64,000 bases of DNA from Bradyrhizobium erythrophlei (GTDB lineage Bacteria; Pseudomonadota; Alphaproteobacteria; Rhizobiales; Xanthobacteraceae): NCBI RefSeq assembly GCF_900129505.1, contig NZ_LT670818.1, positions 5,427,001 to 5,491,000 on the forward strand, given 5' to 3'. The position numbers and the translations under genes were made by a program. Shown piece by piece: positions 1-64,000 of the stretch. Position 1 is the stretch's first letter. Each line of letters starts with the position of its first letter. Under the pieces are notes generated by a model. That model ran no database searches. It was not told the DNA's origin and worked only from the letters and a program-made list of their open reading frames with translations.

Positions 1-462
1 AACCATGATGACATGATGGTGGCGGCGCTGCGGGATCCATCGAAGATGGCGGCATGGATGGGAAAGGGCGGCGACGCGGCGCTGGCCTCCTACGGCGGCG
101 ACCCTGCAGCGGTGCCGCCGGCTCATATCGACTGGCTCGATCGACTGCAACTGATGCATGTCGACGCGCACCGGGTCTACGTTCACGCCGGCGTCGATCC
201 CGGGATTCCATTGGGGCAGCAGCGCGAGGTGACGCTGCTGTGCAAGCGTTATCCCACAGAATTTTCAGACGGCTTCGGTGCGCTCCACGTCGTCCACGGC
301 CATGACAATCACCCCGACGGCCCGCTCCTGTACAAGGGCCGCACCAATCTGGATACGCTCGCCTGGCGCACGGGGCGGATGATGGTCGGGGTGTTCGATG
401 ATGACCGGCCGGGCGGGCCGATCGATTTTATCGAGGTGAAGCGATCGCCTGCCGGACGCTAG
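1..462 (+). CDS. Metallophosphoesterase (Ser/Thr phosphatase-like), 5' truncated by window edge
   Basis: The reading frame is open from base 1 and begins with NHDD, the second part of the GNH(D/E) metal-binding motif of calcineurin-like phosphoesterases, so the N-terminal half lies outside the window. Further on are YVHAGVDPG and HVVHGHDNH; the latter matches the C-terminal GH metal-ligand motif of this family. The protein ends in a short hydrophilic tail at a TAG stop. The family hydrolyses phosphoester bonds with a two-metal centre. The closest general type is a bacterial serine/threonine or diadenosine-tetraphosphate phosphatase; the substrate cannot be told from this half. An internal ATG at 13 is not the true start, because the conserved motif lies upstream of it. 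Confidence 0.85.
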   Translation, partial: NHDDMMVAALRDPSKMAAWMGKGGDAALASYGGDPAAVPPAHIDWLDRLQLMHVDAHRVYVHAGVDPGIPLGQQREVTLLCKRYPTEFSDGFGALHVVHGHDNHPDGPLLYKGRTNLDTLAWRTGRMMVGVFDDDRPGGPIDFIEVKRSPAGR

Positions 463-671
463 CCCGGCCGCGCCTCGTCAGATTGCCGTTGGATGCTGAT
501 CGAGTTTGCGACCGTCGGAACCACTCACGGGTGCAAATGGATGCCGGTGCGTTAACGGGTTGAGGAACAACGGCACTGGCAGCATAGCGGGGATACCAAT
601 TGAGATTTAGCTATCGATGTGGTCTACTGGTGCTGTTCCTCGGTACGCGTTTTTGTTGAGGAGTCTTGGTC

Positions 672-794
672 TTGCAAGGTATTCTGGCTGCCATTTTAGT
701 GGGCGTTATTGTTCTCATTTTGGGCAGGCTTCATAGCTATTATCTCGACGAGAACGAGAAGATCGCAAAAGGCTTGCGTAGATTCGATTGCTGA
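672..794 (+). CDS. Small predicted membrane protein (40 aa)
   Basis: A TTG codon at 672 lies 8 bases after a GAGGAG Shine-Dalgarno sequence (658-663). The frame gives one hydrophobic helix (about residues 3-18, GILAAILVGVIVLILG), then a charged tail with HSYYLDENEK and a basic C-terminus. This is a typical single-pass small membrane protein. It stands alone between the phosphatase and a second similar small ORF at 1013. No family is recognised, and the call rests on the ribosome binding site and the clean hydrophobic segment. Confidence 0.4.
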   Translation: MQGILAAILVGVIVLILGRLHSYYLDENEKIAKGLRRFDC

Positions 795-1012
795 ACTCGC
801 CTGTCGCGCGTGTGACCAATCGCCGATACCCTCAAGCGCATGCTGGTAACGTTGACCGGTTAGGTTAAGGCCCGCTTGGCATTGCGGGATCGCAATCCTC
901 TCTTATTATACCCGAAATATCCACTCGCGCGGCATTTGCAGTTGGTCCCTCAAATCGTCACTGGAATTTGGGTCGGGTGTGATTGGGCTAGGCGTATTTC
1001 GGGGAATATTTA

Positions 1013-1138
1013 ATGGGCTGGTTCCTGTTTCTGTTTTTAATCGTGATCGGCGTTCCGGTCTTTATGCGCGTCTACGAGCGGCGCCTCGATGTTCTGACCG
1101 GGCCCTGGATCGCAAACGAAACATCGCAAAATGAATGA
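1013..1138 (+). CDS. Small predicted membrane protein (41 aa), overlapping the next gene
   Basis: ATG at 1013 is preceded by CGGGGA about 8 bases upstream. The product starts with a strongly hydrophobic segment (MGWFLFLFLIVIGVPVF) followed by a charged cytoplasmic-type tail. Its TGA (1136-1138) lies inside the next gene, whose ATG is at 1131, so the two may be translationally coupled. No known family is recognised. The overlap and ribosome binding site argue for a real gene. Confidence 0.45.
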   Translation: MGWFLFLFLIVIGVPVFMRVYERRLDVLTGPWIANETSQNE

Positions 1139-1433
1139 TCCGGCGCACCACCTGCCGCGGCGTTATTTTGTCGACGAAAACGGTCGACGCGTTCTCATTG
1201 GTCTATCGATCGAGGAGACCTTTGAATTCGAAACCCTCGACAATTTGCCGGCAGTCAAGGAGGGCGGCGAGCGAGCCGCTTGGGAGGAAAACGGAAGCCC
1301 GACGACCACGCGGGAACGGCGCTGGCTGGAACTCTACGGCAAGCACGATCGGGCCTGGCGGCAATGGATGGTCGAAACCGAAGCGGACCGTCGCGTAAGT
1401 TTACCCTTTGTTAACCAACTTAGAGTGACCTAA
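1131..1433 (+). CDS. Conserved hypothetical protein (100 aa)
   Basis: This is a charged soluble protein rich in Glu and Arg (for example IGLSIEETFEFETLD and RRWLELYGKHDRAWRQWM) with no signal peptide or membrane segment. Its start overlaps the end of the small membrane-protein gene at 1013-1138, suggesting a two-gene unit. The C-terminal half, with several Trp residues and alternating charges, looks helical. I do not recognise a named domain. The function is unknown. Confidence 0.6.
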   Translation: MNDPAHHLPRRYFVDENGRRVLIGLSIEETFEFETLDNLPAVKEGGERAAWEENGSPTTTRERRWLELYGKHDRAWRQWMVETEADRRVSLPFVNQLRVT

Positions 1434-1480
1434 AGCCTGGATTGCGCCGATGACCGTGACTTTGGACCGGACATACCCCG

Positions 1481-1912
1481 ATGTTTCAGCTTTTTCTGCC
1501 GGCCCGCGCGCATAGTTATTTCAGGAGCAAGCTGGGCAACCAGCAATTTAAAGCCCGCTCGGCCGATCGCGACGCGGAAACCGATCAGTTGCGCGTTAGC
1601 TCCATTTTGGGGGCGATCGAAAACGCGCTTCACGCGGCGGAACTCGAACAATCTGGCCTCAACCGGCGGGTCGAAGACGTGCTGGCACGCGCAGCGGTAA
1701 CGATGGGCAACGGCACCGATGAATATCTGGAGCGCGAACCGCTCGACAGCCACCATCAAGACTTGTTCAGCGCCGAGATCTCCAACGGCCAACGGCGCCT
1801 GAAAGAACTCGCCACCGAGATCACGCATTTCAAGTTTATGAAGGCTGCAGTGCTGAGCAGGTTTCCGGACATTAGGCCGCCAGCGGCGAGCGATAGTCGC
1901 CGCGGTGCCTAA
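1481..1912 (+). CDS. Hypothetical protein (143 aa), helical
   Basis: This is a soluble, mostly helical protein with a charged middle (SILGAIENALHAAELEQSGLNRRVEDVLARAA) that could form a short coiled coil. A candidate start ATG at 1481 follows a short gap after the preceding gene. The opposite strand is also open over much of this length but reads as a compositional shadow. No domain is recognised and the exact start is uncertain. Confidence 0.5.
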   Translation: MFQLFLPARAHSYFRSKLGNQQFKARSADRDAETDQLRVSSILGAIENALHAAELEQSGLNRRVEDVLARAAVTMGNGTDEYLEREPLDSHHQDLFSAEISNGQRRLKELATEITHFKFMKAAVLSRFPDIRPPAASDSRRGA

Positions 1913-2040
1913 ATCGCGCCGCCGTCCATTCAGTCCCTCAGAATTCGTCGCTCCACTCCGTCTATGGAATTATTGACGAGGATGCGCGACGCGCATGTGA
2001 GGGCCGCAGATAGCCGGAAAGGGATCGAAAGCACGAACGA

Positions 2041-3360
2041 TCAGGGCGCGTTGCTTCGCGTGCGTCCGACGCTCTCGTATAGAAATCCGTGTCCAGTCAC
2101 TTCCTCGGGCCGATAGATGTTGCGGAGGTCGATAATGACAGGGCAAGCCATGGTTTGCTTCAGGCGCTCCAGATCGAGCGCACGGAACTGCTCCCATTCT
2201 GTCACGATAACCAAGGCATCGGCGCCCTCGGCACAGCTGTAAGGCCCGTCGCAATAGCTGATTTCCGGTAGTTCGGTCTTTGCCTGCTCCATGCCCTCCG
2301 GATCATAGGCTTGTATTTTCGCGCCCATATCCTGAAGCGCCGTGATAAGCGGGATCGAAGGCGACTCCCGCATATCGTCGGTATTCGGCTTGAAGGTCAG
2401 ACCGAGCACCCCGATTGTCTTGCCCCGCAGATTCCCACCGAACGCTAAAGCGACCTTCCGAGCCATTGCGCGCTTGCGGTTCTCGTTGACCGCGAGCACG
2501 GCTTCGACGATGCGCATCGGGGCTTCGTGGTCCTGCGCGGTTTTGATGAGTGCGCGGGTGTCCTTGGGAAAGCACGATCCTCCGAAACCCGGCCCGGCAT
2601 GGAGAAATTTCGAACCGATGCGATTGTCGAGACCAATGCCGCGCGCGATCTCCTGCACGTCTGCGCCGACCTTTTCGGCAAGATCAGCGATCTCGTTGAT
2701 GAAGGTGATCTTCGTGGCCAAAAAGGCGTTGGCAGCGTATTTGATGAGTTCCGCTGTGCGGCGGCCCGTGAACATGATCGGCGCCTGATTGAGATAGAGC
2801 GGCCGGTAGATCTCGGAGATAACCTTCCTTGCGCGTTCGTCGTCGGTGCCGACGACGATCCGATCGGGCAGCTTGAAGTCGCGGATGGCTGCGCCCTCGC
2901 GCAAAAATTCTGGATTGGAGGCGACAGCTACATCGGCGTTTGGATTCGCTTCGCGAATGATTCTCTCGACTTCGTCGCCGGTACCCACCGGTACTGTCGA
3001 CTTCGTAATGACCACGGTAAATCCATCCACGGCTGCCGCGATCTCACGCGATGCGGCGTACACATAACTCAAATCTGCGTGGCCATCGCCGCGGCGGGAC
3101 GGTGTTCCGACCGCGATGAACACGGCGTCCGCATCGCGCACCGGCGCATTCAGATCTGTATCGAAATCCAAGCGGCCGTTCTTTGTGTTGTTCTGGACAA
3201 GTCGATCAAGGTCCGGTTCGAAGATCGGGATTTTGCCATTCTGAAGTGCTGTAATCTTGGCGGCGTCCTTGTCGATGCATGTGACCTGATGACCAAAATC
3301 AGCAAAACAAGCCCCTGATACAAGACCAACGTATCCTGTTCCAACAACTGCGATGCGCAT
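2041..3360 (-). CDS. ugd: UDP-glucose 6-dehydrogenase
   Basis: The product oxidises UDP-glucose twice with NAD+ to give UDP-glucuronate, a precursor of exopolysaccharide and capsule. At 439 residues it has the usual family length. Visible motifs are the N-terminal Rossmann loop GTGYVGLVSG (residues 7-16), GTPS near 85-88, the STVPVGTG segment near 121-128 and the catalytic cysteine in GFGGSCFPKD (Cys263). The C-terminal UDP-binding domain includes GLTFKPNTDDMRESPS. The ATG is followed directly by the Rossmann strand, which fixes the start. The gene stands alone on the minus strand, and a long AT-rich stretch upstream probably holds its promoter. Confidence 0.96.
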   Translation of the reverse strand: MRIAVVGTGYVGLVSGACFADFGHQVTCIDKDAAKITALQNGKIPIFEPDLDRLVQNNTKNGRLDFDTDLNAPVRDADAVFIAVGTPSRRGDGHADLSYVYAASREIAAAVDGFTVVITKSTVPVGTGDEVERIIREANPNADVAVASNPEFLREGAAIRDFKLPDRIVVGTDDERARKVISEIYRPLYLNQAPIMFTGRRTAELIKYAANAFLATKITFINEIADLAEKVGADVQEIARGIGLDNRIGSKFLHAGPGFGGSCFPKDTRALIKTAQDHEAPMRIVEAVLAVNENRKRAMARKVALAFGGNLRGKTIGVLGLTFKPNTDDMRESPSIPLITALQDMGAKIQAYDPEGMEQAKTELPEISYCDGPYSCAEGADALVIVTEWEQFRALDLERLKQTMACPVIIDLRNIYRPEEVTGHGFLYESVGRTRSNAP

Positions 3361-3622
3361 TAACGCGTAGCTCCCTTAGTCTAGCCCTGTCTGGTGTTTC
3401 GTTGGTTGTTTAGTACGGCGGAACTTGATAGTCCATAAAGTCATTTAAATACCTGAATAATATGATTTAAAGGCGTTTTATTGCGATTTTTGATTAATTT
3501 TGGGGCTTAGTTGATCGTGACCGGATACGGCAAGTAATTTAGCAACACCCCCCGGCCGTTAGTCGGGCAGCGTAAACCGAAATCCGAGCCGCTGCCGGCC
3601 CACTCAGGAGGCTGCCGTCGGC
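3361..3622. other. AT-rich intergenic region upstream of ugd
   Basis: This stretch is clearly less GC-rich than its surroundings around 3420-3530, with runs such as TTTAAATACC and TAATATGATTTAAA. It lies directly upstream of the minus-strand ugd gene and is the likely promoter region. No coding frame or clear terminator was seen. Confidence 0.4.
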
Positions 3623-3869
3623 GTGCGAGAGGCATCGATGTCGCTCACAAAGAGAACCAGAACGGCAGCCGAACTGGCGCAGACGATCGTGACCGATCCA
3701 GCTGCATCTGCCGCGCGAAGACTTCGCCGCGACGGTCTATGGCGCCGCGCTGTGGCGCGCGTTGCTTACCATTACGCCGGCTGCAGGCATGGTGCCCAAT
3801 CCCCAGGAGTGGCGCGACCCCACTGAAGAGCTCGCGGAGCGACTGCCGGGTTTGCGGGGCGCGCGTTAA
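3623..3869 (+). pseudogene. Possible frameshifted small gene
   Basis: One frame from the start at 3623 reads a plausible N-terminus (TKRTRTAAELAQTIV), then turns low-complexity and Arg-rich. A second frame, open from 3693 to TAA at 3867-3869, reads a sensible continuation (LHLPREDFAATVYGAALWR, then NPQEWRDPTEELAERLPG). Joining the two needs one frame change near 3690. The gene is therefore either a decayed or frameshifted small ORF or a sequence error. The protein family is not recognised. Confidence 0.35.
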
Positions 3870-4002
3870 GCTTGATCATTCAGCTTAACGGCGAGCTTTC
3901 GTTGAAGAAAGGTCAGAGCTAGGCTTGCCTTGGGCGACGCCACAGGCAAATCGGTTTCCATTCGCTTGCGGTGCTTTTCGTCCCGATGGAGCGCAGACAC
4001 CG

Positions 4003-4263
4003 ATGGCTGAACGGCGGCAGGTTGACAGGATCAAGACGGCGAACGGCACGCTGATCTTTTCCGACAGGCAGCGTGGGGTGCGCTCCTGTGCGGTGCGCGA
4101 CATCAGCGATGCCGGCGTCGGGCTTCGGCTCAATGACCGGGATGTCATCACCCCGATTTTCAAGATGACACTGGACAATTTCAGGAACGTCCGGACCTGC
4201 CAGGTGATCTGGTCGCGCGGCCGCTACGTCGGCGCAACCTTCGACGCGGACACCGAGCGCTAG
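4003..4263 (+). CDS. PilZ-domain protein (86 aa)
   Basis: PilZ domains bind cyclic di-GMP and change motility or polysaccharide output. The sequence carries RRQVDR near the N-terminus, matching the RxxxR element, and VRDISDAGVGLRL, matching the (D/N)xSxxG element. The rest fits the six-strand barrel (FRNVRTCQVIWSRGRYVGATF). A TTG 78 bases upstream would extend the protein, but ATG 4003 starts right before the conserved motif and gives the usual short single-domain length. It stands alone between decayed sequences. Confidence 0.8.
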   Translation: MAERRQVDRIKTANGTLIFSDRQRGVRSCAVRDISDAGVGLRLNDRDVITPIFKMTLDNFRNVRTCQVIWSRGRYVGATFDADTER

Positions 4264-4298
4264 TGTCCTGAACCAAAAGTTCGTGCCATTTTAGGCCT

Positions 4299-4490
4299 TT
4301 TTTGCATGGCGCTGAGAAGCCGGTGCGAGCCGATCGCATTGTAATCGTAATATTTCAGCAGGCCGGTGACCGATTCCCGGACTGACTTCAGGCCGGCGAA
4401 ATGCATGACGGCGGTACACCCGTATTGGGTCAGAACGTGCTCGAGGGCTGCTTGGGCGCGGTTACCGCCATCGACGAAAACCAGCGACTT
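4299..4490 (-). pseudogene. galE: galE (UDP-glucose 4-epimerase) internal fragment
   Basis: About 64 residues on the minus strand match the middle of the NAD-binding half of GalE: LVFVDGG, then GCTAVMHFAGLKSV, then LLKYYDYNAIGSHRLLSAM. The usual AVGES reads SVRES, and neither the N-terminal GxxGxxG loop nor the catalytic YxxxK region is present nearby. Both ends run into unrelated sequence. It is a gene remnant; the intact galE must be elsewhere if present. Confidence 0.65.
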
Positions 4491-4515
4491 GCCACAAATC
4501 GTTTGGACGCGTGGG

Positions 4516-4869
4516 CTAGCCGGCGCGCCTGATCTGCGTCCGCAACACCAGCTGTGCCAGCTGACCAATGCCGATCCCGCAGACGCCGCCTGCCGCCTTC
4601 ACCAGCGCATCGAACAGGCGGGCATGGCGGTCGGGTGTCAGCAGTTGCAGAGCTTCAAGCCCGAACGCGCTGGTCAATATGAGGGCGGCCACCAGGAATA
4701 CGCGCTTGGGATAGGCCAGTCCGAACGCGAGTCCGACCAGGGCAAAAGCCGCGAAATGTTCGTGGTGCGGGCCCGCTACGACGGGACGGTCGTCGATCGG
4801 GGACAACGTCGCGTAGACGATGAAGGCGAGCGCGAGCCAGCCGGCTATGGCGGATACCCTTTGAACCAT
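4516..4869 (-). CDS. VanZ-like membrane protein
   Basis: The product has about 117 residues with three hydrophobic segments (near 6-22, 38-52 and 58-78) and a final amphipathic helix. The pattern of an N-terminal helix, ATLSPIDDRP, HHEHFAAFALVGLAFGLAYP and then ALQLLTPDRHARLFDALVKAAGG matches the VanZ-like family of small integral membrane proteins. The ATG at 4869 is chosen because upstream in-frame sequence is not hydrophobic or conserved in style. The role is unknown; VanZ itself affects teicoplanin resistance, which does not transfer to this protein. Confidence 0.7.
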   Translation of the reverse strand: MVQRVSAIAGWLALAFIVYATLSPIDDRPVVAGPHHEHFAAFALVGLAFGLAYPKRVFLVAALILTSAFGLEALQLLTPDRHARLFDALVKAAGGVCGIGIGQLAQLVLRTQIRRAG

Positions 4870-5162
4870 CCCCGCTAGATAGGCTACTACGCCACTGATC
4901 TCAACCTGTTCGCGGCCGCACGAAATGGCTCGATGGCGCGGTTGTTGAACATCGTTAACCCCCCGGGGCGTTCTAGCCCCGAGGGTGGCGCCCGTTTGCA
5001 CCGATTCAGGCGCTTCGGTGGCCGGTGCGCCGGCTGGCCGAAAGGCGAGTCAAAACGCCCATGACGAAAAAGTAACATTGCGGTATGTGCCTGTTCATAG
5101 CCCGTTCACGCCGGCAGGGATCAACTTGACGGAACTCGTACAGCTCTCATGCGGAGGCCAAT

Positions 5163-5834
5163 GTGCGCCTGCTCGTCGTTGAAGATGATCCCGATCTCAA
5201 TCGCCAGCTCACCACGGCGCTGAGCGACGCGGGCTATGTGGTCGACCGCGCGTTCGACGGCGAGGAAGGGCACTATCTCGGTGACAGCGAACCCTACGAC
5301 GCGGTCGTCCTCGACATCGGGCTGCCGAAAATGGACGGCATTTCGGTGCTGGAAGCGTGGCGCCGCAACGGGCGCACGATGCCGGTGCTGATCCTCACGG
5401 CGCGTGACCGCTGGAGCGACAAGGTGCAGGGCTTCGACGCCGGCGCCGACGACTACGTTGCAAAGCCGTTTCATCTCGAGGAAGTCCTGGCCCGGATCCG
5501 CGCACTGTTGCGCCGCTCTACCGGCCACGCCCAGTCCGAGCTGACCTGCGGCCCGGTTTCGCTGGATACCCGCACCGGGCGGGTCAGCGTATCCGGCAAT
5601 CCGATCAAGATGACCTCGCACGAGTACCGGCTCCTGGCCTATCTCATGCATCACACCGGGCGCGTGGTGTCGCGCACCGAACTGGTCGAGCATCTCTACG
5701 ACCAGGACTTCGACCGCGACTCCAATACCATCGAAGTGTTCGTCGGCCGCATCCGCAAGAAACTCGACGTCGACATCATCCAGACGGTACGGGGCCTCGG
5801 CTACCTGCTGACGCCGCCGTCGCCTCCGAACTGA
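5163..5834 (+). CDS. OmpR-family response regulator (FeuP-like)
   Basis: The product has an N-terminal receiver domain (acidic pair ED at residues 7-8, phospho-acceptor Asp51 in VVLDIGLPKMDG, Lys in AKPF) and a C-terminal winged-helix DNA-binding domain ending in the TVRGLGYLL motif. The start is GTG 5163, seven bases downstream of GGAGG. The kinase gene follows at 5961, so the pair forms a two-component system. Sequence style resembles FeuP of rhizobia, where it controls cyclic glucan export and related outputs; that assignment is inference. Confidence 0.93.
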   Translation: MRLLVVEDDPDLNRQLTTALSDAGYVVDRAFDGEEGHYLGDSEPYDAVVLDIGLPKMDGISVLEAWRRNGRTMPVLILTARDRWSDKVQGFDAGADDYVAKPFHLEEVLARIRALLRRSTGHAQSELTCGPVSLDTRTGRVSVSGNPIKMTSHEYRLLAYLMHHTGRVVSRTELVEHLYDQDFDRDSNTIEVFVGRIRKKLDVDIIQTVRGLGYLLTPPSPPN

Positions 5835-5960
5835 CCGGCCGATCAAGGGTGTTGATCGGGCAGCCTTCTTGCTCTTTGGTGCGGGCATGATCTCGTCCGG
5901 TCAGCGGCATCCATTCGGCGGGCCTTCGTCCGGGGAGATGCGTTTTAGGATCCCGCTTTG

Positions 5961-7337
5961 ATGCGCGCCAGCTCGCTCGCCACCCGGCTGTTTCTGTCCG
6001 CGACCGCCTGGGTGGTGGTGATCCTGCTCATCACCGGGATCGTACTGTCGTCGGTGTACCGCGCCGCCACCGAACGCGCCTTCGACCGGCGCCTCAACCT
6101 CTATCTTCGCACGCTGATCGCCGAAGTCGCGACGCCCGACGAGCCGCCCGACCACCAGTTCCAGTCGCTGGGCGAGCCGTTGTTCGAGCTGCCGCTGTCC
6201 GGCTGGTACTGGCAGATCACCCGCACCGACTCCGAAAAGCCCGACATCCGCGCCTCGCGCTCGCTATGGGACAAAAAGCTGCCGAAACTCGAAGAGCAGG
6301 GCGCCGACCTGACCGCCGCCGGCATCCGGCTCGGCTATGTCGAAGGTCCCGAGGGCCAGAGCTTGAGGATGGTGGAACGGCCGGTCGATCTCGGCGCCGA
6401 CGGCAAGTTCCTGGTCAGCGTGGCCGGCGACGCCAGCGAGATTTTCGACGAAACGCGCAGCTTCGACTACTATCTCGGCGGCACCTTCGCCGCGCTGACG
6501 ATCGTGCTGGTTCTGACCACGATCTTCCAGGTCCGCTTCGGCCTGGCGCCGCTGAAACGCATTTCGGAATCGATCGCCGATATCCGGTCCGGCCGCGCCG
6601 AGCGGCTGGAGGGCGAATTTCCGGTCGAGATCGCGCCGCTGGCGCGCGAGACCAACGCGCTGATCGACGCCAACCGCGAGATCGTCGAGCGCGCGCGCAC
6701 CCATGTCGGCAATCTCGCGCACGCCATCAAGACGCCGTTGTCCGTCATCGTCAACGAGGCCTCCGCGCACGGCGCCGATCCGTTCGCGAACAAGGTCCTC
6801 GAGCAGGCGGACGTGATGCGCGACCAGGTCACCCATCATTTGGAGCGTGCCCGCATCGCGGCACGGCTCACCATCATCGGCACGGTTACCGAAGTCGCGC
6901 CGGCGATCGAGGCGCTGCGCCGGACCATGGAAAAGATCCATCGTCATCGCGGCATCGCCATCACGGTCGACGCAGACCCGAGGGCGAAGTTCCGGGGCGA
7001 GCGGCAGGATCTCGAGGAGATGGCCGGCAACCTGGTCGACAACGCCTGCAAATGGGCGGCTTCGCAGGTCTTCATCGAGGTGCTGGTGGAGCAGCCCGCC
7101 GAACCCCGCGCCGGCCCGATGCTGCGGATCATCGTCGACGACGACGGGCGCGGGCTGTCGGCGGCGGAGCGCGCCCAGGTCTCGCGCCGTGGCCAGCGGC
7201 TGGACGAGTCCAAGCCCGGCTCCGGCCTTGGACTGTCGATCGTGGTCGATCTCGCCGCACTCTATGGCGGCAGCCTGAGCCTCGGCAGTGCCCCTATCGG
7301 CGGTTTGCGGGCGGAATTGGTACTGCCGGGGGTTTGA
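5961..7337 (+). CDS. Sensor histidine kinase (FeuQ-like), partner of the upstream regulator
   Basis: This is an inner-membrane kinase with two membrane helices (about residues 10-32 and 172-190) flanking a periplasmic sensor region. A HAMP-like linker follows, then the phospho-acceptor His (about 254, in NLAHAIKTPLSV), and an HATPase domain with N-box DNACKWA, G1 DDDGRGL and G2 GSGLGLSIV. The H-box form HAIKTPL is that of PhoQ-type kinases. The ATG at 5961 follows a TTG codon; either could serve as start. It lies 126 bases behind the response regulator. Confidence 0.92.
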   Translation: MRASSLATRLFLSATAWVVVILLITGIVLSSVYRAATERAFDRRLNLYLRTLIAEVATPDEPPDHQFQSLGEPLFELPLSGWYWQITRTDSEKPDIRASRSLWDKKLPKLEEQGADLTAAGIRLGYVEGPEGQSLRMVERPVDLGADGKFLVSVAGDASEIFDETRSFDYYLGGTFAALTIVLVLTTIFQVRFGLAPLKRISESIADIRSGRAERLEGEFPVEIAPLARETNALIDANREIVERARTHVGNLAHAIKTPLSVIVNEASAHGADPFANKVLEQADVMRDQVTHHLERARIAARLTIIGTVTEVAPAIEALRRTMEKIHRHRGIAITVDADPRAKFRGERQDLEEMAGNLVDNACKWAASQVFIEVLVEQPAEPRAGPMLRIIVDDDGRGLSAAERAQVSRRGQRLDESKPGSGLGLSIVVDLAALYGGSLSLGSAPIGGLRAELVLPGV

Positions 7338-7453
7338 ATGCGGCCGGACGAGCCCGTCGGGATTGTTCCTAAACGACTTCTTAACGGGGGCGCTTCTATG
7401 ATGATCGGTGGATGGTTTTGCCGTCCTCCGACACAAGCACGCCTACCGGACGC

Positions 7454-8890
7454 ATGAGCCAGACATCGATCGAGCGGCTGAGGGATTATCTCGCACAGCT
7501 TCCGCCGCAGTCGCAGGCGCTGCTGATGCGGGAGTTCGAGCGCGCCATCGAACGCGGCGAGGAGACCACGATCGCCACGCTGGTGCTCGAACAGTTGCGT
7601 CGCGTGGTCCGAGGTCCGGAGCCTGCCGCCCCGAAACCCGAGGAAGTCGAAGATCGGGTGGAAGGTGTCAGGCGGCGCAGCGGCGAGGCAGCGCGCCTGG
7701 TGTACCGCCCATTGGATCCATTTCTTGTCGGAGGCAATTCGACGCGGCCGGGCCAGGTTCGTCGCTCATCGCTGTTGCCGGTATGGCAGTGGCTGGCCCG
7801 CGACGGCGCGCCCGAGCAGGTGCGTGAATATGAAGCGACGCTGGAGCGGTCATTCCAAACGGGTAGTTCGCACGAGGTGGAAGCGTCCGTCCGAAAATTG
7901 CAACTCGCCGCCGCAGACGTCATTCTCAAGATCGCTGGCCCGTCGCCCGGCGGCGACAAGCAGCGCGCGCTGTCGCGGGTTGGCGCGCCCAATGTGATCG
8001 AGGATTTACTGCCGATCGGTGCCGTCCTTCAGGCCCGCGAGGGGCTCGACAACTTGAACGGCAGGCTGCCCAGTCAGTTGCGGGTTTTCGCAGATTCGCA
8101 GATCGCCTCGGTCAGTTCAGCTCTTAACGCTCCCTCGCTGCAAACCCCGCAAGTGCTGCCCTTCGCGTTGTCGCTGATCATGCAGCGATTGTCGGCGCCA
8201 TGGCAGATTATCCGCCTCGCCATCAAAATGGCGGCGTCCGACGACGAAATCCGCGTTGCTGCAACTCCTTACGGAATTGCCGTCACCATCGCGCTTCACG
8301 ATCTGTCCAGCCTGGCCGCCGACTTGCGGATGGATATCAAGCGCGGCCATTTCGACAACGTCGCCGAGCAGCTCAAGATTCTCCATGACGGCGTTCGTGG
8401 CTTGCGGACCGAACTCGATCTGCGCAATGATTCCGCCTGGGGCCGGCAACTGACTTCGATTCGGGCCGACATTTCCAACTCCCTGCAATCGGAAATCGAC
8501 AGCGTGCCGGGTCGGGTACGGCGCATCCTGCGTCAGCGCTCTGACAAGGACATCCCGTCCGCCCCCAGGATCGACGCCGGCGAGGTCGACGAAGCCGCCG
8601 CCTTGATCGATTTCGTCGCGGTGTGCCGCACCTATGCCAGCGAGCTCGCGATCAACGAGGTCACGCTGCGGACCTATTCGGACCTGCAGCAATATGTCGA
8701 ACATTCCACCGAAGCGCTGGTGCAATCGCTGCGTGGCGGCGACGCCAAGGCGCGTGCCTACCGGCAGGCGCAGGTCGCCGCGGCAATCCGCTTCTGCGAC
8801 GTCTTGTTCGGCCATGACTACGCGCAGTTGATGAGCCGCGCGGCTGAAAATGCGGTGACGGGCGAGCGCAAGCCTTCGCGAGCCGGCTGA
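7454..8890 (+). CDS. Conserved hypothetical protein (about 478 aa)
   Basis: This is a long soluble, largely helical protein with no signal peptide or membrane span. It opens with MSQTSIERLRDYLAQLPPQ and is rich in Leu, Arg and Ala throughout; the centre (LRMDIKRGHFDNVAEQLKIL) suggests paired helices. An in-frame ATG at 7412 would add 14 residues, but 7454 begins the regular sequence. It sits between a two-component pair and the ccm genes on the same strand. I do not recognise a family. Confidence 0.7.
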   Translation: MSQTSIERLRDYLAQLPPQSQALLMREFERAIERGEETTIATLVLEQLRRVVRGPEPAAPKPEEVEDRVEGVRRRSGEAARLVYRPLDPFLVGGNSTRPGQVRRSSLLPVWQWLARDGAPEQVREYEATLERSFQTGSSHEVEASVRKLQLAAADVILKIAGPSPGGDKQRALSRVGAPNVIEDLLPIGAVLQAREGLDNLNGRLPSQLRVFADSQIASVSSALNAPSLQTPQVLPFALSLIMQRLSAPWQIIRLAIKMAASDDEIRVAATPYGIAVTIALHDLSSLAADLRMDIKRGHFDNVAEQLKILHDGVRGLRTELDLRNDSAWGRQLTSIRADISNSLQSEIDSVPGRVRRILRQRSDKDIPSAPRIDAGEVDEAAALIDFVAVCRTYASELAINEVTLRTYSDLQQYVEHSTEALVQSLRGGDAKARAYRQAQVAAAIRFCDVLFGHDYAQLMSRAAENAVTGERKPSRAG

Positions 8891-8990
8891 AAATAGTGCA
8901 GCGCCCTGATCACAATTTATAGTTGACATCGATCGGCGAGGGAACATACCGTTTTGGCGCGAACCCGATCATTACTTTTGTGATTTTGAA

Positions 8991-9260
8991 ATGAACCCAG
9001 TCATTAATTTTGTTGAATATGAAAACCGCGTCATCTCAGCGATATATCGAAACCTGATGGTTAAGGCGAAGGTCGTGCTTGTCAATAAGACGAGCGGAGA
9101 GCCGTTGCCCGATCCGGTGGTCACGATTTCATCGCCTCTGCCCAACGGCTCGCTAAGGATGAGGCTGCCGGACTCCGTCAGACCGGGAACCTATTATCTG
9201 AAAGCGCTGAACGGGCACGGCCAACACGCCGCGCAAAGTGTCGATTTCGACGTCGCCTAA
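8991..9260 (+). CDS. Hypothetical small protein (89 aa), beta-rich
   Basis: The product has regularly alternating hydrophobic residues (KAKVVLVNKTSG, PVVTISSP, GTYYLKALNG, SVDFDV), suggesting a single beta-sandwich domain without a signal peptide. The 100 bases upstream are notably less GC-rich than the neighbours and may hold its promoter. The ribosome binding site is weak. No family is recognised. Confidence 0.55.
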   Translation: MNPVINFVEYENRVISAIYRNLMVKAKVVLVNKTSGEPLPDPVVTISSPLPNGSLRMRLPDSVRPGTYYLKALNGHGQHAAQSVDFDVA

Positions 9261-9416
9261 CACTTCCGGCTGACAGCGGTTTTCGAAGATTCTCAGGCTT
9301 CCCCGGCCGTACCGGCGAGCCCTCGAATTGTCGATTGCCGGGCTCGGCGCCGGTAGTGTAAAGCGGCGGGTCGGCGCTTTTCTCGAGCATGGCGCCGTTT
9401 GGTCGGAACCTGCTGG

Positions 9417-10523
9417 ATGATGTTGTGGTTTGTGTTCGCGCTAATGACGGCCGCGGCGAGCTTCGCCGTGCTCTGGCCGCTGCGCCATCGCGACCGCCAG
9501 CCCAGCGGGGGCAGCGAGGCCGCCGTCTACAGGGATCAGCTCGCCGAAATCGATCGTGACGCGGCAGCCGGGCTGATTGGTCCGGCCGAAGCGGATGCCG
9601 CGCGCGTCGAGATCAGCCGCCGTCTGCTGGCAGCAGCGGACGACCGCCGCGCGCCGCCCGCGGCATCGTCGAGTCTCAAATGGCGCCGCTCGGTGGCCGT
9701 CGTCGCGCTGGTTGGACTGCCGCTCCTGGCGCTTGCGATCTATCTTCCGCTCGGCTCTCCGCAACTCGGTGATTTTCCGCTTGCCCAGCGCGCCCATACG
9801 CCGGTCCTCGCGCAGCCGCTCGATAGTCTGGTGGCGCAGGTCGAAGCGCACCTTGCCAAAAATCCAACCGATGGCCGCGGATGGAACGTGCTGGCGCCGG
9901 TGCTGGCGCGGCTGGGCCGCTACGACGAAGCGGCGAAAGCCTATCGCAATTCGATCACTTATAACGGCGACAGTGCCGAGCTGAGGGCCGATCTCGGCGA
10001 AGCCATCGCCGGCGCCGCCGGAGGCGTCGTCACCGCGGAGGCCAAAACCGAATTCGAGCGCGCGATCGCCTTGAGTGCCGACGACGCCAAGGCGAACTAC
10101 TTCCTTGGGCTCGCGGCCGAGCAGGACGGCCGCAGCTCCGACGCCGCGTCGATCTGGCGAGCGATGCTGGCGAAGGCGCCGCCGGATGCGCCGTGGCGCC
10201 CATTGGTTCAGGATGCGCTGGCGCGGGTTGGCGGATCCGGCGCGCCGGCGCTGTCGGATGATGCGGTGGCAGCGGCAAGGGAGATGAACGGAACCGATCG
10301 CGACGCGATGATCCGCAGCATGGTCGAACGTCTCGCCGGTCGATTGAAACAGAATGGCAACGATGTCGATGGATGGCTGCGGCTGGTCCGGGCCTACATG
10401 GTCTTGGGCGATCGCGACAAGGCAAGAGGCGCGCTCATCGAGGCCCGTCAGGCCGTCGCCAATGACGCCGAGCGGCTGCGCCAATTGAACGATGGCCTGA
10501 AAAATCTCGGGCTCGACGGATGA
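9417..10523 (+). CDS. ccmI: Cytochrome c maturation protein CcmI (CycH)
   Basis: CcmI holds apocytochrome c and delivers it to the haem lyase. The product has an N-terminal membrane helix ([20 protein letters not shown]), a cytoplasmic loop with [17 protein letters not shown], a second membrane helix (about 95-115) and a periplasmic TPR region ([25 protein letters not shown] and following repeats), the classic order for CycH. Two ATG codons at 9417 and 9420 are possible. It overlaps or abuts the following ccmE region as the first gene of the ccm operon. Confidence 0.93.
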
Positions 10524-10684
10524 GCGATAATGCCGAAGGTGTGAAGCGGTTTTCTGATCATATTGTGCGAAAAATTGCGGCGCATGATGGCGAGGGAGCG
10601 GACCGGGTTTCGCGCTCGTGGCGACCGCAAGCTCGTCGCGCTCGCAATCCGCAATCCGTTGCGCTCGCAATCCAGAGGCTACAC

Positions 10685-11176
10685 ATGACGCGCAAGCAGC
10701 GGCGTTTGACGATGATCGGTGGCTCGCTGGTCGTGCTTGCCTGCGCGGCGGCGCTGGTGCTGTACGCGATGAGCGACTCGATCGTATTCTTCTCGACACC
10801 CTCGATGGTGGCCGAGAAACATATTGCAGCGGGCCGGCGGTTCCGCCTGGGGGGCCTGGTGCAGCCGGGCTCGCTGGTGCATGGCGACAACCTCGCGGTC
10901 AGCTTCAGGGTTGCCGACGGCAGCGCGACGCTGCCTGTTTCCTATGACGGAATTCTCCCGGACCTGTTTCGCGAGGGGCAGGGCGTCGTCGCCGAGGGCG
11001 CCCTCGATGCCTCCGGCGTGTTCCGGGCCGACACGGTGCTCGCCAAGCATGATGAACGATACATGCCCAAGGAAGTCGCGGACGCGTTGAAGCAGCAGGG
11101 GCGCTGGAAAGAGGGATACGGCAAGGAACCGGATCGCAATGCAAGGTCCGCGAGTACCGAGGGAGCGTTGCGGTGA
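10685..11176 (+). CDS. ccmE: Cytochrome c haem chaperone CcmE (CycJ)
   Basis: CcmE binds haem covalently in the periplasm and hands it to the CcmF/H lyase. The start at ATG 10685 gives the canonical N-terminus [14 protein letters not shown] with one membrane anchor (about residues 8-28). The haem-binding His is His122 in [11 protein letters not shown]. An upstream in-frame ATG at 10520 would add 55 residues of unlikely composition. The last codons (after GRWKEGYG) differ from the usual tail and run straight into the next gene, where ccmF would be expected. Confidence 0.93.
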
Positions 11177-11259
11177 GCGCACAAGCCGGACATCGCGTGC
11201 CGGTGCCAGTGCGGGCCGCGGCGTCGATCCAGTCCATCCTCGAGCGGCGGAGTGATCGA

Positions 11260-11745
11260 TTGAAGAAAATCCTGGTTCTCGTCTTTACCGTGGCCGTGAT
11301 GTCGGCATCGTCACCCGCTTATGCCGTGCAGCCCGACGAGATCATGGCTGATCCCCTCAAGGAGGCGCGGGCGCGCGAGTTGTCACGCGAACTGCGCTGC
11401 ATGGTGTGCCAGAACCAGTCAATCGACGATTCCGAGGCGCCGCTGGCGCGGGATCTGCGGCTTTTGGTGCGCGAGCGGATATCGGCCGGCGATAGCGATG
11501 CCCAGGTGATTGATTTCCTGGTCGCGCGCTACGGCGAATTCGTGCTGCTGAAACCTCGACTGGAGCCCCACACGCTGCTGCTGTGGCTGCTGCCGCCACT
11601 GGTTCTGGCCGGCAGCGGACTCGCGCTGTGGATGCACGGCCGGCGATCCAGACCGGCGGCGCCGGACGTTACCCTGACCCCGGACGAGGAAGCGCGGCTG
11701 TCGGCGCTGATGGCGGACGAGGCGTCTCCGGAGAAGCCCGCCTGA
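11260..11745 (+). CDS. ccmH: Cytochrome c maturation protein CcmH (CycL)
   Basis: CcmH reduces the CXXCH cysteines of apocytochrome c. It shows a signal peptide (KKILVLVFTVAVMSASSPAYA), the redox motif LRCMVCQNQSI, a conserved helical region (LARDLRLLVRERI, YGEFVLLKP) and a C-terminal membrane anchor (LLLWLLPPLVLAGSGLALWM). TTG 11260 is chosen because GGCGGAG precedes it at good spacing and the signal peptide begins there. A GTG at 11173 overlapping the ccmE stop would add 29 residues before the signal peptide. CcmF normally precedes this gene but is absent. Confidence 0.92.
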   Translation: MKKILVLVFTVAVMSASSPAYAVQPDEIMADPLKEARARELSRELRCMVCQNQSIDDSEAPLARDLRLLVRERISAGDSDAQVIDFLVARYGEFVLLKPRLEPHTLLLWLLPPLVLAGSGLALWMHGRRSRPAAPDVTLTPDEEARLSALMADEASPEKPA

Positions 11746-11747
11746 AG

Positions 11748-11765
11748 CTCCGTAGCGTTACGGAG
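11748..11765 (+). terminator. Hairpin after ccmH
   Basis: CTCCGTA (11748-11754) and TACGGAG (11759-11765) form a perfect 7-bp stem with a GCGT loop, starting three bases after the ccmH stop. It is followed by TTCGTT, not a strong T run, so it is a probable but not textbook terminator. Confidence 0.45.
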
Positions 11766-11987
11766 TTCGTTACAAATGCGAGTGAATTGCAGGGTCGACG
11801 ATGCGGGAACCGGTAGCGGGACCCGGGTCGGACCCTAACCCGTTGGCACCCTGCGATAAACTGCCGCATTGGCTTACCCCTTCATTACAAAAGTTTAATT
11901 CCGCCGCCAGCGCGCGGTAAGGCGGAAATACCCATCTTCAGGCCTAATGCCGCCCGGCATATCAATTCAGGCTTTGGAGATTTTTGA
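11766..11987 (+). promoter_or_regulatory. Upstream region of degP
   Basis: This 220-base gap before degP holds a GTTACAAAT stretch near 11770 and TTACAAAAGTTTAATT near 11884-11899, both AT-rich against the background. The ribosome binding site TTTGGAGA precedes the ATG by 7 bases. A promoter is likely here, but no specific operator can be named. Confidence 0.35.
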
Positions 11988-13583
11988 ATGAACGACCGTC
12001 AGACCGACCTTTCCTCCCGTCCGCCTGTCCAGGCGGCCCGCCGTTCGCTGTTCTCCGCACGCAAATTCGCGCTGATGGCCTCCGTCGCCGCCGGCCTCGG
12101 CGTCGCCGTCTACGGCTTCGGCCCCTCGAAAGGCCCGGTCGACATTTTCAGCTCGGCCGCGCATGCGCAGGTTAACAACGAGGTCAGCAAAGTCGAAAAG
12201 CCTGTCGGCTTTGCCGACATCGTCGAGCGCGTGAAGCCGTCGGTGATTTCGGTCAAGGTCAACATCAACGAGAAGGTCGCCAAGGACGATAGCGGGAACG
12301 GCAACGATGACTCGCCGTTCCAGCCGGGCTCGCCGATGGAGCGCTTCTTCCGCCGCTTCGGTGGACCTGATGGGTTGCCCCCGGGCATGCGCGGCATGCC
12401 GAAGGGACGCGGCGTGGTGACCGGCCAGGGTTCCGGCTTCTTTATCTCCGCCGACGGCTACGCCGTCACCAACAACCATGTCGTCGATGGCGCCGACAAG
12501 GTGGAGGTGACGACCGACGACGGCAAGATCTTCAAGGCCAAGGTGATCGGCACCGACGCCCGCACTGACCTGGCGCTGATCAAGGTCGAGGGCGGCTCGA
12601 ACTTCCCGTTCGCCAAGCTTTCCGACGGCAAGCCCCGGATCGGCGATTGGGTGCTGGCGGTCGGCAATCCGTTCGGCCTCGGCGGTACCGTGACCGCCGG
12701 CATCGTCTCGGCCCGGGGCCGCGACATCGGCAACGGCCCCTATGACGATTTCATCCAGATCGACGCGCCCGTGAACAAGGGCAATTCCGGTGGCCCGGCC
12801 TTCGATACGTCTGGCGAGGTGATGGGCGTCAACACCGCGATCTATTCGCCGTCCGGCGGCAGCGTCGGCATTGCGTTCTCGATCCCGGCTTCCACCGTGA
12901 AGAGCGTGATTGCCCAGCTCAAGGACAAGGGCTCTGTCAGCCGCGGCTGGATCGGCGTCCAGATTCAGCCGGTCACGCCTGACATCGCCGAAAGCCTCGG
13001 GCTGAAGAAGGCGGAGGGCGCGCTGGTTGCGGAGCCTCAGGCCAATGGTCCGGCGGCCAAGGCCGGTATCGAGTCCGGCGACGTCATCACCAAGGTCAAT
13101 GGCGAAGCGGTCAAGGATGCCCGGGAACTCGCCCGCACCATCGGCGGTTTTGCGCCCGGCAGCGCGGTGAAGCTCGACGTGGTGCATAAGGGTCAGGACA
13201 AGACCGTCAACCTCACCCTCGGCCAGTTGCCCAATACGGTGGAAGCCAAGGCCGACACCGACGACAACAGCGACAAGGGCAGCGCGACCCGCGGTACCGA
13301 TGTGCCGAAGCTCGGCCTCACGGTCGCGCCCGCCAACAGCGTTGCCGGTGCCGGCAAGGACGGTGTTGTGGTGACCGAGGTCGATCCGAACAGTGCGGCA
13401 GCCGACCGCGGCTTCAAGGAAGGCGACGTGATTCTCGAAGTCGCCGGAAAGAGCGTCGCCAGCGCCGGTGACGTACGCGATGCGGTCAACGCGGCGCGCA
13501 CCGACAACAAGAACAGCGTTTTGATGCGGATCAAGAGCGGCGGTTCGTCGCGCTTTGTCGCAGTCCCCCTGGCGAAAGGCTGA
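11988..13583 (+). CDS. degP: Periplasmic serine protease DegP/Do
   Basis: This envelope protease and chaperone degrades misfolded periplasmic proteins. The 531 residues comprise an N-terminal export segment (about 27-60, ending SSAAHA), a trypsin-like domain with catalytic His164 (TNNHVV), Asp194 (DARTDLAL) and Ser267 (GNSGGPA), and two PDZ domains (about 310-400 and 435-530). A Gly/Pro/Met-rich loop near 125-142 corresponds to the LA loop. A two-component pair follows downstream after a strong terminator, a common arrangement for envelope stress. Confidence 0.95.
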   Translation: MNDRQTDLSSRPPVQAARRSLFSARKFALMASVAAGLGVAVYGFGPSKGPVDIFSSAAHAQVNNEVSKVEKPVGFADIVERVKPSVISVKVNINEKVAKDDSGNGNDDSPFQPGSPMERFFRRFGGPDGLPPGMRGMPKGRGVVTGQGSGFFISADGYAVTNNHVVDGADKVEVTTDDGKIFKAKVIGTDARTDLALIKVEGGSNFPFAKLSDGKPRIGDWVLAVGNPFGLGGTVTAGIVSARGRDIGNGPYDDFIQIDAPVNKGNSGGPAFDTSGEVMGVNTAIYSPSGGSVGIAFSIPASTVKSVIAQLKDKGSVSRGWIGVQIQPVTPDIAESLGLKKAEGALVAEPQANGPAAKAGIESGDVITKVNGEAVKDARELARTIGGFAPGSAVKLDVVHKGQDKTVNLTLGQLPNTVEAKADTDDNSDKGSATRGTDVPKLGLTVAPANSVAGAGKDGVVVTEVDPNSAAADRGFKEGDVILEVAGKSVASAGDVRDAVNAARTDNKNSVLMRIKSGGSSRFVAVPLAKG

Positions 13584-13716
13584 ACGTTTTACCAGATGGA
13601 GGGTGTCGCCGGCATCAGTCGCCCCCGCCGACGGCTCTTTCCGGGGGGCGGGCCAAAGGCCCGCTCCCACGAGTTCCTTCCGGTGGAACACGCCCCCCTC
13701 CGTCGGAAGGTTCAAA

Positions 13717-13756
13717 GGGCGGTGAGGTCCCCCCAGCTTCACCGCCCACTTTTTTT
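13717..13756 (+). terminator. Rho-independent terminator after degP
   Basis: GGGCGGTGA (13717-13725) and TCACCGCCC (13739-13747) form a perfect 9-bp stem with a 13-base loop, followed by ACTTTTTTT. This is a strong intrinsic terminator between degP and the response regulator. Confidence 0.85.
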
Positions 13757-13829
13757 GCCGAGCGGAAAGACGGCAGGTCGCCTTGCATGAGTATGCCGAC
13801 CGCGCCATGGTGATGGAAGGCCAGCCCAT

Positions 13830-14531
13830 TTGAGTGCACCCGACCCAAAAATGCGCCTGTTGATCATCGAAGACGACCGCGAATCGGCCGACTATCTGGC
13901 AAAGGCGTTTCGCGAAGTCGGCTATGTCGCCGATCTCGCCGGCGATGGCGAGGAAGGGTTGTCGCTGGCCGAAACCGGCGATTACGACGTGCTGGTGGTC
14001 GACCGGATGCTGCCGAAGCGCGACGGCCTGTCGCTGATCGGCTCGCTTCGCGACAAGGGCAATCGTACGCCGGTGCTGATCCTCTCGGCGCTCGGACAGG
14101 TCGACGACCGCATCAAGGGCCTGCGCGCCGGCGGCGACGATTATTTGCCAAAACCATATTCGTTTGCCGAATTGCTGGCGCGGGTCGAAGTGCTGTCGCG
14201 CCGCCATGGCGGCCCGGCGGAGGAGACCACCTACCGCGTCGGCGACCTCGAACTCGACCGGCTTTCGCACCGGGTAGCGCGCGGCAAGGACGAATTGACG
14301 CTGCAGCCGCGCGAGTTCCGGCTTCTGGAATATCTGATGAAGCACGCCGGCCAGGTGGTGACGCGAACCATGCTTTTGGAAAACGTCTGGGATTATCATT
14401 TTGATCCCCAGACCAATGTCATCGACGTGCATATTTCAAGGTTGCGCTCCAAGATCGACAAGGGGTTCGAACGGCCCTTGCTGCATACGATCCGCGGCGC
14501 GGGATACATGATCCGTGACGGCATTCGGTAA
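13830..14531 (+). CDS. OmpR-family response regulator
   Basis: The receiver domain has acidic residues in IIEDD (about 12-16), phospho-acceptor Asp58 in VVDRMLPKRDG and Lys in PKPY. The winged-helix DNA-binding domain carries LQPREFRLLEYLMKHAG and TIRGAGYMI. TTG 13830 follows GGAAGG by nine bases and gives MSAPDPKMRLL; ATG 13851 is the alternative. The last 17 bases overlap the kinase gene. The regulated genes are unknown, but proximity to degP suggests envelope stress. Confidence 0.92.
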   Translation: MSAPDPKMRLLIIEDDRESADYLAKAFREVGYVADLAGDGEEGLSLAETGDYDVLVVDRMLPKRDGLSLIGSLRDKGNRTPVLILSALGQVDDRIKGLRAGGDDYLPKPYSFAELLARVEVLSRRHGGPAEETTYRVGDLELDRLSHRVARGKDELTLQPREFRLLEYLMKHAGQVVTRTMLLENVWDYHFDPQTNVIDVHISRLRSKIDKGFERPLLHTIRGAGYMIRDGIR

Positions 14532-15975
14532 GCTGATCCGCACCACCGCGTTTCGGCTGACGCTGGTTTATCTATTCCTGTTTGCACTCTTTGCCGCTTC
14601 GCTGCTCGGCTATTTCGCCTGGAACACGCGCCGCCTCATCACCGAACAAATCGCCACCACGGTCGCCGCGGAGACCGGCGAGTTGTCCGATATCTTCACG
14701 CGCCGGGGCTTGCACGGGCTGGTTTTCAACATCGAGAACCGGGCGCTGCGGCCCGGCGCCAACCTTTACCTCGTGACCACGCCGGCGGGACAGGCCATCG
14801 CCGGCAATGTCGGCTCGCTGGGGCCGGGCGTGATGGCAACCATCGGCTGGTCGGAGACCGCCTACCGGCGGCTTGACGAGCAGGACAGCGCGGATCATCG
14901 CGCGCTGGTGCATGTCAGCGAGCTCAGCGGTGGCTTCCGGCTGTTGATCGGGCGCGATCTGGAGGAACGGCGGCGGCTGTTCGGCATCGTCGCCAAGGCG
15001 GCGCAATGGTCGGTGTTGATCGTGGTCGTGCTCGGCCTCGGCGGCGGCATCTTCGTCGCGCGGCGGGTATTGCGGCGGATCGATGCCATGACCGGCACCA
15101 CCCAGCGCATCATGGCGGGCGATCTCAGCGGGCGGCTGCCGGTTGGGCGCAGCGGCGACGAGCTCGATCGCCTCGCGGGAAATCTCAACGCCATGCTGGA
15201 GCGGATCGAGGCCCTGATGATGGGGTTGAAGGAAGTCTCCGACAATATCGCCCATGATCTGAAGACGCCGCTGACGCGATTGCGCAACCGCGCCGAGGAG
15301 GCGCTCGCGAAATCCGCCAGCGAAGCCGAATACCGCAGCGCGCTGGAACGCACCATCGAGGAATCCGACGGCCTGATCCGGACCTTCAACGCGCTGTTGA
15401 TGATCGCGCGCGCTGAGTCCGGGCAGGCGCGCGGCAATATGGACGATTTCGACGCCGCCGAGGTCGCCAGCGGCATTCACGAACTCTATGAACCGCTCGC
15501 CGAAGACGATGGCATGACCTTGCGTGTCAAGACCGCCTCGGCGCCGCTGCACGGCAACCGCGAGTTGATCAGCCAGGCGCTGGCCAACCTGGTCGAGAAC
15601 GCGATCAAATACGGCAAACCGAACCCGGTCGTGCAGCCGCTGAATGCCGCTGCCGACGCCAGGGAAATCCTGATCGAAGCCCGCCGCGAGGGCAGTTCCG
15701 TGCTGCTCAGCGTCACCGACCACGGCCCCGGCATTCCGGAAGGCGACCGCAAGCATGCGGTGGAACGCTTCGTGCGTCTGGAGGCGAGCCGCACCCAACC
15801 CGGCTCCGGCCTTGGATTGAGCCTGGCATCGGCGGTGGCGACGCTGCATGGCGGCGAACTCAGGCTCGGCGACGCCTGTCCCGGCCTGATTGCGACGCTG
15901 AAGATACCGGCGGCGGCGGGTGTCGCCGACAGGCTTGCGGCTCAAACGCCGGATGTGCCACAGAAGGTGGCATGA
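14515..15975 (+). CDS. Sensor histidine kinase, partner of the upstream regulator
   Basis: The start is GTG 14515, inside the end of the regulator gene. Two membrane helices (about residues 12-34 and 164-182) enclose a periplasmic domain, followed by HAMP, the H-box with His247 (VSDNIAHDLKTPLTRLR) and an HATPase domain with NLVENAIKYG, TDHGPGI and GSGLGLSLA. The ATGA overlap with glnE at 15972-15975 couples the kinase to glutamine synthetase control, at least in translation. Confidence 0.93.
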   Translation: MTAFGKLIRTTAFRLTLVYLFLFALFAASLLGYFAWNTRRLITEQIATTVAAETGELSDIFTRRGLHGLVFNIENRALRPGANLYLVTTPAGQAIAGNVGSLGPGVMATIGWSETAYRRLDEQDSADHRALVHVSELSGGFRLLIGRDLEERRRLFGIVAKAAQWSVLIVVVLGLGGGIFVARRVLRRIDAMTGTTQRIMAGDLSGRLPVGRSGDELDRLAGNLNAMLERIEALMMGLKEVSDNIAHDLKTPLTRLRNRAEEALAKSASEAEYRSALERTIEESDGLIRTFNALLMIARAESGQARGNMDDFDAAEVASGIHELYEPLAEDDGMTLRVKTASAPLHGNRELISQALANLVENAIKYGKPNPVVQPLNAAADAREILIEARREGSSVLLSVTDHGPGIPEGDRKHAVERFVRLEASRTQPGSGLGLSLASAVATLHGGELRLGDACPGLIATLKIPAAAGVADRLAAQTPDVPQKVA

Positions 15976-18941
15976 CCCTATCCGCGACGGGCGACGCGGA
16001 CCGGCATTGTCTGGCCGCGGGGTTCGTGGACGGACCGCATGTGTCCGCTCCCGAAAATGCCGAGCAGCGACTGGCAGACTGGCTGAGCGATCTGGCGCCG
16101 GAGCAGGCGGCTGCGCTCGATGGTCTCCTGACCCGATTTCCCCGCGCCAAAACCATTCTCTTGGGCATCGCGGAAGCCTCTCCATATCTATTTGACCTCG
16201 TACGCGCCGATGTGGCGCGGTTGATCCGGCTGCTGCAATGCGAGCCGGAACCGTATCTGGCCGCGCTGATCGAAACGACCTGTCGCGACGTGTCGGCGCT
16301 CACCACCGAAGCCGACGCGATGCACCGGCTCCGGCGCATGAAATCGGAAGCCGCGCTGCTGATTGCGCTCGCCGACATCGGCGGCGTCTGGCCGGTGGTG
16401 CGGGTAACGGCGGCGTTGACCGATCTCGCGGTCGCTTCGGTGCAGACGGCGCTGCGCTTTGTGCTGCGGCAGGAGGCCGCGCGCGGGCGGCTGTCGCCAC
16501 CGGACCCCGACAACCCTGAGGACAATAGCGGCCTGGTCGTGCTCGCCATGGGCAAGATGGGCGCAGGCGAGCTGAACTTCTCCAGCGACATCGACCTGAT
16601 CGTGTTTTTCGATCCCGCGGCGCCGACGCTCGCGCCGGACATCGAGCCCGCGCCGTTTTTCGTGCGCGTCACGCAAGGCATGACGCGGCTGTTGCAGCAG
16701 CGCACCGGCGACGGCTACGTGTTTCGCGTCGATCTGCGGCTGCGCCCGGATCCATCCTCGACGCAGGTGGCGATCTCGACCGACTCCGCGCTGCATTATT
16801 ACGAGCGGGAAGGGCGGACCTGGGAGCGCGCGGCCATGATCAAGGCGCGGCCCTGCGCCGGCGACGCCGAGGCCGGCGAGGCGCTGCTCGCGGACATCGC
16901 GCCGTTCGTCTGGCGCAAGCATCTGGATTTCGCGGCCCTTGCCGACGTCCACGACATGAAGCGGCAGATGCAGACCTATCGCGGGCAGAGCGAGGTCGCG
17001 GTCGAGGGCCACAATGTCAAGGTCGGGCGCGGCGGCATCCGCGAGATCGAGTTTTTCGCGCAGACCCAGCAACTGATCGCCGGCGGCCGGCATCCCCAAT
17101 TGCGGGTGCGGCCGACCCTCGAAGCTCTGAACGTGCTGGCCTCGAGCAACTGGATCACGTTCGCCGCGCGCGACGAACTGACCACCGCCTATGAGTTCCT
17201 GCGGCGGGTCGAGCATCGGTTGCAGATGGTCGCGGATGAGCAGACCCATAGCCTGCCCGACGATGTCGAGGCCGTGGAACGGTTTGCCCGCTTCTTCGGC
17301 TACGACAGCCGCGCGGCCTTCGCAAACGACCTGCTCGGCCATCTCAATACCGTGCAGGGGCACTACGAAAAGCTGTTCGAGGGCGATCCGACCGGCACCG
17401 CGCAACTGCCGGCGGTGGACTTTCGCGCCGGCCCAGACGACCCGCGGCTGCTCGAGTATCTGGCGACGCTCGGTTTCAAGAAGCCGATCATGGTGGCGGA
17501 AACGGTGCGGCACTGGATGACCGGCGATTACCGCGTGTTCAGGTCGGACTCCACGCGCAGCGCGTTCGTTGAGTTCGTCCCGGCGCTGATCGACGGCCTC
17601 GCGCATGCCGAGGAGCCGGACGGCGCGGTGGCGGCATTCGATCGCTTCCTGCAGGCGTTGCAGCGCGGCGGCCGGCTGATCTCGCTGCTCAGCCAGAACC
17701 GCGACCTCGTCGCGCTGGTGGCGCTGATCCTCGGCGCCGCCCCCCGGCTCGGCGACATGCTGGTGCGGCAGCCACAGATCATGGACGGCCTGATCGATCC
17801 GCGCTTCTTCGGCGCGATGCCGGACCAGCGCGAACTTTCCGCGCGGCTGGCCGCGACGCTGTCGGATGCGCATTCCTACGAGGAGTTCCTCGACCGGTTG
17901 CGGCTGTTCGGCCAGGAAAGCCTGTTCCTGATCGGCACCCGAATCCTGTCCGGCACGGTTTCCGCGCAACAGGCCAGTATTGCGTTCGCCGACGTCGCCG
18001 AGGGTATCGTCCATACCGTGCATGGCCTCGTCACCGAACGTTTCGCGGACCAGCACGGCCGGATCAGGGGGCAGCAGACCGCGGTTGTCGCGATGGGCCG
18101 GCTGGGCAGCCGCGAGATGACGGCTTCCTCCGATCTCGATCTGATCCTGCTCTACGATTTCGATCCCGAGTACCCGGATTCCGGAGGCGCCCGGCCGCTG
18201 CACGGTGCGCATTATTTCGCGCGCTTCACCCAGCGGCTGATCAGCGCCTTCACGACGCGGACCAATTACGGCGTGCTCTACGAGGTCGATATGCGGCTGC
18301 GCCCCTCGGGGCGCGCGGGTCCGGTGGCGTCCCACATCAAATCCTTTGCCGAATACCAGGAGCATGAAGCCTGGACCTGGGAGCACATGGCGCTGACCCG
18401 CGCGCGCGTGATTTCGGGATCGCCCGGCTTCCGCGCGCATATCGAAAACATCATCCGCGAGGTGCTGACGCGGCCGCGCGACGCCGCAATTGTCGCCAAC
18501 GATGTCGCGGAGATGCGCCGCGCCATCGCGCTGGAAAAAGGCGAGGGCGACGTCTGGCAGCTGAAATATGCCGCGGGCGGCATGGTCGATATCGATTTCA
18601 TCGCGCAGTATCTGCAGCTGGTCCACGCCGCCGACAAGCCCGGCATTCTCGACGTCTCGACTCTGCATGTGCTCGACAACGCCGCGCGGCTCGGTGTGCT
18701 GGCGCCGGCTTCGGCCGAAATCCTGCGCGCGGCGACGCATCTCTATCACGACCTTACGCAAATTCTGCGGCTCTGCGTCAGCGACCGGTTCAAGCCGGAA
18801 AGTGCTGGCGAAGATTTGCTGCGCGTCATGGCACGCGCCGGCGACGCCCCGGATTTCTCCTCGCTGCAGGCGCGGGTGAAGGAAACGCAAGCCGAGGTGC
18901 GGCGGGTGTTTTTCGAGATCGTCGAGGGCAGGGTGGCGTAG
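15972..18941 (+). CDS. glnE: Bifunctional glutamine synthetase adenylyltransferase/deadenylylase
   Basis: GlnE adds AMP to, and removes it from, glutamine synthetase under PII control. The 989 residues hold two nucleotidyltransferase domains with catalytic carboxylates: the deadenylylase site FSSDIDL (Asp206, Asp208) after MGKMGAGELN, and the adenylyltransferase site ASSDLDL (Asp721, Asp723) after MGRLGSREM. Each is followed by a helical GlnE regulatory region. The ATG overlaps the kinase stop, so it is the distal gene of the regulator-kinase-glnE unit. Confidence 0.96.
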   Translation: MTLSATGDADRHCLAAGFVDGPHVSAPENAEQRLADWLSDLAPEQAAALDGLLTRFPRAKTILLGIAEASPYLFDLVRADVARLIRLLQCEPEPYLAALIETTCRDVSALTTEADAMHRLRRMKSEAALLIALADIGGVWPVVRVTAALTDLAVASVQTALRFVLRQEAARGRLSPPDPDNPEDNSGLVVLAMGKMGAGELNFSSDIDLIVFFDPAAPTLAPDIEPAPFFVRVTQGMTRLLQQRTGDGYVFRVDLRLRPDPSSTQVAISTDSALHYYEREGRTWERAAMIKARPCAGDAEAGEALLADIAPFVWRKHLDFAALADVHDMKRQMQTYRGQSEVAVEGHNVKVGRGGIREIEFFAQTQQLIAGGRHPQLRVRPTLEALNVLASSNWITFAARDELTTAYEFLRRVEHRLQMVADEQTHSLPDDVEAVERFARFFGYDSRAAFANDLLGHLNTVQGHYEKLFEGDPTGTAQLPAVDFRAGPDDPRLLEYLATLGFKKPIMVAETVRHWMTGDYRVFRSDSTRSAFVEFVPALIDGLAHAEEPDGAVAAFDRFLQALQRGGRLISLLSQNRDLVALVALILGAAPRLGDMLVRQPQIMDGLIDPRFFGAMPDQRELSARLAATLSDAHSYEEFLDRLRLFGQESLFLIGTRILSGTVSAQQASIAFADVAEGIVHTVHGLVTERFADQHGRIRGQQTAVVAMGRLGSREMTASSDLDLILLYDFDPEYPDSGGARPLHGAHYFARFTQRLISAFTTRTNYGVLYEVDMRLRPSGRAGPVASHIKSFAEYQEHEAWTWEHMALTRARVISGSPGFRAHIENIIREVLTRPRDAAIVANDVAEMRRAIALEKGEGDVWQLKYAAGGMVDIDFIAQYLQLVHAADKPGILDVSTLHVLDNAARLGVLAPASAEILRAATHLYHDLTQILRLCVSDRFKPESAGEDLLRVMARAGDAPDFSSLQARVKETQAEVRRVFFEIVEGRVA

Positions 18942-19008
18942 CTCTGGTGAAGGGGCTTCGTGCATATCCCGGTTCAACTTTCGAAGAGCAAGCAAGGTCC
19001 CTCGGGTC

Positions 19009-19122
19009 GTCATTGCGAGCCAACGGGTCGGCGCGAAGCGCCGCCCGATGACAGGCTCCGCGAAGCAATCCATTCTTTCTTCATGCCGCGAGATGGATTG
19101 CTTCGCTTCGCTCGCAATGACG
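19009..19122. repeat. REP-like palindromic element, copy 1
   Basis: The element begins GTCATTGCGAGC and ends GCTCGCAATGAC, so its ends are inverted repeats. It contains an inner pair AGCAATCCAT / ATGGATTGCTTCG and a small GCGAAGCGCCGC arm. Closely similar copies lie at 23044-23156 and 34424-34510. It would fold into a branched hairpin and may act as a transcript-end structure after glnE. Confidence 0.85.
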
Positions 19123-19170
19123 GTTTCAACAGCCGCATGACGACCTCTAGGCATGCTTTTAACTCCCGCC

Positions 19171-19580
19171 GCGCAATGCGCCCGAGGCTTTGATAAAATT
19201 TCCGCCCCAAGAGAGGGCGTGGGGAATGCCGGGTGCCCAGTGCACCCGCAGCCTCGTGTGCGAAGTGGTTAGTTCAAGATGCACACGAGTATTCACAGCG
19301 GTCGCACCGGAAATCACCCGGCATCCCCGCACGCAATGGTTTTAACGGCTTCCTTCGTACTCTCCCCGGCGATCGGGCTTTTTTGTCACCGTCGCCCGCG
19401 AAAACTTGTTTTCGCGAACTTGACGCCAGCGTCGAGGCGTCAGGACCACACGACTTCTCCGTCCGCAAGCAAAACGCTCTCGTCAGCAGCGCCGCTCGCG
19501 TCCATCGCATCCAACCCCGCGTCCGTGACGATCGCGATACGCCCCTTAAGTGGGGTGGACGGCTGCGGATATAAGGTGAT
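19171..19580. repeat. Long dispersed repeat, copy 1 (about 400 bp)
   Basis: This copy resembles 34543-35035 in the same orientation and at a similar distance after a REP-like element. Shared blocks, in order, are ATGCGCCCGAGG, GGAATGCCGGGTGC with a GCACCCGC arm, GCAATGGT, CTCCCCGG with ATCGGGCTT, TTGACGCCA with GAGGCGTCAGGACCACAC, and GTGACGAT. Several blocks are small hairpins. Open frames inside differ between copies, so it is not protein-coding. Confidence 0.8.
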
Positions 19581-20019
19581 TTGTGATTTCGGAAAACCAG
19601 AATATTTTTTCAAAGGGGGACTGGACAGGTAGAAACAGCTTGATCCGGTTCAGGAAATTAGATTTTAGGCGCAAGTCCGCCGGGCGCTCTTGAAGCCTGT
19701 AACGGGCTTGCGCGCCATTGCGAACCAGCGGGTCGGCGCGACGGGGTAATCGAGTGCACTTTTCACCGTAATTCCGATGTCGGCATTGCAGTCACTAACG
19801 GGGGTAAACCGGACACGCTGCGTACAGCCCAATTCGGTCGCCAGTGACCCACAGGAACCAAATGAGGGTTGCTTTCAGCAGGCCCGCGGCGTCGCGGCAT
19901 TCGGCAAGGGCCTCGGGAACTTAGGCGTGCTTGCGGTCCGTCGAGGCCGTGAAGCGTTGTTTGGTCGGCGCGGGCAGGTTCGTATTGTCTTCCGCAAAGC
20001 AGGATAATGTCCTAGGCTT

Positions 20020-20045
20020 GGCACCCTCGCGATGCGGAGGGTGCC
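20020..20045 (+). promoter_or_regulatory. Hairpin that encloses the ribosome binding site of the next gene
   Basis: GGCACCCTC (20020-20028) pairs perfectly with GAGGGTGCC (20037-20045) around an 8-base loop. The descending arm contains the Shine-Dalgarno sequence GGAGGG, 8 bases before ATG 20049. In RNA this would hide the ribosome binding site, so translation may depend on melting or on upstream translation. The element could also be an unrelated repeat arm. Confidence 0.5.
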
Positions 20046-20048
20046 ACG

Positions 20049-20483
20049 ATGCAATTCCGCGTAAGAAAATTTGCCCATGTCCTGGAACGTATTGGGCTTG
20101 GGATGGCTGGAGCGTCAAGCGGATTGTTTGTTGGCGCCCATGTGGGGTCGATCTTCGCGGCGCTCACTTCTCAGGGGTTTTTAGTCGTCATGATGATTGG
20201 TGGCGCAATTGGATATTACTTGGGAATTGATACACCGCCGCTAGCTTTTCAGGGACCAAATGGTGAGCCTTCAAGAGGCCGCTCGGGTGGAAAGATTGAT
20301 GCTGCAGAATTTCTCAGTGCCGCCGGCACATTTCTCGCGACGTTGACGGCTTTTGTATCGGTCGGTGTGATTGTGCTTCGTGAAAATCCGCATACATTTT
20401 GGACAATAATAATAATGCTGGGATGGGTAGTTGGCGTAATGATGCAAATCGTTGCCGGAGCTATTGCACGCACTCGCACTTGA
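20049..20483 (+). CDS. Hypothetical membrane protein (144 aa)
   Basis: Four hydrophobic segments are visible (about residues 16-36, 42-60, 85-108 and 116-138), with a Gly/Ser-rich loop (GPNGEPSRGRSGGK) between the second and third. The ATG follows GGAGGG at ideal spacing, although that site sits in a hairpin. Base composition is lower in GC than the core genes around it. No family is recognised. Confidence 0.65.
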   Translation: MQFRVRKFAHVLERIGLGMAGASSGLFVGAHVGSIFAALTSQGFLVVMMIGGAIGYYLGIDTPPLAFQGPNGEPSRGRSGGKIDAAEFLSAAGTFLATLTAFVSVGVIVLRENPHTFWTIIIMLGWVVGVMMQIVAGAIARTRT

Positions 20484-20665
20484 TATGCCATCGCTTTCGC
20501 GCCATGCCCGCTTTGCTTTTGTGCGCTGACTTCACGCAAACGGATCCTGTGTCCGCTTATTCGGCAAGGCCGGCAACTCGGATCGGCGAGTTTAATTCAA
20601 CCGAGAATGATGCGAGACCCGCCGGTTCACCGCCGGCGGGCTCGTCTCTCAATCGGCTGTGGTGC

Positions 20666-20953
20666 TCAATAGCACGCTTTGTTGCGGGCGTAAGTCCCGC
20701 AGCCGCCTGAATTTCCGGTCACCGGGAAAGATTTCCCATTATATGGGCCTACAAAAACGTTCGATTTTGAGCAACTATCTCCGGCGGCCGTGCATTTCGC
20801 GACCTTGTCCGGAGCGGTGTTATTCTTAACGCAATTGCTAGTCATAGCGGCGCAGCTGGCTGAAAACGCGGGCGAGCTAAGCGCCAGGGAGGTCGCAATG
20901 GGAACGCCCACCATTAGAATTGCCGCCAGAAACGTGCGCTGAGATTTTATCAT
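20666..20953 (-). CDS. Secreted cysteine-rich small protein (95 aa)
   Basis: ATG 20953 follows GGAGGG and starts a typical signal peptide (IKSQRTFLAAILMVGVPIATS, cleavage probably after AFSA). The mature part of about 65 residues has six cysteines (in SCAAM, SNCV, AKCT, DSCS, GGCG and KACY), which suggests disulfide bonding in the periplasm or outside. A longer in-frame reading upstream is not supported. No family is recognised. Confidence 0.65.
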   Translation of the reverse strand: MIKSQRTFLAAILMVGVPIATSLALSSPAFSASCAAMTSNCVKNNTAPDKVAKCTAAGDSCSKSNVFVGPYNGKSFPVTGNSGGCGTYARNKACY

Positions 20954-21228
20954 GTTACCCTCCGAAATTGTTTTAGGAATAAGGGTGAGGCTATCAGCGC
21001 CACCGGACGCATTCAACGGGGAGGTTTCAAGCGGGCCAATGCGCACACCTCTTGCTGGCACAAACCGAACCAGCCGGGCCGGTTCGTTGATGTCCGTTCC
21101 TCGGGATAGGCCGGAAGTGGCGTTCGGAGTCGGTGAGCACCGGTTTTGACCCAACGCAGGTATTCAACGCTTGGATATCTCCCTTAAAGGTTCTACGTTG
21201 TAGTGATATACAGCAGAGGCACGCACCG

Positions 21229-22116
21229 ATGCGGCGGCGGTACCTCATTGCGATAATTGCTGGCATTGCGACTTTGCCGCTCGCGGCGCTCGCGCAGCAG
21301 GCCGTTCCCTCGATCGCGCCGCAGGTTCACGAGGAGATGTGGGCGATTCCCTCCTCGCCTGTCCCGATGCTGGCCTATTTGATCCGACCCATTGGGGGCG
21401 GTCCATTCCCACTCGTTGTGATGAACCATGGAGTTTCGCTTGACCCGACAGGGCGAAGCTACTTTCCCGTAATCGAATTTCGTGACGCCGCACTTTGGTT
21501 TGCGCGACAGGGCTACGTTGTGGTCGCGCCAGTCCGGCCTGGATACGGTGCGACGGCGATCGAAATCCCCGAACGAGGCCTGTTCGGGGTTTTTTTCTCG
21601 GGCGTGGGAAAGTGTTCGGACGCTGAGTTTCGCGAGGCGGGGCTTGCCGTCGCGTCGATTGACAAGTGGATCATCGACTACATGTCAACTCAGTCATTTA
21701 TCAAGCGCAATGAGGTCATCATCGTCGGCCAATCGGGGGGTGGATGGGGGGCGATTGCGCTTGGCAGTCAAAATCCGAAATCTGTGCGGGCGATCATCGG
21801 GTTTGCAGCCGGCCGGGGTGGTCATCTCAATGGCAAACCTAACAACAACTGTGCCCCCGATCAGCTCGTCGATGCCGTGGCCGAGTTTGGCCGCACGGCG
21901 CGCATTCCAATGTTATGGATCTACACCCATAACGACAGTTATTTTGGACCTGATCTATCAAAGCGGATGGTCGAAGCATTTCGGGCCGCAGGCGGCAATG
22001 TCGAGTATCGTCTGTTATCTGATTTTGGGGCGGACGGCCATTTTTTGATTGACTCGGCCGATGCCGTTCAACTCTGGGCGCCTCTTGTCAGCGAATTCCT
22101 GGCCAAATATCCATGA
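21229..22116 (+). CDS. Exported alpha/beta hydrolase (dienelactone hydrolase-like)
   Basis: The signal peptide (RRRYLIAIIAGIATLPLAALAQ) is followed by an alpha/beta hydrolase fold: oxyanion region VVMNHGVS, nucleophile elbow GQSGGGWG (Ser169), Asp236 in YTHNDSYF and His271 in ADGHFL. Substrate is unknown. ATG 21229 gives the signal peptide directly; an upstream start would add 32 unlikely residues. It overlaps or nearly touches the IalB-like gene downstream and is probably co-transcribed with it. Confidence 0.82.
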   Translation: MRRRYLIAIIAGIATLPLAALAQQAVPSIAPQVHEEMWAIPSSPVPMLAYLIRPIGGGPFPLVVMNHGVSLDPTGRSYFPVIEFRDAALWFARQGYVVVAPVRPGYGATAIEIPERGLFGVFFSGVGKCSDAEFREAGLAVASIDKWIIDYMSTQSFIKRNEVIIVGQSGGGWGAIALGSQNPKSVRAIIGFAAGRGGHLNGKPNNNCAPDQLVDAVAEFGRTARIPMLWIYTHNDSYFGPDLSKRMVEAFRAAGGNVEYRLLSDFGADGHFLIDSADAVQLWAPLVSEFLAKYP

Positions 22117-22127
22117 AAGGAATTGGT

Positions 22128-22793
22128 ATGAACATTCGGCTTCTGGACTCATCGGCAAGGTCAACCTGGGATCCATTACTGGCAACTGGACTCCTTGCGG
22201 TGTTCATGGCGACCGCAGCAATGAGGGTCGATGCGCAACAATTAGTGCCATTTGGCGACGTCCCGGCGACCGGTAATTTTTCTGAGGCAGAGATCGCTAC
22301 TCGGGGACGACAGCCAGATCGCCCGCTAACGTACGCGCCGTGGCGCAAGGTGTGTTTCAAGGCCACCCAAGAGACCGGGTCGAAAATGGTTTGTCGCACG
22401 ACCATCAACGGTAGATGGGACACGGGTCAGATTGCACTCAGAGTCGATCTGATCGAACGAGAGGGCGATTCCGTTGCTCGTCTGCAGATTTTCGTGACCC
22501 CCGGATCATTCCTGCAGCCCGGCATCAAATTGACTGTTGACCAAGGCTCGCCCTTGCAAATCCCCTATGTCATTTGTCTCACTAATGGTTGCGTAGCCGG
22601 AAGTGTAGCGAATGCAGGCCTGGTTCATGACCTGGAGTCAGGTCAGATGCTGGTCTTGGAGACCGTTAATTCCAATGTCGTGGGTGTAACCACCTCGCTG
22701 CCGCTCAAGGAGTTTGCCAAAGTTTACCAGGGGGCACCGGCGCAACTGTTTGAGCAGAGGCTTGAAGGAGATTGGGAACAATTGGGTCGATGA
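22128..22793 (+). CDS. Invasion-associated locus B (IalB) family protein
   Basis: The product is an exported protein with a hydrophobic N-terminus ending VDAQQ. It has the IalB pattern: WRKVCF, MVCRTTINGRWDTGQIALRV, then LQIFVTPGSFLQPGIKLTVD, and a cysteine pair in VICLTNGCVAG. The family occurs widely in alphaproteobacteria with unclear function beyond its Bartonella namesake. ATG 22128 has AAGGA seven bases upstream; the ATG at 22113 overlaps the preceding stop and is the alternative. Confidence 0.82.
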   Translation: MNIRLLDSSARSTWDPLLATGLLAVFMATAAMRVDAQQLVPFGDVPATGNFSEAEIATRGRQPDRPLTYAPWRKVCFKATQETGSKMVCRTTINGRWDTGQIALRVDLIEREGDSVARLQIFVTPGSFLQPGIKLTVDQGSPLQIPYVICLTNGCVAGSVANAGLVHDLESGQMLVLETVNSNVVGVTTSLPLKEFAKVYQGAPAQLFEQRLEGDWEQLGR

Positions 22794-23257
22794 AGCGTGC
22801 CACGTTCAAGTTGCGCCGGGCTTCGGCTTAGTCGTCGGCTTGATCGACCGATCCACCAGCCGAACATCCAACAGGCGCGGCTGTAGCCGCGAGAGTCCAC
22901 AAGTGGCACTTTTCGGACCTCGTGCGATGTCCGACATGAGTCCGTTATGCGCAGCAAAGCGGACGCTGGCTATTTCGAACCTGTTGCCTGGTCCGAGTCG
23001 CGCAAATCCGCTGGGCGCTATTGAAGCTTGTAACGGGCTAACATCATTGCGAGCCAAAGGCTCGGTGCGAAGCGCCGCCCGATGACAGGCTTCGCGAAGC
23101 AATCCATCGCGCGACAAGCAAGAAAGTATGGATTGCTTCGCTACGCTCGCAATGACGGTTCCAACCGACGTGCATAATTCCCGCGGCTCCCGTCCTATGG
23201 GCATACGGGGAAGCCCTGTTGGCAACGCACACGGCGCTCCCTGAACTTGCGTTTATG
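22794..23257. other. Intergenic region with a REP-like element
   Basis: No supported gene is seen. The left part contains fragments such as GGACCTCGTGCGATGTCCGAC that look like degraded repeat sequence, and the right part holds the REP-like palindrome at 23044-23156. It separates the accessory genes from the formate dehydrogenase operon, which ends at 23258 on the other strand. Confidence 0.5.
23044..23156. repeat. REP-like palindromic element, copy 2
   Basis: It runs from ATCATTGCGAGCC to CTCGCAATGAC with inner arms GAAGCAATCCAT and ATGGATTGCTTCGC. It matches copy 1 at 19009-19122 almost throughout, including the GCGAAGCGCCGCCCGATGAC segment, but differs in the loop. Confidence 0.85.
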
Positions 23258-23482
23258 TTAGGGCTGCGTCTCTACGCTCCTGAGCGTTGCGAGAGCCTCG
23301 CGCACCTCGGGATCGAGCCCCGTTCCACCGGCGTCGAGGTGCGCCAGAATCTTCGTCCGCATCCTCGGGTCCCAGAATTTCCTGATGTGCTCGGCGATGC
23401 CCGGCACTGCCTTGTCATGGCCCTGGCTCTGAAAAAATTTGCCGATCTGGTTGGCCATGTAGATCAGGCGGTCAGGCGACAT
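23258..23482 (-). CDS. fdsD: Formate dehydrogenase delta subunit
   Basis: A short protein of 74 residues (MSPDRLIYMANQIGKFF, then AVPGIAEHIRKFWDPRMR) matching the FdsD family, which is needed for full activity of soluble NAD-dependent formate dehydrogenase. It overlaps the end of fdhD by 11 bases and is the last gene of the fds operon. The start at 23482 is chosen because it begins the conserved region. Confidence 0.9.
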   Translation of the reverse strand: MSPDRLIYMANQIGKFFQSQGHDKAVPGIAEHIRKFWDPRMRTKILAHLDAGGTGLDPEVREALATLRSVETQP

Positions 23483-24302
23483 GGACGGCTCCTTCCGCGG
23501 CAGTCTCGGCGACAATTCGCGTCGCATGTGTAAAAACCTCAAAGCCGTCGGCGCGGGCGATGGCGGCCAGCGTAATGCCGGCGGCGTCCGCCATCCGCAC
23601 CGCCAGCGCGGTCGGCGCGGAGACCGCGACCATCAGCGGTGCGCCCATGGCGGCGGCCTTCTGCACCATCTCGACCGAGACGCGGCTGGTCAAAAGCACC
23701 ATGCCGTCGCCGGCGGCGACCTTGCCCTGCGCCAGCGCGCCGGCGAGCTTGTCGAGCGCGTTGTGGCGGCCGACATCCTCGCGAAGGGCAGCGATGCCGC
23801 GTCCCGGCATCCAGAACGCCGCCGCGTGCACCGCGCGGGTTTCGATGTTGATGGTTTGGAGCGGGGCGATGGCCTGCATCGCGGTCATGATCTGTTGTGG
23901 CGAGAACGACCGGCCTTGCCGGACGATCGCGGCGGGACGAACCGCCTCCGCGATCGAATCGATGCCGCAGATGCCGCAGCCGGTGGGACCCGCGATATGC
24001 CGCCGCCGCTCGTTCAGCCGGTTTGCCAGCGAAGGTTCCAGCCACATCCGCAGCTCGATGCCGTCGTCGAGAGGCACGATATCGAGCGAACGGATATCAT
24101 CAGGGGATTGCACGATGCCTTCGCTGAGGCTGAATCCAATTGCAAAGTCCCGCAGGTTTTGCGGCGTGCCCATCATCACGGCATAGGTGCCGCCGTTGTA
24201 GGTCGGGGCCAGCGCGGTCTCCTCCGGAATCGTGCGCAGGCCCTCGCTGGTGCCGCTCTCGCGCCAGACCTGACGGCTAACCGTGTGTACGGGGGCGTGC
24301 AT
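23472..24302 (-). CDS. fdhD: Sulfur carrier protein FdhD
   Basis: FdhD transfers sulfur from a cysteine desulfurase to the molybdenum cofactor of formate dehydrogenase, a step required for activity. The CXXC sulfur-shuttle motif is GCGICG (Cys109 and Cys112). The nucleotide-binding C-terminal region includes REDVGRHNALDKLAG and TSRVSVEMVQKAA. It lies 5 bases after fdsA in the same operon. Confidence 0.95.
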   Translation of the reverse strand: MHAPVHTVSRQVWRESGTSEGLRTIPEETALAPTYNGGTYAVMMGTPQNLRDFAIGFSLSEGIVQSPDDIRSLDIVPLDDGIELRMWLEPSLANRLNERRRHIAGPTGCGICGIDSIAEAVRPAAIVRQGRSFSPQQIMTAMQAIAPLQTINIETRAVHAAAFWMPGRGIAALREDVGRHNALDKLAGALAQGKVAAGDGMVLLTSRVSVEMVQKAAAMGAPLMVAVSAPTALAVRMADAAGITLAAIARADGFEVFTHATRIVAETAAEGAVHVA

Positions 24303-24307
24303 GTCGG

Positions 24308-27184
24308 CTACTCCGCGGCTTCCACCGGCCGTGCGATGCGCCGGGAATGGCGGGCCTGCTCGTCATAGGCCTTCTGCCAGTCCGATGGACCGTTCGAGGG
24401 CGAGATCTGCACCGCCGTGACCTTGTATTCCGGGCAATTGGTCGCCCAGTCGGAATATTCCGTGGTGATGACGTTGGCCTGCGTGTCCGGGTGATGGAAG
24501 GTGGTGTAGACCACGCCGGGCGCGACGCGGTCGGTGATCAGCGCGCGCAGGGTGGTTTCGCCGGCGCGGCTGGCCAGCCGCACCCAGTCGCCGTCGCGCA
24601 CGCCGCGCTGCTCGGCGTCGTGCGGGTGCATTTCGAGCAGGTCTTCGCTGTGCCAGACCACGTTTTCGGTGCGGCGGGTCTGGGCGCCGACATTGTACTG
24701 GCTAAGGATGCGTCCCGTCGTCAGCAGCAGCGGATACCGTGGGCCGGTGCGCTCGTCGGTCGGGATGTACTCGGTGATGACGAACTTGCCCTTGCCGCGG
24801 ACGAAGCCGCCGATATGCATCACCGGCGTTCCCTCCGGCGCCTTCTCGTTGCAGGGCCACTGCACCGAGCCCAGCTCTTCGAGCTTGGCGTAGGATACGC
24901 CGGCGAAAGTCGGCGTCAGCGCCGCGATCTCGTCCATGATTTGCGACGGGTGATCGTAGTGCATGTCATAGCCCATCGCCTTGGCGAGGCGGATCGTCAC
25001 TTCCCAGTCTGCCAGGCCATTGCGGGGCGTCATCACCTTGCGGACGCGCTGAATACGGCGTTCGGCGTTGGTGAAGGTGCCGTCCTTCTCGAGGAAGGTC
25101 GACCCCGGCAGGAATACATGCGCATAGTTCGCGGTCTCGTTGAGGAAAAGATCATGCACGATGACGCATTCCATCGACGACAGCGCCGCCACCACATGCT
25201 TGGTGTTGGGATCGGACTGCAGGATGTCTTCGCCCTGCACATAGAGGCCCATGAAGGTGCCTTCGATCGCGGCATCGAACATGTTGGGAATGCGCAGGCC
25301 CGGCTCCGGGTTGAGCTTGACGTTCCACATCGCCTCGAACTGATCGCGCACCGCGTCGCCGGAGATATGGCGATAGCCGGGAAGCTCGTGCGGGAACGAG
25401 CCCATGTCGCAGGAGCCCTGCACGTTGTTCTGGCCGCGCAGCGGGTTCACGCCGACGCCGGGCCGGCCGATATTGCCGGTCGCCATCGCAAGGTTGGCAA
25501 TCGCGATGACGGTGGTTGAGCCCTGGCTGTGTTCGGTGACGCCGAGGCCGTAATAGATCGCGCCATTACCGCCGGTGGCGAACAGCCGCGCCGCGGCGCG
25601 CAATTCCTTCGGCTCGACGCCGGTCATGATCGCGGTCGCCTCGGGGCTGTTCTTCGGCAGCGACACGAATGCCGCCCAGTCCTGGAATTCGCTCCAGTCG
25701 CAGCGTTCGCGCACGAAGGCTTCATCGACGAGGCCTTCGGTGACGATGACATGGGCCAGCGCCGTCAGCACGGCGACGTTGGTGCCGGGCATCAGGGGCA
25801 AATGGCTCGCCGTGAGGTGCGGCCCTTCCACCATTTCGGTGCGTCGCGGGTCGACCACGATCAGCTTGGCGCCCTGGCGCAGCCGCTTCTTCAAACGCGA
25901 GGCAAACACCGGATGCGCGGCCGCCGGATTGGCGCCGATGATCATGACGACGTCGGTATGTTCCACCGAGTCGAAATCCTGAGTGCCGGCCGAAGTGCCG
26001 AAGGTCGTCGACAAGCCGTAGCCGGTCGGCGAGTGGCAGACCCGGGCGCAGGTATCGACATTGTTGTTGCCGAAGCCGCCGCGGATCAGCTTCTGCACCA
26101 GATAGGTTTCTTCATTGGTGCAGCGAGAGGAGGTAATTCCGCCGACGGCATCGCGGCCGTATTTTTCCTGGATGCCCTTGAACCTGGCTGCGGCGAAGTC
26201 GAAGGCTTCGTCCCACGTCACCTCGCGCCAGGGTTCGGCGATGTCGTCGCGGATCATCGGCTTGAGGATCCGCTCCTTGTGGGTGGTGTAGCCCCAGGCG
26301 AAGCGGCCCTTGACGCAGGAGTGCCCACGGTTGGCCTTGCCGTCCTTGTAGGGCATCATGCGCACGACTTCCTCGCCGCGCATTTCCGCCTTGAACGTGC
26401 AGCCGACGCCGCAATAGGCGCAAGTGGTGACCACCGAATGCTCGGGCTGGCCGATCTCGATGACGGATTTTTCGGTGAGCGTCGCGGTCGGGCAGGCCTG
26501 TACGCAGGCGCCGCAGGACACGCATTCGGAGCCCAAAAAGCTTTCGCTCATGCCGGGCGAGACGCGGCTGTCGAAGCCGCGGCCGGAAATGGTCAGCGCA
26601 AACGTGCCCTGCACCTCCTCGCAGGCGCGGACGCAGCGCGAGCAGACGATGCATTTGGAGGGATCGTAGGTGAAATAGGGGTTGGATTCGTCCTTCGGCA
26701 TCCAGGCATCGTTGGCCGCGCCGCCTGCTTTGGCGAACACGTGATTCTCGCCCTCATAGCCGTAGCGTACGTCGCGCAGGCCGACCGCGCCCGCCATGTC
26801 CTGCAGCTCGCAGTCGCCATTGGCCGCGCAGGTCAGGCAATCCAGCGGATGGTCGGAGATGTAAAGCTCCATCACGCCCTTGCGAAGTTTTTTCAATCGC
26901 TCGGTCTGGGTGTGGACCACGAGGCCTGCCATAGCCGGCGTGGTGCAGGACGCCGGCGTGCCGGCGCGGCCCTCGATCTCGACCAGGCACAGGCGGCAGG
27001 AGCCGAAGGCGTCCACCATGTCGGTGGCACAGAGTTTTGGGATTTGCGTGCCGGCCTCCATCGCCGCGCGCATGATCGAGGTGCCCTCGGGCACCGTGAC
27101 GCTCTGGCCATCGATGGTCAGCGTCACCATGGCTTCGGATCTGGAGCGCGGGGTGCCGAAATCGGTTTCCTGGATCAGCGACAT
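24308..27184 (-). CDS. fdsA: NAD-dependent formate dehydrogenase, alpha (molybdenum) subunit
   Basis: This catalytic subunit oxidises formate to CO2 at a bis-MGD molybdenum centre. In order: a [2Fe-2S] domain (Cys52, 63, 66, 80), a His-Cys3 cluster (His112, Cys116, 119, 125), two ferredoxin clusters (CIVCSRCVRAC and CVSCGACVQAC), a further [4Fe-4S] motif CAYCGVGC and the molybdopterin domain. The Mo ligand is the cysteine in ARVCHSPT, so it is a Cys, not selenocysteine, enzyme. ATG 27184 follows AAAGGAGA; earlier in-frame sequence is fdsB overlap, not protein. Confidence 0.96.
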   Translation of the reverse strand: MSLIQETDFGTPRSRSEAMVTLTIDGQSVTVPEGTSIMRAAMEAGTQIPKLCATDMVDAFGSCRLCLVEIEGRAGTPASCTTPAMAGLVVHTQTERLKKLRKGVMELYISDHPLDCLTCAANGDCELQDMAGAVGLRDVRYGYEGENHVFAKAGGAANDAWMPKDESNPYFTYDPSKCIVCSRCVRACEEVQGTFALTISGRGFDSRVSPGMSESFLGSECVSCGACVQACPTATLTEKSVIEIGQPEHSVVTTCAYCGVGCTFKAEMRGEEVVRMMPYKDGKANRGHSCVKGRFAWGYTTHKERILKPMIRDDIAEPWREVTWDEAFDFAAARFKGIQEKYGRDAVGGITSSRCTNEETYLVQKLIRGGFGNNNVDTCARVCHSPTGYGLSTTFGTSAGTQDFDSVEHTDVVMIIGANPAAAHPVFASRLKKRLRQGAKLIVVDPRRTEMVEGPHLTASHLPLMPGTNVAVLTALAHVIVTEGLVDEAFVRERCDWSEFQDWAAFVSLPKNSPEATAIMTGVEPKELRAAARLFATGGNGAIYYGLGVTEHSQGSTTVIAIANLAMATGNIGRPGVGVNPLRGQNNVQGSCDMGSFPHELPGYRHISGDAVRDQFEAMWNVKLNPEPGLRIPNMFDAAIEGTFMGLYVQGEDILQSDPNTKHVVAALSSMECVIVHDLFLNETANYAHVFLPGSTFLEKDGTFTNAERRIQRVRKVMTPRNGLADWEVTIRLAKAMGYDMHYDHPSQIMDEIAALTPTFAGVSYAKLEELGSVQWPCNEKAPEGTPVMHIGGFVRGKGKFVITEYIPTDERTGPRYPLLLTTGRILSQYNVGAQTRRTENVVWHSEDLLEMHPHDAEQRGVRDGDWVRLASRAGETTLRALITDRVAPGVVYTTFHHPDTQANVITTEYSDWATNCPEYKVTAVQISPSNGPSDWQKAYDEQARHSRRIARPVEAAE

Positions 27185-27198
27185 GGTGATCTCCTTTG

Positions 27199-28755
27199 TT
27201 ATTCCGCGGCTTCGAGCCGCGTCGGCGCGGGGCCGAAATCTTCCCGAAAATGCTTCAGGGCGCTCATGACGGGGTAGGGCGTGAAGCCGCCGAGCGCACA
27301 GAGCGAGCCGAACTTCATGGTGTTGCAGAGGTCTTCGACCACACCGATGTTTTCCGCCACGCGGTCGCCGGCGCGAATCTTGTCGATCGTCTCGACGCCA
27401 CGCGTGGAACCGATCCGGCAAGGCGTGCACTTGCCGCAGGATTCGATGGCGCAGAACTCCATGGCGAAGCGGGCCTGGCGGGCCATGTCGACGCTGTCGT
27501 CGAACACGACGATGCCGCCATGGCCGATCAGGCCGTCGCGGGCGGCAAACGCTTCGTAATCGAACGGCGTGTCGAACAGCGCACGCGGGAAATAGGCGCC
27601 GAGCGGCCCGCCGACCTGCACCGCGCGGACCGGGCGCCCGGTAAAGGTGCCGCCGCCGATATCGTCGACCAGTTCGCCGAGGGTGACACCGAACGCGGTC
27701 TCGAACAGGCCGCCATACCGGATATTGCCCGCAAGCTGGATCGGCATGGTGCCGCGCGAGCGTCCCATGCCGAACTCGGCATAGGCCTTGGCGCCGCCGG
27801 CGAGGATGAAGGGGATCGTCGCGAAGGACAGCAAATTGTTGATGACGGTCGGCTTGCCGAACAGGCCCTTGTGCGCGGGCAGCGGCGGCTTGGCGCGGAC
27901 GATGCCGCGGCGGCCTTCCAGGCTTTCCAGCATCGAGGTTTCCTCGCCGCAGACATAGGCGCCGGCGCCGACCCGGACTTCCAGATCGAAGCTGTGATGG
28001 GAGCCGCCGATGCGCTCGCCGAGATAGCCAGCGCGCCTAGCCGCCTGGATCGCGGCGTTCATGGCCGCCACGGCATGCGGATATTCCGAGCGGACGTAGA
28101 TGTAGCCCTTGCCGGCGCCGACGGCGATGGCCGCGATCGTCATGCCTTCGATCACCACGAAGGGATCGCCCTCCATGATCATGCGGTCGGCGAAGGTGCC
28201 GCTGTCGCCTTCGTCTGCGTTGCAGACGATGTATTTGCGGTCGGCGGAAGTCTGCGCCACGGTCTTCCACTTGATGCCGGTGGGGAAACCGGCGCCACCG
28301 CGGCCGCGCAGGCCCGAGGCAGTGACGTCGGCGATAATGGCATCCGGCGTCAGTTCCAGCGCCCGCTCGAGGCCCTTAAAACCCTGATGGGCGCGGTAAT
28401 CCTCGACCGAGCGGGGATCGACCACGCCGCAGCGGGCGAAGGTCAGGCGGGTCTGGCGCTTCAGCCAGGGAATATTCTCGGTGACGCCGAGCCGCAGCCG
28501 ATGCGGGCCGTCGGTCATGACAGCCTCGAGCACGGCAGATGCGTCGGCCGGGGTCAGAGGACCGAACGCGACACGGCCTTGCGGGGTTGCGACTTCGACC
28601 ATCGGCTCCAGCCAGTACAGGCCGCGCGAGCCGGTCCTGACGATATCGACGGCAACGCCGCGTTGTGATGCCGCCTGTTCCAGAGCGACCGCCACTTCAT
28701 CGGCGCCGACCGCAACCGCGCCGGCGTCGCGAGGGATGAAAATCCGTAAATTCAT
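27199..28755 (-). CDS. fdsB: NAD-dependent formate dehydrogenase, beta (NAD/FMN) subunit
   Basis: FdsB passes electrons from the alpha subunit to NAD+. At 518 residues it resembles a fused NuoE/NuoF-type protein: an N-terminal thioredoxin-like part, then the NADH/FMN motifs GRGGAGFPTGIKW and GAGAYVCGEETSML and a [4Fe-4S] motif ESCGKCTPCRIG. ATG 28755 overlaps the fdsG stop by four bases. The gap to fdsA is 14 bases. Confidence 0.96.
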   Translation of the reverse strand: MNLRIFIPRDAGAVAVGADEVAVALEQAASQRGVAVDIVRTGSRGLYWLEPMVEVATPQGRVAFGPLTPADASAVLEAVMTDGPHRLRLGVTENIPWLKRQTRLTFARCGVVDPRSVEDYRAHQGFKGLERALELTPDAIIADVTASGLRGRGGAGFPTGIKWKTVAQTSADRKYIVCNADEGDSGTFADRMIMEGDPFVVIEGMTIAAIAVGAGKGYIYVRSEYPHAVAAMNAAIQAARRAGYLGERIGGSHHSFDLEVRVGAGAYVCGEETSMLESLEGRRGIVRAKPPLPAHKGLFGKPTVINNLLSFATIPFILAGGAKAYAEFGMGRSRGTMPIQLAGNIRYGGLFETAFGVTLGELVDDIGGGTFTGRPVRAVQVGGPLGAYFPRALFDTPFDYEAFAARDGLIGHGGIVVFDDSVDMARQARFAMEFCAIESCGKCTPCRIGSTRGVETIDKIRAGDRVAENIGVVEDLCNTMKFGSLCALGGFTPYPVMSALKHFREDFGPAPTRLEAAE

Positions 28756-29228
28756 CGCTGCGCCTCCGCCACCAGCGCATCGATGCGCGCTTCGTCCAGC
28801 CGTCCGACGACCCGGCCGTCCAGCATCGCCGACGGTGCCGTCGCGCACAGGCCGAGGCAGTAGATCGGCTCCAGCGTCACGCGGTTGTCGGCCGTGGTAT
28901 TTCCGATTCCGATGCCGAGCTTGGCTTCGGCGCGCGCGGCCAGCGCATCGCCGCCGGCGGCCTGGCAGGCCTCGGCGCGGCACAGTTTCAGCACGTGCCT
29001 GCCGGCCGGCTCGCGGCGGAAATCGTGGTAGAAGGTAAACACACCGTGAACTTCGGCGCGCGATAAATTCAAGGCGGAGGCGATCATGGGAATGGCCGGC
29101 TCCGGCACATAGCCGAAGGCTTCCTGCAGCGCATGCAGCATCACCAGCGTGGCGCCTTCGAGATGCGTGTGTTCGGCAATGATTTCAGCGCCGCGCGCCG
29201 CATCCCAGGGTTCGTAAACGGCTGTCAT
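28752..29228 (-). CDS. fdsG: NAD-dependent formate dehydrogenase, gamma subunit
   Basis: This NuoE-like [2Fe-2S] thioredoxin-fold subunit has 158 residues and cluster ligands Cys83, Cys88, Cys124 and Cys128 (LCRAEACQAAGG and IYCLGLCAT). It is the first gene of the fdsGBA-fdhD-fdsD operon, with the LysR-type gene divergent upstream. Confidence 0.95.
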   Translation of the reverse strand: MTAVYEPWDAARGAEIIAEHTHLEGATLVMLHALQEAFGYVPEPAIPMIASALNLSRAEVHGVFTFYHDFRREPAGRHVLKLCRAEACQAAGGDALAARAEAKLGIGIGNTTADNRVTLEPIYCLGLCATAPSAMLDGRVVGRLDEARIDALVAEAQR

Positions 29229-29477
29229 TCCTGCGTCTCGCTGAACGTCAAACTAAGAACGAATGAAAGTTGGAAAACCTCAAAAGATCAATAAAGCAGT
29301 CCCGTGCGGCGATACTGAAATGCAATCAATAGGCGTATGAAATCGAACGATATGAAAATACAATCAGCTGCGCGGCAGCCGTCAGAAGCGGCGCCGCGCG
29401 CATCGGACGCGCCCCTTTGGCATACGTGTCCGGCGCGGACCGTGATATCTGTGGTGCTGGAATTGTGAGATGTCTTC
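29229..29477. promoter_or_regulatory. Divergent promoter region between fdsG and lysR
   Basis: This 249-base gap between divergent genes has an AT-rich centre (about 29315-29370) with repeated GTATGAAAT and ATATGAAAAT blocks. LysR regulators usually bind T-N11-A sites in exactly this position. The exact site cannot be fixed by eye. Confidence 0.5.
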
Positions 29478-30371
29478 GTGATCGACAAGCTTGAACTGCT
29501 GCTGGCTCTGGCCAAAGAGCGTCACTTCGGACGCGCCGCGGAAGCCTGCGGCGTCACCCAGCCGACGATGTCGACCAGCCTCAAGCAGCTGGAAGAAATC
29601 CTCGGCGTCATGCTGGTGCAGCGCGGCTCGCGGTTCCAGGGCTTTACCCCGGAAGGCGAGCGCACCCTCGACTGGGCCCGCCGCATCGTCGGCGACGCCC
29701 GCGCCATGAAGCAGGAAATCAACAGCCTGAAGGACAAGCTATCGGGCGAGATCCGGATCGCGGCGATCCCGACCGCGCTTGGCATGGTGGCGTCGCTGAC
29801 GACGCCGTTCCGCGGGCGCTATCCCGACGTGCGCTTTCGCATCCAGTCCTGCACCTCCGCCGACGTGCTGGGCTTGTTGGAAAATCTCGAGGTCGATGCC
29901 GGGCTGACCTATATCGAGAACGAGCCGATCGGCAGGGTCCGCACCATCCCGCTCTACAACGAGAGCTACCGCCTGCTGACCTCGCCCGACGCCATGTTCG
30001 GCGATCGCGACGTCGTCACCTGGAAGGAAGTAGGGCAGGTGCCGCTGTGCCTGCTGACGCCCGACATGCAGAACCGGCGCATCATCGATCGCGCGCTGCG
30101 CTCGGTCGGCGCGGAGGCCACGCCGACGCTGACGTCGAATTCGCTGCTGGTGCTCTATACCCATGTGAAGACCGGACGCTGGGCCAGCGTGATGCCGGCC
30201 AAGCTCGCGGAAACGCTGGGCCTCGCCGATAAGGTGCGCAGCATTCCGATCGTCGATCCCGAGGTCAATTACAGCATCGGGCTGGTGGTTCCGCAGCGCG
30301 ATCCGATGACGCCGCTGATTGCGGCCCTGACCCAGGTCGCGCGCGAAGTCGCCCCGACGCTGGAGAGCTGA
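29478..30371 (+). CDS. LysR-family transcriptional regulator, probably of the fds operon
   Basis: The N-terminal winged HTH (DKLELLLALAKERHFGRAAEACGVTQPTMSTSLKQLEE) is followed by a periplasmic-binding-type effector domain (from about residue 92). It is divergent from fdsG with a shared promoter region, the usual arrangement for a regulator and its target. The effector is likely formate or a related acid, which is inference from position. The start is GTG 29478. Confidence 0.9.
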   Translation: MIDKLELLLALAKERHFGRAAEACGVTQPTMSTSLKQLEEILGVMLVQRGSRFQGFTPEGERTLDWARRIVGDARAMKQEINSLKDKLSGEIRIAAIPTALGMVASLTTPFRGRYPDVRFRIQSCTSADVLGLLENLEVDAGLTYIENEPIGRVRTIPLYNESYRLLTSPDAMFGDRDVVTWKEVGQVPLCLLTPDMQNRRIIDRALRSVGAEATPTLTSNSLLVLYTHVKTGRWASVMPAKLAETLGLADKVRSIPIVDPEVNYSIGLVVPQRDPMTPLIAALTQVAREVAPTLES

Positions 30372-30376
30372 GCGCT

Positions 30377-32701
<2,325 letters not shown>

Positions 32702-32920
32702 GCCTTAAGCCCCCTCGGATACTTGCTTGCATCCTGTTCGGAAGGACCCCAGTCCCTTTCCGAATCAAGGCGATTTGAATCCAGTTTTCGCGGGCTGTCG
32801 AGAGTCAACAATTCCTTAAATCAAATAAAACTTGTCCAGCGAGAATCGCAGCCCCGAAATCTCCGCCGAAATGCCTGCCAGACGAGTCCGAAACGGGAAC
32901 GCGTGACGTTCGGATTGAGC

Positions 32921-34300
32921 TCAGGCGTCGGGCGGCTCGGCGTGACTGATGACGCGCTTCACGGTCGGAAACGCGCGGCGCAGCGCGCGCTCGATCGCGT
33001 CGACGTTCTCGTGGACCTTGATCACGCTCATCGAGGGCGCGGCGCGGCAGTGGAAATTGACGATTTCGCCAGCGTCGGTATCGCGCACCCGGACGTTATG
33101 GATGTCGTGGATCGCGGTATCGGCGGCGTAACGCGACAGCGCGCTCTTGATGGTTTCGACGCGGTCGGCCGCGGCATCGGTGCCGTGCGGCAATCCCGGC
33201 TCCAGCGGTTCGATGTGGGTATCCACCTCGACATCCTCGCCGAACTCGTCGCGGATGTTCCGTTCCAGCTCCTGGGCGATGTCGTGGGCGGCGTTGAGGG
33301 CCATCTCGCCGTCGACCTCGAGGTCGATCGAGACGGTGAGCTTGTCGCCGAGATCGTGCACGGTGACATGGTGGATGGCGAGACCGGAGTTGCGCGCGAT
33401 CACCATGATGCGTTCGCGCACGCTCTCATTGTCGCGCGCGACCGGCACGGCGGTAAACGTCAGGTCGGCATCGTCGAGCGCTTTTTCGACCGCGGCCTGC
33501 GCCTTGCGCTTGATCTCCTCGACGCGGTCGATCGGAAAAGTGCGGGGAACCTCGACGATGGCGTCGATGAAATGGGTCGCGCCGACCATCCGCACCCGCA
33601 GGCGTTCGACGCCGACCACGCCGGGCACCGACCGGATGGCGGCGGTGGCTTTCTCCGACGCGCCCTCGGGCGCGCGGTCGAGCAGGGTCTCCACCGTCGA
33701 GCGCGCCATCCGCAGGCCCAATAGCGCGATCATGACCGCGACGGCGATGGCGGCGGCGGCGTCGCCCCAGGCATAGCCCAGCGCGGAAAGCGCAAGGCCA
33801 ACGATGACCGCGATCGAGCCGAGCACGTCGGAGGCGAAATGCAGCGCGTCGGCGGCGAGCGCCTGGCTCTTGGTGTCGTGCGCGGTACGATGCAACGCCC
33901 GGGCGCGCCAGAAATTCACGGCGATGTCGATCAGCAGGACAACGAACGGGATCGCCGAGATGGTCGGCGGCGGCGCGCCTTCGCGCAGCCGGCTCCAGGA
34001 TTCCACCAGAATGCCGCCCGCCAGCACATAGAGCAGGGCGATGACGCCGAGCGCCGAGATGCTTTCGAACTTGCCGTGGCCGTAATGATGTTCCTCGTCG
34101 GCGGGGCGGTCGGAGACCCGCACCACCATCCAGGTGATGATGGTCGCCACCACATCGACCGACGAATGCAGCGCCTCCGAGATCAGGGCGAGACTGCCGA
34201 TGGCGATGCCGACCACGAATTTGGCCGCGGCCATGCCGGCGCTGGCAAAGACCGAGATCGCCGCGACGCGGGCTTTGAGGGTGTGGGCGGGTTCGCTCAT
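32921..34300 (-). CDS. Cation diffusion facilitator transporter
   Basis: The product is a CDF-family exporter of divalent metals such as zinc, manganese or iron. Six membrane helices (about residues 12-200) hold metal-site motifs SEALHSSVDV and ADALHFASDV. A long cytoplasmic region (about 210-459) contains two dimerisation-like segments, longer than the usual single one. ATG 34300 begins the conserved part; sequence upstream in frame is a REP-like repeat. Confidence 0.9.
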   Translation of the reverse strand: MSEPAHTLKARVAAISVFASAGMAAAKFVVGIAIGSLALISEALHSSVDVVATIITWMVVRVSDRPADEEHHYGHGKFESISALGVIALLYVLAGGILVESWSRLREGAPPPTISAIPFVVLLIDIAVNFWRARALHRTAHDTKSQALAADALHFASDVLGSIAVIVGLALSALGYAWGDAAAAIAVAVMIALLGLRMARSTVETLLDRAPEGASEKATAAIRSVPGVVGVERLRVRMVGATHFIDAIVEVPRTFPIDRVEEIKRKAQAAVEKALDDADLTFTAVPVARDNESVRERIMVIARNSGLAIHHVTVHDLGDKLTVSIDLEVDGEMALNAAHDIAQELERNIRDEFGEDVEVDTHIEPLEPGLPHGTDAAADRVETIKSALSRYAADTAIHDIHNVRVRDTDAGEIVNFHCRAAPSMSVIKVHENVDAIERALRRAFPTVKRVISHAEPPDA

Positions 34301-34423
34301 GGGCGGCGGTTTAGCAGCCCGTCCGTTAACATCAAGCGCCGATCTCAGGCGCAATCGCCACTCACTTGCAGCAGCGGTTTGAGCACGCGCGATTTGTTGC
34401 GAATTGTTCCGAATTAAGGGCTC

Positions 34424-34510
34424 GTCATTGCGAGGAGCGACAGCGACGAAGCAATCCATTCTTCCTTTTGCGCGGAAGAATGAATTGCGTCGCTTCGCTC
34501 GCACTGACGC
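34424..34510. repeat. REP-like palindromic element, copy 3 (shorter)
   Basis: It starts GTCATTGCGAGGAGCGAC and ends GCTTCGCTCGCACTGACGC, with inner arms GAAGCAATCCATTCTTCC and GGAAGAATGAATTGCGTCGC. It is shorter than copies 1 and 2 and lacks the GCGCCGCCCGATGAC segment. Confidence 0.75.
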
Positions 34511-34542
34511 GGCTTCCATTGAATACAGCCCCGCGATCTCGC

Positions 34543-35035
34543 GGCGCGATGCGCCCGAGGTTTTGAAAAATCATTCGCCCAAAAAGTGAGAGGGCGCAGG
34601 GAATGCCGGGTGCTCGCTGCACCCGCGGTCTCGTGCGCAAAACTGTGCAGAAAACGCACACGAGCATACAGGTACAGACGGGGGCATCCCGACATTCCCT
34701 GCGCAATGGTCTTACGGCTTATATCGTGATCTCCCCGGAGAATCGGGCTTGCTTGCCTCCGTCGCCTTCGGATTGAGGCCCTCCGCGCCCGGTCGGGCCG
34801 ACAGACCTCCGAAGACTTGACGCCAACCATTGAGGCGTCAGGACCACACGGTTTTGCCGTACGCAACAGCGCCGGTCGTCTGCGCGCTGTGTTCGCTCAC
34901 GGACCGAAGCCCGCCCTGCCAACACGACACGCGCCCGACGCTGCCGCGTCCACCGCATCCCGCCCCAACGTTCGTGACGATGGCCAACGCCCCTCTAAGC
35001 GGGACGGGATGGCGAGCGATATAGTTTTGATTTGC
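34543..35035. repeat. Long dispersed repeat, copy 2 (about 490 bp)
   Basis: This copy shares with 19171-19580 the ordered blocks ATGCGCCCGAGG, GGAATGCCGGGTGC, GCAATGGT, CTCCCCGG, ATCGGGCTTG, ACTTGACGCCAACC with GAGGCGTCAGGACCACAC, and CGTGACGAT. It carries an extra internal segment (about 34755-34800). Like copy 1 it follows a REP-like element directly. Confidence 0.8.
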
Positions 35036-35208
35036 CCGACGGCGAAAGCGAAATATTTTTAATTCTGGGGCTTGACGCGATTTCTGAAAATCCGAATTGA
35101 TTTGCCCGTCGGGCTAGATCTTGTGGTATGTGGCACGACAGAGCAGCGCGACGTCCGGGTATTGTGTCGCGCTGCCCTCACGTCGCATGCGCTCATACGG
35201 GCTCTCGC

Positions 35209-35637
35209 TTACCGCCTGCGTCCACGTCCAACCGTCTTTCCCACGATGCGTTTCACCCGACCAGCTAGCTTTTCCGGATTATTCTTAATGTCATGCTCCC
35301 AGAAGCGGATGACTATCCATCCCTCGTCCCGCAACGCCGCCGCAACTCGCTCGTCCCGCGCCCTGTTTTTCCCGATTTTTGTTTTCCAGAAAGAAGCATT
35401 CGTTTTGGGGCTCACGCTGTGGTGCGGACAGCCGTGCCAGAAGCAGCCGTCACAGAACACGGCCACGCGGGACCCTGGGAAGGCAATATCGGGCCGTCCC
35501 GTCACGCTGTGGTGCAGGCGGTACCGGAGACCCGCAGACCAGAGGGCCCGACGCAGGATCAGTTCGGGCTTGGTGTCTTTCCCCCGTATCCGCGACATAC
35601 AGTGGCTTCTTTGCCGCGGTGTCAAAACATCCATCAT
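35209..35637 (-). CDS. vsr: Very short patch repair (Vsr-type) endonuclease
   Basis: Vsr nicks DNA at T:G mismatches made by deamination of 5-methylcytosine. The product has 142 residues with the family motifs: MSRIRGKDTKPELILRRALW, catalytic RPDIAFP, zinc-site CDGCFWHGCPHH, and WKTKIGKNRARDERV. ATG 35637 has GGAG five bases upstream. It is divergent from the cytosine methyltransferase by 76 bases. In many methyltransferase loci Vsr is a repair partner; here it could also be a nuclease effector. Confidence 0.95.
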   Translation of the reverse strand: MMDVLTPRQRSHCMSRIRGKDTKPELILRRALWSAGLRYRLHHSVTGRPDIAFPGSRVAVFCDGCFWHGCPHHSVSPKTNASFWKTKIGKNRARDERVAAALRDEGWIVIRFWEHDIKNNPEKLAGRVKRIVGKTVGRGRRR

Positions 35638-35713
35638 CCGGCTCCATTTAGTACCTGGTCAGGCCGAATCGGACCTGGTAGCCTGGCCCGCGTTCGTAGG
35701 ATGGGGCGCGCGA
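35638..35713. promoter_or_regulatory. Short divergent promoter region between vsr and dcm
   Basis: Only 76 bases separate the two divergent starts. This space must hold both promoters and ribosome binding sites. GGAG precedes vsr, while the dcm side has AGGATGGGG about 9 bases before its ATG. No clear -10/-35 pair stands out. Confidence 0.45.
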
Positions 35714-36661
35714 ATGACCAGGACTCTTGACATTTTCAGCGGCGGCGGCGGCAGCAGTTACGGCGCTCGCAACGCCGGAGCAGAAATTGTCTGCGGCATC
35801 GACCTTTGTGAAGTGGCCACCGCCACTTATAAAGAGAATTTTCCAGAAGCCACCACGATCACAAAAGCCCTGGAGAACATCAACCCCAGAAAGCTTCACG
35901 ACTCTATCGGCGACATCGATCTGTTGCTGGCGTCGCCGGAATGCACCAACCACACATGCGCCAAGGGTTCTGCCCCAAGGTCCGAACAGAGCCGCGCCAC
36001 GGCTATGCAGGCCCTCCGTTTCGCCAAGGAGTTCAAGCCGCGCTGGCTGATCCTTGAAAACGTCGTTCATATGAGGCCGTGGTCCCGCTACGGCGAACTC
36101 AAGGAAGCGCTGGAAGACCTCGGCTACAACGTGTCGGAATTTGTGCTCGACGCCTCGGATTTCGGGGTCGCCCAGAGCCGCCGCCGGCTCTTCGTTGTCT
36201 GTGACCTCGAAGACGGAGTGGAGGAAATCAAACGCCCACGGCGCACACGCAAGGATGTCACCGACATTCTGGATCCCCCTGGAAAGTGGGGGACAACAAG
36301 CCTCTACAGTCCGAAAAGGGCCAAGCCGACTCTGGAGCGGGCCGAAAGAGGGTTTGCCGAAATGGGTAAACGTGCGAGCTTTCTGCTCGTCTACTACGGA
36401 ACAGATGGCGGTGGCGGGTGGCAGCGTCTGGACCGTCCTTTACGCACTATAACGACGGTTGACCGTTTCGCCCTGGTCGAGCCGGGCGATGACGGCCATC
36501 AGATGCGCATGCTACAGGTACCGGAACTGAAGCGCGCCATGGGCTTCAAAACCGACTACATGATGAACCACGGCACGCGGCGGGAGAATATCAAGATTTT
36601 CGGCAATGGAGTCTGTCCGCCCGTGATGGAGGCGATTGTCGAGACGATAACTTCAGGATGA
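35714..36661 (+). CDS. dcm: DNA (cytosine-5) methyltransferase
   Basis: The 315-residue product contains the C5-methyltransferase motifs: motif I DIFSGGGGSSYGARNAG, motif IV with the catalytic cysteine in SPECTNH, motif VI LENV, motif VIII QSRRRLFVV and motif X GNGVCPPV. Motif IV reads PEC in place of the usual PCQ, a variant form. The target recognition region between VIII and IX is short. ATG 35714 begins motif I; an in-frame opening reaches back to 35072 but runs antisense across vsr. Its last four bases overlap the next gene. Confidence 0.93.
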   Translation: MTRTLDIFSGGGGSSYGARNAGAEIVCGIDLCEVATATYKENFPEATTITKALENINPRKLHDSIGDIDLLLASPECTNHTCAKGSAPRSEQSRATAMQALRFAKEFKPRWLILENVVHMRPWSRYGELKEALEDLGYNVSEFVLDASDFGVAQSRRRLFVVCDLEDGVEEIKRPRRTRKDVTDILDPPGKWGTTSLYSPKRAKPTLERAERGFAEMGKRASFLLVYYGTDGGGGWQRLDRPLRTITTVDRFALVEPGDDGHQMRMLQVPELKRAMGFKTDYMMNHGTRRENIKIFGNGVCPPVMEAIVETITSG

Positions 36662-38769
36662 CCATGGCCGTTACGGCGCGAAAGAAATCCGGCAGTGAAA
36701 AACTGATCTTCAAGGTGCGGCCGCGCCTGCTCACCCTTCTTGGCGATCAGCTTATCAAGGACGCCAATCTCGCGGTCTTTGAACTTGTCAAAAACGCATA
36801 TGATGCGGACGCCACAGTTTGCGCTGTCACGCTTGAACATCCCACCGATCAGTCAAAGGCGCGTATCACCGTTGAAGATGACGGTGTCGGGATGGACGAA
36901 GAAACGTTGCGCGACGTATGGATGATGATCGCCACTGACTTCCGCGCCTTGCAGCGTAAGGAGGATAGGCGGACGAAGAAATTCAATCGCTTTCCGCTCG
37001 GGGAAAAGGGTCTTGGGCGGCTTTCGGCGCACAAGCTGGGGCGTTCGATCAAGCTGATCACACGCAGACGCGGGGGCGAAGAACTCGTTCTTGATTTTGA
37101 TTGGGACAAGATCGAGAGCGCGGAAGACCTGGAAAGCGCCGGTATTGAGCTGGAGGTCCGCGACCCGAAGACATTTACCGGCAACGGGCACGGTACGTGT
37201 TTTGAAATAACACGGTTGAGAGAGACCTGGAGCCGCGGCCAGGCACGACGCCTTCACCGCGCGGTCAACAGCCTTTGTTCACCTTTTAAGGGACCCGAAG
37301 ATTTTGAAGTCATGCTGTCCATCCCCGGTCACGAGGAATGGCTCAAGAATCTTTTTACCGCCGAGGATGCCAACAAGTGCGCCCTCTATCACATACGGGG
37401 ATCGTTCGAGGCAAAGTCCGGAACGTTTGACTACACATTCACACCTCCACCCGGCCATTCAAAGCAGCTCACGAAAGCGACAGAAAAGGGGAAGGAGGTC
37501 GCACTTCAGAAGAAAGTTGAGAACAGCAGAAAGAGCGAAGCGCTCGACCTTTCAAAGCACAAGATCGGCAAAGTGAGTTTCGACTTCTGGCTCTTTGACC
37601 GCGATCCCGCGGTGCTGGGCGATGTGACTGATGACGTGAGAGGCCTCAAAGACTACCTCGATGAAAACGGCGGCATCCGGATTTATCGCGACGGCATCCG
37701 CGTCTATGACTTTGGAGAACCTGGAAATGACTGGCTCAACCTCGACCTCCGACGCGTCAACACCCCGACCGCACGCACCAGCAACAATCAGATTCTAGGC
37801 GCATTATGGCTTGATGCGACCAAAAGCGGTGATCTGCGGGAAAAAACTAACCGCGAGGGTTTCATCGAGAATGACGCCTTTGAGGATTTCCGCGCGGCGG
37901 TCATAAGCATGCTGACCCAGGTCGAGGCGGAGAAGACCAAAGACCAACGAAGGTTGCGCGAAGTTCTGGGAAAAGGCACGGGAAAGCGGGTTTTCGCAAA
38001 ACTGGCAGAGGTCCGCGAAGTGCTGGAGCGGAAGGGCGTCCTGGCGGAGGTCGAGCCGAGGCTTCGGGAAGCGGAAAAAGAGATGGAAATCTACCGCGAC
38101 CAGCTTTTGCACGCAGCCGTTCCAGGCCTCTCAATCGGTATGATGCTGCACGGCGCAGAAAAGATTTTGGACGAGTTGCGGGCCGCAACGAACAAAGGTG
38201 CCAGCGCTGAGAAGATAAAGGGGCTCGTGGAACAGCTCTATCGCGCCATGCGTCCGGTTACAAATCTTCTCAAGAACCCGACCCCAGGAAAGACCTCGGC
38301 CAGTGTCCTGATCAAGGAGGCGATCTTCAGCGCGGAGTTTCGGCTGAAACGGCACCACATCATCCTGATAAACGGCATGGACAAGGGCTGTCTCGATTTT
38401 AGAGTCGAGGGCTCCAAACAGATGCTGATTGCATCGATCAACAACCTGATCGACAACAGCATTCATTGGCTGGAAACAAGAGACCCGAAGCAAAAGTACA
38501 TCTACATCGGTACGACAAAAGAAATTGAAGAGGGGCCCGCTATTGTCGTTGGGGACAACGGACCGGGATTTGGAAAGGACGACCCCGAAGACCTGACAGC
38601 GCCTTTCTTTACACGCCGTGCAGGCGGTATGGGTTTAGGTTTGTATATTGTGAGCGAAGTGATGCGCGTGAATAGAGGACGGATCGTTTTTCCCAGCGAC
38701 GGCGATGTCGAGCTTCCCGATCAGATCAGCGGAGCAGTCGTCGCCCTTCAATTTCTGGAAACACCATGA
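36658..38769 (+). CDS. Twin-GHKL ATPase: MORC/Hsp90-like domain fused to a histidine-kinase-like core
   Basis: The 703-residue product has two separate Bergerat-fold ATPase domains. The N-terminal one has FELVKNAYDADA (Glu42, Asn46), EDDGVGMD (74-80) and GEKGLGR (115-121), as in MORC/MutL/Hsp90-type proteins. The C-terminal one has INNLIDNS (Asn600), GDNGPGFG (from Asp633), and GGMGLGLYIV (656-665), as in histidine kinases. A helical segment before it (about 470-530) includes LSIGMMLHG with His498, a possible phospho-acceptor. No signal or membrane segment is present. It overlaps both neighbours by ATGA and probably works with them. Relatives occur in restriction-modification loci. Confidence 0.85.
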   Translation: MTMAVTARKKSGSEKLIFKVRPRLLTLLGDQLIKDANLAVFELVKNAYDADATVCAVTLEHPTDQSKARITVEDDGVGMDEETLRDVWMMIATDFRALQRKEDRRTKKFNRFPLGEKGLGRLSAHKLGRSIKLITRRRGGEELVLDFDWDKIESAEDLESAGIELEVRDPKTFTGNGHGTCFEITRLRETWSRGQARRLHRAVNSLCSPFKGPEDFEVMLSIPGHEEWLKNLFTAEDANKCALYHIRGSFEAKSGTFDYTFTPPPGHSKQLTKATEKGKEVALQKKVENSRKSEALDLSKHKIGKVSFDFWLFDRDPAVLGDVTDDVRGLKDYLDENGGIRIYRDGIRVYDFGEPGNDWLNLDLRRVNTPTARTSNNQILGALWLDATKSGDLREKTNREGFIENDAFEDFRAAVISMLTQVEAEKTKDQRRLREVLGKGTGKRVFAKLAEVREVLERKGVLAEVEPRLREAEKEMEIYRDQLLHAAVPGLSIGMMLHGAEKILDELRAATNKGASAEKIKGLVEQLYRAMRPVTNLLKNPTPGKTSASVLIKEAIFSAEFRLKRHHIILINGMDKGCLDFRVEGSKQMLIASINNLIDNSIHWLETRDPKQKYIYIGTTKEIEEGPAIVVGDNGPGFGKDDPEDLTAPFFTRRAGGMGLGLYIVSEVMRVNRGRIVFPSDGDVELPDQISGAVVALQFLETP

Positions 38770-40154
38770 TCAACCAACTCGCCTCGCCGTCGGTATGCGT
38801 AATCGATGATGATGAAAAAGACTATGTTCACATAGGTAACGCACTAAACGAGCTCTTTGTGAGCTTCATCTGGCTTTCAGGTGCCGTCGACCAACTGCCG
38901 GCACGGCCCTTTAACAGAGTTCAACTGGTGTTTCTTGATTTGCACCTGACGAGTTCGTTAGGCAAAGACGCCGCTTCTTACACCGCCAACGTTTTTACTA
39001 AAGTTGTTTCTGCCGATACCGCGCCCGTCGTCGTCGTCATCTGGAGCAAATACGCGGATGACAAAGTTGCCGAAGCCGGTGTTCCTCCTGAAGACCAGGA
39101 GACTGAAAGCGAATTGTTCAAGCGGACTTTGTTCGAGGCCGAGCCAAAATTCAAGAACAGGCTTATTTTTCTTGAAATGGACAAACCGAAGAAGGACCGG
39201 CCCGCCGACTGGAGCGACCGACTTCAAGAGGAGATCAAAACCGCGCTCGGTGACCAATCCGCCATCGGGCTTTTGTGGACGTGGGATGGCTTGGTCAAGG
39301 ATGCGAACGCGGCCCTTACGGCAAGCCTGACCGATCTTGCAGAGGAAACAGCGGGGGGCGCTGATACGCAACTGACCGACGGTCACTTGAAAGAAGTGCT
39401 TCAACGTCTGTCGAAAGCGCAAGGCGAGTCCGATCTATCGGAAACCACTGCTCCCGGTCACCTCGTGGCAATCCTTTCGCAGCTTCTGATGGATCAACTC
39501 GAACACGCGGGCGGGCGGCAGGCTCTTGCGGCTCATGGTGCTTGGCTCAACGCAACACCGGCCGGCAGAACCAAAGCCAGCGTCAGTTCGAAGATGAATG
39601 GTTTCCTTCTTACGGCCAGCTGTCCGGACGGTGCGATCCCGTATTTGCCAGGTACTGTTTATGTCGCAAACGACATTGGATCATTTCTCTCAGTGTTCGG
39701 TTCGGATCGGGAACATCTTGAAGAGACCTTCTGCAGTGTAACGCGATCTGCAACCAATTCGGCACAGATGGACGAGTGGTACGCCGCAGTTCGGCCGGTA
39801 CTGCTCGAAATATCGCCGGTCTGTGATGTTGCCCAGAACAAGAGGCGCAACGCGCGTCTTGTCGGAGGACTGGTTATCCCGGCTGCAAAAATCGGCGCGA
39901 TGAAAAAAGGCGGTGACGCCTGGATCGTTCTTCCGCCGGGGAAGGCAACCGTTGCCCTCAGATGGCCTTTAGACGGATTTGCAGCCGATGAAATCAAATT
40001 GGTTTTTCATCACAGCCTTAAGGTCACGCTGAACGCTGCCGCGGAACGGCAGTGGTTTTCACCCTGGTTCAGATTGCGCGAGCTGCCAACCACCGCGATC
40101 AGAAACCCGCACATGTCGCATGGATCGCGCGTGGGCTATGTTTCTGTCGCGTGA
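38766..40154 (+). CDS. Receiver-domain protein with large unknown C-terminus
   Basis: The N-terminal 125 residues or so resemble a receiver domain: acidic cluster IDDDE (14-17), candidate phospho-acceptor Asp58 in LVFLDLHL, Ser94 in VVIWSKYAD, and a Lys-containing loop EMDKPKKD. The remaining 330 residues match no domain I know; they contain a helical part (DANAALTASLTDLAEE, LKEVLQRLSKAQ) and a beta-rich end (WIVLPPGKATVALRWPL). No DNA-binding HTH is visible. The ATGA overlap with the kinase-like gene makes it the probable phosphorylation or binding partner. Base composition is markedly lower in GC than genomic neighbours. Confidence 0.75.
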   Translation: MINQLASPSVCVIDDDEKDYVHIGNALNELFVSFIWLSGAVDQLPARPFNRVQLVFLDLHLTSSLGKDAASYTANVFTKVVSADTAPVVVVIWSKYADDKVAEAGVPPEDQETESELFKRTLFEAEPKFKNRLIFLEMDKPKKDRPADWSDRLQEEIKTALGDQSAIGLLWTWDGLVKDANAALTASLTDLAEETAGGADTQLTDGHLKEVLQRLSKAQGESDLSETTAPGHLVAILSQLLMDQLEHAGGRQALAAHGAWLNATPAGRTKASVSSKMNGFLLTASCPDGAIPYLPGTVYVANDIGSFLSVFGSDREHLEETFCSVTRSATNSAQMDEWYAAVRPVLLEISPVCDVAQNKRRNARLVGGLVIPAAKIGAMKKGGDAWIVLPPGKATVALRWPLDGFAADEIKLVFHHSLKVTLNAAAERQWFSPWFRLRELPTTAIRNPHMSHGSRVGYVSVA

Positions 40155-40258
40155 CCCCCTCGCATCGCGTCCGCTGCACGCACCACGAAATTCCACTAGA
40201 TTGCGCTTATGACCGGTGTTGCCGAACCGATTTTGCAGGCGAAGGTCATGTATCTCCC

Positions 40259-41110
40259 TCACGGATTTCCCGCACCGGCCACTTCCACCTCGACCACATC
40301 AATACGCGACGATGACTTCCGTTGCCGCAGTTCTTCGTACGACGTCGCGGCGCTGAGGCAAAACAGCGTCCGCCGCTCGGGGCCGCCGAGCACGCAGGCG
40401 AGGGCGCGGCGGCCGGGTATTTCGATGCGCTGCAATTCGCGCCCCTCGCGGTCCAGCCGGATGAAGGCGTCTTCGTCGAAGGAGGCGACCCAAACGGCCT
40501 GCTTCTGATCGAGGCAAATGCCGTCGGGCGATTTCATGGTTCCGAAGCGGCGGCGAAAATTCAGGCCGCCGTCGGCCGCAATGTCATACTCGGCCAGGCC
40601 ATCGCCATCCATTTCGGCCACGACCAGCCGGTTGTTGTCCGCCGAAACCGCAATGCCGTTGGGAAACCGCAATCCATCCGCGACGACGCGGGCCGCGCCG
40701 TCGGGCATCACCAGAAGGAGGCGACCGACTGCGCCCCGATCCGGCGGCGGCGGTAAATCGAAACCGAGATCTCCGACATAGGCGCGGCCGAGGCCATCGA
40801 CGATCATGTCGTCGATGGTACCCGTCGCGATCCCTGACAGGTCGGCGTAGAGTGAGAGCTTGCCTTCGCTGTAAGCCAGCAGGCGCTTCCTAGACATGGT
40901 CAGCACGATGATGCTGCCGTCCGGCAGGACGCCGAGGCCGCACGGCGTGTCGTCGTCGAATTTCGCGTGCTGCTCGCATTCGCCTGACGGCGCGAGGCTC
41001 AGCAGCGTCCGCGCCATGCAGTCGACGAACCAGAGCCGGCCCGCGTGCCAGCGCGGACCTTCGAAATAACGTCCGCCGTCGTGTACGGTATTTGGCTTGG
41101 GTGAGGTCAT
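40259..41110 (-). CDS. SMP-30/gluconolactonase/LRE family protein
   Basis: A six-bladed beta-propeller lactonase of 283 residues. It begins with YFEGPRWHAGRLWFVD (metal ligand Glu in EGPRW), then PDGSIIVLTMSRKRLL, DDMIVDGLGRAYVGDLG, RFPNGIAVSADNNRLVVAE (Asn ligand) and SPDGICLDQKQAVWVA (Asp ligand). It is likely an esterase on sugar lactones; the substrate is unknown. ATG 41110 is chosen because upstream in-frame sequence is palindromic repeat. Confidence 0.88.
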   Translation of the reverse strand: MTSPKPNTVHDGGRYFEGPRWHAGRLWFVDCMARTLLSLAPSGECEQHAKFDDDTPCGLGVLPDGSIIVLTMSRKRLLAYSEGKLSLYADLSGIATGTIDDMIVDGLGRAYVGDLGFDLPPPPDRGAVGRLLLVMPDGAARVVADGLRFPNGIAVSADNNRLVVAEMDGDGLAEYDIAADGGLNFRRRFGTMKSPDGICLDQKQAVWVASFDEDAFIRLDREGRELQRIEIPGRRALACVLGGPERRTLFCLSAATSYEELRQRKSSSRIDVVEVEVAGAGNP

Positions 41111-41124
41111 CGTTGCGGTCGCCT

Positions 41125-41350
41125 TCGCTTCACCTCTCCCCGACGGGGAGAGGTCGATTTGCGCAGCAAATCGGGTGAGGGGACGCTGCTCTAACGAGAG
41201 ACCGTAACCCCTCACCCGGCGCGAGCTTGTGCTCGGACGGCGCGAAGCGCCGATCCGGGTGTGCCGACCTCTCCCGCCCAACTCGGGTTTACCCGAGTTG
41301 GGCGTCTAAAATCGTCGAAGTCGGATAAATCCGACTTCGATGGGAGAGGT
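41125..41350. repeat. Cluster of short palindromes
   Basis: Several perfect or near-perfect hairpins follow each other: CCTCTCCCCGACGGGGAGAGG, GATTTGCGCAGCAAATC, CCCAACTCGGG/CCCGAGTTGGG and GAAGTCGGATAAATCCGACTTC. The first and last parts (CACCTCTCCC and GGGAGAGGTGG) could close the whole region. It is a typical alphaproteobacterial intergenic palindrome cluster, sited upstream of two minus-strand genes. Confidence 0.75.
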
Positions 41351-41389
41351 GGAGTTCCCGATGCCGTTCCTTCTCAACCCAACACGAAG

Positions 41390-42358
41390 CTACAGCGTCA
41401 CCACGATCTTGCCGAGATGCTTGTTGGCTTCCATGTGCTCGAACGCCCTGCAGATGTCGTCAAAGGCGAACACCTTGTCGATCGGCAATTGCAGTTTGCG
41501 CGATTCGACCGCCCCCCAGATATCCTTCCGCACCTCGTCGAAGATCTCGCGGATCTCCTCGATGGTGCGGGTGCGGAAGGTGACGCCGATATAATTGATG
41601 CGGCGCGCGGCGTGCAGGTCGAAATTGAAATCGCCATGGGTGCCGCCGAGCCGGCCGACATTGACGATGCGGCCCTTTATCCGGGTGGCGGCGAGGTTCT
41701 GGTTGGCGACCTTGCCGGAGACCTGGTCGACGATCAGGTCGACGCCTTCGCCTCCCGTGGCCTTCAGCACCTGTTCGACCCAGCCGGGATCGGAGGAATC
41801 CACCGCCAGATCGGCGCCGAATTCCTTCAGGCGGCCGCGGCGCATCGCGTCGGTCGAGGATCCGATCACGAGTTTTGCGCCCTTGAACTTCGCGATCTGC
41901 ATCGCCATCAGGCCGACGCCGGAGCTCGCGCCCTGGATCAGCACCGACTGGCCCGCCTGCAGCGCGCCATTGGTGACGACGGCGTTGTGCATGGTCGCGA
42001 GCGCCACGGGGAGGGTGGCCGCCTCCTCGAAATTCATGTTCGAGGGGGAACGAAACAGCCGGCCGTGATCGGCCAGCGTGTACTCCGCGAACGCAGCGGC
42101 GCCGGAGCCCATGACCTTGTCGCCGACCTTGACGCCTTTGGCGTCGGGGCCGAGTTCGGCGACTTCGCCGGCCCATTCCATCCCGAGCACGGTGCCGACG
42201 CCGCCGGCGCTGCCGTGCACATGGCCCTTGGTCATGCCGAGGTCGGCGCGGTTGAGGCCGCAGGCGTGCACCTTGACCAGCACCTGGGTGCCCTTCGGCG
42301 CGGGTTTTGCAACGTCGGCGATGGCGGCGCCGTTGGCGCCGTAGACATAGGCTTTCAT
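41390..42358 (-). CDS. Zinc-independent quinone oxidoreductase (MDR superfamily)
   Basis: The 322-residue product is a medium-chain dehydrogenase/reductase without the structural or catalytic zinc cysteines. It has an N-terminal GroES-like domain (VLVKVHACGLNRADLGM, GMEWAGEVAELG) and an NADPH-binding Rossmann loop GASSGVGLMAMQ. It probably reduces quinones or enones; the true substrate is unknown. It is followed on the same strand side by a repeat-rich gap and the nitronate monooxygenase gene. Confidence 0.88.
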   Translation of the reverse strand: MKAYVYGANGAAIADVAKPAPKGTQVLVKVHACGLNRADLGMTKGHVHGSAGGVGTVLGMEWAGEVAELGPDAKGVKVGDKVMGSGAAAFAEYTLADHGRLFRSPSNMNFEEAATLPVALATMHNAVVTNGALQAGQSVLIQGASSGVGLMAMQIAKFKGAKLVIGSSTDAMRRGRLKEFGADLAVDSSDPGWVEQVLKATGGEGVDLIVDQVSGKVANQNLAATRIKGRIVNVGRLGGTHGDFNFDLHAARRINYIGVTFRTRTIEEIREIFDEVRKDIWGAVESRKLQLPIDKVFAFDDICRAFEHMEANKHLGKIVVTL

Positions 42359-42369
42359 GAGCTCTTCTC

Positions 42370-42530
42370 TTTTTCTCCCTCTCCCGCTCGCGGGGAGGGC
42401 TGTTGCATATGATGGAGCCGTTTGTTCGACGCAGCTATCTCTCCGCGGCTCACGTGCGTTCCTCTCCCCTCCCACCCGCGCAGCGGTGGGGAGGGGTCGG
42501 GGGTGGGAGGGGACGACTCTCCGCTTGCGG
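42370..42530. repeat. GC-rich palindromic repeat between two minus-strand genes
   Basis: It contains CTCCCTCTCCCGCTCGCGGGGAGG and CCCACCCGCGCAGCGGTGGGGAGGGG, each able to fold on itself, with a third GGGTGGGAGGGG block. This is a common intergenic repeat style. No coding content is supported. Confidence 0.6.
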
Positions 42531-42541
42531 CGCGCGAGCAT

Positions 42542-43609
<1,068 letters not shown>

Positions 43610-43781
43610 TCACCCCCCGCAAATGTCCACGGGGGGCGAAGCCGGTCGGGGCAGCGCGATCATGCAAAAACGGGGGTTTTTGTTTCCGCCGGGCGGACAA
43701 TTCCCTCATGCAGCGTAAGGGATGCGCCGGACTTGAGCGGCAGCTCAAGACCAGGGCAGTCGTGGGGGCAGGGCGCGCGGG

Positions 43782-44210
43782 TCAGGCGACGGATCGCGTC
43801 GCGGCGGTGGTCTCGTCATCGAACGCGCTCGAAATGTCGCGCATGCTGATGACGCCGATCAGGCTGTAATTGTCGATCACCGGCAGATGGCGGATGTGGT
43901 GCCGGTTCATCAGGTGGCGCACATGCTCGACCGTATCGATCGACTTGCAGGACACCAGCTGCTGCACCGAGATCAATTGCGAGACCTTCAGATTGACGCC
44001 GGCGGCGCCATGCTCGGCAATGGCGCGCACCACGTCGCGTTCGGTGAACATGCCAACCGCGGTGTTGCCTTCGGTCCGCACCACGTCCTTGACCACGAGC
44101 GCGCTGATATTGCTGGCGCGCATCAATTGAGCCGCAATGCCGACCGTCTCGTTCATTCTAATCGTCGCAACGCGGGCAGTTTTCTTGCGCAGAATGTCTC
44201 CAACTTGCAT
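43782..44210 (-). CDS. Two-CBS-domain protein
   Basis: The 142-residue product consists of two tandem CBS domains (about 10-65 and 75-135). They show the patterns GIAAQLMRASNISALVV / VGMFTERDVVRAI and VEHVRHLMNRHHIRHLPVI / LIGVISMRDISSAF. CBS pairs bind adenine nucleotides and regulate partner proteins. The ribosome binding site is CGGAGG. The operator-like repeat at 44249-44265 lies in its promoter, which places it in the oxalate regulon. Confidence 0.9.
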   Translation of the reverse strand: MQVGDILRKKTARVATIRMNETVGIAAQLMRASNISALVVKDVVRTEGNTAVGMFTERDVVRAIAEHGAAGVNLKVSQLISVQQLVSCKSIDTVEHVRHLMNRHHIRHLPVIDNYSLIGVISMRDISSAFDDETTAATRSVA

Positions 44211-44244
44211 CGCAACCTCCGTCAGATGAGGACGTCTCTAGTCT

Positions 44245-44273
44245 AGATTGGTATACATTATGCCAATTGTCAA
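44245..44273 (-). promoter_or_regulatory. Promoter with 17-bp operator upstream of the CBS gene
   Basis: On the minus strand TTGACA (44273-44268) is followed after exactly 17 bases by CAATCT (44250-44245). The spacer holds the inverted repeat TGGTAT-N5-ATGCCA (44249-44265). The same layout recurs at four other promoters of this locus. The operator is likely bound by the GntR protein encoded at 49794-50522. Confidence 0.65.
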
Positions 44274-44433
44274 TTTGGTCCCGGAAGAAATCGGGGGATC
44301 TCGAAATCAAGGAAATGGGCAGTATTATTGACCTTCTCGGCGATTCGACTTTGCAAACCATGGACCTCTGCGTGGAGATCGCAACAGGAAAATACGTCGT
44401 GGTATGCCTGAGCCTTGCCCGCTTCAGGCAAAA

Positions 44434-44460
44434 AAGAGGCGCACCGGGGTGCGCCTCTTT
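44434..44460 (-). terminator. Strong intrinsic terminator after the MFS gene
   Basis: AAGAGGCGCACC and GGTGCGCCTCTT form a 12-bp stem with a 2-3 base loop. Read on the minus strand it ends in TTTTTT (the A run at 44430-44435), so it terminates the antiporter transcript. With TTT on the other side it may act in both directions. Confidence 0.88.
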
Positions 44461-44516
44461 GGCCGTCATAGGGAGAGATGGTCTGTTTTCGCCTGTGGCG
44501 AACCGCGAGCGACCCG

Positions 44517-45824
44517 TCACTCCGCCGGGTGGGCGTGCTCGACCGCGGCCTTGTTCTCCGACGCGCTGATCGAGATTCGCATCGGCCGCACCACGAACAG
44601 CGCCATCGCGACCACGATGAAGTTCATCACCGCGGCAACCGCGAACACCGCATACCAGTTGCCGGTGTAGGCCTTGAGAAGGTTGGCCAGCGGCACCACG
44701 AAGGCCGACAGTCCCTTGGCGGTATAGAGCAGGCTGGTGTTGGTGGTGGCGTATTTCGGACCGAACATGTCGGTGCAGGTCGACGGAAACAGGCTGAAGA
44801 TCTCGCCCCAGGTGAAGAAGATAAGCGCCGCGCAGATCACGAAGGTCCATGGCGTCGTGCCCGCCGTTCCCAACAGCCAGTAGGCGATGCCGCCGGCGGT
44901 GAAGGCGATCGCCATGGTGTATTCGCGCCCGATCTGATCCGACACCCAGCCGAAGAACGGCCGCGCGCCGCCGTTGGCGAGGTTGTCGATCACGCCGGCC
45001 ACGATCAGCGTGGAGGCGCCGAACAGGATCACGGTCTGCGAGACGCCGTAGTCCTTGGCGATCAGCGCGATCTGCGCCGCCACCATCAGGCCCGAGGCGG
45101 ACACCAGCACGAACATGACGTAAAGCAGCCAGAAGATCGGGGACGCGAGCATCTGGCCCGGCGTGCTCGAGTTCCTCGATTGCAGCACCTTGACGGCGGA
45201 TCCGCTCGGAACCTCGCCGGGCTGCGGCGAGCGCAGCAGCCATGCCAGCACGAAGATGATGCCGCCCTGGCCGAGCGCGAACCAGAAGAAGGTGTCCGAA
45301 TATCCGATCGAGGCGATCATCATCTGGATCGGGATAACGGTGACGGCGGCGCCGGCGCCAAATCCGGCCGCCGTCAGGCCGACCGCGAGACCGCGGCGAT
45401 CGGGAAACCATTTCACGGCATTGCCGACGCATGTCGCATAGATGCCGCCGGCGCCGATGCCCGACACGATTGCGCCGACATACAGCATCTCCAGCGATCC
45501 CGCCCAGGCATTGATGAGCCAGCCGAGTGCGACGAAAACGCCGCCCGCGGCAACCATCAGTTTCGGGCCGCGGTTCGGACCGAGCGTATCGACGATCCAT
45601 CCCTGAAGCGGGGTGAGCCAGGTTTCCAGCGCAACGAAGATGCTGAACGCGACCTGGATGCTGCCGACGTCCCAGGAATGGGCCTTGGCCATTGGGCTGA
45701 CGAAGTAAGTCCAGCCGTACTGGAGATTGGCGATCATCCCCATGCAAACGACGCCGATGATGAGTTGCATCCAGCGGTAGCCGTTGGATGGTGCCTGAAC
45801 TTGCGCGGTGGCTGCGTTGGTCAT
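44517..45824 (-). CDS. MFS transporter, oxalate/formate antiporter (OFA) type
   Basis: The 435-residue product has twelve predicted membrane helices and opens with RWMQLIIGVVCMGMIANLQYGWTYFV, typical of the OFA family that includes OxlT. It carries the MFS loop motif PDRRGLAVGLTAAGFG. The location in a frc-oxc locus supports exchange of oxalate for formate across the inner membrane. An operator of the shared type lies in its promoter (45894-45910) and a strong terminator follows. Confidence 0.88.
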   Translation of the reverse strand: MTNAATAQVQAPSNGYRWMQLIIGVVCMGMIANLQYGWTYFVSPMAKAHSWDVGSIQVAFSIFVALETWLTPLQGWIVDTLGPNRGPKLMVAAGGVFVALGWLINAWAGSLEMLYVGAIVSGIGAGGIYATCVGNAVKWFPDRRGLAVGLTAAGFGAGAAVTVIPIQMMIASIGYSDTFFWFALGQGGIIFVLAWLLRSPQPGEVPSGSAVKVLQSRNSSTPGQMLASPIFWLLYVMFVLVSASGLMVAAQIALIAKDYGVSQTVILFGASTLIVAGVIDNLANGGARPFFGWVSDQIGREYTMAIAFTAGGIAYWLLGTAGTTPWTFVICAALIFFTWGEIFSLFPSTCTDMFGPKYATTNTSLLYTAKGLSAFVVPLANLLKAYTGNWYAVFAVAAVMNFIVVAMALFVVRPMRISISASENKAAVEHAHPAE

Positions 45825-46096
45825 CGTTTCCTCCGAATGCGCGCTTTTTTGAAACTGACCCTCAAGGCCGCCGGCGCTGCATTGTTAAAATTCTGGTATA
45901 TTATATTCCAATGCGCAAGCACGATTTTGCCGCAAGTTGGTTTATGTGCACCCGGGCCGATCTGTGGGCGGACATTGTGGGACCGCGTGCTGAGAGCGGC
46001 AAGAACGTTTCGCACGCCTGACGTGAGCAATTCGTCGCAGACAACTCAACGGCAAGGCGTTTCGCAGCGCAGCGCGACGCTCGGCCGGAAACGGGC
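45825..46096. other. Promoter-side intergenic region of the MFS gene
   Basis: Apart from the operator at 45894-45910 no supported gene is visible. The part from about 45920 to 46096 contains only short open frames without ribosome binding sites. The right end is the terminator of the small gene at 46181-46318. Confidence 0.5.
45890..45918 (-). promoter_or_regulatory. Promoter with 17-bp operator upstream of the MFS gene
   Basis: On the minus strand TTGCGC (45918-45913) and CAGAAT (45895-45890) are 17 bases apart. The spacer is nearly filled by TGGTAT-N5-ATTCCA (45894-45910), one mismatch from the consensus half-site. This is the same geometry as at 44245-44273. Confidence 0.6.
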
Positions 46097-46126
46097 AAAA
46101 AAAATGGCCCCGAAGATCGGGGCCAT
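46097..46126 (-). terminator. Intrinsic terminator of the small 45-aa gene
   Basis: ATGGCCCC (46104-46111) and GGGGCCAT (46119-46126) form an 8-bp stem with a 7-base loop. On the minus strand it is followed by eight T residues (the A run 46097-46104). It lies about 55 bases after the stop of the small ORF and supports that gene being real. Confidence 0.88.
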
Positions 46127-46180
46127 ACCGGCTTGTTTGGACCGTGCGCGCTCGATCGGCGCGGCTTTGACGGGGGAAGA

Positions 46181-46318
46181 TCAGACGCAGCAGCGGGAAA
46201 CGTCACCGTTGCGGATGGTCGATTCCGCGTAGGCCAGCAGCAGGCGGTCGACCGATGCAAACAGGCGGCCGAACAGGGTGCTGGTGGGCGCGAAGGCGAT
46301 GGAAGCAGTTCTGGACAT
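46181..46318 (-). CDS. Small protein of the oxalate locus (45 aa)
   Basis: The protein runs MSRTASIAFAPTSTLFG, then RLFASVDRLLLAYAEST, and ends NGDVSRCCV. It is an amphipathic helix with a Cys-Cys tail and no clear membrane span. ATG 46318 is preceded by AGGAAAGGGAA. A promoter with the shared operator lies upstream (46370-46398) and a strong terminator lies downstream, so it is an independent transcription unit. I recall similar short proteins in Bradyrhizobium but no known function. Confidence 0.75.
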   Translation of the reverse strand: MSRTASIAFAPTSTLFGRLFASVDRLLLAYAESTIRNGDVSRCCV

Positions 46319-46369
46319 TGGGTTCCCTTTCCTGGAAAGCGGCCAGCCGCCGCCTCATGATCTGGGAAG

Positions 46370-46398
46370 AGATTATGTATACCAGATGCCACTCACAA
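46370..46398 (-). promoter_or_regulatory. Promoter with 17-bp operator upstream of the small 45-aa gene
   Basis: On the minus strand TTGTGA (46398-46393) and TAATCT (46375-46370) are 17 bases apart. Between them is TGGCAT-N5-ATACAT (46391-46375), with one conserved and one degenerate half-site. The start codon of the small gene is about 50 bases further on. Confidence 0.55.
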
Positions 46399-46486
46399 CG
46401 ACTTTGTTTGCATAGCACCATTTTTTATTTTGCATTGCAACATATGGTGATAGGGATCGCCTATCAAAGGTATTCAAGTAGCGAAA

Positions 46487-46512
46487 GAGGGCCGCCCGGA
46501 CGGGTGGCCCTC
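46487..46512 (-). terminator. Probable terminator after frc
   Basis: GAGGGCC (46487-46493) and GGCCCTC (46506-46512) form a stem, with inner CCCG/CGGG pairing. On the minus strand it is followed by TTTCG, a short U tract. It begins 26 bases after the frc stop. Confidence 0.55.
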
Positions 46513-46537
46513 GAAATCTGCCAGCGAGCGGGAACCC

Positions 46538-47815
46538 TTATTCGGCCGCCTGTTTGCGCGGCGGGTCGAGTGCGCCGGAATCGTGGATCTCGGCGACCTG
46601 ATGATCGCTGAAGCCCAGCACCTGGCGCAGGATCTCGTCGGTATGTTCGCCCAGCAGCGGCGAGCGCAACACGTCGGAGGGGCTGTCGGACATCTTGATC
46701 GGATTGCCGACCGAAAAATACTTGCCGCGGGTGGGGTGGTCGACCTCGACCACGGTGCCGGTGGCGCGCAGCGACTCGTCCTCGATGATCTCCTTCATCG
46801 ACAGGATTGGGCCGCAGGGGATGTCGTCCCTGTTGAGGATCTCCATCGCCTCGAACTTGGTCTTGGTCATGGTCCACTGCTCGATGCGCCCGAAGATCTC
46901 GTTGAGGCGCGACAGCCGGGCAGGCGGCTTGGCGTAGTCGGGATGGGTCTTCCAGCCGGGCTCGCCGATCACGTCGCAGATCTTCTCCCAGACCGGGGCC
47001 TGGGTGATGAAGTAGATGTAGGCGTTGGGATCGGTCTCCCAGCCCTTGCACTTGAGAATGCGGCCCGGCTGGCCGCCGCCGGAATCATTGCCGGCGCGCG
47101 GCACCGCGTCGCCGAACGGAATACCCTCGCCATACTGGCTGTATTCCTTGAGCGGGCCGTGGGCGAGGCGCTGCTGATCGCGCAGCTTTACACGCGCGAG
47201 ATTCAAGACCCCGTCCTGCATCGCGGCGGTGACCTTCTGGCCGCGTCCGGTCACGGTGCGCTGGTAGAGCGCGGTGACGATGCCGAGCGCCAGATGCAGG
47301 CCGGTGCCGCTGTCGCCGATCTGCGCGCCGGTGACCAGCGGCAGTCCATCGCGAAAGCCCGTGGTCGACGCCGCGCCGCCGGTGCACTGCGCGACGTTCT
47401 CATAGACCTTGCAGTCTTCGTAGGGGCCGGGGCCGAAACCCTTGATCGAGGCCACGATCATCTTCGGATTGATGCTCTGGATCTTTTCCCAGGGAAATCC
47501 CATGCGGTCGAGCACGCCGGGCCCGAAATTCTCCACCAGCACGTCGCAGGTCTTGATCAGCGCGGTCAGGACTTCCTTGCCCTTGGGGTTCTTGGTGTCG
47601 AGCGTGATCGAGCGCTTGTTGTGGTTGAGCATGGTGAAATACAGGCTGTCGACATTCGGGATGTCCTGCAGCTGACCCCGCGTGATGTCGCCGACGCCGG
47701 GGCGCTCGACCTTGATCACGTCGGCGCCGAACCATGCCAGCAATTGGGTGCAGGTCGGTCCCGACTGGACGTGGGTGAAATCGAGAATTCGAACGCCGTT
47801 CAGCGCCTTGGTCAT
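46538..47815 (-). CDS. frc: Formyl-CoA:oxalate CoA-transferase
   Basis: This class III CoA-transferase moves CoA from formyl-CoA to oxalate, giving oxalyl-CoA and formate. The 425 residues match the family length. The catalytic aspartate is Asp168 in [12 protein letters not shown], and other family segments include [27 protein letters not shown] and [14 protein letters not shown]. It lies downstream of oxc on the same strand, separated by a palindromic repeat. Confidence 0.95.
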
Positions 47816-47842
47816 CAGTTTTCTCCATAGATAATGTTGTCG

Positions 47843-47960
47843 TCATGCCCGCGACGGCGGGCATCCAGCAATCACCGTAGATTCAGTTGGGCACGGTCTT
47901 TGGTCTCACGATAGTTCGGTGGCTACTGGATTCCCCGCCTGCGCGGGGAATGACGCCGAT
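47843..47960. repeat. Palindromic intergenic repeat between frc and oxc
   Basis: GTCATGCCCGCGACGGCGGGCATCC and GGATTCCCCGCCTGCGCGGGGAATGAC are two hairpins whose outer ends (GTCAT and ATGAC) also pair. This pattern is a frequent short intergenic repeat. It sits between two genes that otherwise look co-transcribed. Confidence 0.65.
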
Positions 47961-47971
47961 GGGTTGTCTGG

Positions 47972-49708
47972 TCACTTCTTCTTCAGAACGCTTTGCGGGT
48001 TGAGGTTGCCGATGCGGCCGCTCTCGGAACCGGCCGCCGGGTCGATCACCGCGTTGATCAGCGTCGGCTTGCCGGAATCCATCGCCGCGTTGACCGCGCG
48101 CTTCAGTTCATCCGGCGAGGTCGCGTTGACGCCGACGCCGCCGAAGGCTTCCATCATCTTGTCGTAGCGCGACCCCTTCACGAACACGGTGGGCGCCGGA
48201 TCGGAACCCGCCGAATTGACGTCGGTGCCGCGATAGATGCCGTTGTTGTTGAAGATGACGATGCAGATCGGCAGATCGTAGCGGCAGATGGTCTCGACCT
48301 CCATGCCGGAAAATCCGAACGCGCTGTCGCCCTCGACGCAGAGCACCGGCTTGCCGGTTTCCACCGCTGCCGCGATCGCGGTTCCCATGCCGATCCCCAT
48401 CACGCCCCAGGTGCCGACGTCGAGCCGCTTGCGCGGCTGGTGCATGTCGATGACGCCGCGGGCGAGGTCGAGCGTGTTGGCGCCCTCGTTGACCAGGATG
48501 GCGTCGGGCCGTTCCTTGACGATGGTGCGCAGGACGCCGAGCGCGCCGTGATAATCCATCGGCGAGTTGTTGTTCATTAGTCGCGGCGCCATCTTCGCGA
48601 CGTTGTCGTCGCGCTTGGCCTTGACGGAATTGAGCCAGTCGGCCGGCGGCGCCGGCCAGTTGCCGCCCATGGCATCCAGGAGGGCGGCGACGCAGGAGCC
48701 GATGTCGCCGACCAGGGGCGCCGCGATCTCGACATTGCTGTCCATTTCCTTCGGCTCGATGTCGACCTGGATGAATTTCTTCGGCGCTTCGCCCCAGGTC
48801 TTGCCCTTGCCGTGCGACAACAGCCAGTTGAGCCGCGCGCCGATCAGCATCACGACATCGGCGTCCTTCAGCACGGTCGAACGCGCAGCACCGGCGCATT
48901 GCGGATGCAGGTCGGGCAACAGCCCCTTGGCCATGCTCATGGGGAGGAACGGCGCGCCGCTCTTTTCGACGAAACTCTTGATAGCGTCGTCGGCCTGCGC
49001 GTAGGCCGCGCCCTTGCCGAGAATGATCAGCGGGCGTTTTGCGCTTTTCAGCACGTCGAGCGCGCGCTTGACGGCGCTGGGGGCGGGGATCTGTGCCGGT
49101 GCGGCGTCGATCACCTTGACCAGCGATTTCCTGCCGGCGTCGGCGTTCATCACCTGCCCGAACAATTTGGCCGGCAGATCGAGATAGACGCCGCCAGGGC
49201 GCCCCGAGACGGCGGCGCGGATCGCGCGGGCGAAAGCGATGCCGATATCGGCGGCGTGCAGCACGCGGAACGCGGCCTTGCAGAGCGGTTTTGCCACTGC
49301 GAGTTGATCCATCTCCTCATAGTCGCCCTGCTGCAGGTCGACGATCTCGCGCTCGGAGGAGCCGGAGACCAGGATCATCGGGAAGCAGTTGGTGGTGGCG
49401 TGGGCGAGCGCGGTCAGGCCGTTCAGGAAGCCGGGCGCGGAGACGGTGAGGCAGATGCCGGGCTTCTTGGTGAGGAAACCGGCGATCGCCGCGGCATAGC
49501 CGGCGTTCTGCTCGTGGCGGAACGACAGCACGCGGAGGCCTTCGGCCTGCATCATGCGGCCGAGGTCGGTGATGGGGATGCCGGGCACGCCGTAGACCGT
49601 GTTGAGGCCGTTGAGCTTGAGCGCGTCGATGACGAGATGAAAGCCGTCCGTCAGCTCCTGCGGGGCGTCGGCCGCCTCGGTCTTGGTCGCAGTGTTCAGC
49701 ATCGGCAT
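47972..49708 (-). CDS. oxc: Oxalyl-CoA decarboxylase
   Basis: This thiamine-diphosphate enzyme converts oxalyl-CoA to formyl-CoA and CO2, feeding frc. The 578-residue protein has the N-terminal PYR domain with the catalytic glutamate Glu66 ([12 protein letters not shown]), a central domain that binds ADP in relatives, and a C-terminal TPP domain with GDSAFGFS (Asp461) and FNNNG. ATG 49708 is preceded by AGGGAG. It follows gntR by 85 bases and probably shares its promoter. Confidence 0.96.
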
Positions 49709-49793
49709 GGTCTCCCTGATCGTTTCTCTGATCGTTTCTTGGCGAGACGAGTTCGTCGTCCTCGGGCGTCGCCCAAAGCAAGGGCTGTCGCGG

Positions 49794-50522
49794 TTAAAAC
49801 AATTCCTGCCCGTGGGCCTCGACATAAGCGGCGAGGCCAAGGGTGTGATCGCGCGCGCGCTTTTCGGCGAGCTCGGTGTCACGCTCCTCGAGCGCCTCGA
49901 TGATGGCCAGATGCTCGGGCAGCGATACCGCGGTGCGGTCGACCCGTCCGATGGTCAATTGCCGGTAGCCGCGCACATGCAGCAGGATGTCGTTGGTCAT
50001 GTCGACCAGCACCGGTGACTCCGAAAGCGAGATCAGGGCCTGATGGAAGGCGATATTGGCCTTCGAATATTCCTCGACGTGATCCTGCGGCAGGCGGTCC
50101 TTGCCGAAATTCTTGAAGAAGTCGCGCAGCGCCGAAATGTCCTTCTTGCGCGCGGTGGTGGTGATCAGGCGGGCGGCCATGCTCTCGAGGGCAGCCCAAG
50201 CGCGGATCATGTCGACGATCTCGGTCTTGGTGCGGCGCACGACGACGATGCCGCGGCGTGGCACGGTCTTGACGAAGCCGTCCTGCTCCAGCATCGCGAT
50301 CGCCTCGCGGATCGGGGTGCGGCTGACGCCGAGGCGCTCGGACAGTGCGCGCTCGTCCAGCATCACCGGTTCCGGCGTGGCGTAGATGTCCATCTTGAGA
50401 ATGGCTTCCTTCAAGGCCTCATACGCCTTGTTCTTGAAGCTCGTCTCTGGGGCAATCCGGACGATTGCAATTTCTGCCTCGGCCATGATGGGATGCGCCT
50501 TGGTTTGTTTCCGTGACGGCAC
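49794..50522 (-). CDS. GntR-family (FCD) regulator of the oxalate genes
   Basis: The 242-residue protein has an N-terminal winged HTH ([36 protein letters not shown]) and a C-terminal FCD effector domain with metal-type histidines ([20 protein letters not shown]). GTG 50522 is preferred because GGAGGAG precedes it by 6 bases; more upstream ATG codons would lie inside the operator. It is the first gene of a gntR-oxc-frc unit. Five similar 17-bp inverted repeats in the locus, one in its own promoter, suggest autoregulation. Confidence 0.88.
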
Positions 50523-50573
50523 GATGATCTCCTCCAAAGGGAGACCCCTCTTATCAGATAATATCGACATTAT

Positions 50574-50602
50574 TTTTGGCATACCAAATGCCAGAATGTC
50601 AA
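50574..50602 (-). promoter_or_regulatory. Promoter with 17-bp operator upstream of gntR
   Basis: On the minus strand TTGACA (50602-50597) and CCAAAA (50579-50574) are 17 bases apart. The operator TGGCATACCAAATGCCA (50577-50593, read on plus) is a perfect TGGCAT-N5-ATGCCA inverted repeat. An identical 17-mer lies 81 bases away in the divergent promoter. Confidence 0.7.
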
Positions 50603-50641
50603 GTTGCCTATATTTTCAGGGCTTCCAGCCGTTACCGCGCC

Positions 50642-50674
50642 TTGACAAGTTCGTTTCTGGCATACCAAATGCCA
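50642..50674 (+). promoter_or_regulatory. Promoter with 17-bp operator upstream of the acyl-CoA ligase gene
   Basis: TTGACA (50642-50647) and CCAAAT (50665-50670) are 17 bases apart. The perfect repeat TGGCATACCAAATGCCA (50658-50674) overlaps the -10 side. This would leave a leader of about 140 bases before ATG 50818. The paired identical operators could allow looping between the divergent promoters. Confidence 0.65.
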
Positions 50675-50817
50675 TGCCGAACCAATCAGCGGTCGCAAGG
50701 AGCGTTGCGGCGGACGCGGGCCCCGCGTTAGCCACACCGATTGAGAGCGCAGGTCAACGCGGTCGTGAAGCCCGCGTACGTCGCCGCGATTAAAAATAGA
50801 CGTCAAGGAGGAAGCTA

Positions 50818-52947
50818 ATGTCGAATTCCAAAGATGCGGTCCGCAAAATCCTCGATTCCGTCAAGGCGGACAAACGCACGAGCCTGACCGCGCCGGAAGG
50901 CAAGCTGGTGTGCGATGCCTACGGCATCCCGGTGCCGAAAGAGGGCGTCGCGAAATCCGCGGCCGAGGCGGCGAAGATCGCGACCGACATGGGCTTCCCG
51001 GTCGTGATGAAGATCGTCTCGCCGGACATCCTGCACAAGACCGAAGCCGGCGGCGTGATGGTGGGCGTGAAGACCGCCGCCGACGTCGAGAAGAATTATG
51101 CGACCATCCTGGCGAACGCCAGGAAATACAAGGCCGACGCCAAGATCGAAGGCGTCCAGGTCCAGCAGATGCTGGCCGGCGGCACCGAGGTTATCGTCGG
51201 CTCCATCACCGACGGCTCGTTCGGCAAGCTGGTGGCCTTCGGCCTCGGCGGCGTGCTGGTCGAGATCCTGAAGGACGTTACCTTCCGTCTCGCGCCGGCC
51301 ACCAAGGACGACGCTTTGTCGATGCTCGACGGCATCCAGGCCCATGACATGCTCAAAGGCGTGCGCGGCGGCGACCCGGTCAGCCGCGATGCGCTCGCCG
51401 ACATTATCGTCAAGGTATCGCAGCTCGTCAGCGACTTCCCGGAAATCGTCGAACTCGACCTCAACCCGGTATTCGCCACCAGGAAGGACGCCATCGCCGC
51501 CGACGTCCGCATCGTCGTGGACTTCGACTACAAGCCGCGCCCGGCGCCGCGTCCGACCGAGGAAATCGTCACCGCGATGAACCGCATCATGCAGCCGAAA
51601 GCGGTTGCCGTGATCGGCGCCTCGGCCGAAGACGGCAAGATCGGCAACTCCGTGATGAAGAACCTGATCAACGGCGGCTACAAGGGCGATATCTATCCGA
51701 TCCACCCGAAGGCACCGGAGATCCTGGGCTACAAGGCCTACAAGAGCGTCAAGGACGTTCCCGGCGTGATCGACACCGCGGTGTTCGCGATCCCGGCCAA
51801 ATTCGTCGCTGGCGCGCTGATCGAGTGCGGCGAGAAGAAGATTCCCGGCGCCGTCCTCATTCCCTCCGGCTTTGCCGAAGCCGGCGCGCCGGAATTGCAG
51901 GCCGAAATCGTCGAGATCGGCAAGAAGTACGACGTCCGCCTGATGGGGCCGAACATCTACGGCTTCTACTATACGCCCGCCAATCTCTGCGCCACGTTCT
52001 GCACCGCCTACGACGTCAAGGGCCATGCGGCGCTGTCGTCGCAGTCCGGTGGCATCGGCATGGCGATCATCGGCTTCTCGCGCTCGGCCAAGATGGGCGT
52101 CTCCGCGATCGTCGGTCTCGGCAACAAGTCCGACATCGACGAGGACGATCTGCTCGCTTTCTTCGAGCAGGACCCCAACACCAACCTGATCGCCCAGCAC
52201 TGCGAAGATCTGAAGGACGGCCGCGCCTTCGCGGAAGCCGCCAAGCGGGTTTCCAAGAAGAAGCCGGTGATCGTGCTCAAGGCCGGCCGCACCTCCGCCG
52301 GTGCCAAGGCCGCGTCGTCGCACACCGGCGCGCTCGCCGGCAACGACAAGATCTACGAGGACGTGCTCAGGCAGTCCGGCGTGATCCGCGCCCGCAGTCT
52401 GCGCCAGTTGCTCGAATTCGCGCGCGGCATCCCGGTACTGCCGACGCCGAAGGGCGAGAACGTGCTGATCATCACCGGCGCGGGCGGCTCGGGCGTGCTG
52501 CTGTCCGACTCGGTGGTCGACAACGGCCTGTCGCTGATGGCGATGCCGCCGGACCTTGATGCTGCGTTCCGCAAGTTCATCCCGCCGTTCGGCGCCGCCG
52601 GCAACCCGGTCGACATCACCGGCGGCGAGCCGCCGATCACCTATGTCAACACCGTCAAGCTCGGCCTGTCGGACGAGCGGATCCATTCGCTGATCCTCGG
52701 TTACTGGCACACCATCGTCACGCCGCCGATGGTGTTCGCCCGCAACATGGTCGAGGTGAAAAAAGAGATGGAGGCCAAGGGTTTCGTCAAACCGATCGTT
52801 GCCTCGCTTGCCGGCGACGTCGAGGTCGAGGAGGCCGCCGAATATCTCTACCAGAACGGCATCCCGGCCTATGCCTATTCGACCGAACTGCCGGTCGAAG
52901 TGCTCGGCGCCAAGTACAAATGGGCGCGCGGCGCGGGGCTGCTGTAA
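50818..52947 (+). CDS. Acyl-CoA synthetase (NDP-forming) of the acetate-CoA ligase family
   Basis: The 709-residue product joins an ATP-grasp domain (about 10-230, with GFPVVMKIVSPDILHKTEAGGV and EIVELDLNPV), a CoA-binding Rossmann domain (about 245-345, VAVIGASAEDGKIGN) and a succinyl-CoA-ligase-like domain (about 370-700) with the phospho-His region SSHTGALAGND. This is the rearranged order with ATP-grasp first. It is divergent from gntR and under the shared operator, so it may activate oxalate or a related acid to its CoA ester. That substrate is inference. The ribosome binding site is CAAGGAGG. Confidence 0.88.
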   Translation: MSNSKDAVRKILDSVKADKRTSLTAPEGKLVCDAYGIPVPKEGVAKSAAEAAKIATDMGFPVVMKIVSPDILHKTEAGGVMVGVKTAADVEKNYATILANARKYKADAKIEGVQVQQMLAGGTEVIVGSITDGSFGKLVAFGLGGVLVEILKDVTFRLAPATKDDALSMLDGIQAHDMLKGVRGGDPVSRDALADIIVKVSQLVSDFPEIVELDLNPVFATRKDAIAADVRIVVDFDYKPRPAPRPTEEIVTAMNRIMQPKAVAVIGASAEDGKIGNSVMKNLINGGYKGDIYPIHPKAPEILGYKAYKSVKDVPGVIDTAVFAIPAKFVAGALIECGEKKIPGAVLIPSGFAEAGAPELQAEIVEIGKKYDVRLMGPNIYGFYYTPANLCATFCTAYDVKGHAALSSQSGGIGMAIIGFSRSAKMGVSAIVGLGNKSDIDEDDLLAFFEQDPNTNLIAQHCEDLKDGRAFAEAAKRVSKKKPVIVLKAGRTSAGAKAASSHTGALAGNDKIYEDVLRQSGVIRARSLRQLLEFARGIPVLPTPKGENVLIITGAGGSGVLLSDSVVDNGLSLMAMPPDLDAAFRKFIPPFGAAGNPVDITGGEPPITYVNTVKLGLSDERIHSLILGYWHTIVTPPMVFARNMVEVKKEMEAKGFVKPIVASLAGDVEVEEAAEYLYQNGIPAYAYSTELPVEVLGAKYKWARGAGLL

Positions 52948-52971
52948 GAGCGAGAGCATCTCTCCATAAGA

Positions 52972-53086
52972 TTCGTCATTCCGGGGCGGCGCGTAAGCGC
53001 CGAACCCGGAATCTCGAGATTCTCCGAAGTGCAATTGCACATCGGAGTTCGATGCTTCGCATCGCCCCGGAATGACGGGCCTTAAA
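52972..53086. repeat. Palindromic repeat between convergent genes
   Basis: It begins TCGTCATTCCGGGG and ends CCCCGGAATGACGGG, an inverted pair. Inside are GGCGCGTAAGCGCC, TCTCGAGA and TCCGAAGTGCAATTGCACATCGG-type arms. It separates the acyl-CoA ligase from the convergent TPP-enzyme genes and may terminate both transcripts. Confidence 0.7.
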
Positions 53087-53701
53087 TCACATCGCCTCGC
53101 GCACGCCCATGCCCAGCATGAATCGTTCGCGGATCTGCACGGGGTCGCGGCGGGTGGCGCCGACGCCCGGCTTGTCGTCGATGCGGACGCCGATCAGCGT
53201 CGGCTCCGAGGCCGACATCGATTGCTCGACCAGCCGCTCGAAATCCTCTTCGTCGGCCGCCCAGGCGCTGCTGGACAGGCCGCAGCCGATCGCGACCGCG
53301 ACAATATCCGTGGTCGCGGCGGCCGGCGTCGGCTGCGCGCCGGTGATCTGGTAGACGCCGTTATCCATCACGATCATGGTCAGGTTCGCAGGCTTGAGCG
53401 TCGCGATCGTCGACAGGCACCCCATCTGCATCAGCAGCGAGCCGTCGCCCTCCAGCGCGAACACGCGGCGCTTCGGCTGCGCCAGCGCGACGCCGAGCGC
53501 GATCGGAAAGGCCAGCCCCATGCTGCCCAGCATGTAGAAATTCTGCGGGCGGTGGCCGGCGCCCCACAGGTCGAAATTGGTGTTGCCGATGCCGCCGATC
53601 ACGGCTTCCTCGTTCTTGAGTTTTGCCACCAGCCGTGAGGTGAGATCGAACCGGTTCATCACCTTGGTGTTGCGGGCAGGGGTCGTGCATGCGCTGTTCA
53701 T
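53087..53701 (-). CDS. TPP-dependent decarboxylase, C-terminal (TPP-binding) subunit
   Basis: A 204-residue stand-alone TPP domain. The TPP motif is LEGDGSLLMQMG with MDNGVYQ about 30 residues later, and the N-terminal part has IGGIGNTNFDLW and MLGSMGLAFPIALGVA. It resembles the beta subunit of sulfopyruvate or phosphonopyruvate decarboxylase. Its partner is the adjacent gene upstream. ATG 53701 begins the sensible sequence; the true substrate is not known. Confidence 0.85.
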   Translation of the reverse strand: MNSACTTPARNTKVMNRFDLTSRLVAKLKNEEAVIGGIGNTNFDLWGAGHRPQNFYMLGSMGLAFPIALGVALAQPKRRVFALEGDGSLLMQMGCLSTIATLKPANLTMIVMDNGVYQITGAQPTPAAATTDIVAVAIGCGLSSSAWAADEEDFERLVEQSMSASEPTLIGVRIDDKPGVGATRRDPVQIRERFMLGMGVREAM

Positions 53702-53709
53702 GGCTGATC

Positions 53710-54255
53710 TCACTTGTCGAACACTTTGCCGCCGGTCAACAGCGGCGACAGGATCAGCGCCACCGGCGCCTGGGTGGTGACGGCCTGCTTGATCGAGCGA
53801 TCGACGATGAACTCGAACTCGTCGAGCCGGGTGCAAGTGTGATGCTCCACGGCGAGCGAGTCGAGCACCGGCCGCATGGTGCGGCAGACCAGCGCCTGGC
53901 CGTAATTGAACTCACCGAGCGTGCCGCGTTCGGAGACGAACATGATCAGCGGGATCTGATAGGGGACCGCCAGCGAGGCCAGCACATTGGCGAGTGTCGC
54001 AAAGCCCGAGGTCTGCATCAGCACCGCGCCCTTCATGCCGGCCATCCAGGCACCGGAGACGATGCCGACCGCTTCTTCCTCGCGCGCGGTGGGAAAGCAG
54101 GTGAAGAACGGGTCGGCGTGAATGCTCTTGATCAGCGTCGTGAGCACGCGGTCGGGAACGTAGGGCACCAGCCGGATGTCGTTGCGCTTGAGGGTTTGGC
54201 GCACCACCTCGTGCCAGCTTTGGGTCGAGGTTCGTTCCTCGGCAGCCGTCATCAA
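53710..54255 (-). CDS. TPP-dependent decarboxylase, N-terminal (PYR) subunit
   Basis: A 181-residue stand-alone PYR domain with the catalytic glutamate region PTAREEEAVGIVSGAWMAG and MQTSGFATLANVLASL. It matches the alpha subunit type of sulfopyruvate decarboxylase (ComD). It lies 8 bases before the TPP-domain gene, so the two make one heteromeric enzyme that decarboxylates a 2-oxo acid. Two ATG codons at 54255 and 54252 are possible. Confidence 0.85.
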   Translation of the reverse strand: MMTAAEERTSTQSWHEVVRQTLKRNDIRLVPYVPDRVLTTLIKSIHADPFFTCFPTAREEEAVGIVSGAWMAGMKGAVLMQTSGFATLANVLASLAVPYQIPLIMFVSERGTLGEFNYGQALVCRTMRPVLDSLAVEHHTCTRLDEFEFIVDRSIKQAVTTQAPVALILSPLLTGGKVFDK

Positions 54256-54343
54256 TCACTCCCCCTGATAGGCGTTCGGCTTTCGCAGTACGTCATCGCT
54301 GACGGTCGTATCCGTAGCAGCCAGCCTTGACCTGATCAACAAA

Positions 54344-54355
54344 ATTGTTAACAAT
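54344..54355. promoter_or_regulatory. Palindromic operator candidate between the TPP genes and gntR-2
   Basis: ATTGTTAACAAT is a perfect 12-bp palindrome that contains TTGT-N2-ACAA, the usual binding form of FCD-type GntR regulators. It lies in the 159-base gap between divergent genes, 60 bases before the start of the second GntR gene. It is unlike the TGGNAT-N5-ATNCCA operators of the oxalate locus. Confidence 0.5.
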
Positions 54356-54414
54356 ATTGGACATTAAAGATCCGGCCCCGCGGGGCGGCCACACTGGCAA
54401 AGTCGCAACGGTGG

Positions 54415-55086
54415 TTGATGGAGGCGCACGTACTCAAGCAGAATGACAAGAGCGATGTGGCGGTGCGTCTGCGCGAGTTCATTGCGACTGGACGGTTCGT
54501 GCCCAACGAGCGTTTGGTCGAGGCGGATCTTGCGACGGTGCTGCAAACCAACCGCGCCAACGTTCGGATCGCGCTGGCGATGCTGGACCAGGAGGGTCTG
54601 GTCATTCGCGAGCGCAATCGTGGCGCGCGTGTCCGCCTGGTGTCCGATCGCGAAGCGATGGAAATCGCCGATGCGCGCCGTGCGCTCGAAGGCGTCGTAG
54701 CACGGCAGGCTGCTTCGTGTGCCGGCAAAGCGGATGCCGGGAATCTGCGCAAGATCGTCACCGCCATGCGGAAGGCGTACGCCGCCTCGGACTTCATCCA
54801 GGTGTCGCGGTTGAACGGGCAGCTTCATGCTGAGATTCAACGCATCGCAGGCAACAAGACGGTGGCGAGATTGCTGGAGACGTTGAAATCGCAGATCGTT
54901 CGACAGCAGTACCGCGCCATCCTGCTGCCCGGCAGGGCCAAGGCTTCAGTGCAGGAGCATGCAGCAATCGTTGCAGCGATCTGTGCGCGTGACGAGGCGG
55001 CCGCCGAAGCCGCGATGTTGCGACACATGGACGGCGTGATTGCAGCGCTGAAACAGGCGATCGCGTTGAATGCGGGAATGGTATGA
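54415..55086 (+). CDS. GntR-family (FCD) transcriptional regulator
   Basis: The 223-residue protein has an N-terminal winged HTH (VPNERLVEADLATVLQTNRANVRIALAMLDQEGLVIRE) and an FCD domain (SRLNGQLHAEIQRIAG, VQEHAAIVAAICARDEAAAEAAMLRHM). It is divergent from the TPP decarboxylase genes and upstream of the Bug protein, so it probably controls this catabolic cluster. The start ATG is not supported by a clear Shine-Dalgarno; GGTGGTTG precedes it. Confidence 0.87.
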   Translation: MMEAHVLKQNDKSDVAVRLREFIATGRFVPNERLVEADLATVLQTNRANVRIALAMLDQEGLVIRERNRGARVRLVSDREAMEIADARRALEGVVARQAASCAGKADAGNLRKIVTAMRKAYAASDFIQVSRLNGQLHAEIQRIAGNKTVARLLETLKSQIVRQQYRAILLPGRAKASVQEHAAIVAAICARDEAAAEAAMLRHMDGVIAALKQAIALNAGMV

Positions 55087-55168
55087 GGGGCGGGGACTTC
55101 GGGAGTACGGTTCGGGACAAGATATAGACGGCATAATCATAATCAAAAGACTGTAAGGGAGAGGGATC

Positions 55169-56137
55169 ATGGGCAAACGGCTCAGGATGTGTGCGGTAGT
55201 CGCGGCGGCGGTGTTGAGCTCGGGCGCTGCGTCGGCGCAGAGCGGATTTCCGTCAAGACCCGTGCATATTTACGTGCCTTATCCCGCCGGGGGTGCGGTG
55301 GACGTCCTGGCGCGCACGCTGGGCGATGCGGTCTCCCGGCAATGGGGGCAGGGCGTCGTCGTCGAAAACCGGCCCGGCGCGGGCGGGGTGGTCGCATCGC
55401 AGGCGCTCGCCGCGGCGGCGCCCGACGGCTACACCCTGATCGTCGTCGCCAGCGGCCACGCGACCAATCCATTCCTGTATGAAAAGCTTCCCTACGATAC
55501 CCTCAAAGACTTCACACCGATTTCGCTGCTGGCATCGTCTCCGAATATCCTGCTGGTGAAAGCCGACTCTCCGTTCAAGACGCTGGCCGATCTGATCGCG
55601 CAGGCGCGCGCCAAACCCGGTAGCCTCGCCTATGGCCATGCCGGCAACGGAACCTCGACGCATCTTGCCGGCGAACTCCTGAAGAATCTCGCGAAGATCG
55701 ACATCAATCCCATCCCTTACAAGGGCGGCGCGCCAGCAATCAACGATCTCCTGGGCGGGCAAATTCCGATGTCGTTCAACAATGGGCCGGAATCGGTCGG
55801 CCAGCTTGCGGCGGGCAGCGTCCGGGCGCTAGCGGTCACGACGGCGTCGCGGGCGTCGTTCCTCCCCGACGTGCCGAGCATGTCCGAGACCGTGCCGGGC
55901 TACGACACCGAAGTGTGGTGGGGCCTGCTCGGACCGACCGGCATGCCGCCCGATCTCGTTGAAAAACTCTCGCATGATTTCGTCGTGGCGTTGAACACCG
56001 ACGCCGTCAAGCAGCGCCTGGGCAAGCTCGGCGCTTCCCCGATCGGCAGCTCGCCGACAGCATTCGACGCCAAGATCCGCGCCGACTACGACAAATGGGG
56101 GCCGATCATCAAGGGCGCCGGCATGAAAGCCGAATGA
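55169..56137 (+). CDS. Tripartite tricarboxylate transporter substrate-binding protein (Bug family)
   Basis: This periplasmic binding protein has a signal peptide ending GAASAQS. Family marks are FPSRPVHIYVPYPAGGAVDVLAR, ENRPGAGGVVASQA, DGYTLIVV and PYKGGAPAINDLLGGQIPMSF. Bug proteins bind small carboxylates, often without a linked transporter; no TctAB genes are adjacent. AGGGAGAGG precedes the ATG. The stop overlaps the amidohydrolase ATG. Confidence 0.93.
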   Translation: MGKRLRMCAVVAAAVLSSGAASAQSGFPSRPVHIYVPYPAGGAVDVLARTLGDAVSRQWGQGVVVENRPGAGGVVASQALAAAAPDGYTLIVVASGHATNPFLYEKLPYDTLKDFTPISLLASSPNILLVKADSPFKTLADLIAQARAKPGSLAYGHAGNGTSTHLAGELLKNLAKIDINPIPYKGGAPAINDLLGGQIPMSFNNGPESVGQLAAGSVRALAVTTASRASFLPDVPSMSETVPGYDTEVWWGLLGPTGMPPDLVEKLSHDFVVALNTDAVKQRLGKLGASPIGSSPTAFDAKIRADYDKWGPIIKGAGMKAE

Positions 56138-57027
56138 ACCCGATGATTCCCGCCTGCCTTGCGCCGCGCGACGTCAGCCGGCCGAAAGTACCGCCGCCGC
56201 CCGGCGCCTGCGATACGCATGCCCATGTGTTCGGACCCGCGGCGCGCTTCGCGTACGCCGACGATCGCAGCTATACGCCGCCGGACGCGCCGTTGGAAAA
56301 ATATCTGGATATGCTGGATGCAATCGGCTTCGCGCGCGGCGTGCTGGTGCAGGGCAGCGCGCATGGCCACGACAATTCCGCAATGCTCGATGCGTTGAAG
56401 CGGCGGCCGGACCGTTTGCGCGGCGTCGCGGTGGCCGATAGCGAGGTCTCACCGGCGGTCTTGCGCGAATGGAACAGCATTGGCGTCCGCGGCCTGCGCT
56501 TCAATCATTTCTTCCGCGACGGCCAATTGCATTATCGCGGCGGTGTGCCGCTAAAGGAGGCCGAGGCGCTCGCGCCGGTCATGGCCGAACTCGGATGGCA
56601 TCTGCAGCTCTGGATCGATGTGAAGGACCTGCCGGAGACGATGCCGGAGCTGAAATCGCTCGGCTTGCCGGTGGTGATCGATCACATGGGCCGCACCGAC
56701 GCCCGCGCCGGCACGGGCACCGCGGGTTTCCAGAGTCTGTTGCGCGCGGTCGGCGACGGCTGGTGCTGGGCCAAGCTGTCGGGCGCGCATCGCCTCAGCC
56801 GCAACGCGCCGGATTATCCGGATGCGCGGCCGTTTCACGAAGCGCTGCTGCGGGCCAACCCCGAACGGCTGGTGTGGGGCGGCGACTGGCCGCATCCGCG
56901 CGTCGAGGGCGAGATGCCCGACGCCGGACATCTGTTCGAATTGTTCCAGTTGTGGACGCCGGACCTGCCGACGCAGCACCGCATCCTCGTGACCAATCCC
57001 ACCAACCTCTATGATTTCCCGAACTGA
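56134..57027 (+). CDS. Amidohydrolase-2 family (2-pyrone-4,6-dicarboxylate lactonase-like)
   Basis: The 297-residue TIM-barrel hydrolase has a metal-binding ACDTHAHVFGP near the N-terminus, then FARGVLVQGSAHGHDN, VIDHMGRTDA and WGGDWPHPRVE. This set is typical of PDC lactonase relatives, which open lactones in aromatic catabolism. ATG 56134 overlaps the Bug stop. The substrate is unknown, but neighbours suggest a carboxylated ring or lactone pathway. Confidence 0.88.
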   Translation: MNPMIPACLAPRDVSRPKVPPPPGACDTHAHVFGPAARFAYADDRSYTPPDAPLEKYLDMLDAIGFARGVLVQGSAHGHDNSAMLDALKRRPDRLRGVAVADSEVSPAVLREWNSIGVRGLRFNHFFRDGQLHYRGGVPLKEAEALAPVMAELGWHLQLWIDVKDLPETMPELKSLGLPVVIDHMGRTDARAGTGTAGFQSLLRAVGDGWCWAKLSGAHRLSRNAPDYPDARPFHEALLRANPERLVWGGDWPHPRVEGEMPDAGHLFELFQLWTPDLPTQHRILVTNPTNLYDFPN

Positions 57028-57040
57028 AAGCACGTCAAAA

Positions 57041-58090
57041 ATGTCCGTCAACAACAAGCGCGTGTTCTACGTCAAATATCTTGCGAACCCGATCTATGCC
57101 GACATCCTGCGGGCGCGGCCCGACGTGCGGCTGGATCGGCTCGAGAATGAAAGCCCCGACGATATCGCAGCACCCATTCTCGCGGCGGCGCATGCCTATC
57201 AAATCGGGGCGGCGCGCGACGAACTGGCGCCGCACTTTCACGTTCATGCCGATTTGCTGCGCCGCGCACCGAACCTGTTGATCGTCTCGAGCAACGGCGC
57301 GGGCTTCGACCCGGTCGACGTCGAGGCCTGCACGGCGGCAGGCGTGCTGGTGGTCAACCAGTCTGGCGGCAATGCGCATTCGGTCGCCGAACACGCGCTC
57401 GGCATGATGCTGACGTTGTCAAAGCGCATCATCCAGTCCGACCGCGCGCTGCGGCGCCAGGCGAATGTCGACCGCAACGCCCTGATGGGGACGGAAGTGC
57501 AAGGCAAGACCATCGGCATCGTCGGGCTCGGTAATGTCGGCCGCCGCATCGCCGCGCTTTGCCGGGGCCTGCTCGGCATGAACGTGCTGGCCTATGATCC
57601 CTATCTGTCGGCGACCGAAATGGCGGAGCGCGGCGGCGAGAAGGTCACGCTGGACGATTTGCTGCGCCGTTCGGATTTTGTCTCGATCTCGTGTCCACTG
57701 ACGAAAGAAAGCCGTGGCATGATCGGCGCGCGTGAATTCGCGAGCATGCAGCCGCACGCTTTTTTCATTACCACGGCGCGCGGTTTCATCCACGACGAGG
57801 CGGCGCTGGAGGAAGCGTTGCGGGAGAAGCGCATTGCGGGGGCCGGGCTCGACGTCTGGGCCAAGGAGCCGCCGCCGCCGGACCATCCGCTGCTGCAGTT
57901 CGACAACGTGCTGGCAAGCCCGCATACGGCCGGCGTCACAAAAGAAGCGCGCGAGAACATGGGCCGGATCGCCGCCGAGCAGATGCTGGACGCGCTCGAC
58001 GGCAAGCGGGCGCCGCGCATCATCAACCCGGAGGTCTGGGGCGACTATGCGAGGCGTTTCGAGCGCACCTTCGGGTTTACGCCGGGATAA
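57041..58090 (+). CDS. D-isomer-specific 2-hydroxyacid dehydrogenase
   Basis: The 349-residue product has the D-hydroxyacid dehydrogenase fold: substrate loop IVSSNGAGFD, NAD-binding GLGNVGRRIA, active-site Arg in TTARGFIHDEAAL, Glu in WAKEPPPPDHPLL and His in ASPHTAGVT. It reduces or oxidises a 2-oxo or 2-hydroxy acid. Its place in a cluster with a 2-oxo-acid decarboxylase suggests a shared substrate. It starts 13 bases after the amidohydrolase. Confidence 0.92.
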   Translation: MSVNNKRVFYVKYLANPIYADILRARPDVRLDRLENESPDDIAAPILAAAHAYQIGAARDELAPHFHVHADLLRRAPNLLIVSSNGAGFDPVDVEACTAAGVLVVNQSGGNAHSVAEHALGMMLTLSKRIIQSDRALRRQANVDRNALMGTEVQGKTIGIVGLGNVGRRIAALCRGLLGMNVLAYDPYLSATEMAERGGEKVTLDDLLRRSDFVSISCPLTKESRGMIGAREFASMQPHAFFITTARGFIHDEAALEEALREKRIAGAGLDVWAKEPPPPDHPLLQFDNVLASPHTAGVTKEARENMGRIAAEQMLDALDGKRAPRIINPEVWGDYARRFERTFGFTPG

Positions 58091-58466
58091 CAACTGTGAC
58101 GCGTGGATGGAGGCCTGCGCGCCGATTTTTGGCGGAGAAGATTTCGACCGCCAGCGGCGCGATCACGGCAATAAATCCACTGCCAAATCGCGACCAGACG
58201 ACGCGCGCGTTGCTATTTTCGCACGCGTCTCGACACGTTCGCCCGGCAGGCCCATTTTTCCGGAAGCGCTACTTGCGCGGAGCATTGTTCCGCCGGCGCG
58301 GAAGGAACTGGCGATATGCGAAAACTCGGTTCATTGCTGCGCGCGACGCCATCCCGGCTTCGACGCCGGCTTGCCCAGATCGTCGCCATCGCGGCCGCGA
58401 GCCTGCCGGCCGCCGGCGCTTAAGGGCAATCCACACCCATCGCCGACGCCGTGACAGGCGTGCGCC
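58091..58466. other. Intergenic region between convergent genes
   Basis: No convincing coding frame is seen. Open frames here lack ribosome binding sites and are read from the tails of other frames. Composition is GC-rich with no obvious terminator or repeat. Confidence 0.5.
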
Positions 58467-59405
58467 TCACAGGCAGGATTTCGGCAGCAACATGTGGATG
58501 CCCTTGTTGCCGTCGACGAGCTGGGTCACCCGCAGATTTCCGGCAAGCGAGCACAGCATATAGGCCTGGTTGCGCGACAGGTTGGTTCGCGCACAAACAT
58601 GCTTCACCATCTCCCTGACCGCCTGCTTGGCGGCGTCGTCGAGATCTTCGTCCAGACCAATCGACATCAGATGGGTTGCGCTCTCGGCAAACGGCCAATT
58701 GAGCTCCATATCCTTGCGGACGGTGAGACGGAAGGTGCCGGTGACGCCGGTTTCCAGTGCGGTAATGCACACCTCGCCGTCGCCCTGGACGGCGTGACCA
58801 TCGCCCGCGAAGAACAATGCGCCTTCATTGAAGACCGGCAAGTAGAGGGTAGTGCCGGCCCGCAGCTCCTTGTTGTCCATGTTGCCGCCGAATGCGCGCG
58901 GCACCGGCGATCCGCAGCGTCCCCAACGTGGCGGCGGGGCCGTCGCGATGATGCCAAAGAAGGGATCGATCGGGATTTCCGTACCCCAAGGCATCACGCA
59001 GACGTTGCGTTGCCGATCAATGGCCGGATGGATCGTTTCGTAATCGGTGAACTCGTCGGGCAGCGTGCCGAGCAGCGGCAGGATGGATACGAAACCCCAA
59101 TCCTGCCGCACCTTGACGTCGAGAATATCGATCTGCAGGGCGTCACCGACATGCGCTCCCTTCACATAGACCGGTCCGGTGATGAAGTGTGGGCCCGGCC
59201 CGGGCGGCAGCGTCTCCAGCGCCTTCATGTAATCGGCGGCAACCAGGCTGAGGTCGTCCGGCAGGGTTTCCTTTCCGCCGGCCGGGAAGCTGTGCAGGGT
59301 AACGGTGTCGCCCGAGCTGACCTCGAGGATCGGCGGCGTCGAACAATCGAGGTATCCCCATACCATAGCTTCAGGCGTGCTTGGAATTTCATGACGACGC
59401 GGCAT
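58467..59405 (-). CDS. Acetamidase/formamidase family protein
   Basis: The 312-residue protein belongs to the FmdA/AmdA family, which hydrolyses formamide or acetamide to ammonia and the acid. Visible family segments are GPHFITGPVYVKGAHVGDALQI, RAFGGNMDNKELRAGTTLYLP, FFAGDGHAVQGDGEVCITALE and LVDGNKGIHMLLPKS. The product of formamide would be formate, which the local formate dehydrogenase could use. It is on the strand opposite the ABC operon. Confidence 0.9.
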   Translation of the reverse strand: MPRRHEIPSTPEAMVWGYLDCSTPPILEVSSGDTVTLHSFPAGGKETLPDDLSLVAADYMKALETLPPGPGPHFITGPVYVKGAHVGDALQIDILDVKVRQDWGFVSILPLLGTLPDEFTDYETIHPAIDRQRNVCVMPWGTEIPIDPFFGIIATAPPPRWGRCGSPVPRAFGGNMDNKELRAGTTLYLPVFNEGALFFAGDGHAVQGDGEVCITALETGVTGTFRLTVRKDMELNWPFAESATHLMSIGLDEDLDDAAKQAVREMVKHVCARTNLSRNQAYMLCSLAGNLRVTQLVDGNKGIHMLLPKSCL

Positions 59406-59632
59406 GGCAATACTCCGGAAATTTGATCAAGCAAATCAGCTCCCAATCATGCGGGCAAGGCCGGGACCATTGCGTCGCGGTTCGGACTGCCTTGCGACGA
59501 GACCTGTTTCGAAATTCTAGAGGCCGGTTCGTATTCAGGCTATCATCTCCAGTGCGTGGGTAGGCATTGGCGCATGCCGCGCCGCCAGTGGCGCGTCGCC
59601 GGTGTGTGTCGGACGTTCGAAAGGGGCACCTG

Positions 59633-60019
59633 ATGAGACGTTCCCAATTCACCGAAAGCGAAATTCTGCATCTGCTCTATGAAGCGAGCGCGGGCGTCTC
59701 GGTGGCGGAGATCTGCCGCACCGCGGGGGTGTCGCTGCGAACCTTCTATCGTTGGCGCCGGCGCTTTGGCGGTCTCAATGCGCCCGCGGTCATGCAGATG
59801 AAGGAACTGGCGGCGGAGAATGCGCGGCTGCGTGGATTGGTGAGCAACCTGTTCGAACGGTTGCGGGATCCCGGCGAAAAGGAGCTTTCGCAGGCCGCGC
59901 CCGCGGTCGCTTCGTCCGACGACAGGGAACGCAAGCAGAAGCAGGCGATCCGAAGTGCTGCGGAAAAATGCGGCGGCGCCCTGACGGGACGCTTCGCTTC
60001 GCTGCGGGTCAATCCCTGA
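59633..60019 (+). CDS. Orphan IS3-OrfA-like HTH protein
   Basis: The 128-residue product has the IS3 OrfA/transposase-8 helix-turn-helix (MRRSQFTESEILHLLYEA, then EICRTAGVSLRTFYRWRRRFGG) and a leucine-rich coiled coil (MKELAAENARLRGLVSNLFERL). No integrase-type OrfB gene or terminal inverted repeats are adjacent, and the tail (from about residue 85) is unlike transposases. It lies between the formamidase and the ABC operon and may be a domesticated DNA-binding regulator. Confidence 0.75.
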   Translation: MRRSQFTESEILHLLYEASAGVSVAEICRTAGVSLRTFYRWRRRFGGLNAPAVMQMKELAAENARLRGLVSNLFERLRDPGEKELSQAAPAVASSDDRERKQKQAIRSAAEKCGGALTGRFASLRVNP

Positions 60020-60354
60020 AGAACACGACCGCTCAGGCAATCAGCCGCTCCATGTGAAGGAGCCGGATTTCCCGCGACGGCGAGAAGCGACGTTTCTTTG
60101 GGCGGCCATAATGTCAAAAACGACATAATGATATTTGGCATGACGCGCGATTGTTCATCGAGGCGTTTCCTGAAGCATGCAAACGGCAAATTGCAGTCAC
60201 CGATTGAATTATTGTGGCAAGCCGGTGACACAATGAATTGCCTTTCGCTGCACCGAGCAATTGCTGTCGCTTCTTTCAACTTGCTGCTTGTTGAATGAGC
60301 GGACTACTCTTCCCTCCATCCGTTGCCGGGTTATCAGTGGAGGAGATAAGAATC
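60020..60354 (+). promoter_or_regulatory. Upstream region of the ABC importer operon
   Basis: No gene is supported. The stretch holds an imperfect inverted repeat CATAATGTC-N6-GACATAATG (60107-60130), one mismatch, and a GTCACCG/CGGTGAC pair (60196-60202 and 60223-60229). The region is lower in GC than its neighbours. A strong ribosome binding site GGAGGAG (60339-60345) precedes ATG 60355. Confidence 0.45.
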
Positions 60355-61389
60355 ATGACCGATCGTGTTCGCCATCGCTTCAATTCACTGACTCGCCGAA
60401 ACTTCCTGACGACAACGATGTCCATCGCGGGCGGCATCGGTGCCTCGTCACTGATCAGTTCGAGCGGCGCGCGTGCGGCGGAGCTGAAGACCGTGCGTTT
60501 CAGCGAAGCCGTGCACAATCTCGGCTACATCAATCTGTATGTCGGCATGCACGCCGGCATCTTCAAGAAGAACGGGCTCGACATGCAGGTGAGTGCCGCC
60601 GGCGGCGACACCCAGACATTCGCGGCCGTGCTCGGCGGCTCGGCGGATTTCGCCATCGGCGATGCGACGATGGCGCAAATTTCGCGCGAGAATGGCGGAC
60701 CCGGCGTCGTGGTGGGAACGGTCGTCCAGCGCGCGCATTATTTTGGCGTGTCGAAGACGCTGCAGCCGATCACCGATCCCAGGGGTTTCAAAGGACTGAA
60801 GATCGTCACGTCGCCCGAGCCGAACACCAATTACAGCGTCGCCAAGCGGCTGCTTGAAAAGGCCGGCCTCAAGGTCGGTGTCGATGCCACCATCGTTCCC
60901 GTCAATCCGGGCACCGAGATCGCCGCAATGTTGGCCGGCCAGGCCGACATTGCCATCGCCTATCAGCCGAGCGTGGCGGCGGCCGAAGCGCAGGGCGCCA
61001 TGGTCGTGTTCGATTTCTCGAGCTACATCGGCCCGTTCTGCAACACCGGGATCATGGTGCTGCCCTCGACGATCCAGAAGGATCCGGAGATGGTGCAGGC
61101 GCTCGTGACGTCGTTCGAGGAGGCCTCGCGCAAGACCTATGCGGATCCGGCTTTCTCAAAGGAGGTCGCGCGCAAGGAATTCCCGGATCTGCCGGGCGAT
61201 GTCGTCGACAAGGCGATCGATGCGGAGCTCAAGTTTCTGATTCCTGCGCAGTCGGTGGTGACCAAGGAAGATCAGTGGAAGAACCTGATGGACATGCAGA
61301 TCTATCTCGGCAATGCCAAGGGCAGCATTCCCTTCGATCAGATCATCGACAATTCATTCGCCAACAAGGCGGTTGCTAGCCTCAAATGA
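60355..61389 (+). CDS. ABC transporter substrate-binding protein (NMT1/SsuA type)
   Basis: The 344-residue protein has a twin-arginine signal (SLTRRNFLTTTMSIAGG, then AARA-like cleavage region) and the NMT1/SsuA-like fold: LGYINLYVGMHAGIFKKNG, VLGGSADFAIGDAT and KGLKIVTSPEPNTNYSVAK. Substrates of this class are nitrogen or sulfur compounds such as nitrate, taurine or thiamine precursors. The next gene ATG overlaps the stop. Amide-hydrolysing neighbours suggest a small amide, which is inference. Confidence 0.9.
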   Translation: MTDRVRHRFNSLTRRNFLTTTMSIAGGIGASSLISSSGARAAELKTVRFSEAVHNLGYINLYVGMHAGIFKKNGLDMQVSAAGGDTQTFAAVLGGSADFAIGDATMAQISRENGGPGVVVGTVVQRAHYFGVSKTLQPITDPRGFKGLKIVTSPEPNTNYSVAKRLLEKAGLKVGVDATIVPVNPGTEIAAMLAGQADIAIAYQPSVAAAEAQGAMVVFDFSSYIGPFCNTGIMVLPSTIQKDPEMVQALVTSFEEASRKTYADPAFSKEVARKEFPDLPGDVVDKAIDAELKFLIPAQSVVTKEDQWKNLMDMQIYLGNAKGSIPFDQIIDNSFANKAVASLK

Positions 61390-62216
61390 CGGGTGCCGGC
61401 GTCGTTCAGAACGCAGGGGATTCAGGGAACGTAGTCAGCGGCGCACCGGTTGCGCCGCTCGTCGTGGAGCATGTCGCCAAGAGCTATGAGGTCGGCGGCC
61501 TGATGGTGCCGGTCATCGGCGACCTCAGCCTGACCTTGCGGGAAGGCGAGATCGTCAGCATTGTCGGGCCGTCCGGCTGCGGCAAGACGACGCTGCTCAA
61601 TACCCTGTGCGGGTTGCTGACGCCGGATTCCGGGCGTATCCGCTGGCATGGCCGCGAGGTGTCCGGTCAGCCGCAGAATGTCGGCTACATGCTGCAAAAG
61701 GATTTGCTGCTGCCCTGGCGGACGGCGCTCGGCAACGCCATGCTGGGGCTCGAGATTCGCGGTGTCGCCTCGGGTGAGGCCGAGGATCGCGGCCGCGCGA
61801 TGCTCGACCAGCTCGGACTTCATGGCTTCGCCGACCACTATCCTTCCACGCTCTCGGGCGGCATGCGCCAGCGGGTGGCCCTGGCCCGCACCCTGGTCCA
61901 CGAGCCCGACGTGTTGTTGCTCGACGAGCCCTTTGCCGCCCTGGACTTCCAGAGCAAGCTTTTGATCGAGAGTGATACGGCGGCGCTGGTCCGGCAAAGC
62001 CGGCGCTCTTTGCTGCTGATTACGCATGATATCGAGGAGGCGGTATCGCTGGCCGATCGGGTCATCGTATTGTCCAAGCGGCCGACCCGTATCAAGGCCA
62101 GCTACGACATCGAGCTGGGCGCCGAGCGCACCGACATGATCGGCCTGCGCCAGAGCCAGGAATTCAGCCAATATGTCCGGCGCATCTGGGCCGACCTTGA
62201 CGTGGTCCTGCAATGA
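61386..62216 (+). CDS. ABC transporter ATP-binding protein
   Basis: The 276-residue protein carries Walker A GPSGCGKTT (61-69), the Q-loop MLQKDLLLPW, the signature LSGGMRQRVALART, Walker B VLLLDEPFAALD and the switch LLITHDIEEA. It is of the nitrate/taurine importer type. It overlaps the genes before and after by four bases each. Confidence 0.95.
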   Translation: MTGAGVVQNAGDSGNVVSGAPVAPLVVEHVAKSYEVGGLMVPVIGDLSLTLREGEIVSIVGPSGCGKTTLLNTLCGLLTPDSGRIRWHGREVSGQPQNVGYMLQKDLLLPWRTALGNAMLGLEIRGVASGEAEDRGRAMLDQLGLHGFADHYPSTLSGGMRQRVALARTLVHEPDVLLLDEPFAALDFQSKLLIESDTAALVRQSRRSLLLITHDIEEAVSLADRVIVLSKRPTRIKASYDIELGAERTDMIGLRQSQEFSQYVRRIWADLDVVLQ

Positions 62217-63064
62217 CTGCGGAAGTGGATACCGGCGTGGTCCGATCAACGACTTCATCGCAACCGGCGCTGGTCCCGGCCGCGAGCCAGCGATGGAAGA
62301 GGCTGCGCCGGACGGCGCTCGTGGTGGCAACGCAGATCGCGATCCTCGCCGTATTCCTCGCCTTCTGGGAGTACATGACGTCGCAGAGCCGCGCGGCCGC
62401 CTTCATGTTCGGATCGCCTTCGGCGATCGCAGGCTTCCTGCTGCAGATGGCGCGCGACGGCAGCCTGTGGCGCGACACCTATGTGACCGGGATCGAGACC
62501 CTGCTCGGTTTCTTCGTCGGCAATTTGTTCGGCACGGTGTTCGGCCTGTCGCTGTGGTACTCGCACTTCGTGTCCCGCGTCGTCGAACCCTTCGTGATTG
62601 CGGTCGGCTCCATCCCCATTATCGCGCTGGCGCCGATCATCATCATCTGGTTCGGCACCGGCCTGATCTCGAAGGTCGCGATGTCGACCCTCTCGGTGGT
62701 CATCGTTGCCCTCGTCACGTCCTACAAGGGCGCGGTCGGCGTCGATCCGGACCAGATCAACCTCATGCGGACGCTGGGGGCGTCGAAGTTCCAGATCTTC
62801 CGCAAGCTGGTGGTGCCGGCCTCGCTGACCGATATTTTCGCCGGGCTGAAGCTCACCGTCGGCTTCGCGCTGATCGGCGCCATCGTCGGCGAGTTCATGT
62901 CGTCGTCGGAAGGGCTCGGCCACGCCATCTTCAAGGCCGGCTCTCTCTACGTGATTCCGAAAGTATTCGCGGCACTGGTTGCCACCATCGCGCTGGCGCT
63001 GATCCTGACTTTCATCGTCGGCAAGGTCGAGCGGCTGCTGATGCCGTGGCGCCGTCATCTCTGA
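62213..63064 (+). CDS. ABC transporter permease
   Basis: The 283-residue inner-membrane permease has about six helices and a cytoplasmic EAA-like loop (LMRTLGASKFQIFRKLVVPASLTDIFAGLKL). It belongs to the binding-protein-dependent (SsuC/TauC) permease type. It completes the importer with the two genes upstream. Confidence 0.93.
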   Translation: MTAEVDTGVVRSTTSSQPALVPAASQRWKRLRRTALVVATQIAILAVFLAFWEYMTSQSRAAAFMFGSPSAIAGFLLQMARDGSLWRDTYVTGIETLLGFFVGNLFGTVFGLSLWYSHFVSRVVEPFVIAVGSIPIIALAPIIIIWFGTGLISKVAMSTLSVVIVALVTSYKGAVGVDPDQINLMRTLGASKFQIFRKLVVPASLTDIFAGLKLTVGFALIGAIVGEFMSSSEGLGHAIFKAGSLYVIPKVFAALVATIALALILTFIVGKVERLLMPWRRHL

Positions 63065-63100
63065 ATTCCTGAAACGGTCATGAATAACCCGGGAGCGAAC

Positions 63101-64000
63101 ATGTCCAAGCGCGTCAGCAAGGCCAACAACATCAAATACGCGCTGTCAGGGGACGATCGCTACATCGCCGCCGTCGATCCAGGCGAGACCTTCGTGGTGG
63201 AATGCGCGATCAACGTCAATGACGGCACCATCCGCCATCTCGGACAGCAGTTGACCGAGGCTGACGTCACCATGCCCTTCGTCAACGGGGCCACCGGACC
63301 GATCGAGGTCCGCGGCTCGAAAGCCGGTGACATGCTGAAGGTGGAAATCGTCAACATCGAGCTCGACAAGCTCGGCTTCACCGCGCTGTGGCCGGGCATC
63401 GGCATGTTTCCCGATTGGGTCCGGCGCAAGGAATTCGGCATCCAGACCCGGGTGGTCGAGGTCAAGGACGGCCGCGTGCACTGGAACGATCATCTCAAGC
63501 TGCCGGTAAAGCCGATGATCGGCGTGCTCGGCGTGGCGCCGGTTCATGGCGCGGTGCTGACCGTCGACAACGGTCCGCATGGCGGCAATCTGGACGTCCA
63601 GGAAATCACCACCGGCAACACCGTGATGTTCCGCGTCAACAAGGACGGCACGCATCTGTTCATGGGCGATTGCCATGCGATTCAGGGCGACGGCGAATGC
63701 AACGGGATGGGCGCGGTCGAGATCGCGACGACGCTGACCGTGAAGGTTTCGCTCGAGAAGGCGCCGCGGCGGTTGAATCATCCGCGCATCGAAACGCCGA
63801 CCCATATCTGCACGCTCGGCTGCGCCCGCCCGCTCGAGGACGCTATGCGCATTGCCTTCGAGGAAATGGTGTACTGGATGGAAGACGACTGGAAGATTCC
63901 GGCGCCGGAAGGATACATGCTGCTCGGTCAGATCGCCGAAGCGCGTTGCACCCAGGTGGTCAATCCGAAGTACACCTATATATGCAAGGTCGATAAGGGC
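63101..64000 (+). CDS. Acetamidase/formamidase family protein, 3' truncated by window edge
   Basis: The frame is open to the last base, so the C-terminus lies outside the window; 300 codons are present. Family segments are FVNGATGPIEVRGSKAGDMLKV, MIGVLGVAPVHG, GPHGGNLDVQEITTGNTVMF and FMGDCHAIQGDGECNGMGAVE. ATG 63101 has GGGAG six bases upstream; an in-frame ATG at 63080 is the alternative. It probably shares the ABC operon transcript, 36 bases behind the permease gene, and suggests that the imported compound is an amide. Confidence 0.92.
   Translation, partial: MSKRVSKANNIKYALSGDDRYIAAVDPGETFVVECAINVNDGTIRHLGQQLTEADVTMPFVNGATGPIEVRGSKAGDMLKVEIVNIELDKLGFTALWPGIGMFPDWVRRKEFGIQTRVVEVKDGRVHWNDHLKLPVKPMIGVLGVAPVHGAVLTVDNGPHGGNLDVQEITTGNTVMFRVNKDGTHLFMGDCHAIQGDGECNGMGAVEIATTLTVKVSLEKAPRRLNHPRIETPTHICTLGCARPLEDAMRIAFEEMVYWMEDDWKIPAPEGYMLLGQIAEARCTQVVNPKYTYICKVDKG

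Follow-up and report, generated by a model that had tools for sequence, protein, structure and literature searches.

A Vsr, cytosine methyltransferase, MORC-kinase and receiver cassette of Bradyrhizobium erythrophlei as a possible methylation-aware defence module

Organization of the cassette

The window analysed here, 64,000 nucleotides of the Bradyrhizobium erythrophlei contig NZ_LT670818.1, carries a cassette of four genes (Table 1). According to the original prediction, a Vsr gene is divergent from three genes that overlap each other by ATGA, and this was confirmed by the open frames and by an ATGA overlap at both plus-strand junctions (methylase/kinase and kinase/receiver). The divergent Vsr gene lies 76 bp from the methylase start, which was chosen by reading inside a longer open frame. 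The GC content of the cassette (0.56 in 35209-40154) is lower than that of the flanks (0.65 in 24000-34500 and 0.63 in 40300-64000), as predicted, and the repeats said to adjoin the island were found to the left of the four genes, as inverted repeats (at 34447-34492 and at 34594-34704) together with a direct pair of 16 nt (35027 and 35097). Direct repeats of at least 20 bp were not found within 34300-41300, and thus a long target-site duplication was not seen. The stretch 34420-35050, between a transporter gene and the cassette, combines inverted repeats with a repeat-like segment and is partly shared with relatives, and another stretch of low GC (0.53-0.58) is found at 20001-23000 of the window, some 13 kb upstream of the cassette.

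Table 1. Features of the cassette, with positions counted from the first nucleotide of the window.
Feature	Position	Strand	Size	Remarks
Vsr-type very short patch endonuclease	35209-35637	-	142 aa	Open frame
Divergent intergenic stretch, probable promoter region (predicted)	35638-35713			Lies between both start codons
C5-cytosine DNA methyltransferase	35714-36661	+	315 aa	Nearest PADLOC model DrmMII
MORC/MutL-type ATPase and DHp-CA histidine-kinase fusion	36658-38769	+	703 aa	
Codon of His498, predicted core His of kinase	38149-38151	+		From alignment
Receiver protein	38766-40154	+	462 aa	AlphaFold receiver fold, conserved Asp58
Codon of Asp58, predicted phospho-acceptor	38937-38939	+		Invariant in 22/22 diverse receivers
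C-terminal output domain, residues 280-462	39603-40151	+		Cys353-Asp354 (39822-39827), Arg455-x-Gly457
Four-gene segment, missing from same site in relatives	35035-40257			From blastn flank limits and GC

Comparison by blastn with six relatives showed that left-flank similarity reaches 35012-35034 in three of them (L059, L092, and L093) and ends earlier in the other three, and that right-flank similarity begins at 40258-40259 in two (L059 and L092) and later in the other four; the extra piece therefore comprises little more than the four genes. Without the cassette, the transporter and oxidoreductase genes of the flanks are close neighbours in two relatives, one of them keeping a remnant of an SMP-30-like gene, and in the other relatives different DNA lies in between, where no cassette gene was matched at 1e-30. 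A search of 195 genomes of the genus found a clear receiver only in the genome studied here and in one broken copy, a third match (G332) being weak. In the broken copy (L027 of genome G369, 3754-11389) the receiver gene is cut by an IS21-type element and an IS110-type transposase lies upstream; no methylase match was obtained there, only a decayed remnant being read by eye. The cassette is rare and mobile. An enrichment of defence genes around the locus was not seen, since none of the eight tested neighbour proteins in the window had a PADLOC match and other families occupy the site in the genus. A defence hotspot was likewise rejected, as the ten proteins picked at this site in relatives, a subset of the genes there compared with Pfam only, all belong to transport, enzyme, cyclase/TPR, regulator or chaperone families.

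Proteins encoded by the cassette

The Vsr protein matched PF03852 (2.1e-29) and TIGR00632 (145.7 bits, over its cut-off). The assignment of the next gene to the C5-methyltransferases is supported by matches to PF00145 (DNA_methylase, 1.4e-37, with a query that began six residues after the chosen start), to TIGR00675 (117.6 bits, over its cut-off) and to DrmMII of PADLOC (289 bits). No restriction-enzyme family was matched over its cut-off by any of the four cassette genes, and the REase_II models of PADLOC matched nothing in the cassette but the kinase's ATPase region (best 51 bits).

The 703-aa protein was predicted to join an ATPase to a histidine-kinase-like core, and both halves are backed by Pfam matches (HATPase_c_3 at the N-terminus, 3.7e-24, and HATPase_c at the C-terminus, 2.1e-20) and by structure comparison. 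The MORC/MutL-type ATPase spans approximately residues 19-432, where the N-terminal GHKL ATPase and the following alpha+beta (S5) domain are present and the structure matches Morc3 and MutL, and the DHp-CA core spans approximately residues 485-703. The ATP sites are intact. The choice of His498 as the core His rests on alignment; His485 is also invariant (alignment A2, 23 kinase sequences), and the AlphaFold model of part of the stretch holding both has low confidence. In HisKA kinases, the acid following the core His acts as a general base. In all 120 nearest kinases, own included, the predicted core His498 is followed by Gly; among aligned sequences, His-Gly was found in all eight clade members, including the window protein, and His-Glu/Asp in 22 of 22 others and four of four more. 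Because a Gly and not an acid follows the core His in 120/120, phosphotransfer in this clade may be altered or lost, and since the clade keeps Asp58 of the receiver, it may signal with altered chemistry.

The receiver-domain assignment of the last gene was upheld by the AlphaFold model, which has a receiver fold over residues 8-165, though Pfam gave only a sub-threshold match (TetR_C_21, E 0.14). Thirty receivers were compared, of which 25 were treated as fused, and three short ones (L096, L112, and L117) and two with another C-terminus (L118 and L119) were set apart; the genes in L112, L113, L118, L119, L146, and L147 were called receiver-like by eye, from an acidic start and a central Asp. 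In alignment A5, which holds 22 of the 25 fused receivers at full length and not cut around the Cys-Asp motif, Asp58, Cys353 and Asp354 are the three invariant residues, and Asp58 is also invariant in alignment A1. The windows of alignment A6 and of the PemK comparison were cut around the Cys-Asp motif, and its invariance there is by choice. The Cys-Asp domain was present in 28 of the 35 receivers read, and all five short receivers are followed by a separate enzyme gene, of the MBL fold in four cases and HNH in one; the putative effector part is thus exchanged.

Family profile searches recognised no catalytic family in the output domain, and sequences of the PDB matched the receiver with E 0.69 at best. 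Foldseek against the PDB with the whole receiver model, which returned mostly response regulators (PorX, RssB), did not identify the output domain, nor did a structural search of a viral library, in which the best matches were mainly receivers. Sequence comparison of the output domain with PemK families was negative, with an hhalign probability of at most 1.3 (several PemK rows being mis-cut or empty in one run, and rows of up to 80 aa and L120 dropped in the other) and with PF02452 not among the families matched by the 22 receivers at E 5. A search for stand-alone output domains gave 18 matches, and the six that were read look like N-terminally short receiver pieces. A search for further short-receiver loci added two plasmid loci and no new genome.

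Conservation of the neighbourhood

A receiver profile search of the species genome collection found nine loci, by title from Nitrobacter, Taklimakanibacter, other Alphaproteobacteria, Gallionella, a Gemmatimonadetes genome and Streptococcus, two of which (L009 and L010) had identical scores and are probably near-identical. The order methylase-ATPase-receiver is kept in all nine, and a Vsr gene is present in eight, divergent as here in six, with no Vsr match in the Streptococcus locus L017. A kinase profile at E 1e-30 found 11 further non-own loci in samples of the class (385 genomes) and the phylum (398 genomes), which partly overlap and each include the own genome. A receiver-like gene adjoins the kinase in ten of these, the exception being L111, a broken locus close to the end of its contig, and a methylase lies near in nine, in two of them by weak matches (L112 and L113). 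These methylases are of the C5 type in L109, L110, and L115 (beyond the receiver in the first and the last of these), N6/N4 in L116, N6 in L117, and Eco57I-like in L118 and L119, showing that methylases of several classes occupy the same slot. A chance adjacency is rejected by the nine loci and by those of the class and phylum samples. In the neighbourhood search proposed with the original prediction, the kinase and receiver stay together, usually with a methylase, which supports this part of the prediction. No methylase was found near the pair in L114, where a second GHKL-type protein (734 aa, with a weak kinase-profile match) adjoins the pair on the opposite strand at 3637-5841. In L119 a Vsr-like gene (2389-2769) lies downstream of the receiver, and its occurrence beside an Eco57I-like methylase does not fit a Vsr used for m5C repair only.

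Related kinases were also found on 65 plasmid records, all at less than 60% identity, of which 50 were typed conjugative. As 41 of the 65 come from Campylobacter, these records are not independent events. Eleven plasmid stretches were opened (ten of the 65 records and one from the short-receiver search), and every one has a receiver-like gene after the kinase. In gene tables that are incomplete, a methylase is listed in six (L062, L063, L065, L066, L096, and L146) and none is listed near the pair in L064, L067, L147, L148, and L149. Since none is listed on these five stretches and none was found in L114, the methylase is a frequent but not constant partner, clearly less constant than the receiver. 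Several plasmids carry toxin-antitoxin genes close to the pair. On a Rhizobium gallicum plasmid (L065, 9904-13705) the pair lies beside an annotated complete type II system (dcm, Vsr and restriction enzyme) and an HNH gene, and hence the pair does not necessarily stand in for a nuclease.

Relation to described systems

To call the system undescribed was too strong. A TCS-like pair found next to C5-methylases and Vsr, HEF_HK/Response_reg_2, has been in print since 2021 (PMC8011034), and MORC-like GHKL ATPases of restriction systems, with methylases and Vsr, appear in the accessible part of a paper from 2008 (PMC2292703). The Response_reg_2 model found three loci in 190 genomes of the class (L021, L022, and L023), each with the kinase followed by the receiver; a methylase match adjoins the pair in L021 and L022, and the kinase of L023 begins at a contig end. 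The cassette shares with this pair the kinase-receiver order, the succession of HATPase_c_3, DHp-like and HATPase_c domains, a C5-methylase upstream and a Vsr near, as well as the adjacent kinase gene (ATGA overlap) and the receiver Asp (D58 here), and the kinases of these three loci match the cassette kinases over 650 columns, almost their whole length (E 6.6e-37). However, at E 1 neither HEF_HK (PF19191) in the cassette kinase nor Response_reg_2 (PF19192) in the cassette receiver, or in those of L014, L015, and L017, was matched, and hhalign of the clade receivers against the three Response_reg_2 receivers, with three sequences on one side, gave a match of 20 columns only (E 0.052). The proteins also differ in length (kinase of 703 aa here as compared to 979-993 aa, receiver of 462 aa as compared to 525-647 aa in the three loci) and in the residue after the core His, Gly here and Glu/Asp there. 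Because the kinases match strongly, yet the Pfam models and receiver profiles do not, the sequence comparisons place the cassette as a diverged relative of this kind and not as a counted member.

The paraMORC/MORC proteins of restriction systems, as described in the accessible part of PMC2292703, share the N-terminal GHKL ATPase with an alpha+beta domain and methylase and Vsr neighbours, whereas here the ATPase is joined to a complete kinase core and has a receiver as its partner, and no SFII helicase is found among the four genes. The Shedu protein VcSduA, which begins with a GHKL ATPase (paraMORC3) and protects against phages, resembles the present protein in that a domain of this kind is proposed to control a defence protein, but it carries a PD-(D/E)xK nuclease fused to it as effector, and the accessible part of the paper describes no kinase core, receiver or methylase (PMC12137116). 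The cassette methylase is closest to DrmMII of DISARM class 2; drmA, drmB, drmC and the other DISARM genes are absent from the cassette and the eight tested neighbours. The restriction enzymes BbrUII/HgiDII are similar to the ATPase region here (residues 25-203, 82 bits, family cut-off 550), the rest of the present protein being a kinase core instead. Detocs effectors are exchangeable, and Detocs is not known to include a methylase or a MORC-type ATPase. The PADLOC library of 2023, which perhaps lacks Detocs models, gave no match for the receiver and no Detocs match for the kinase. Detocs is a three-gene phage defence of the two-component type, and its best-described effector, in the accessible part of the source, is a PNP domain (PMC11249213).

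Interpretation

Our leading reading, held tentatively and at somewhat less than even confidence, is that the cassette is a methylation-aware module of defence gated by a phosphorelay. Its methyltransferase would mark self DNA, in line with the function of its family, and the MORC/MutL-like half, judging from its fold, may bind or clamp unmarked DNA and change shape on ATP. This change could cause the attached histidine-kinase core to signal to Asp58, as the conserved residues suggest, upon which the receiver would release the Cys-Asp/Arg-x-Gly output domain as an effector harming the invader or halting the cell. We propose an effector role for this domain because separate MBL-fold or HNH genes replace it. 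Vsr would repair T:G mismatches where methylated cytosines deaminate, as is usual for its family. A more general proposal, of which we are slightly more doubtful, is modular restriction without a restriction enzyme, in which a mark-sensing clamp-kinase signals through a phosphorelay to an exchangeable effector, with whichever methylase supplies the self mark; with equal reserve, the effector in such a scheme would be either the Cys-Asp domain fused to the receiver, conceivably a MazF-fold RNase, or a separate MBL-fold/HNH enzyme. Should this hold, a single immune switch would combine two-component signalling with the self-marking of DNA, and the output domain would represent a novel kind of effector, present in several phyla as well as on conjugative plasmids. 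A bacterial MORC-like ATPase would also gain a testable job, reading methylation and passing the result to a kinase; the MORC proteins of eukaryotes silence methylated DNA, whereas their bacterial counterparts are poorly understood (PMC8011034).

Two rivals to the defence reading are live, although we consider both unlikely. The pair could be a two-component system regulating transcription of the methylase or of a restriction system, with the receiver as regulator and the cassette controlling itself. Such pairs often lie beside methylases and regulation of this kind has been speculated (PMC8011034), and the divergent Vsr and methylase genes have the probable 76-bp control region in common; weak sub-threshold matches to TetR C-terminal families in three of 22 receivers (best E 0.037) point the same way, but no DNA-binding family was recognised in these 22. 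Moreover, MBL-fold or HNH genes replace the output part in all five short receivers, and the four genes hold no recognised restriction enzyme. With a similarly low probability, the cassette could serve selfish maintenance, where loss of the methylase would unmark the chromosome and the kinase-receiver pair would kill the cell, punishing the loss of plasmid or island. This does not sit well with a copy that is chromosomal here, with the one other clear copy in the genus being IS-broken and tolerated, or with the five opened plasmids on which no methylase is listed beside the pair, whereas the many conjugative records, though largely from Campylobacter, the nearby toxin-antitoxin genes and the fact that restriction systems can act so (PMC8011034) are in its favour; as its anatomy is the same as that of defence, context cannot separate the two. 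That Vsr itself is the nuclease, activated by the kinase-receiver pair in a MutL-like manner to cut unmarked DNA, is improbable, for although Vsr is present in eight of the nine receiver-profile loci and MutL works together with Vsr in short patch repair (accessible part of PMC2292703), Vsr forms its own transcription unit here, is not matched in the Streptococcus locus and, among nine loci with N6-type or weakly matched methylases (L066, L095, L096, L112, L113, and L116-L119), is matched in L119 only within the stretches covered.

Within the accessible parts of the openly licensed PMC literature, no paper testing such a pair in defence or describing the output domain came up. A related prediction may be in print, as the legend of predicted systems in the accessible part of the DefensePredictor paper names a HATPase together with a REC domain (PMC13092281).
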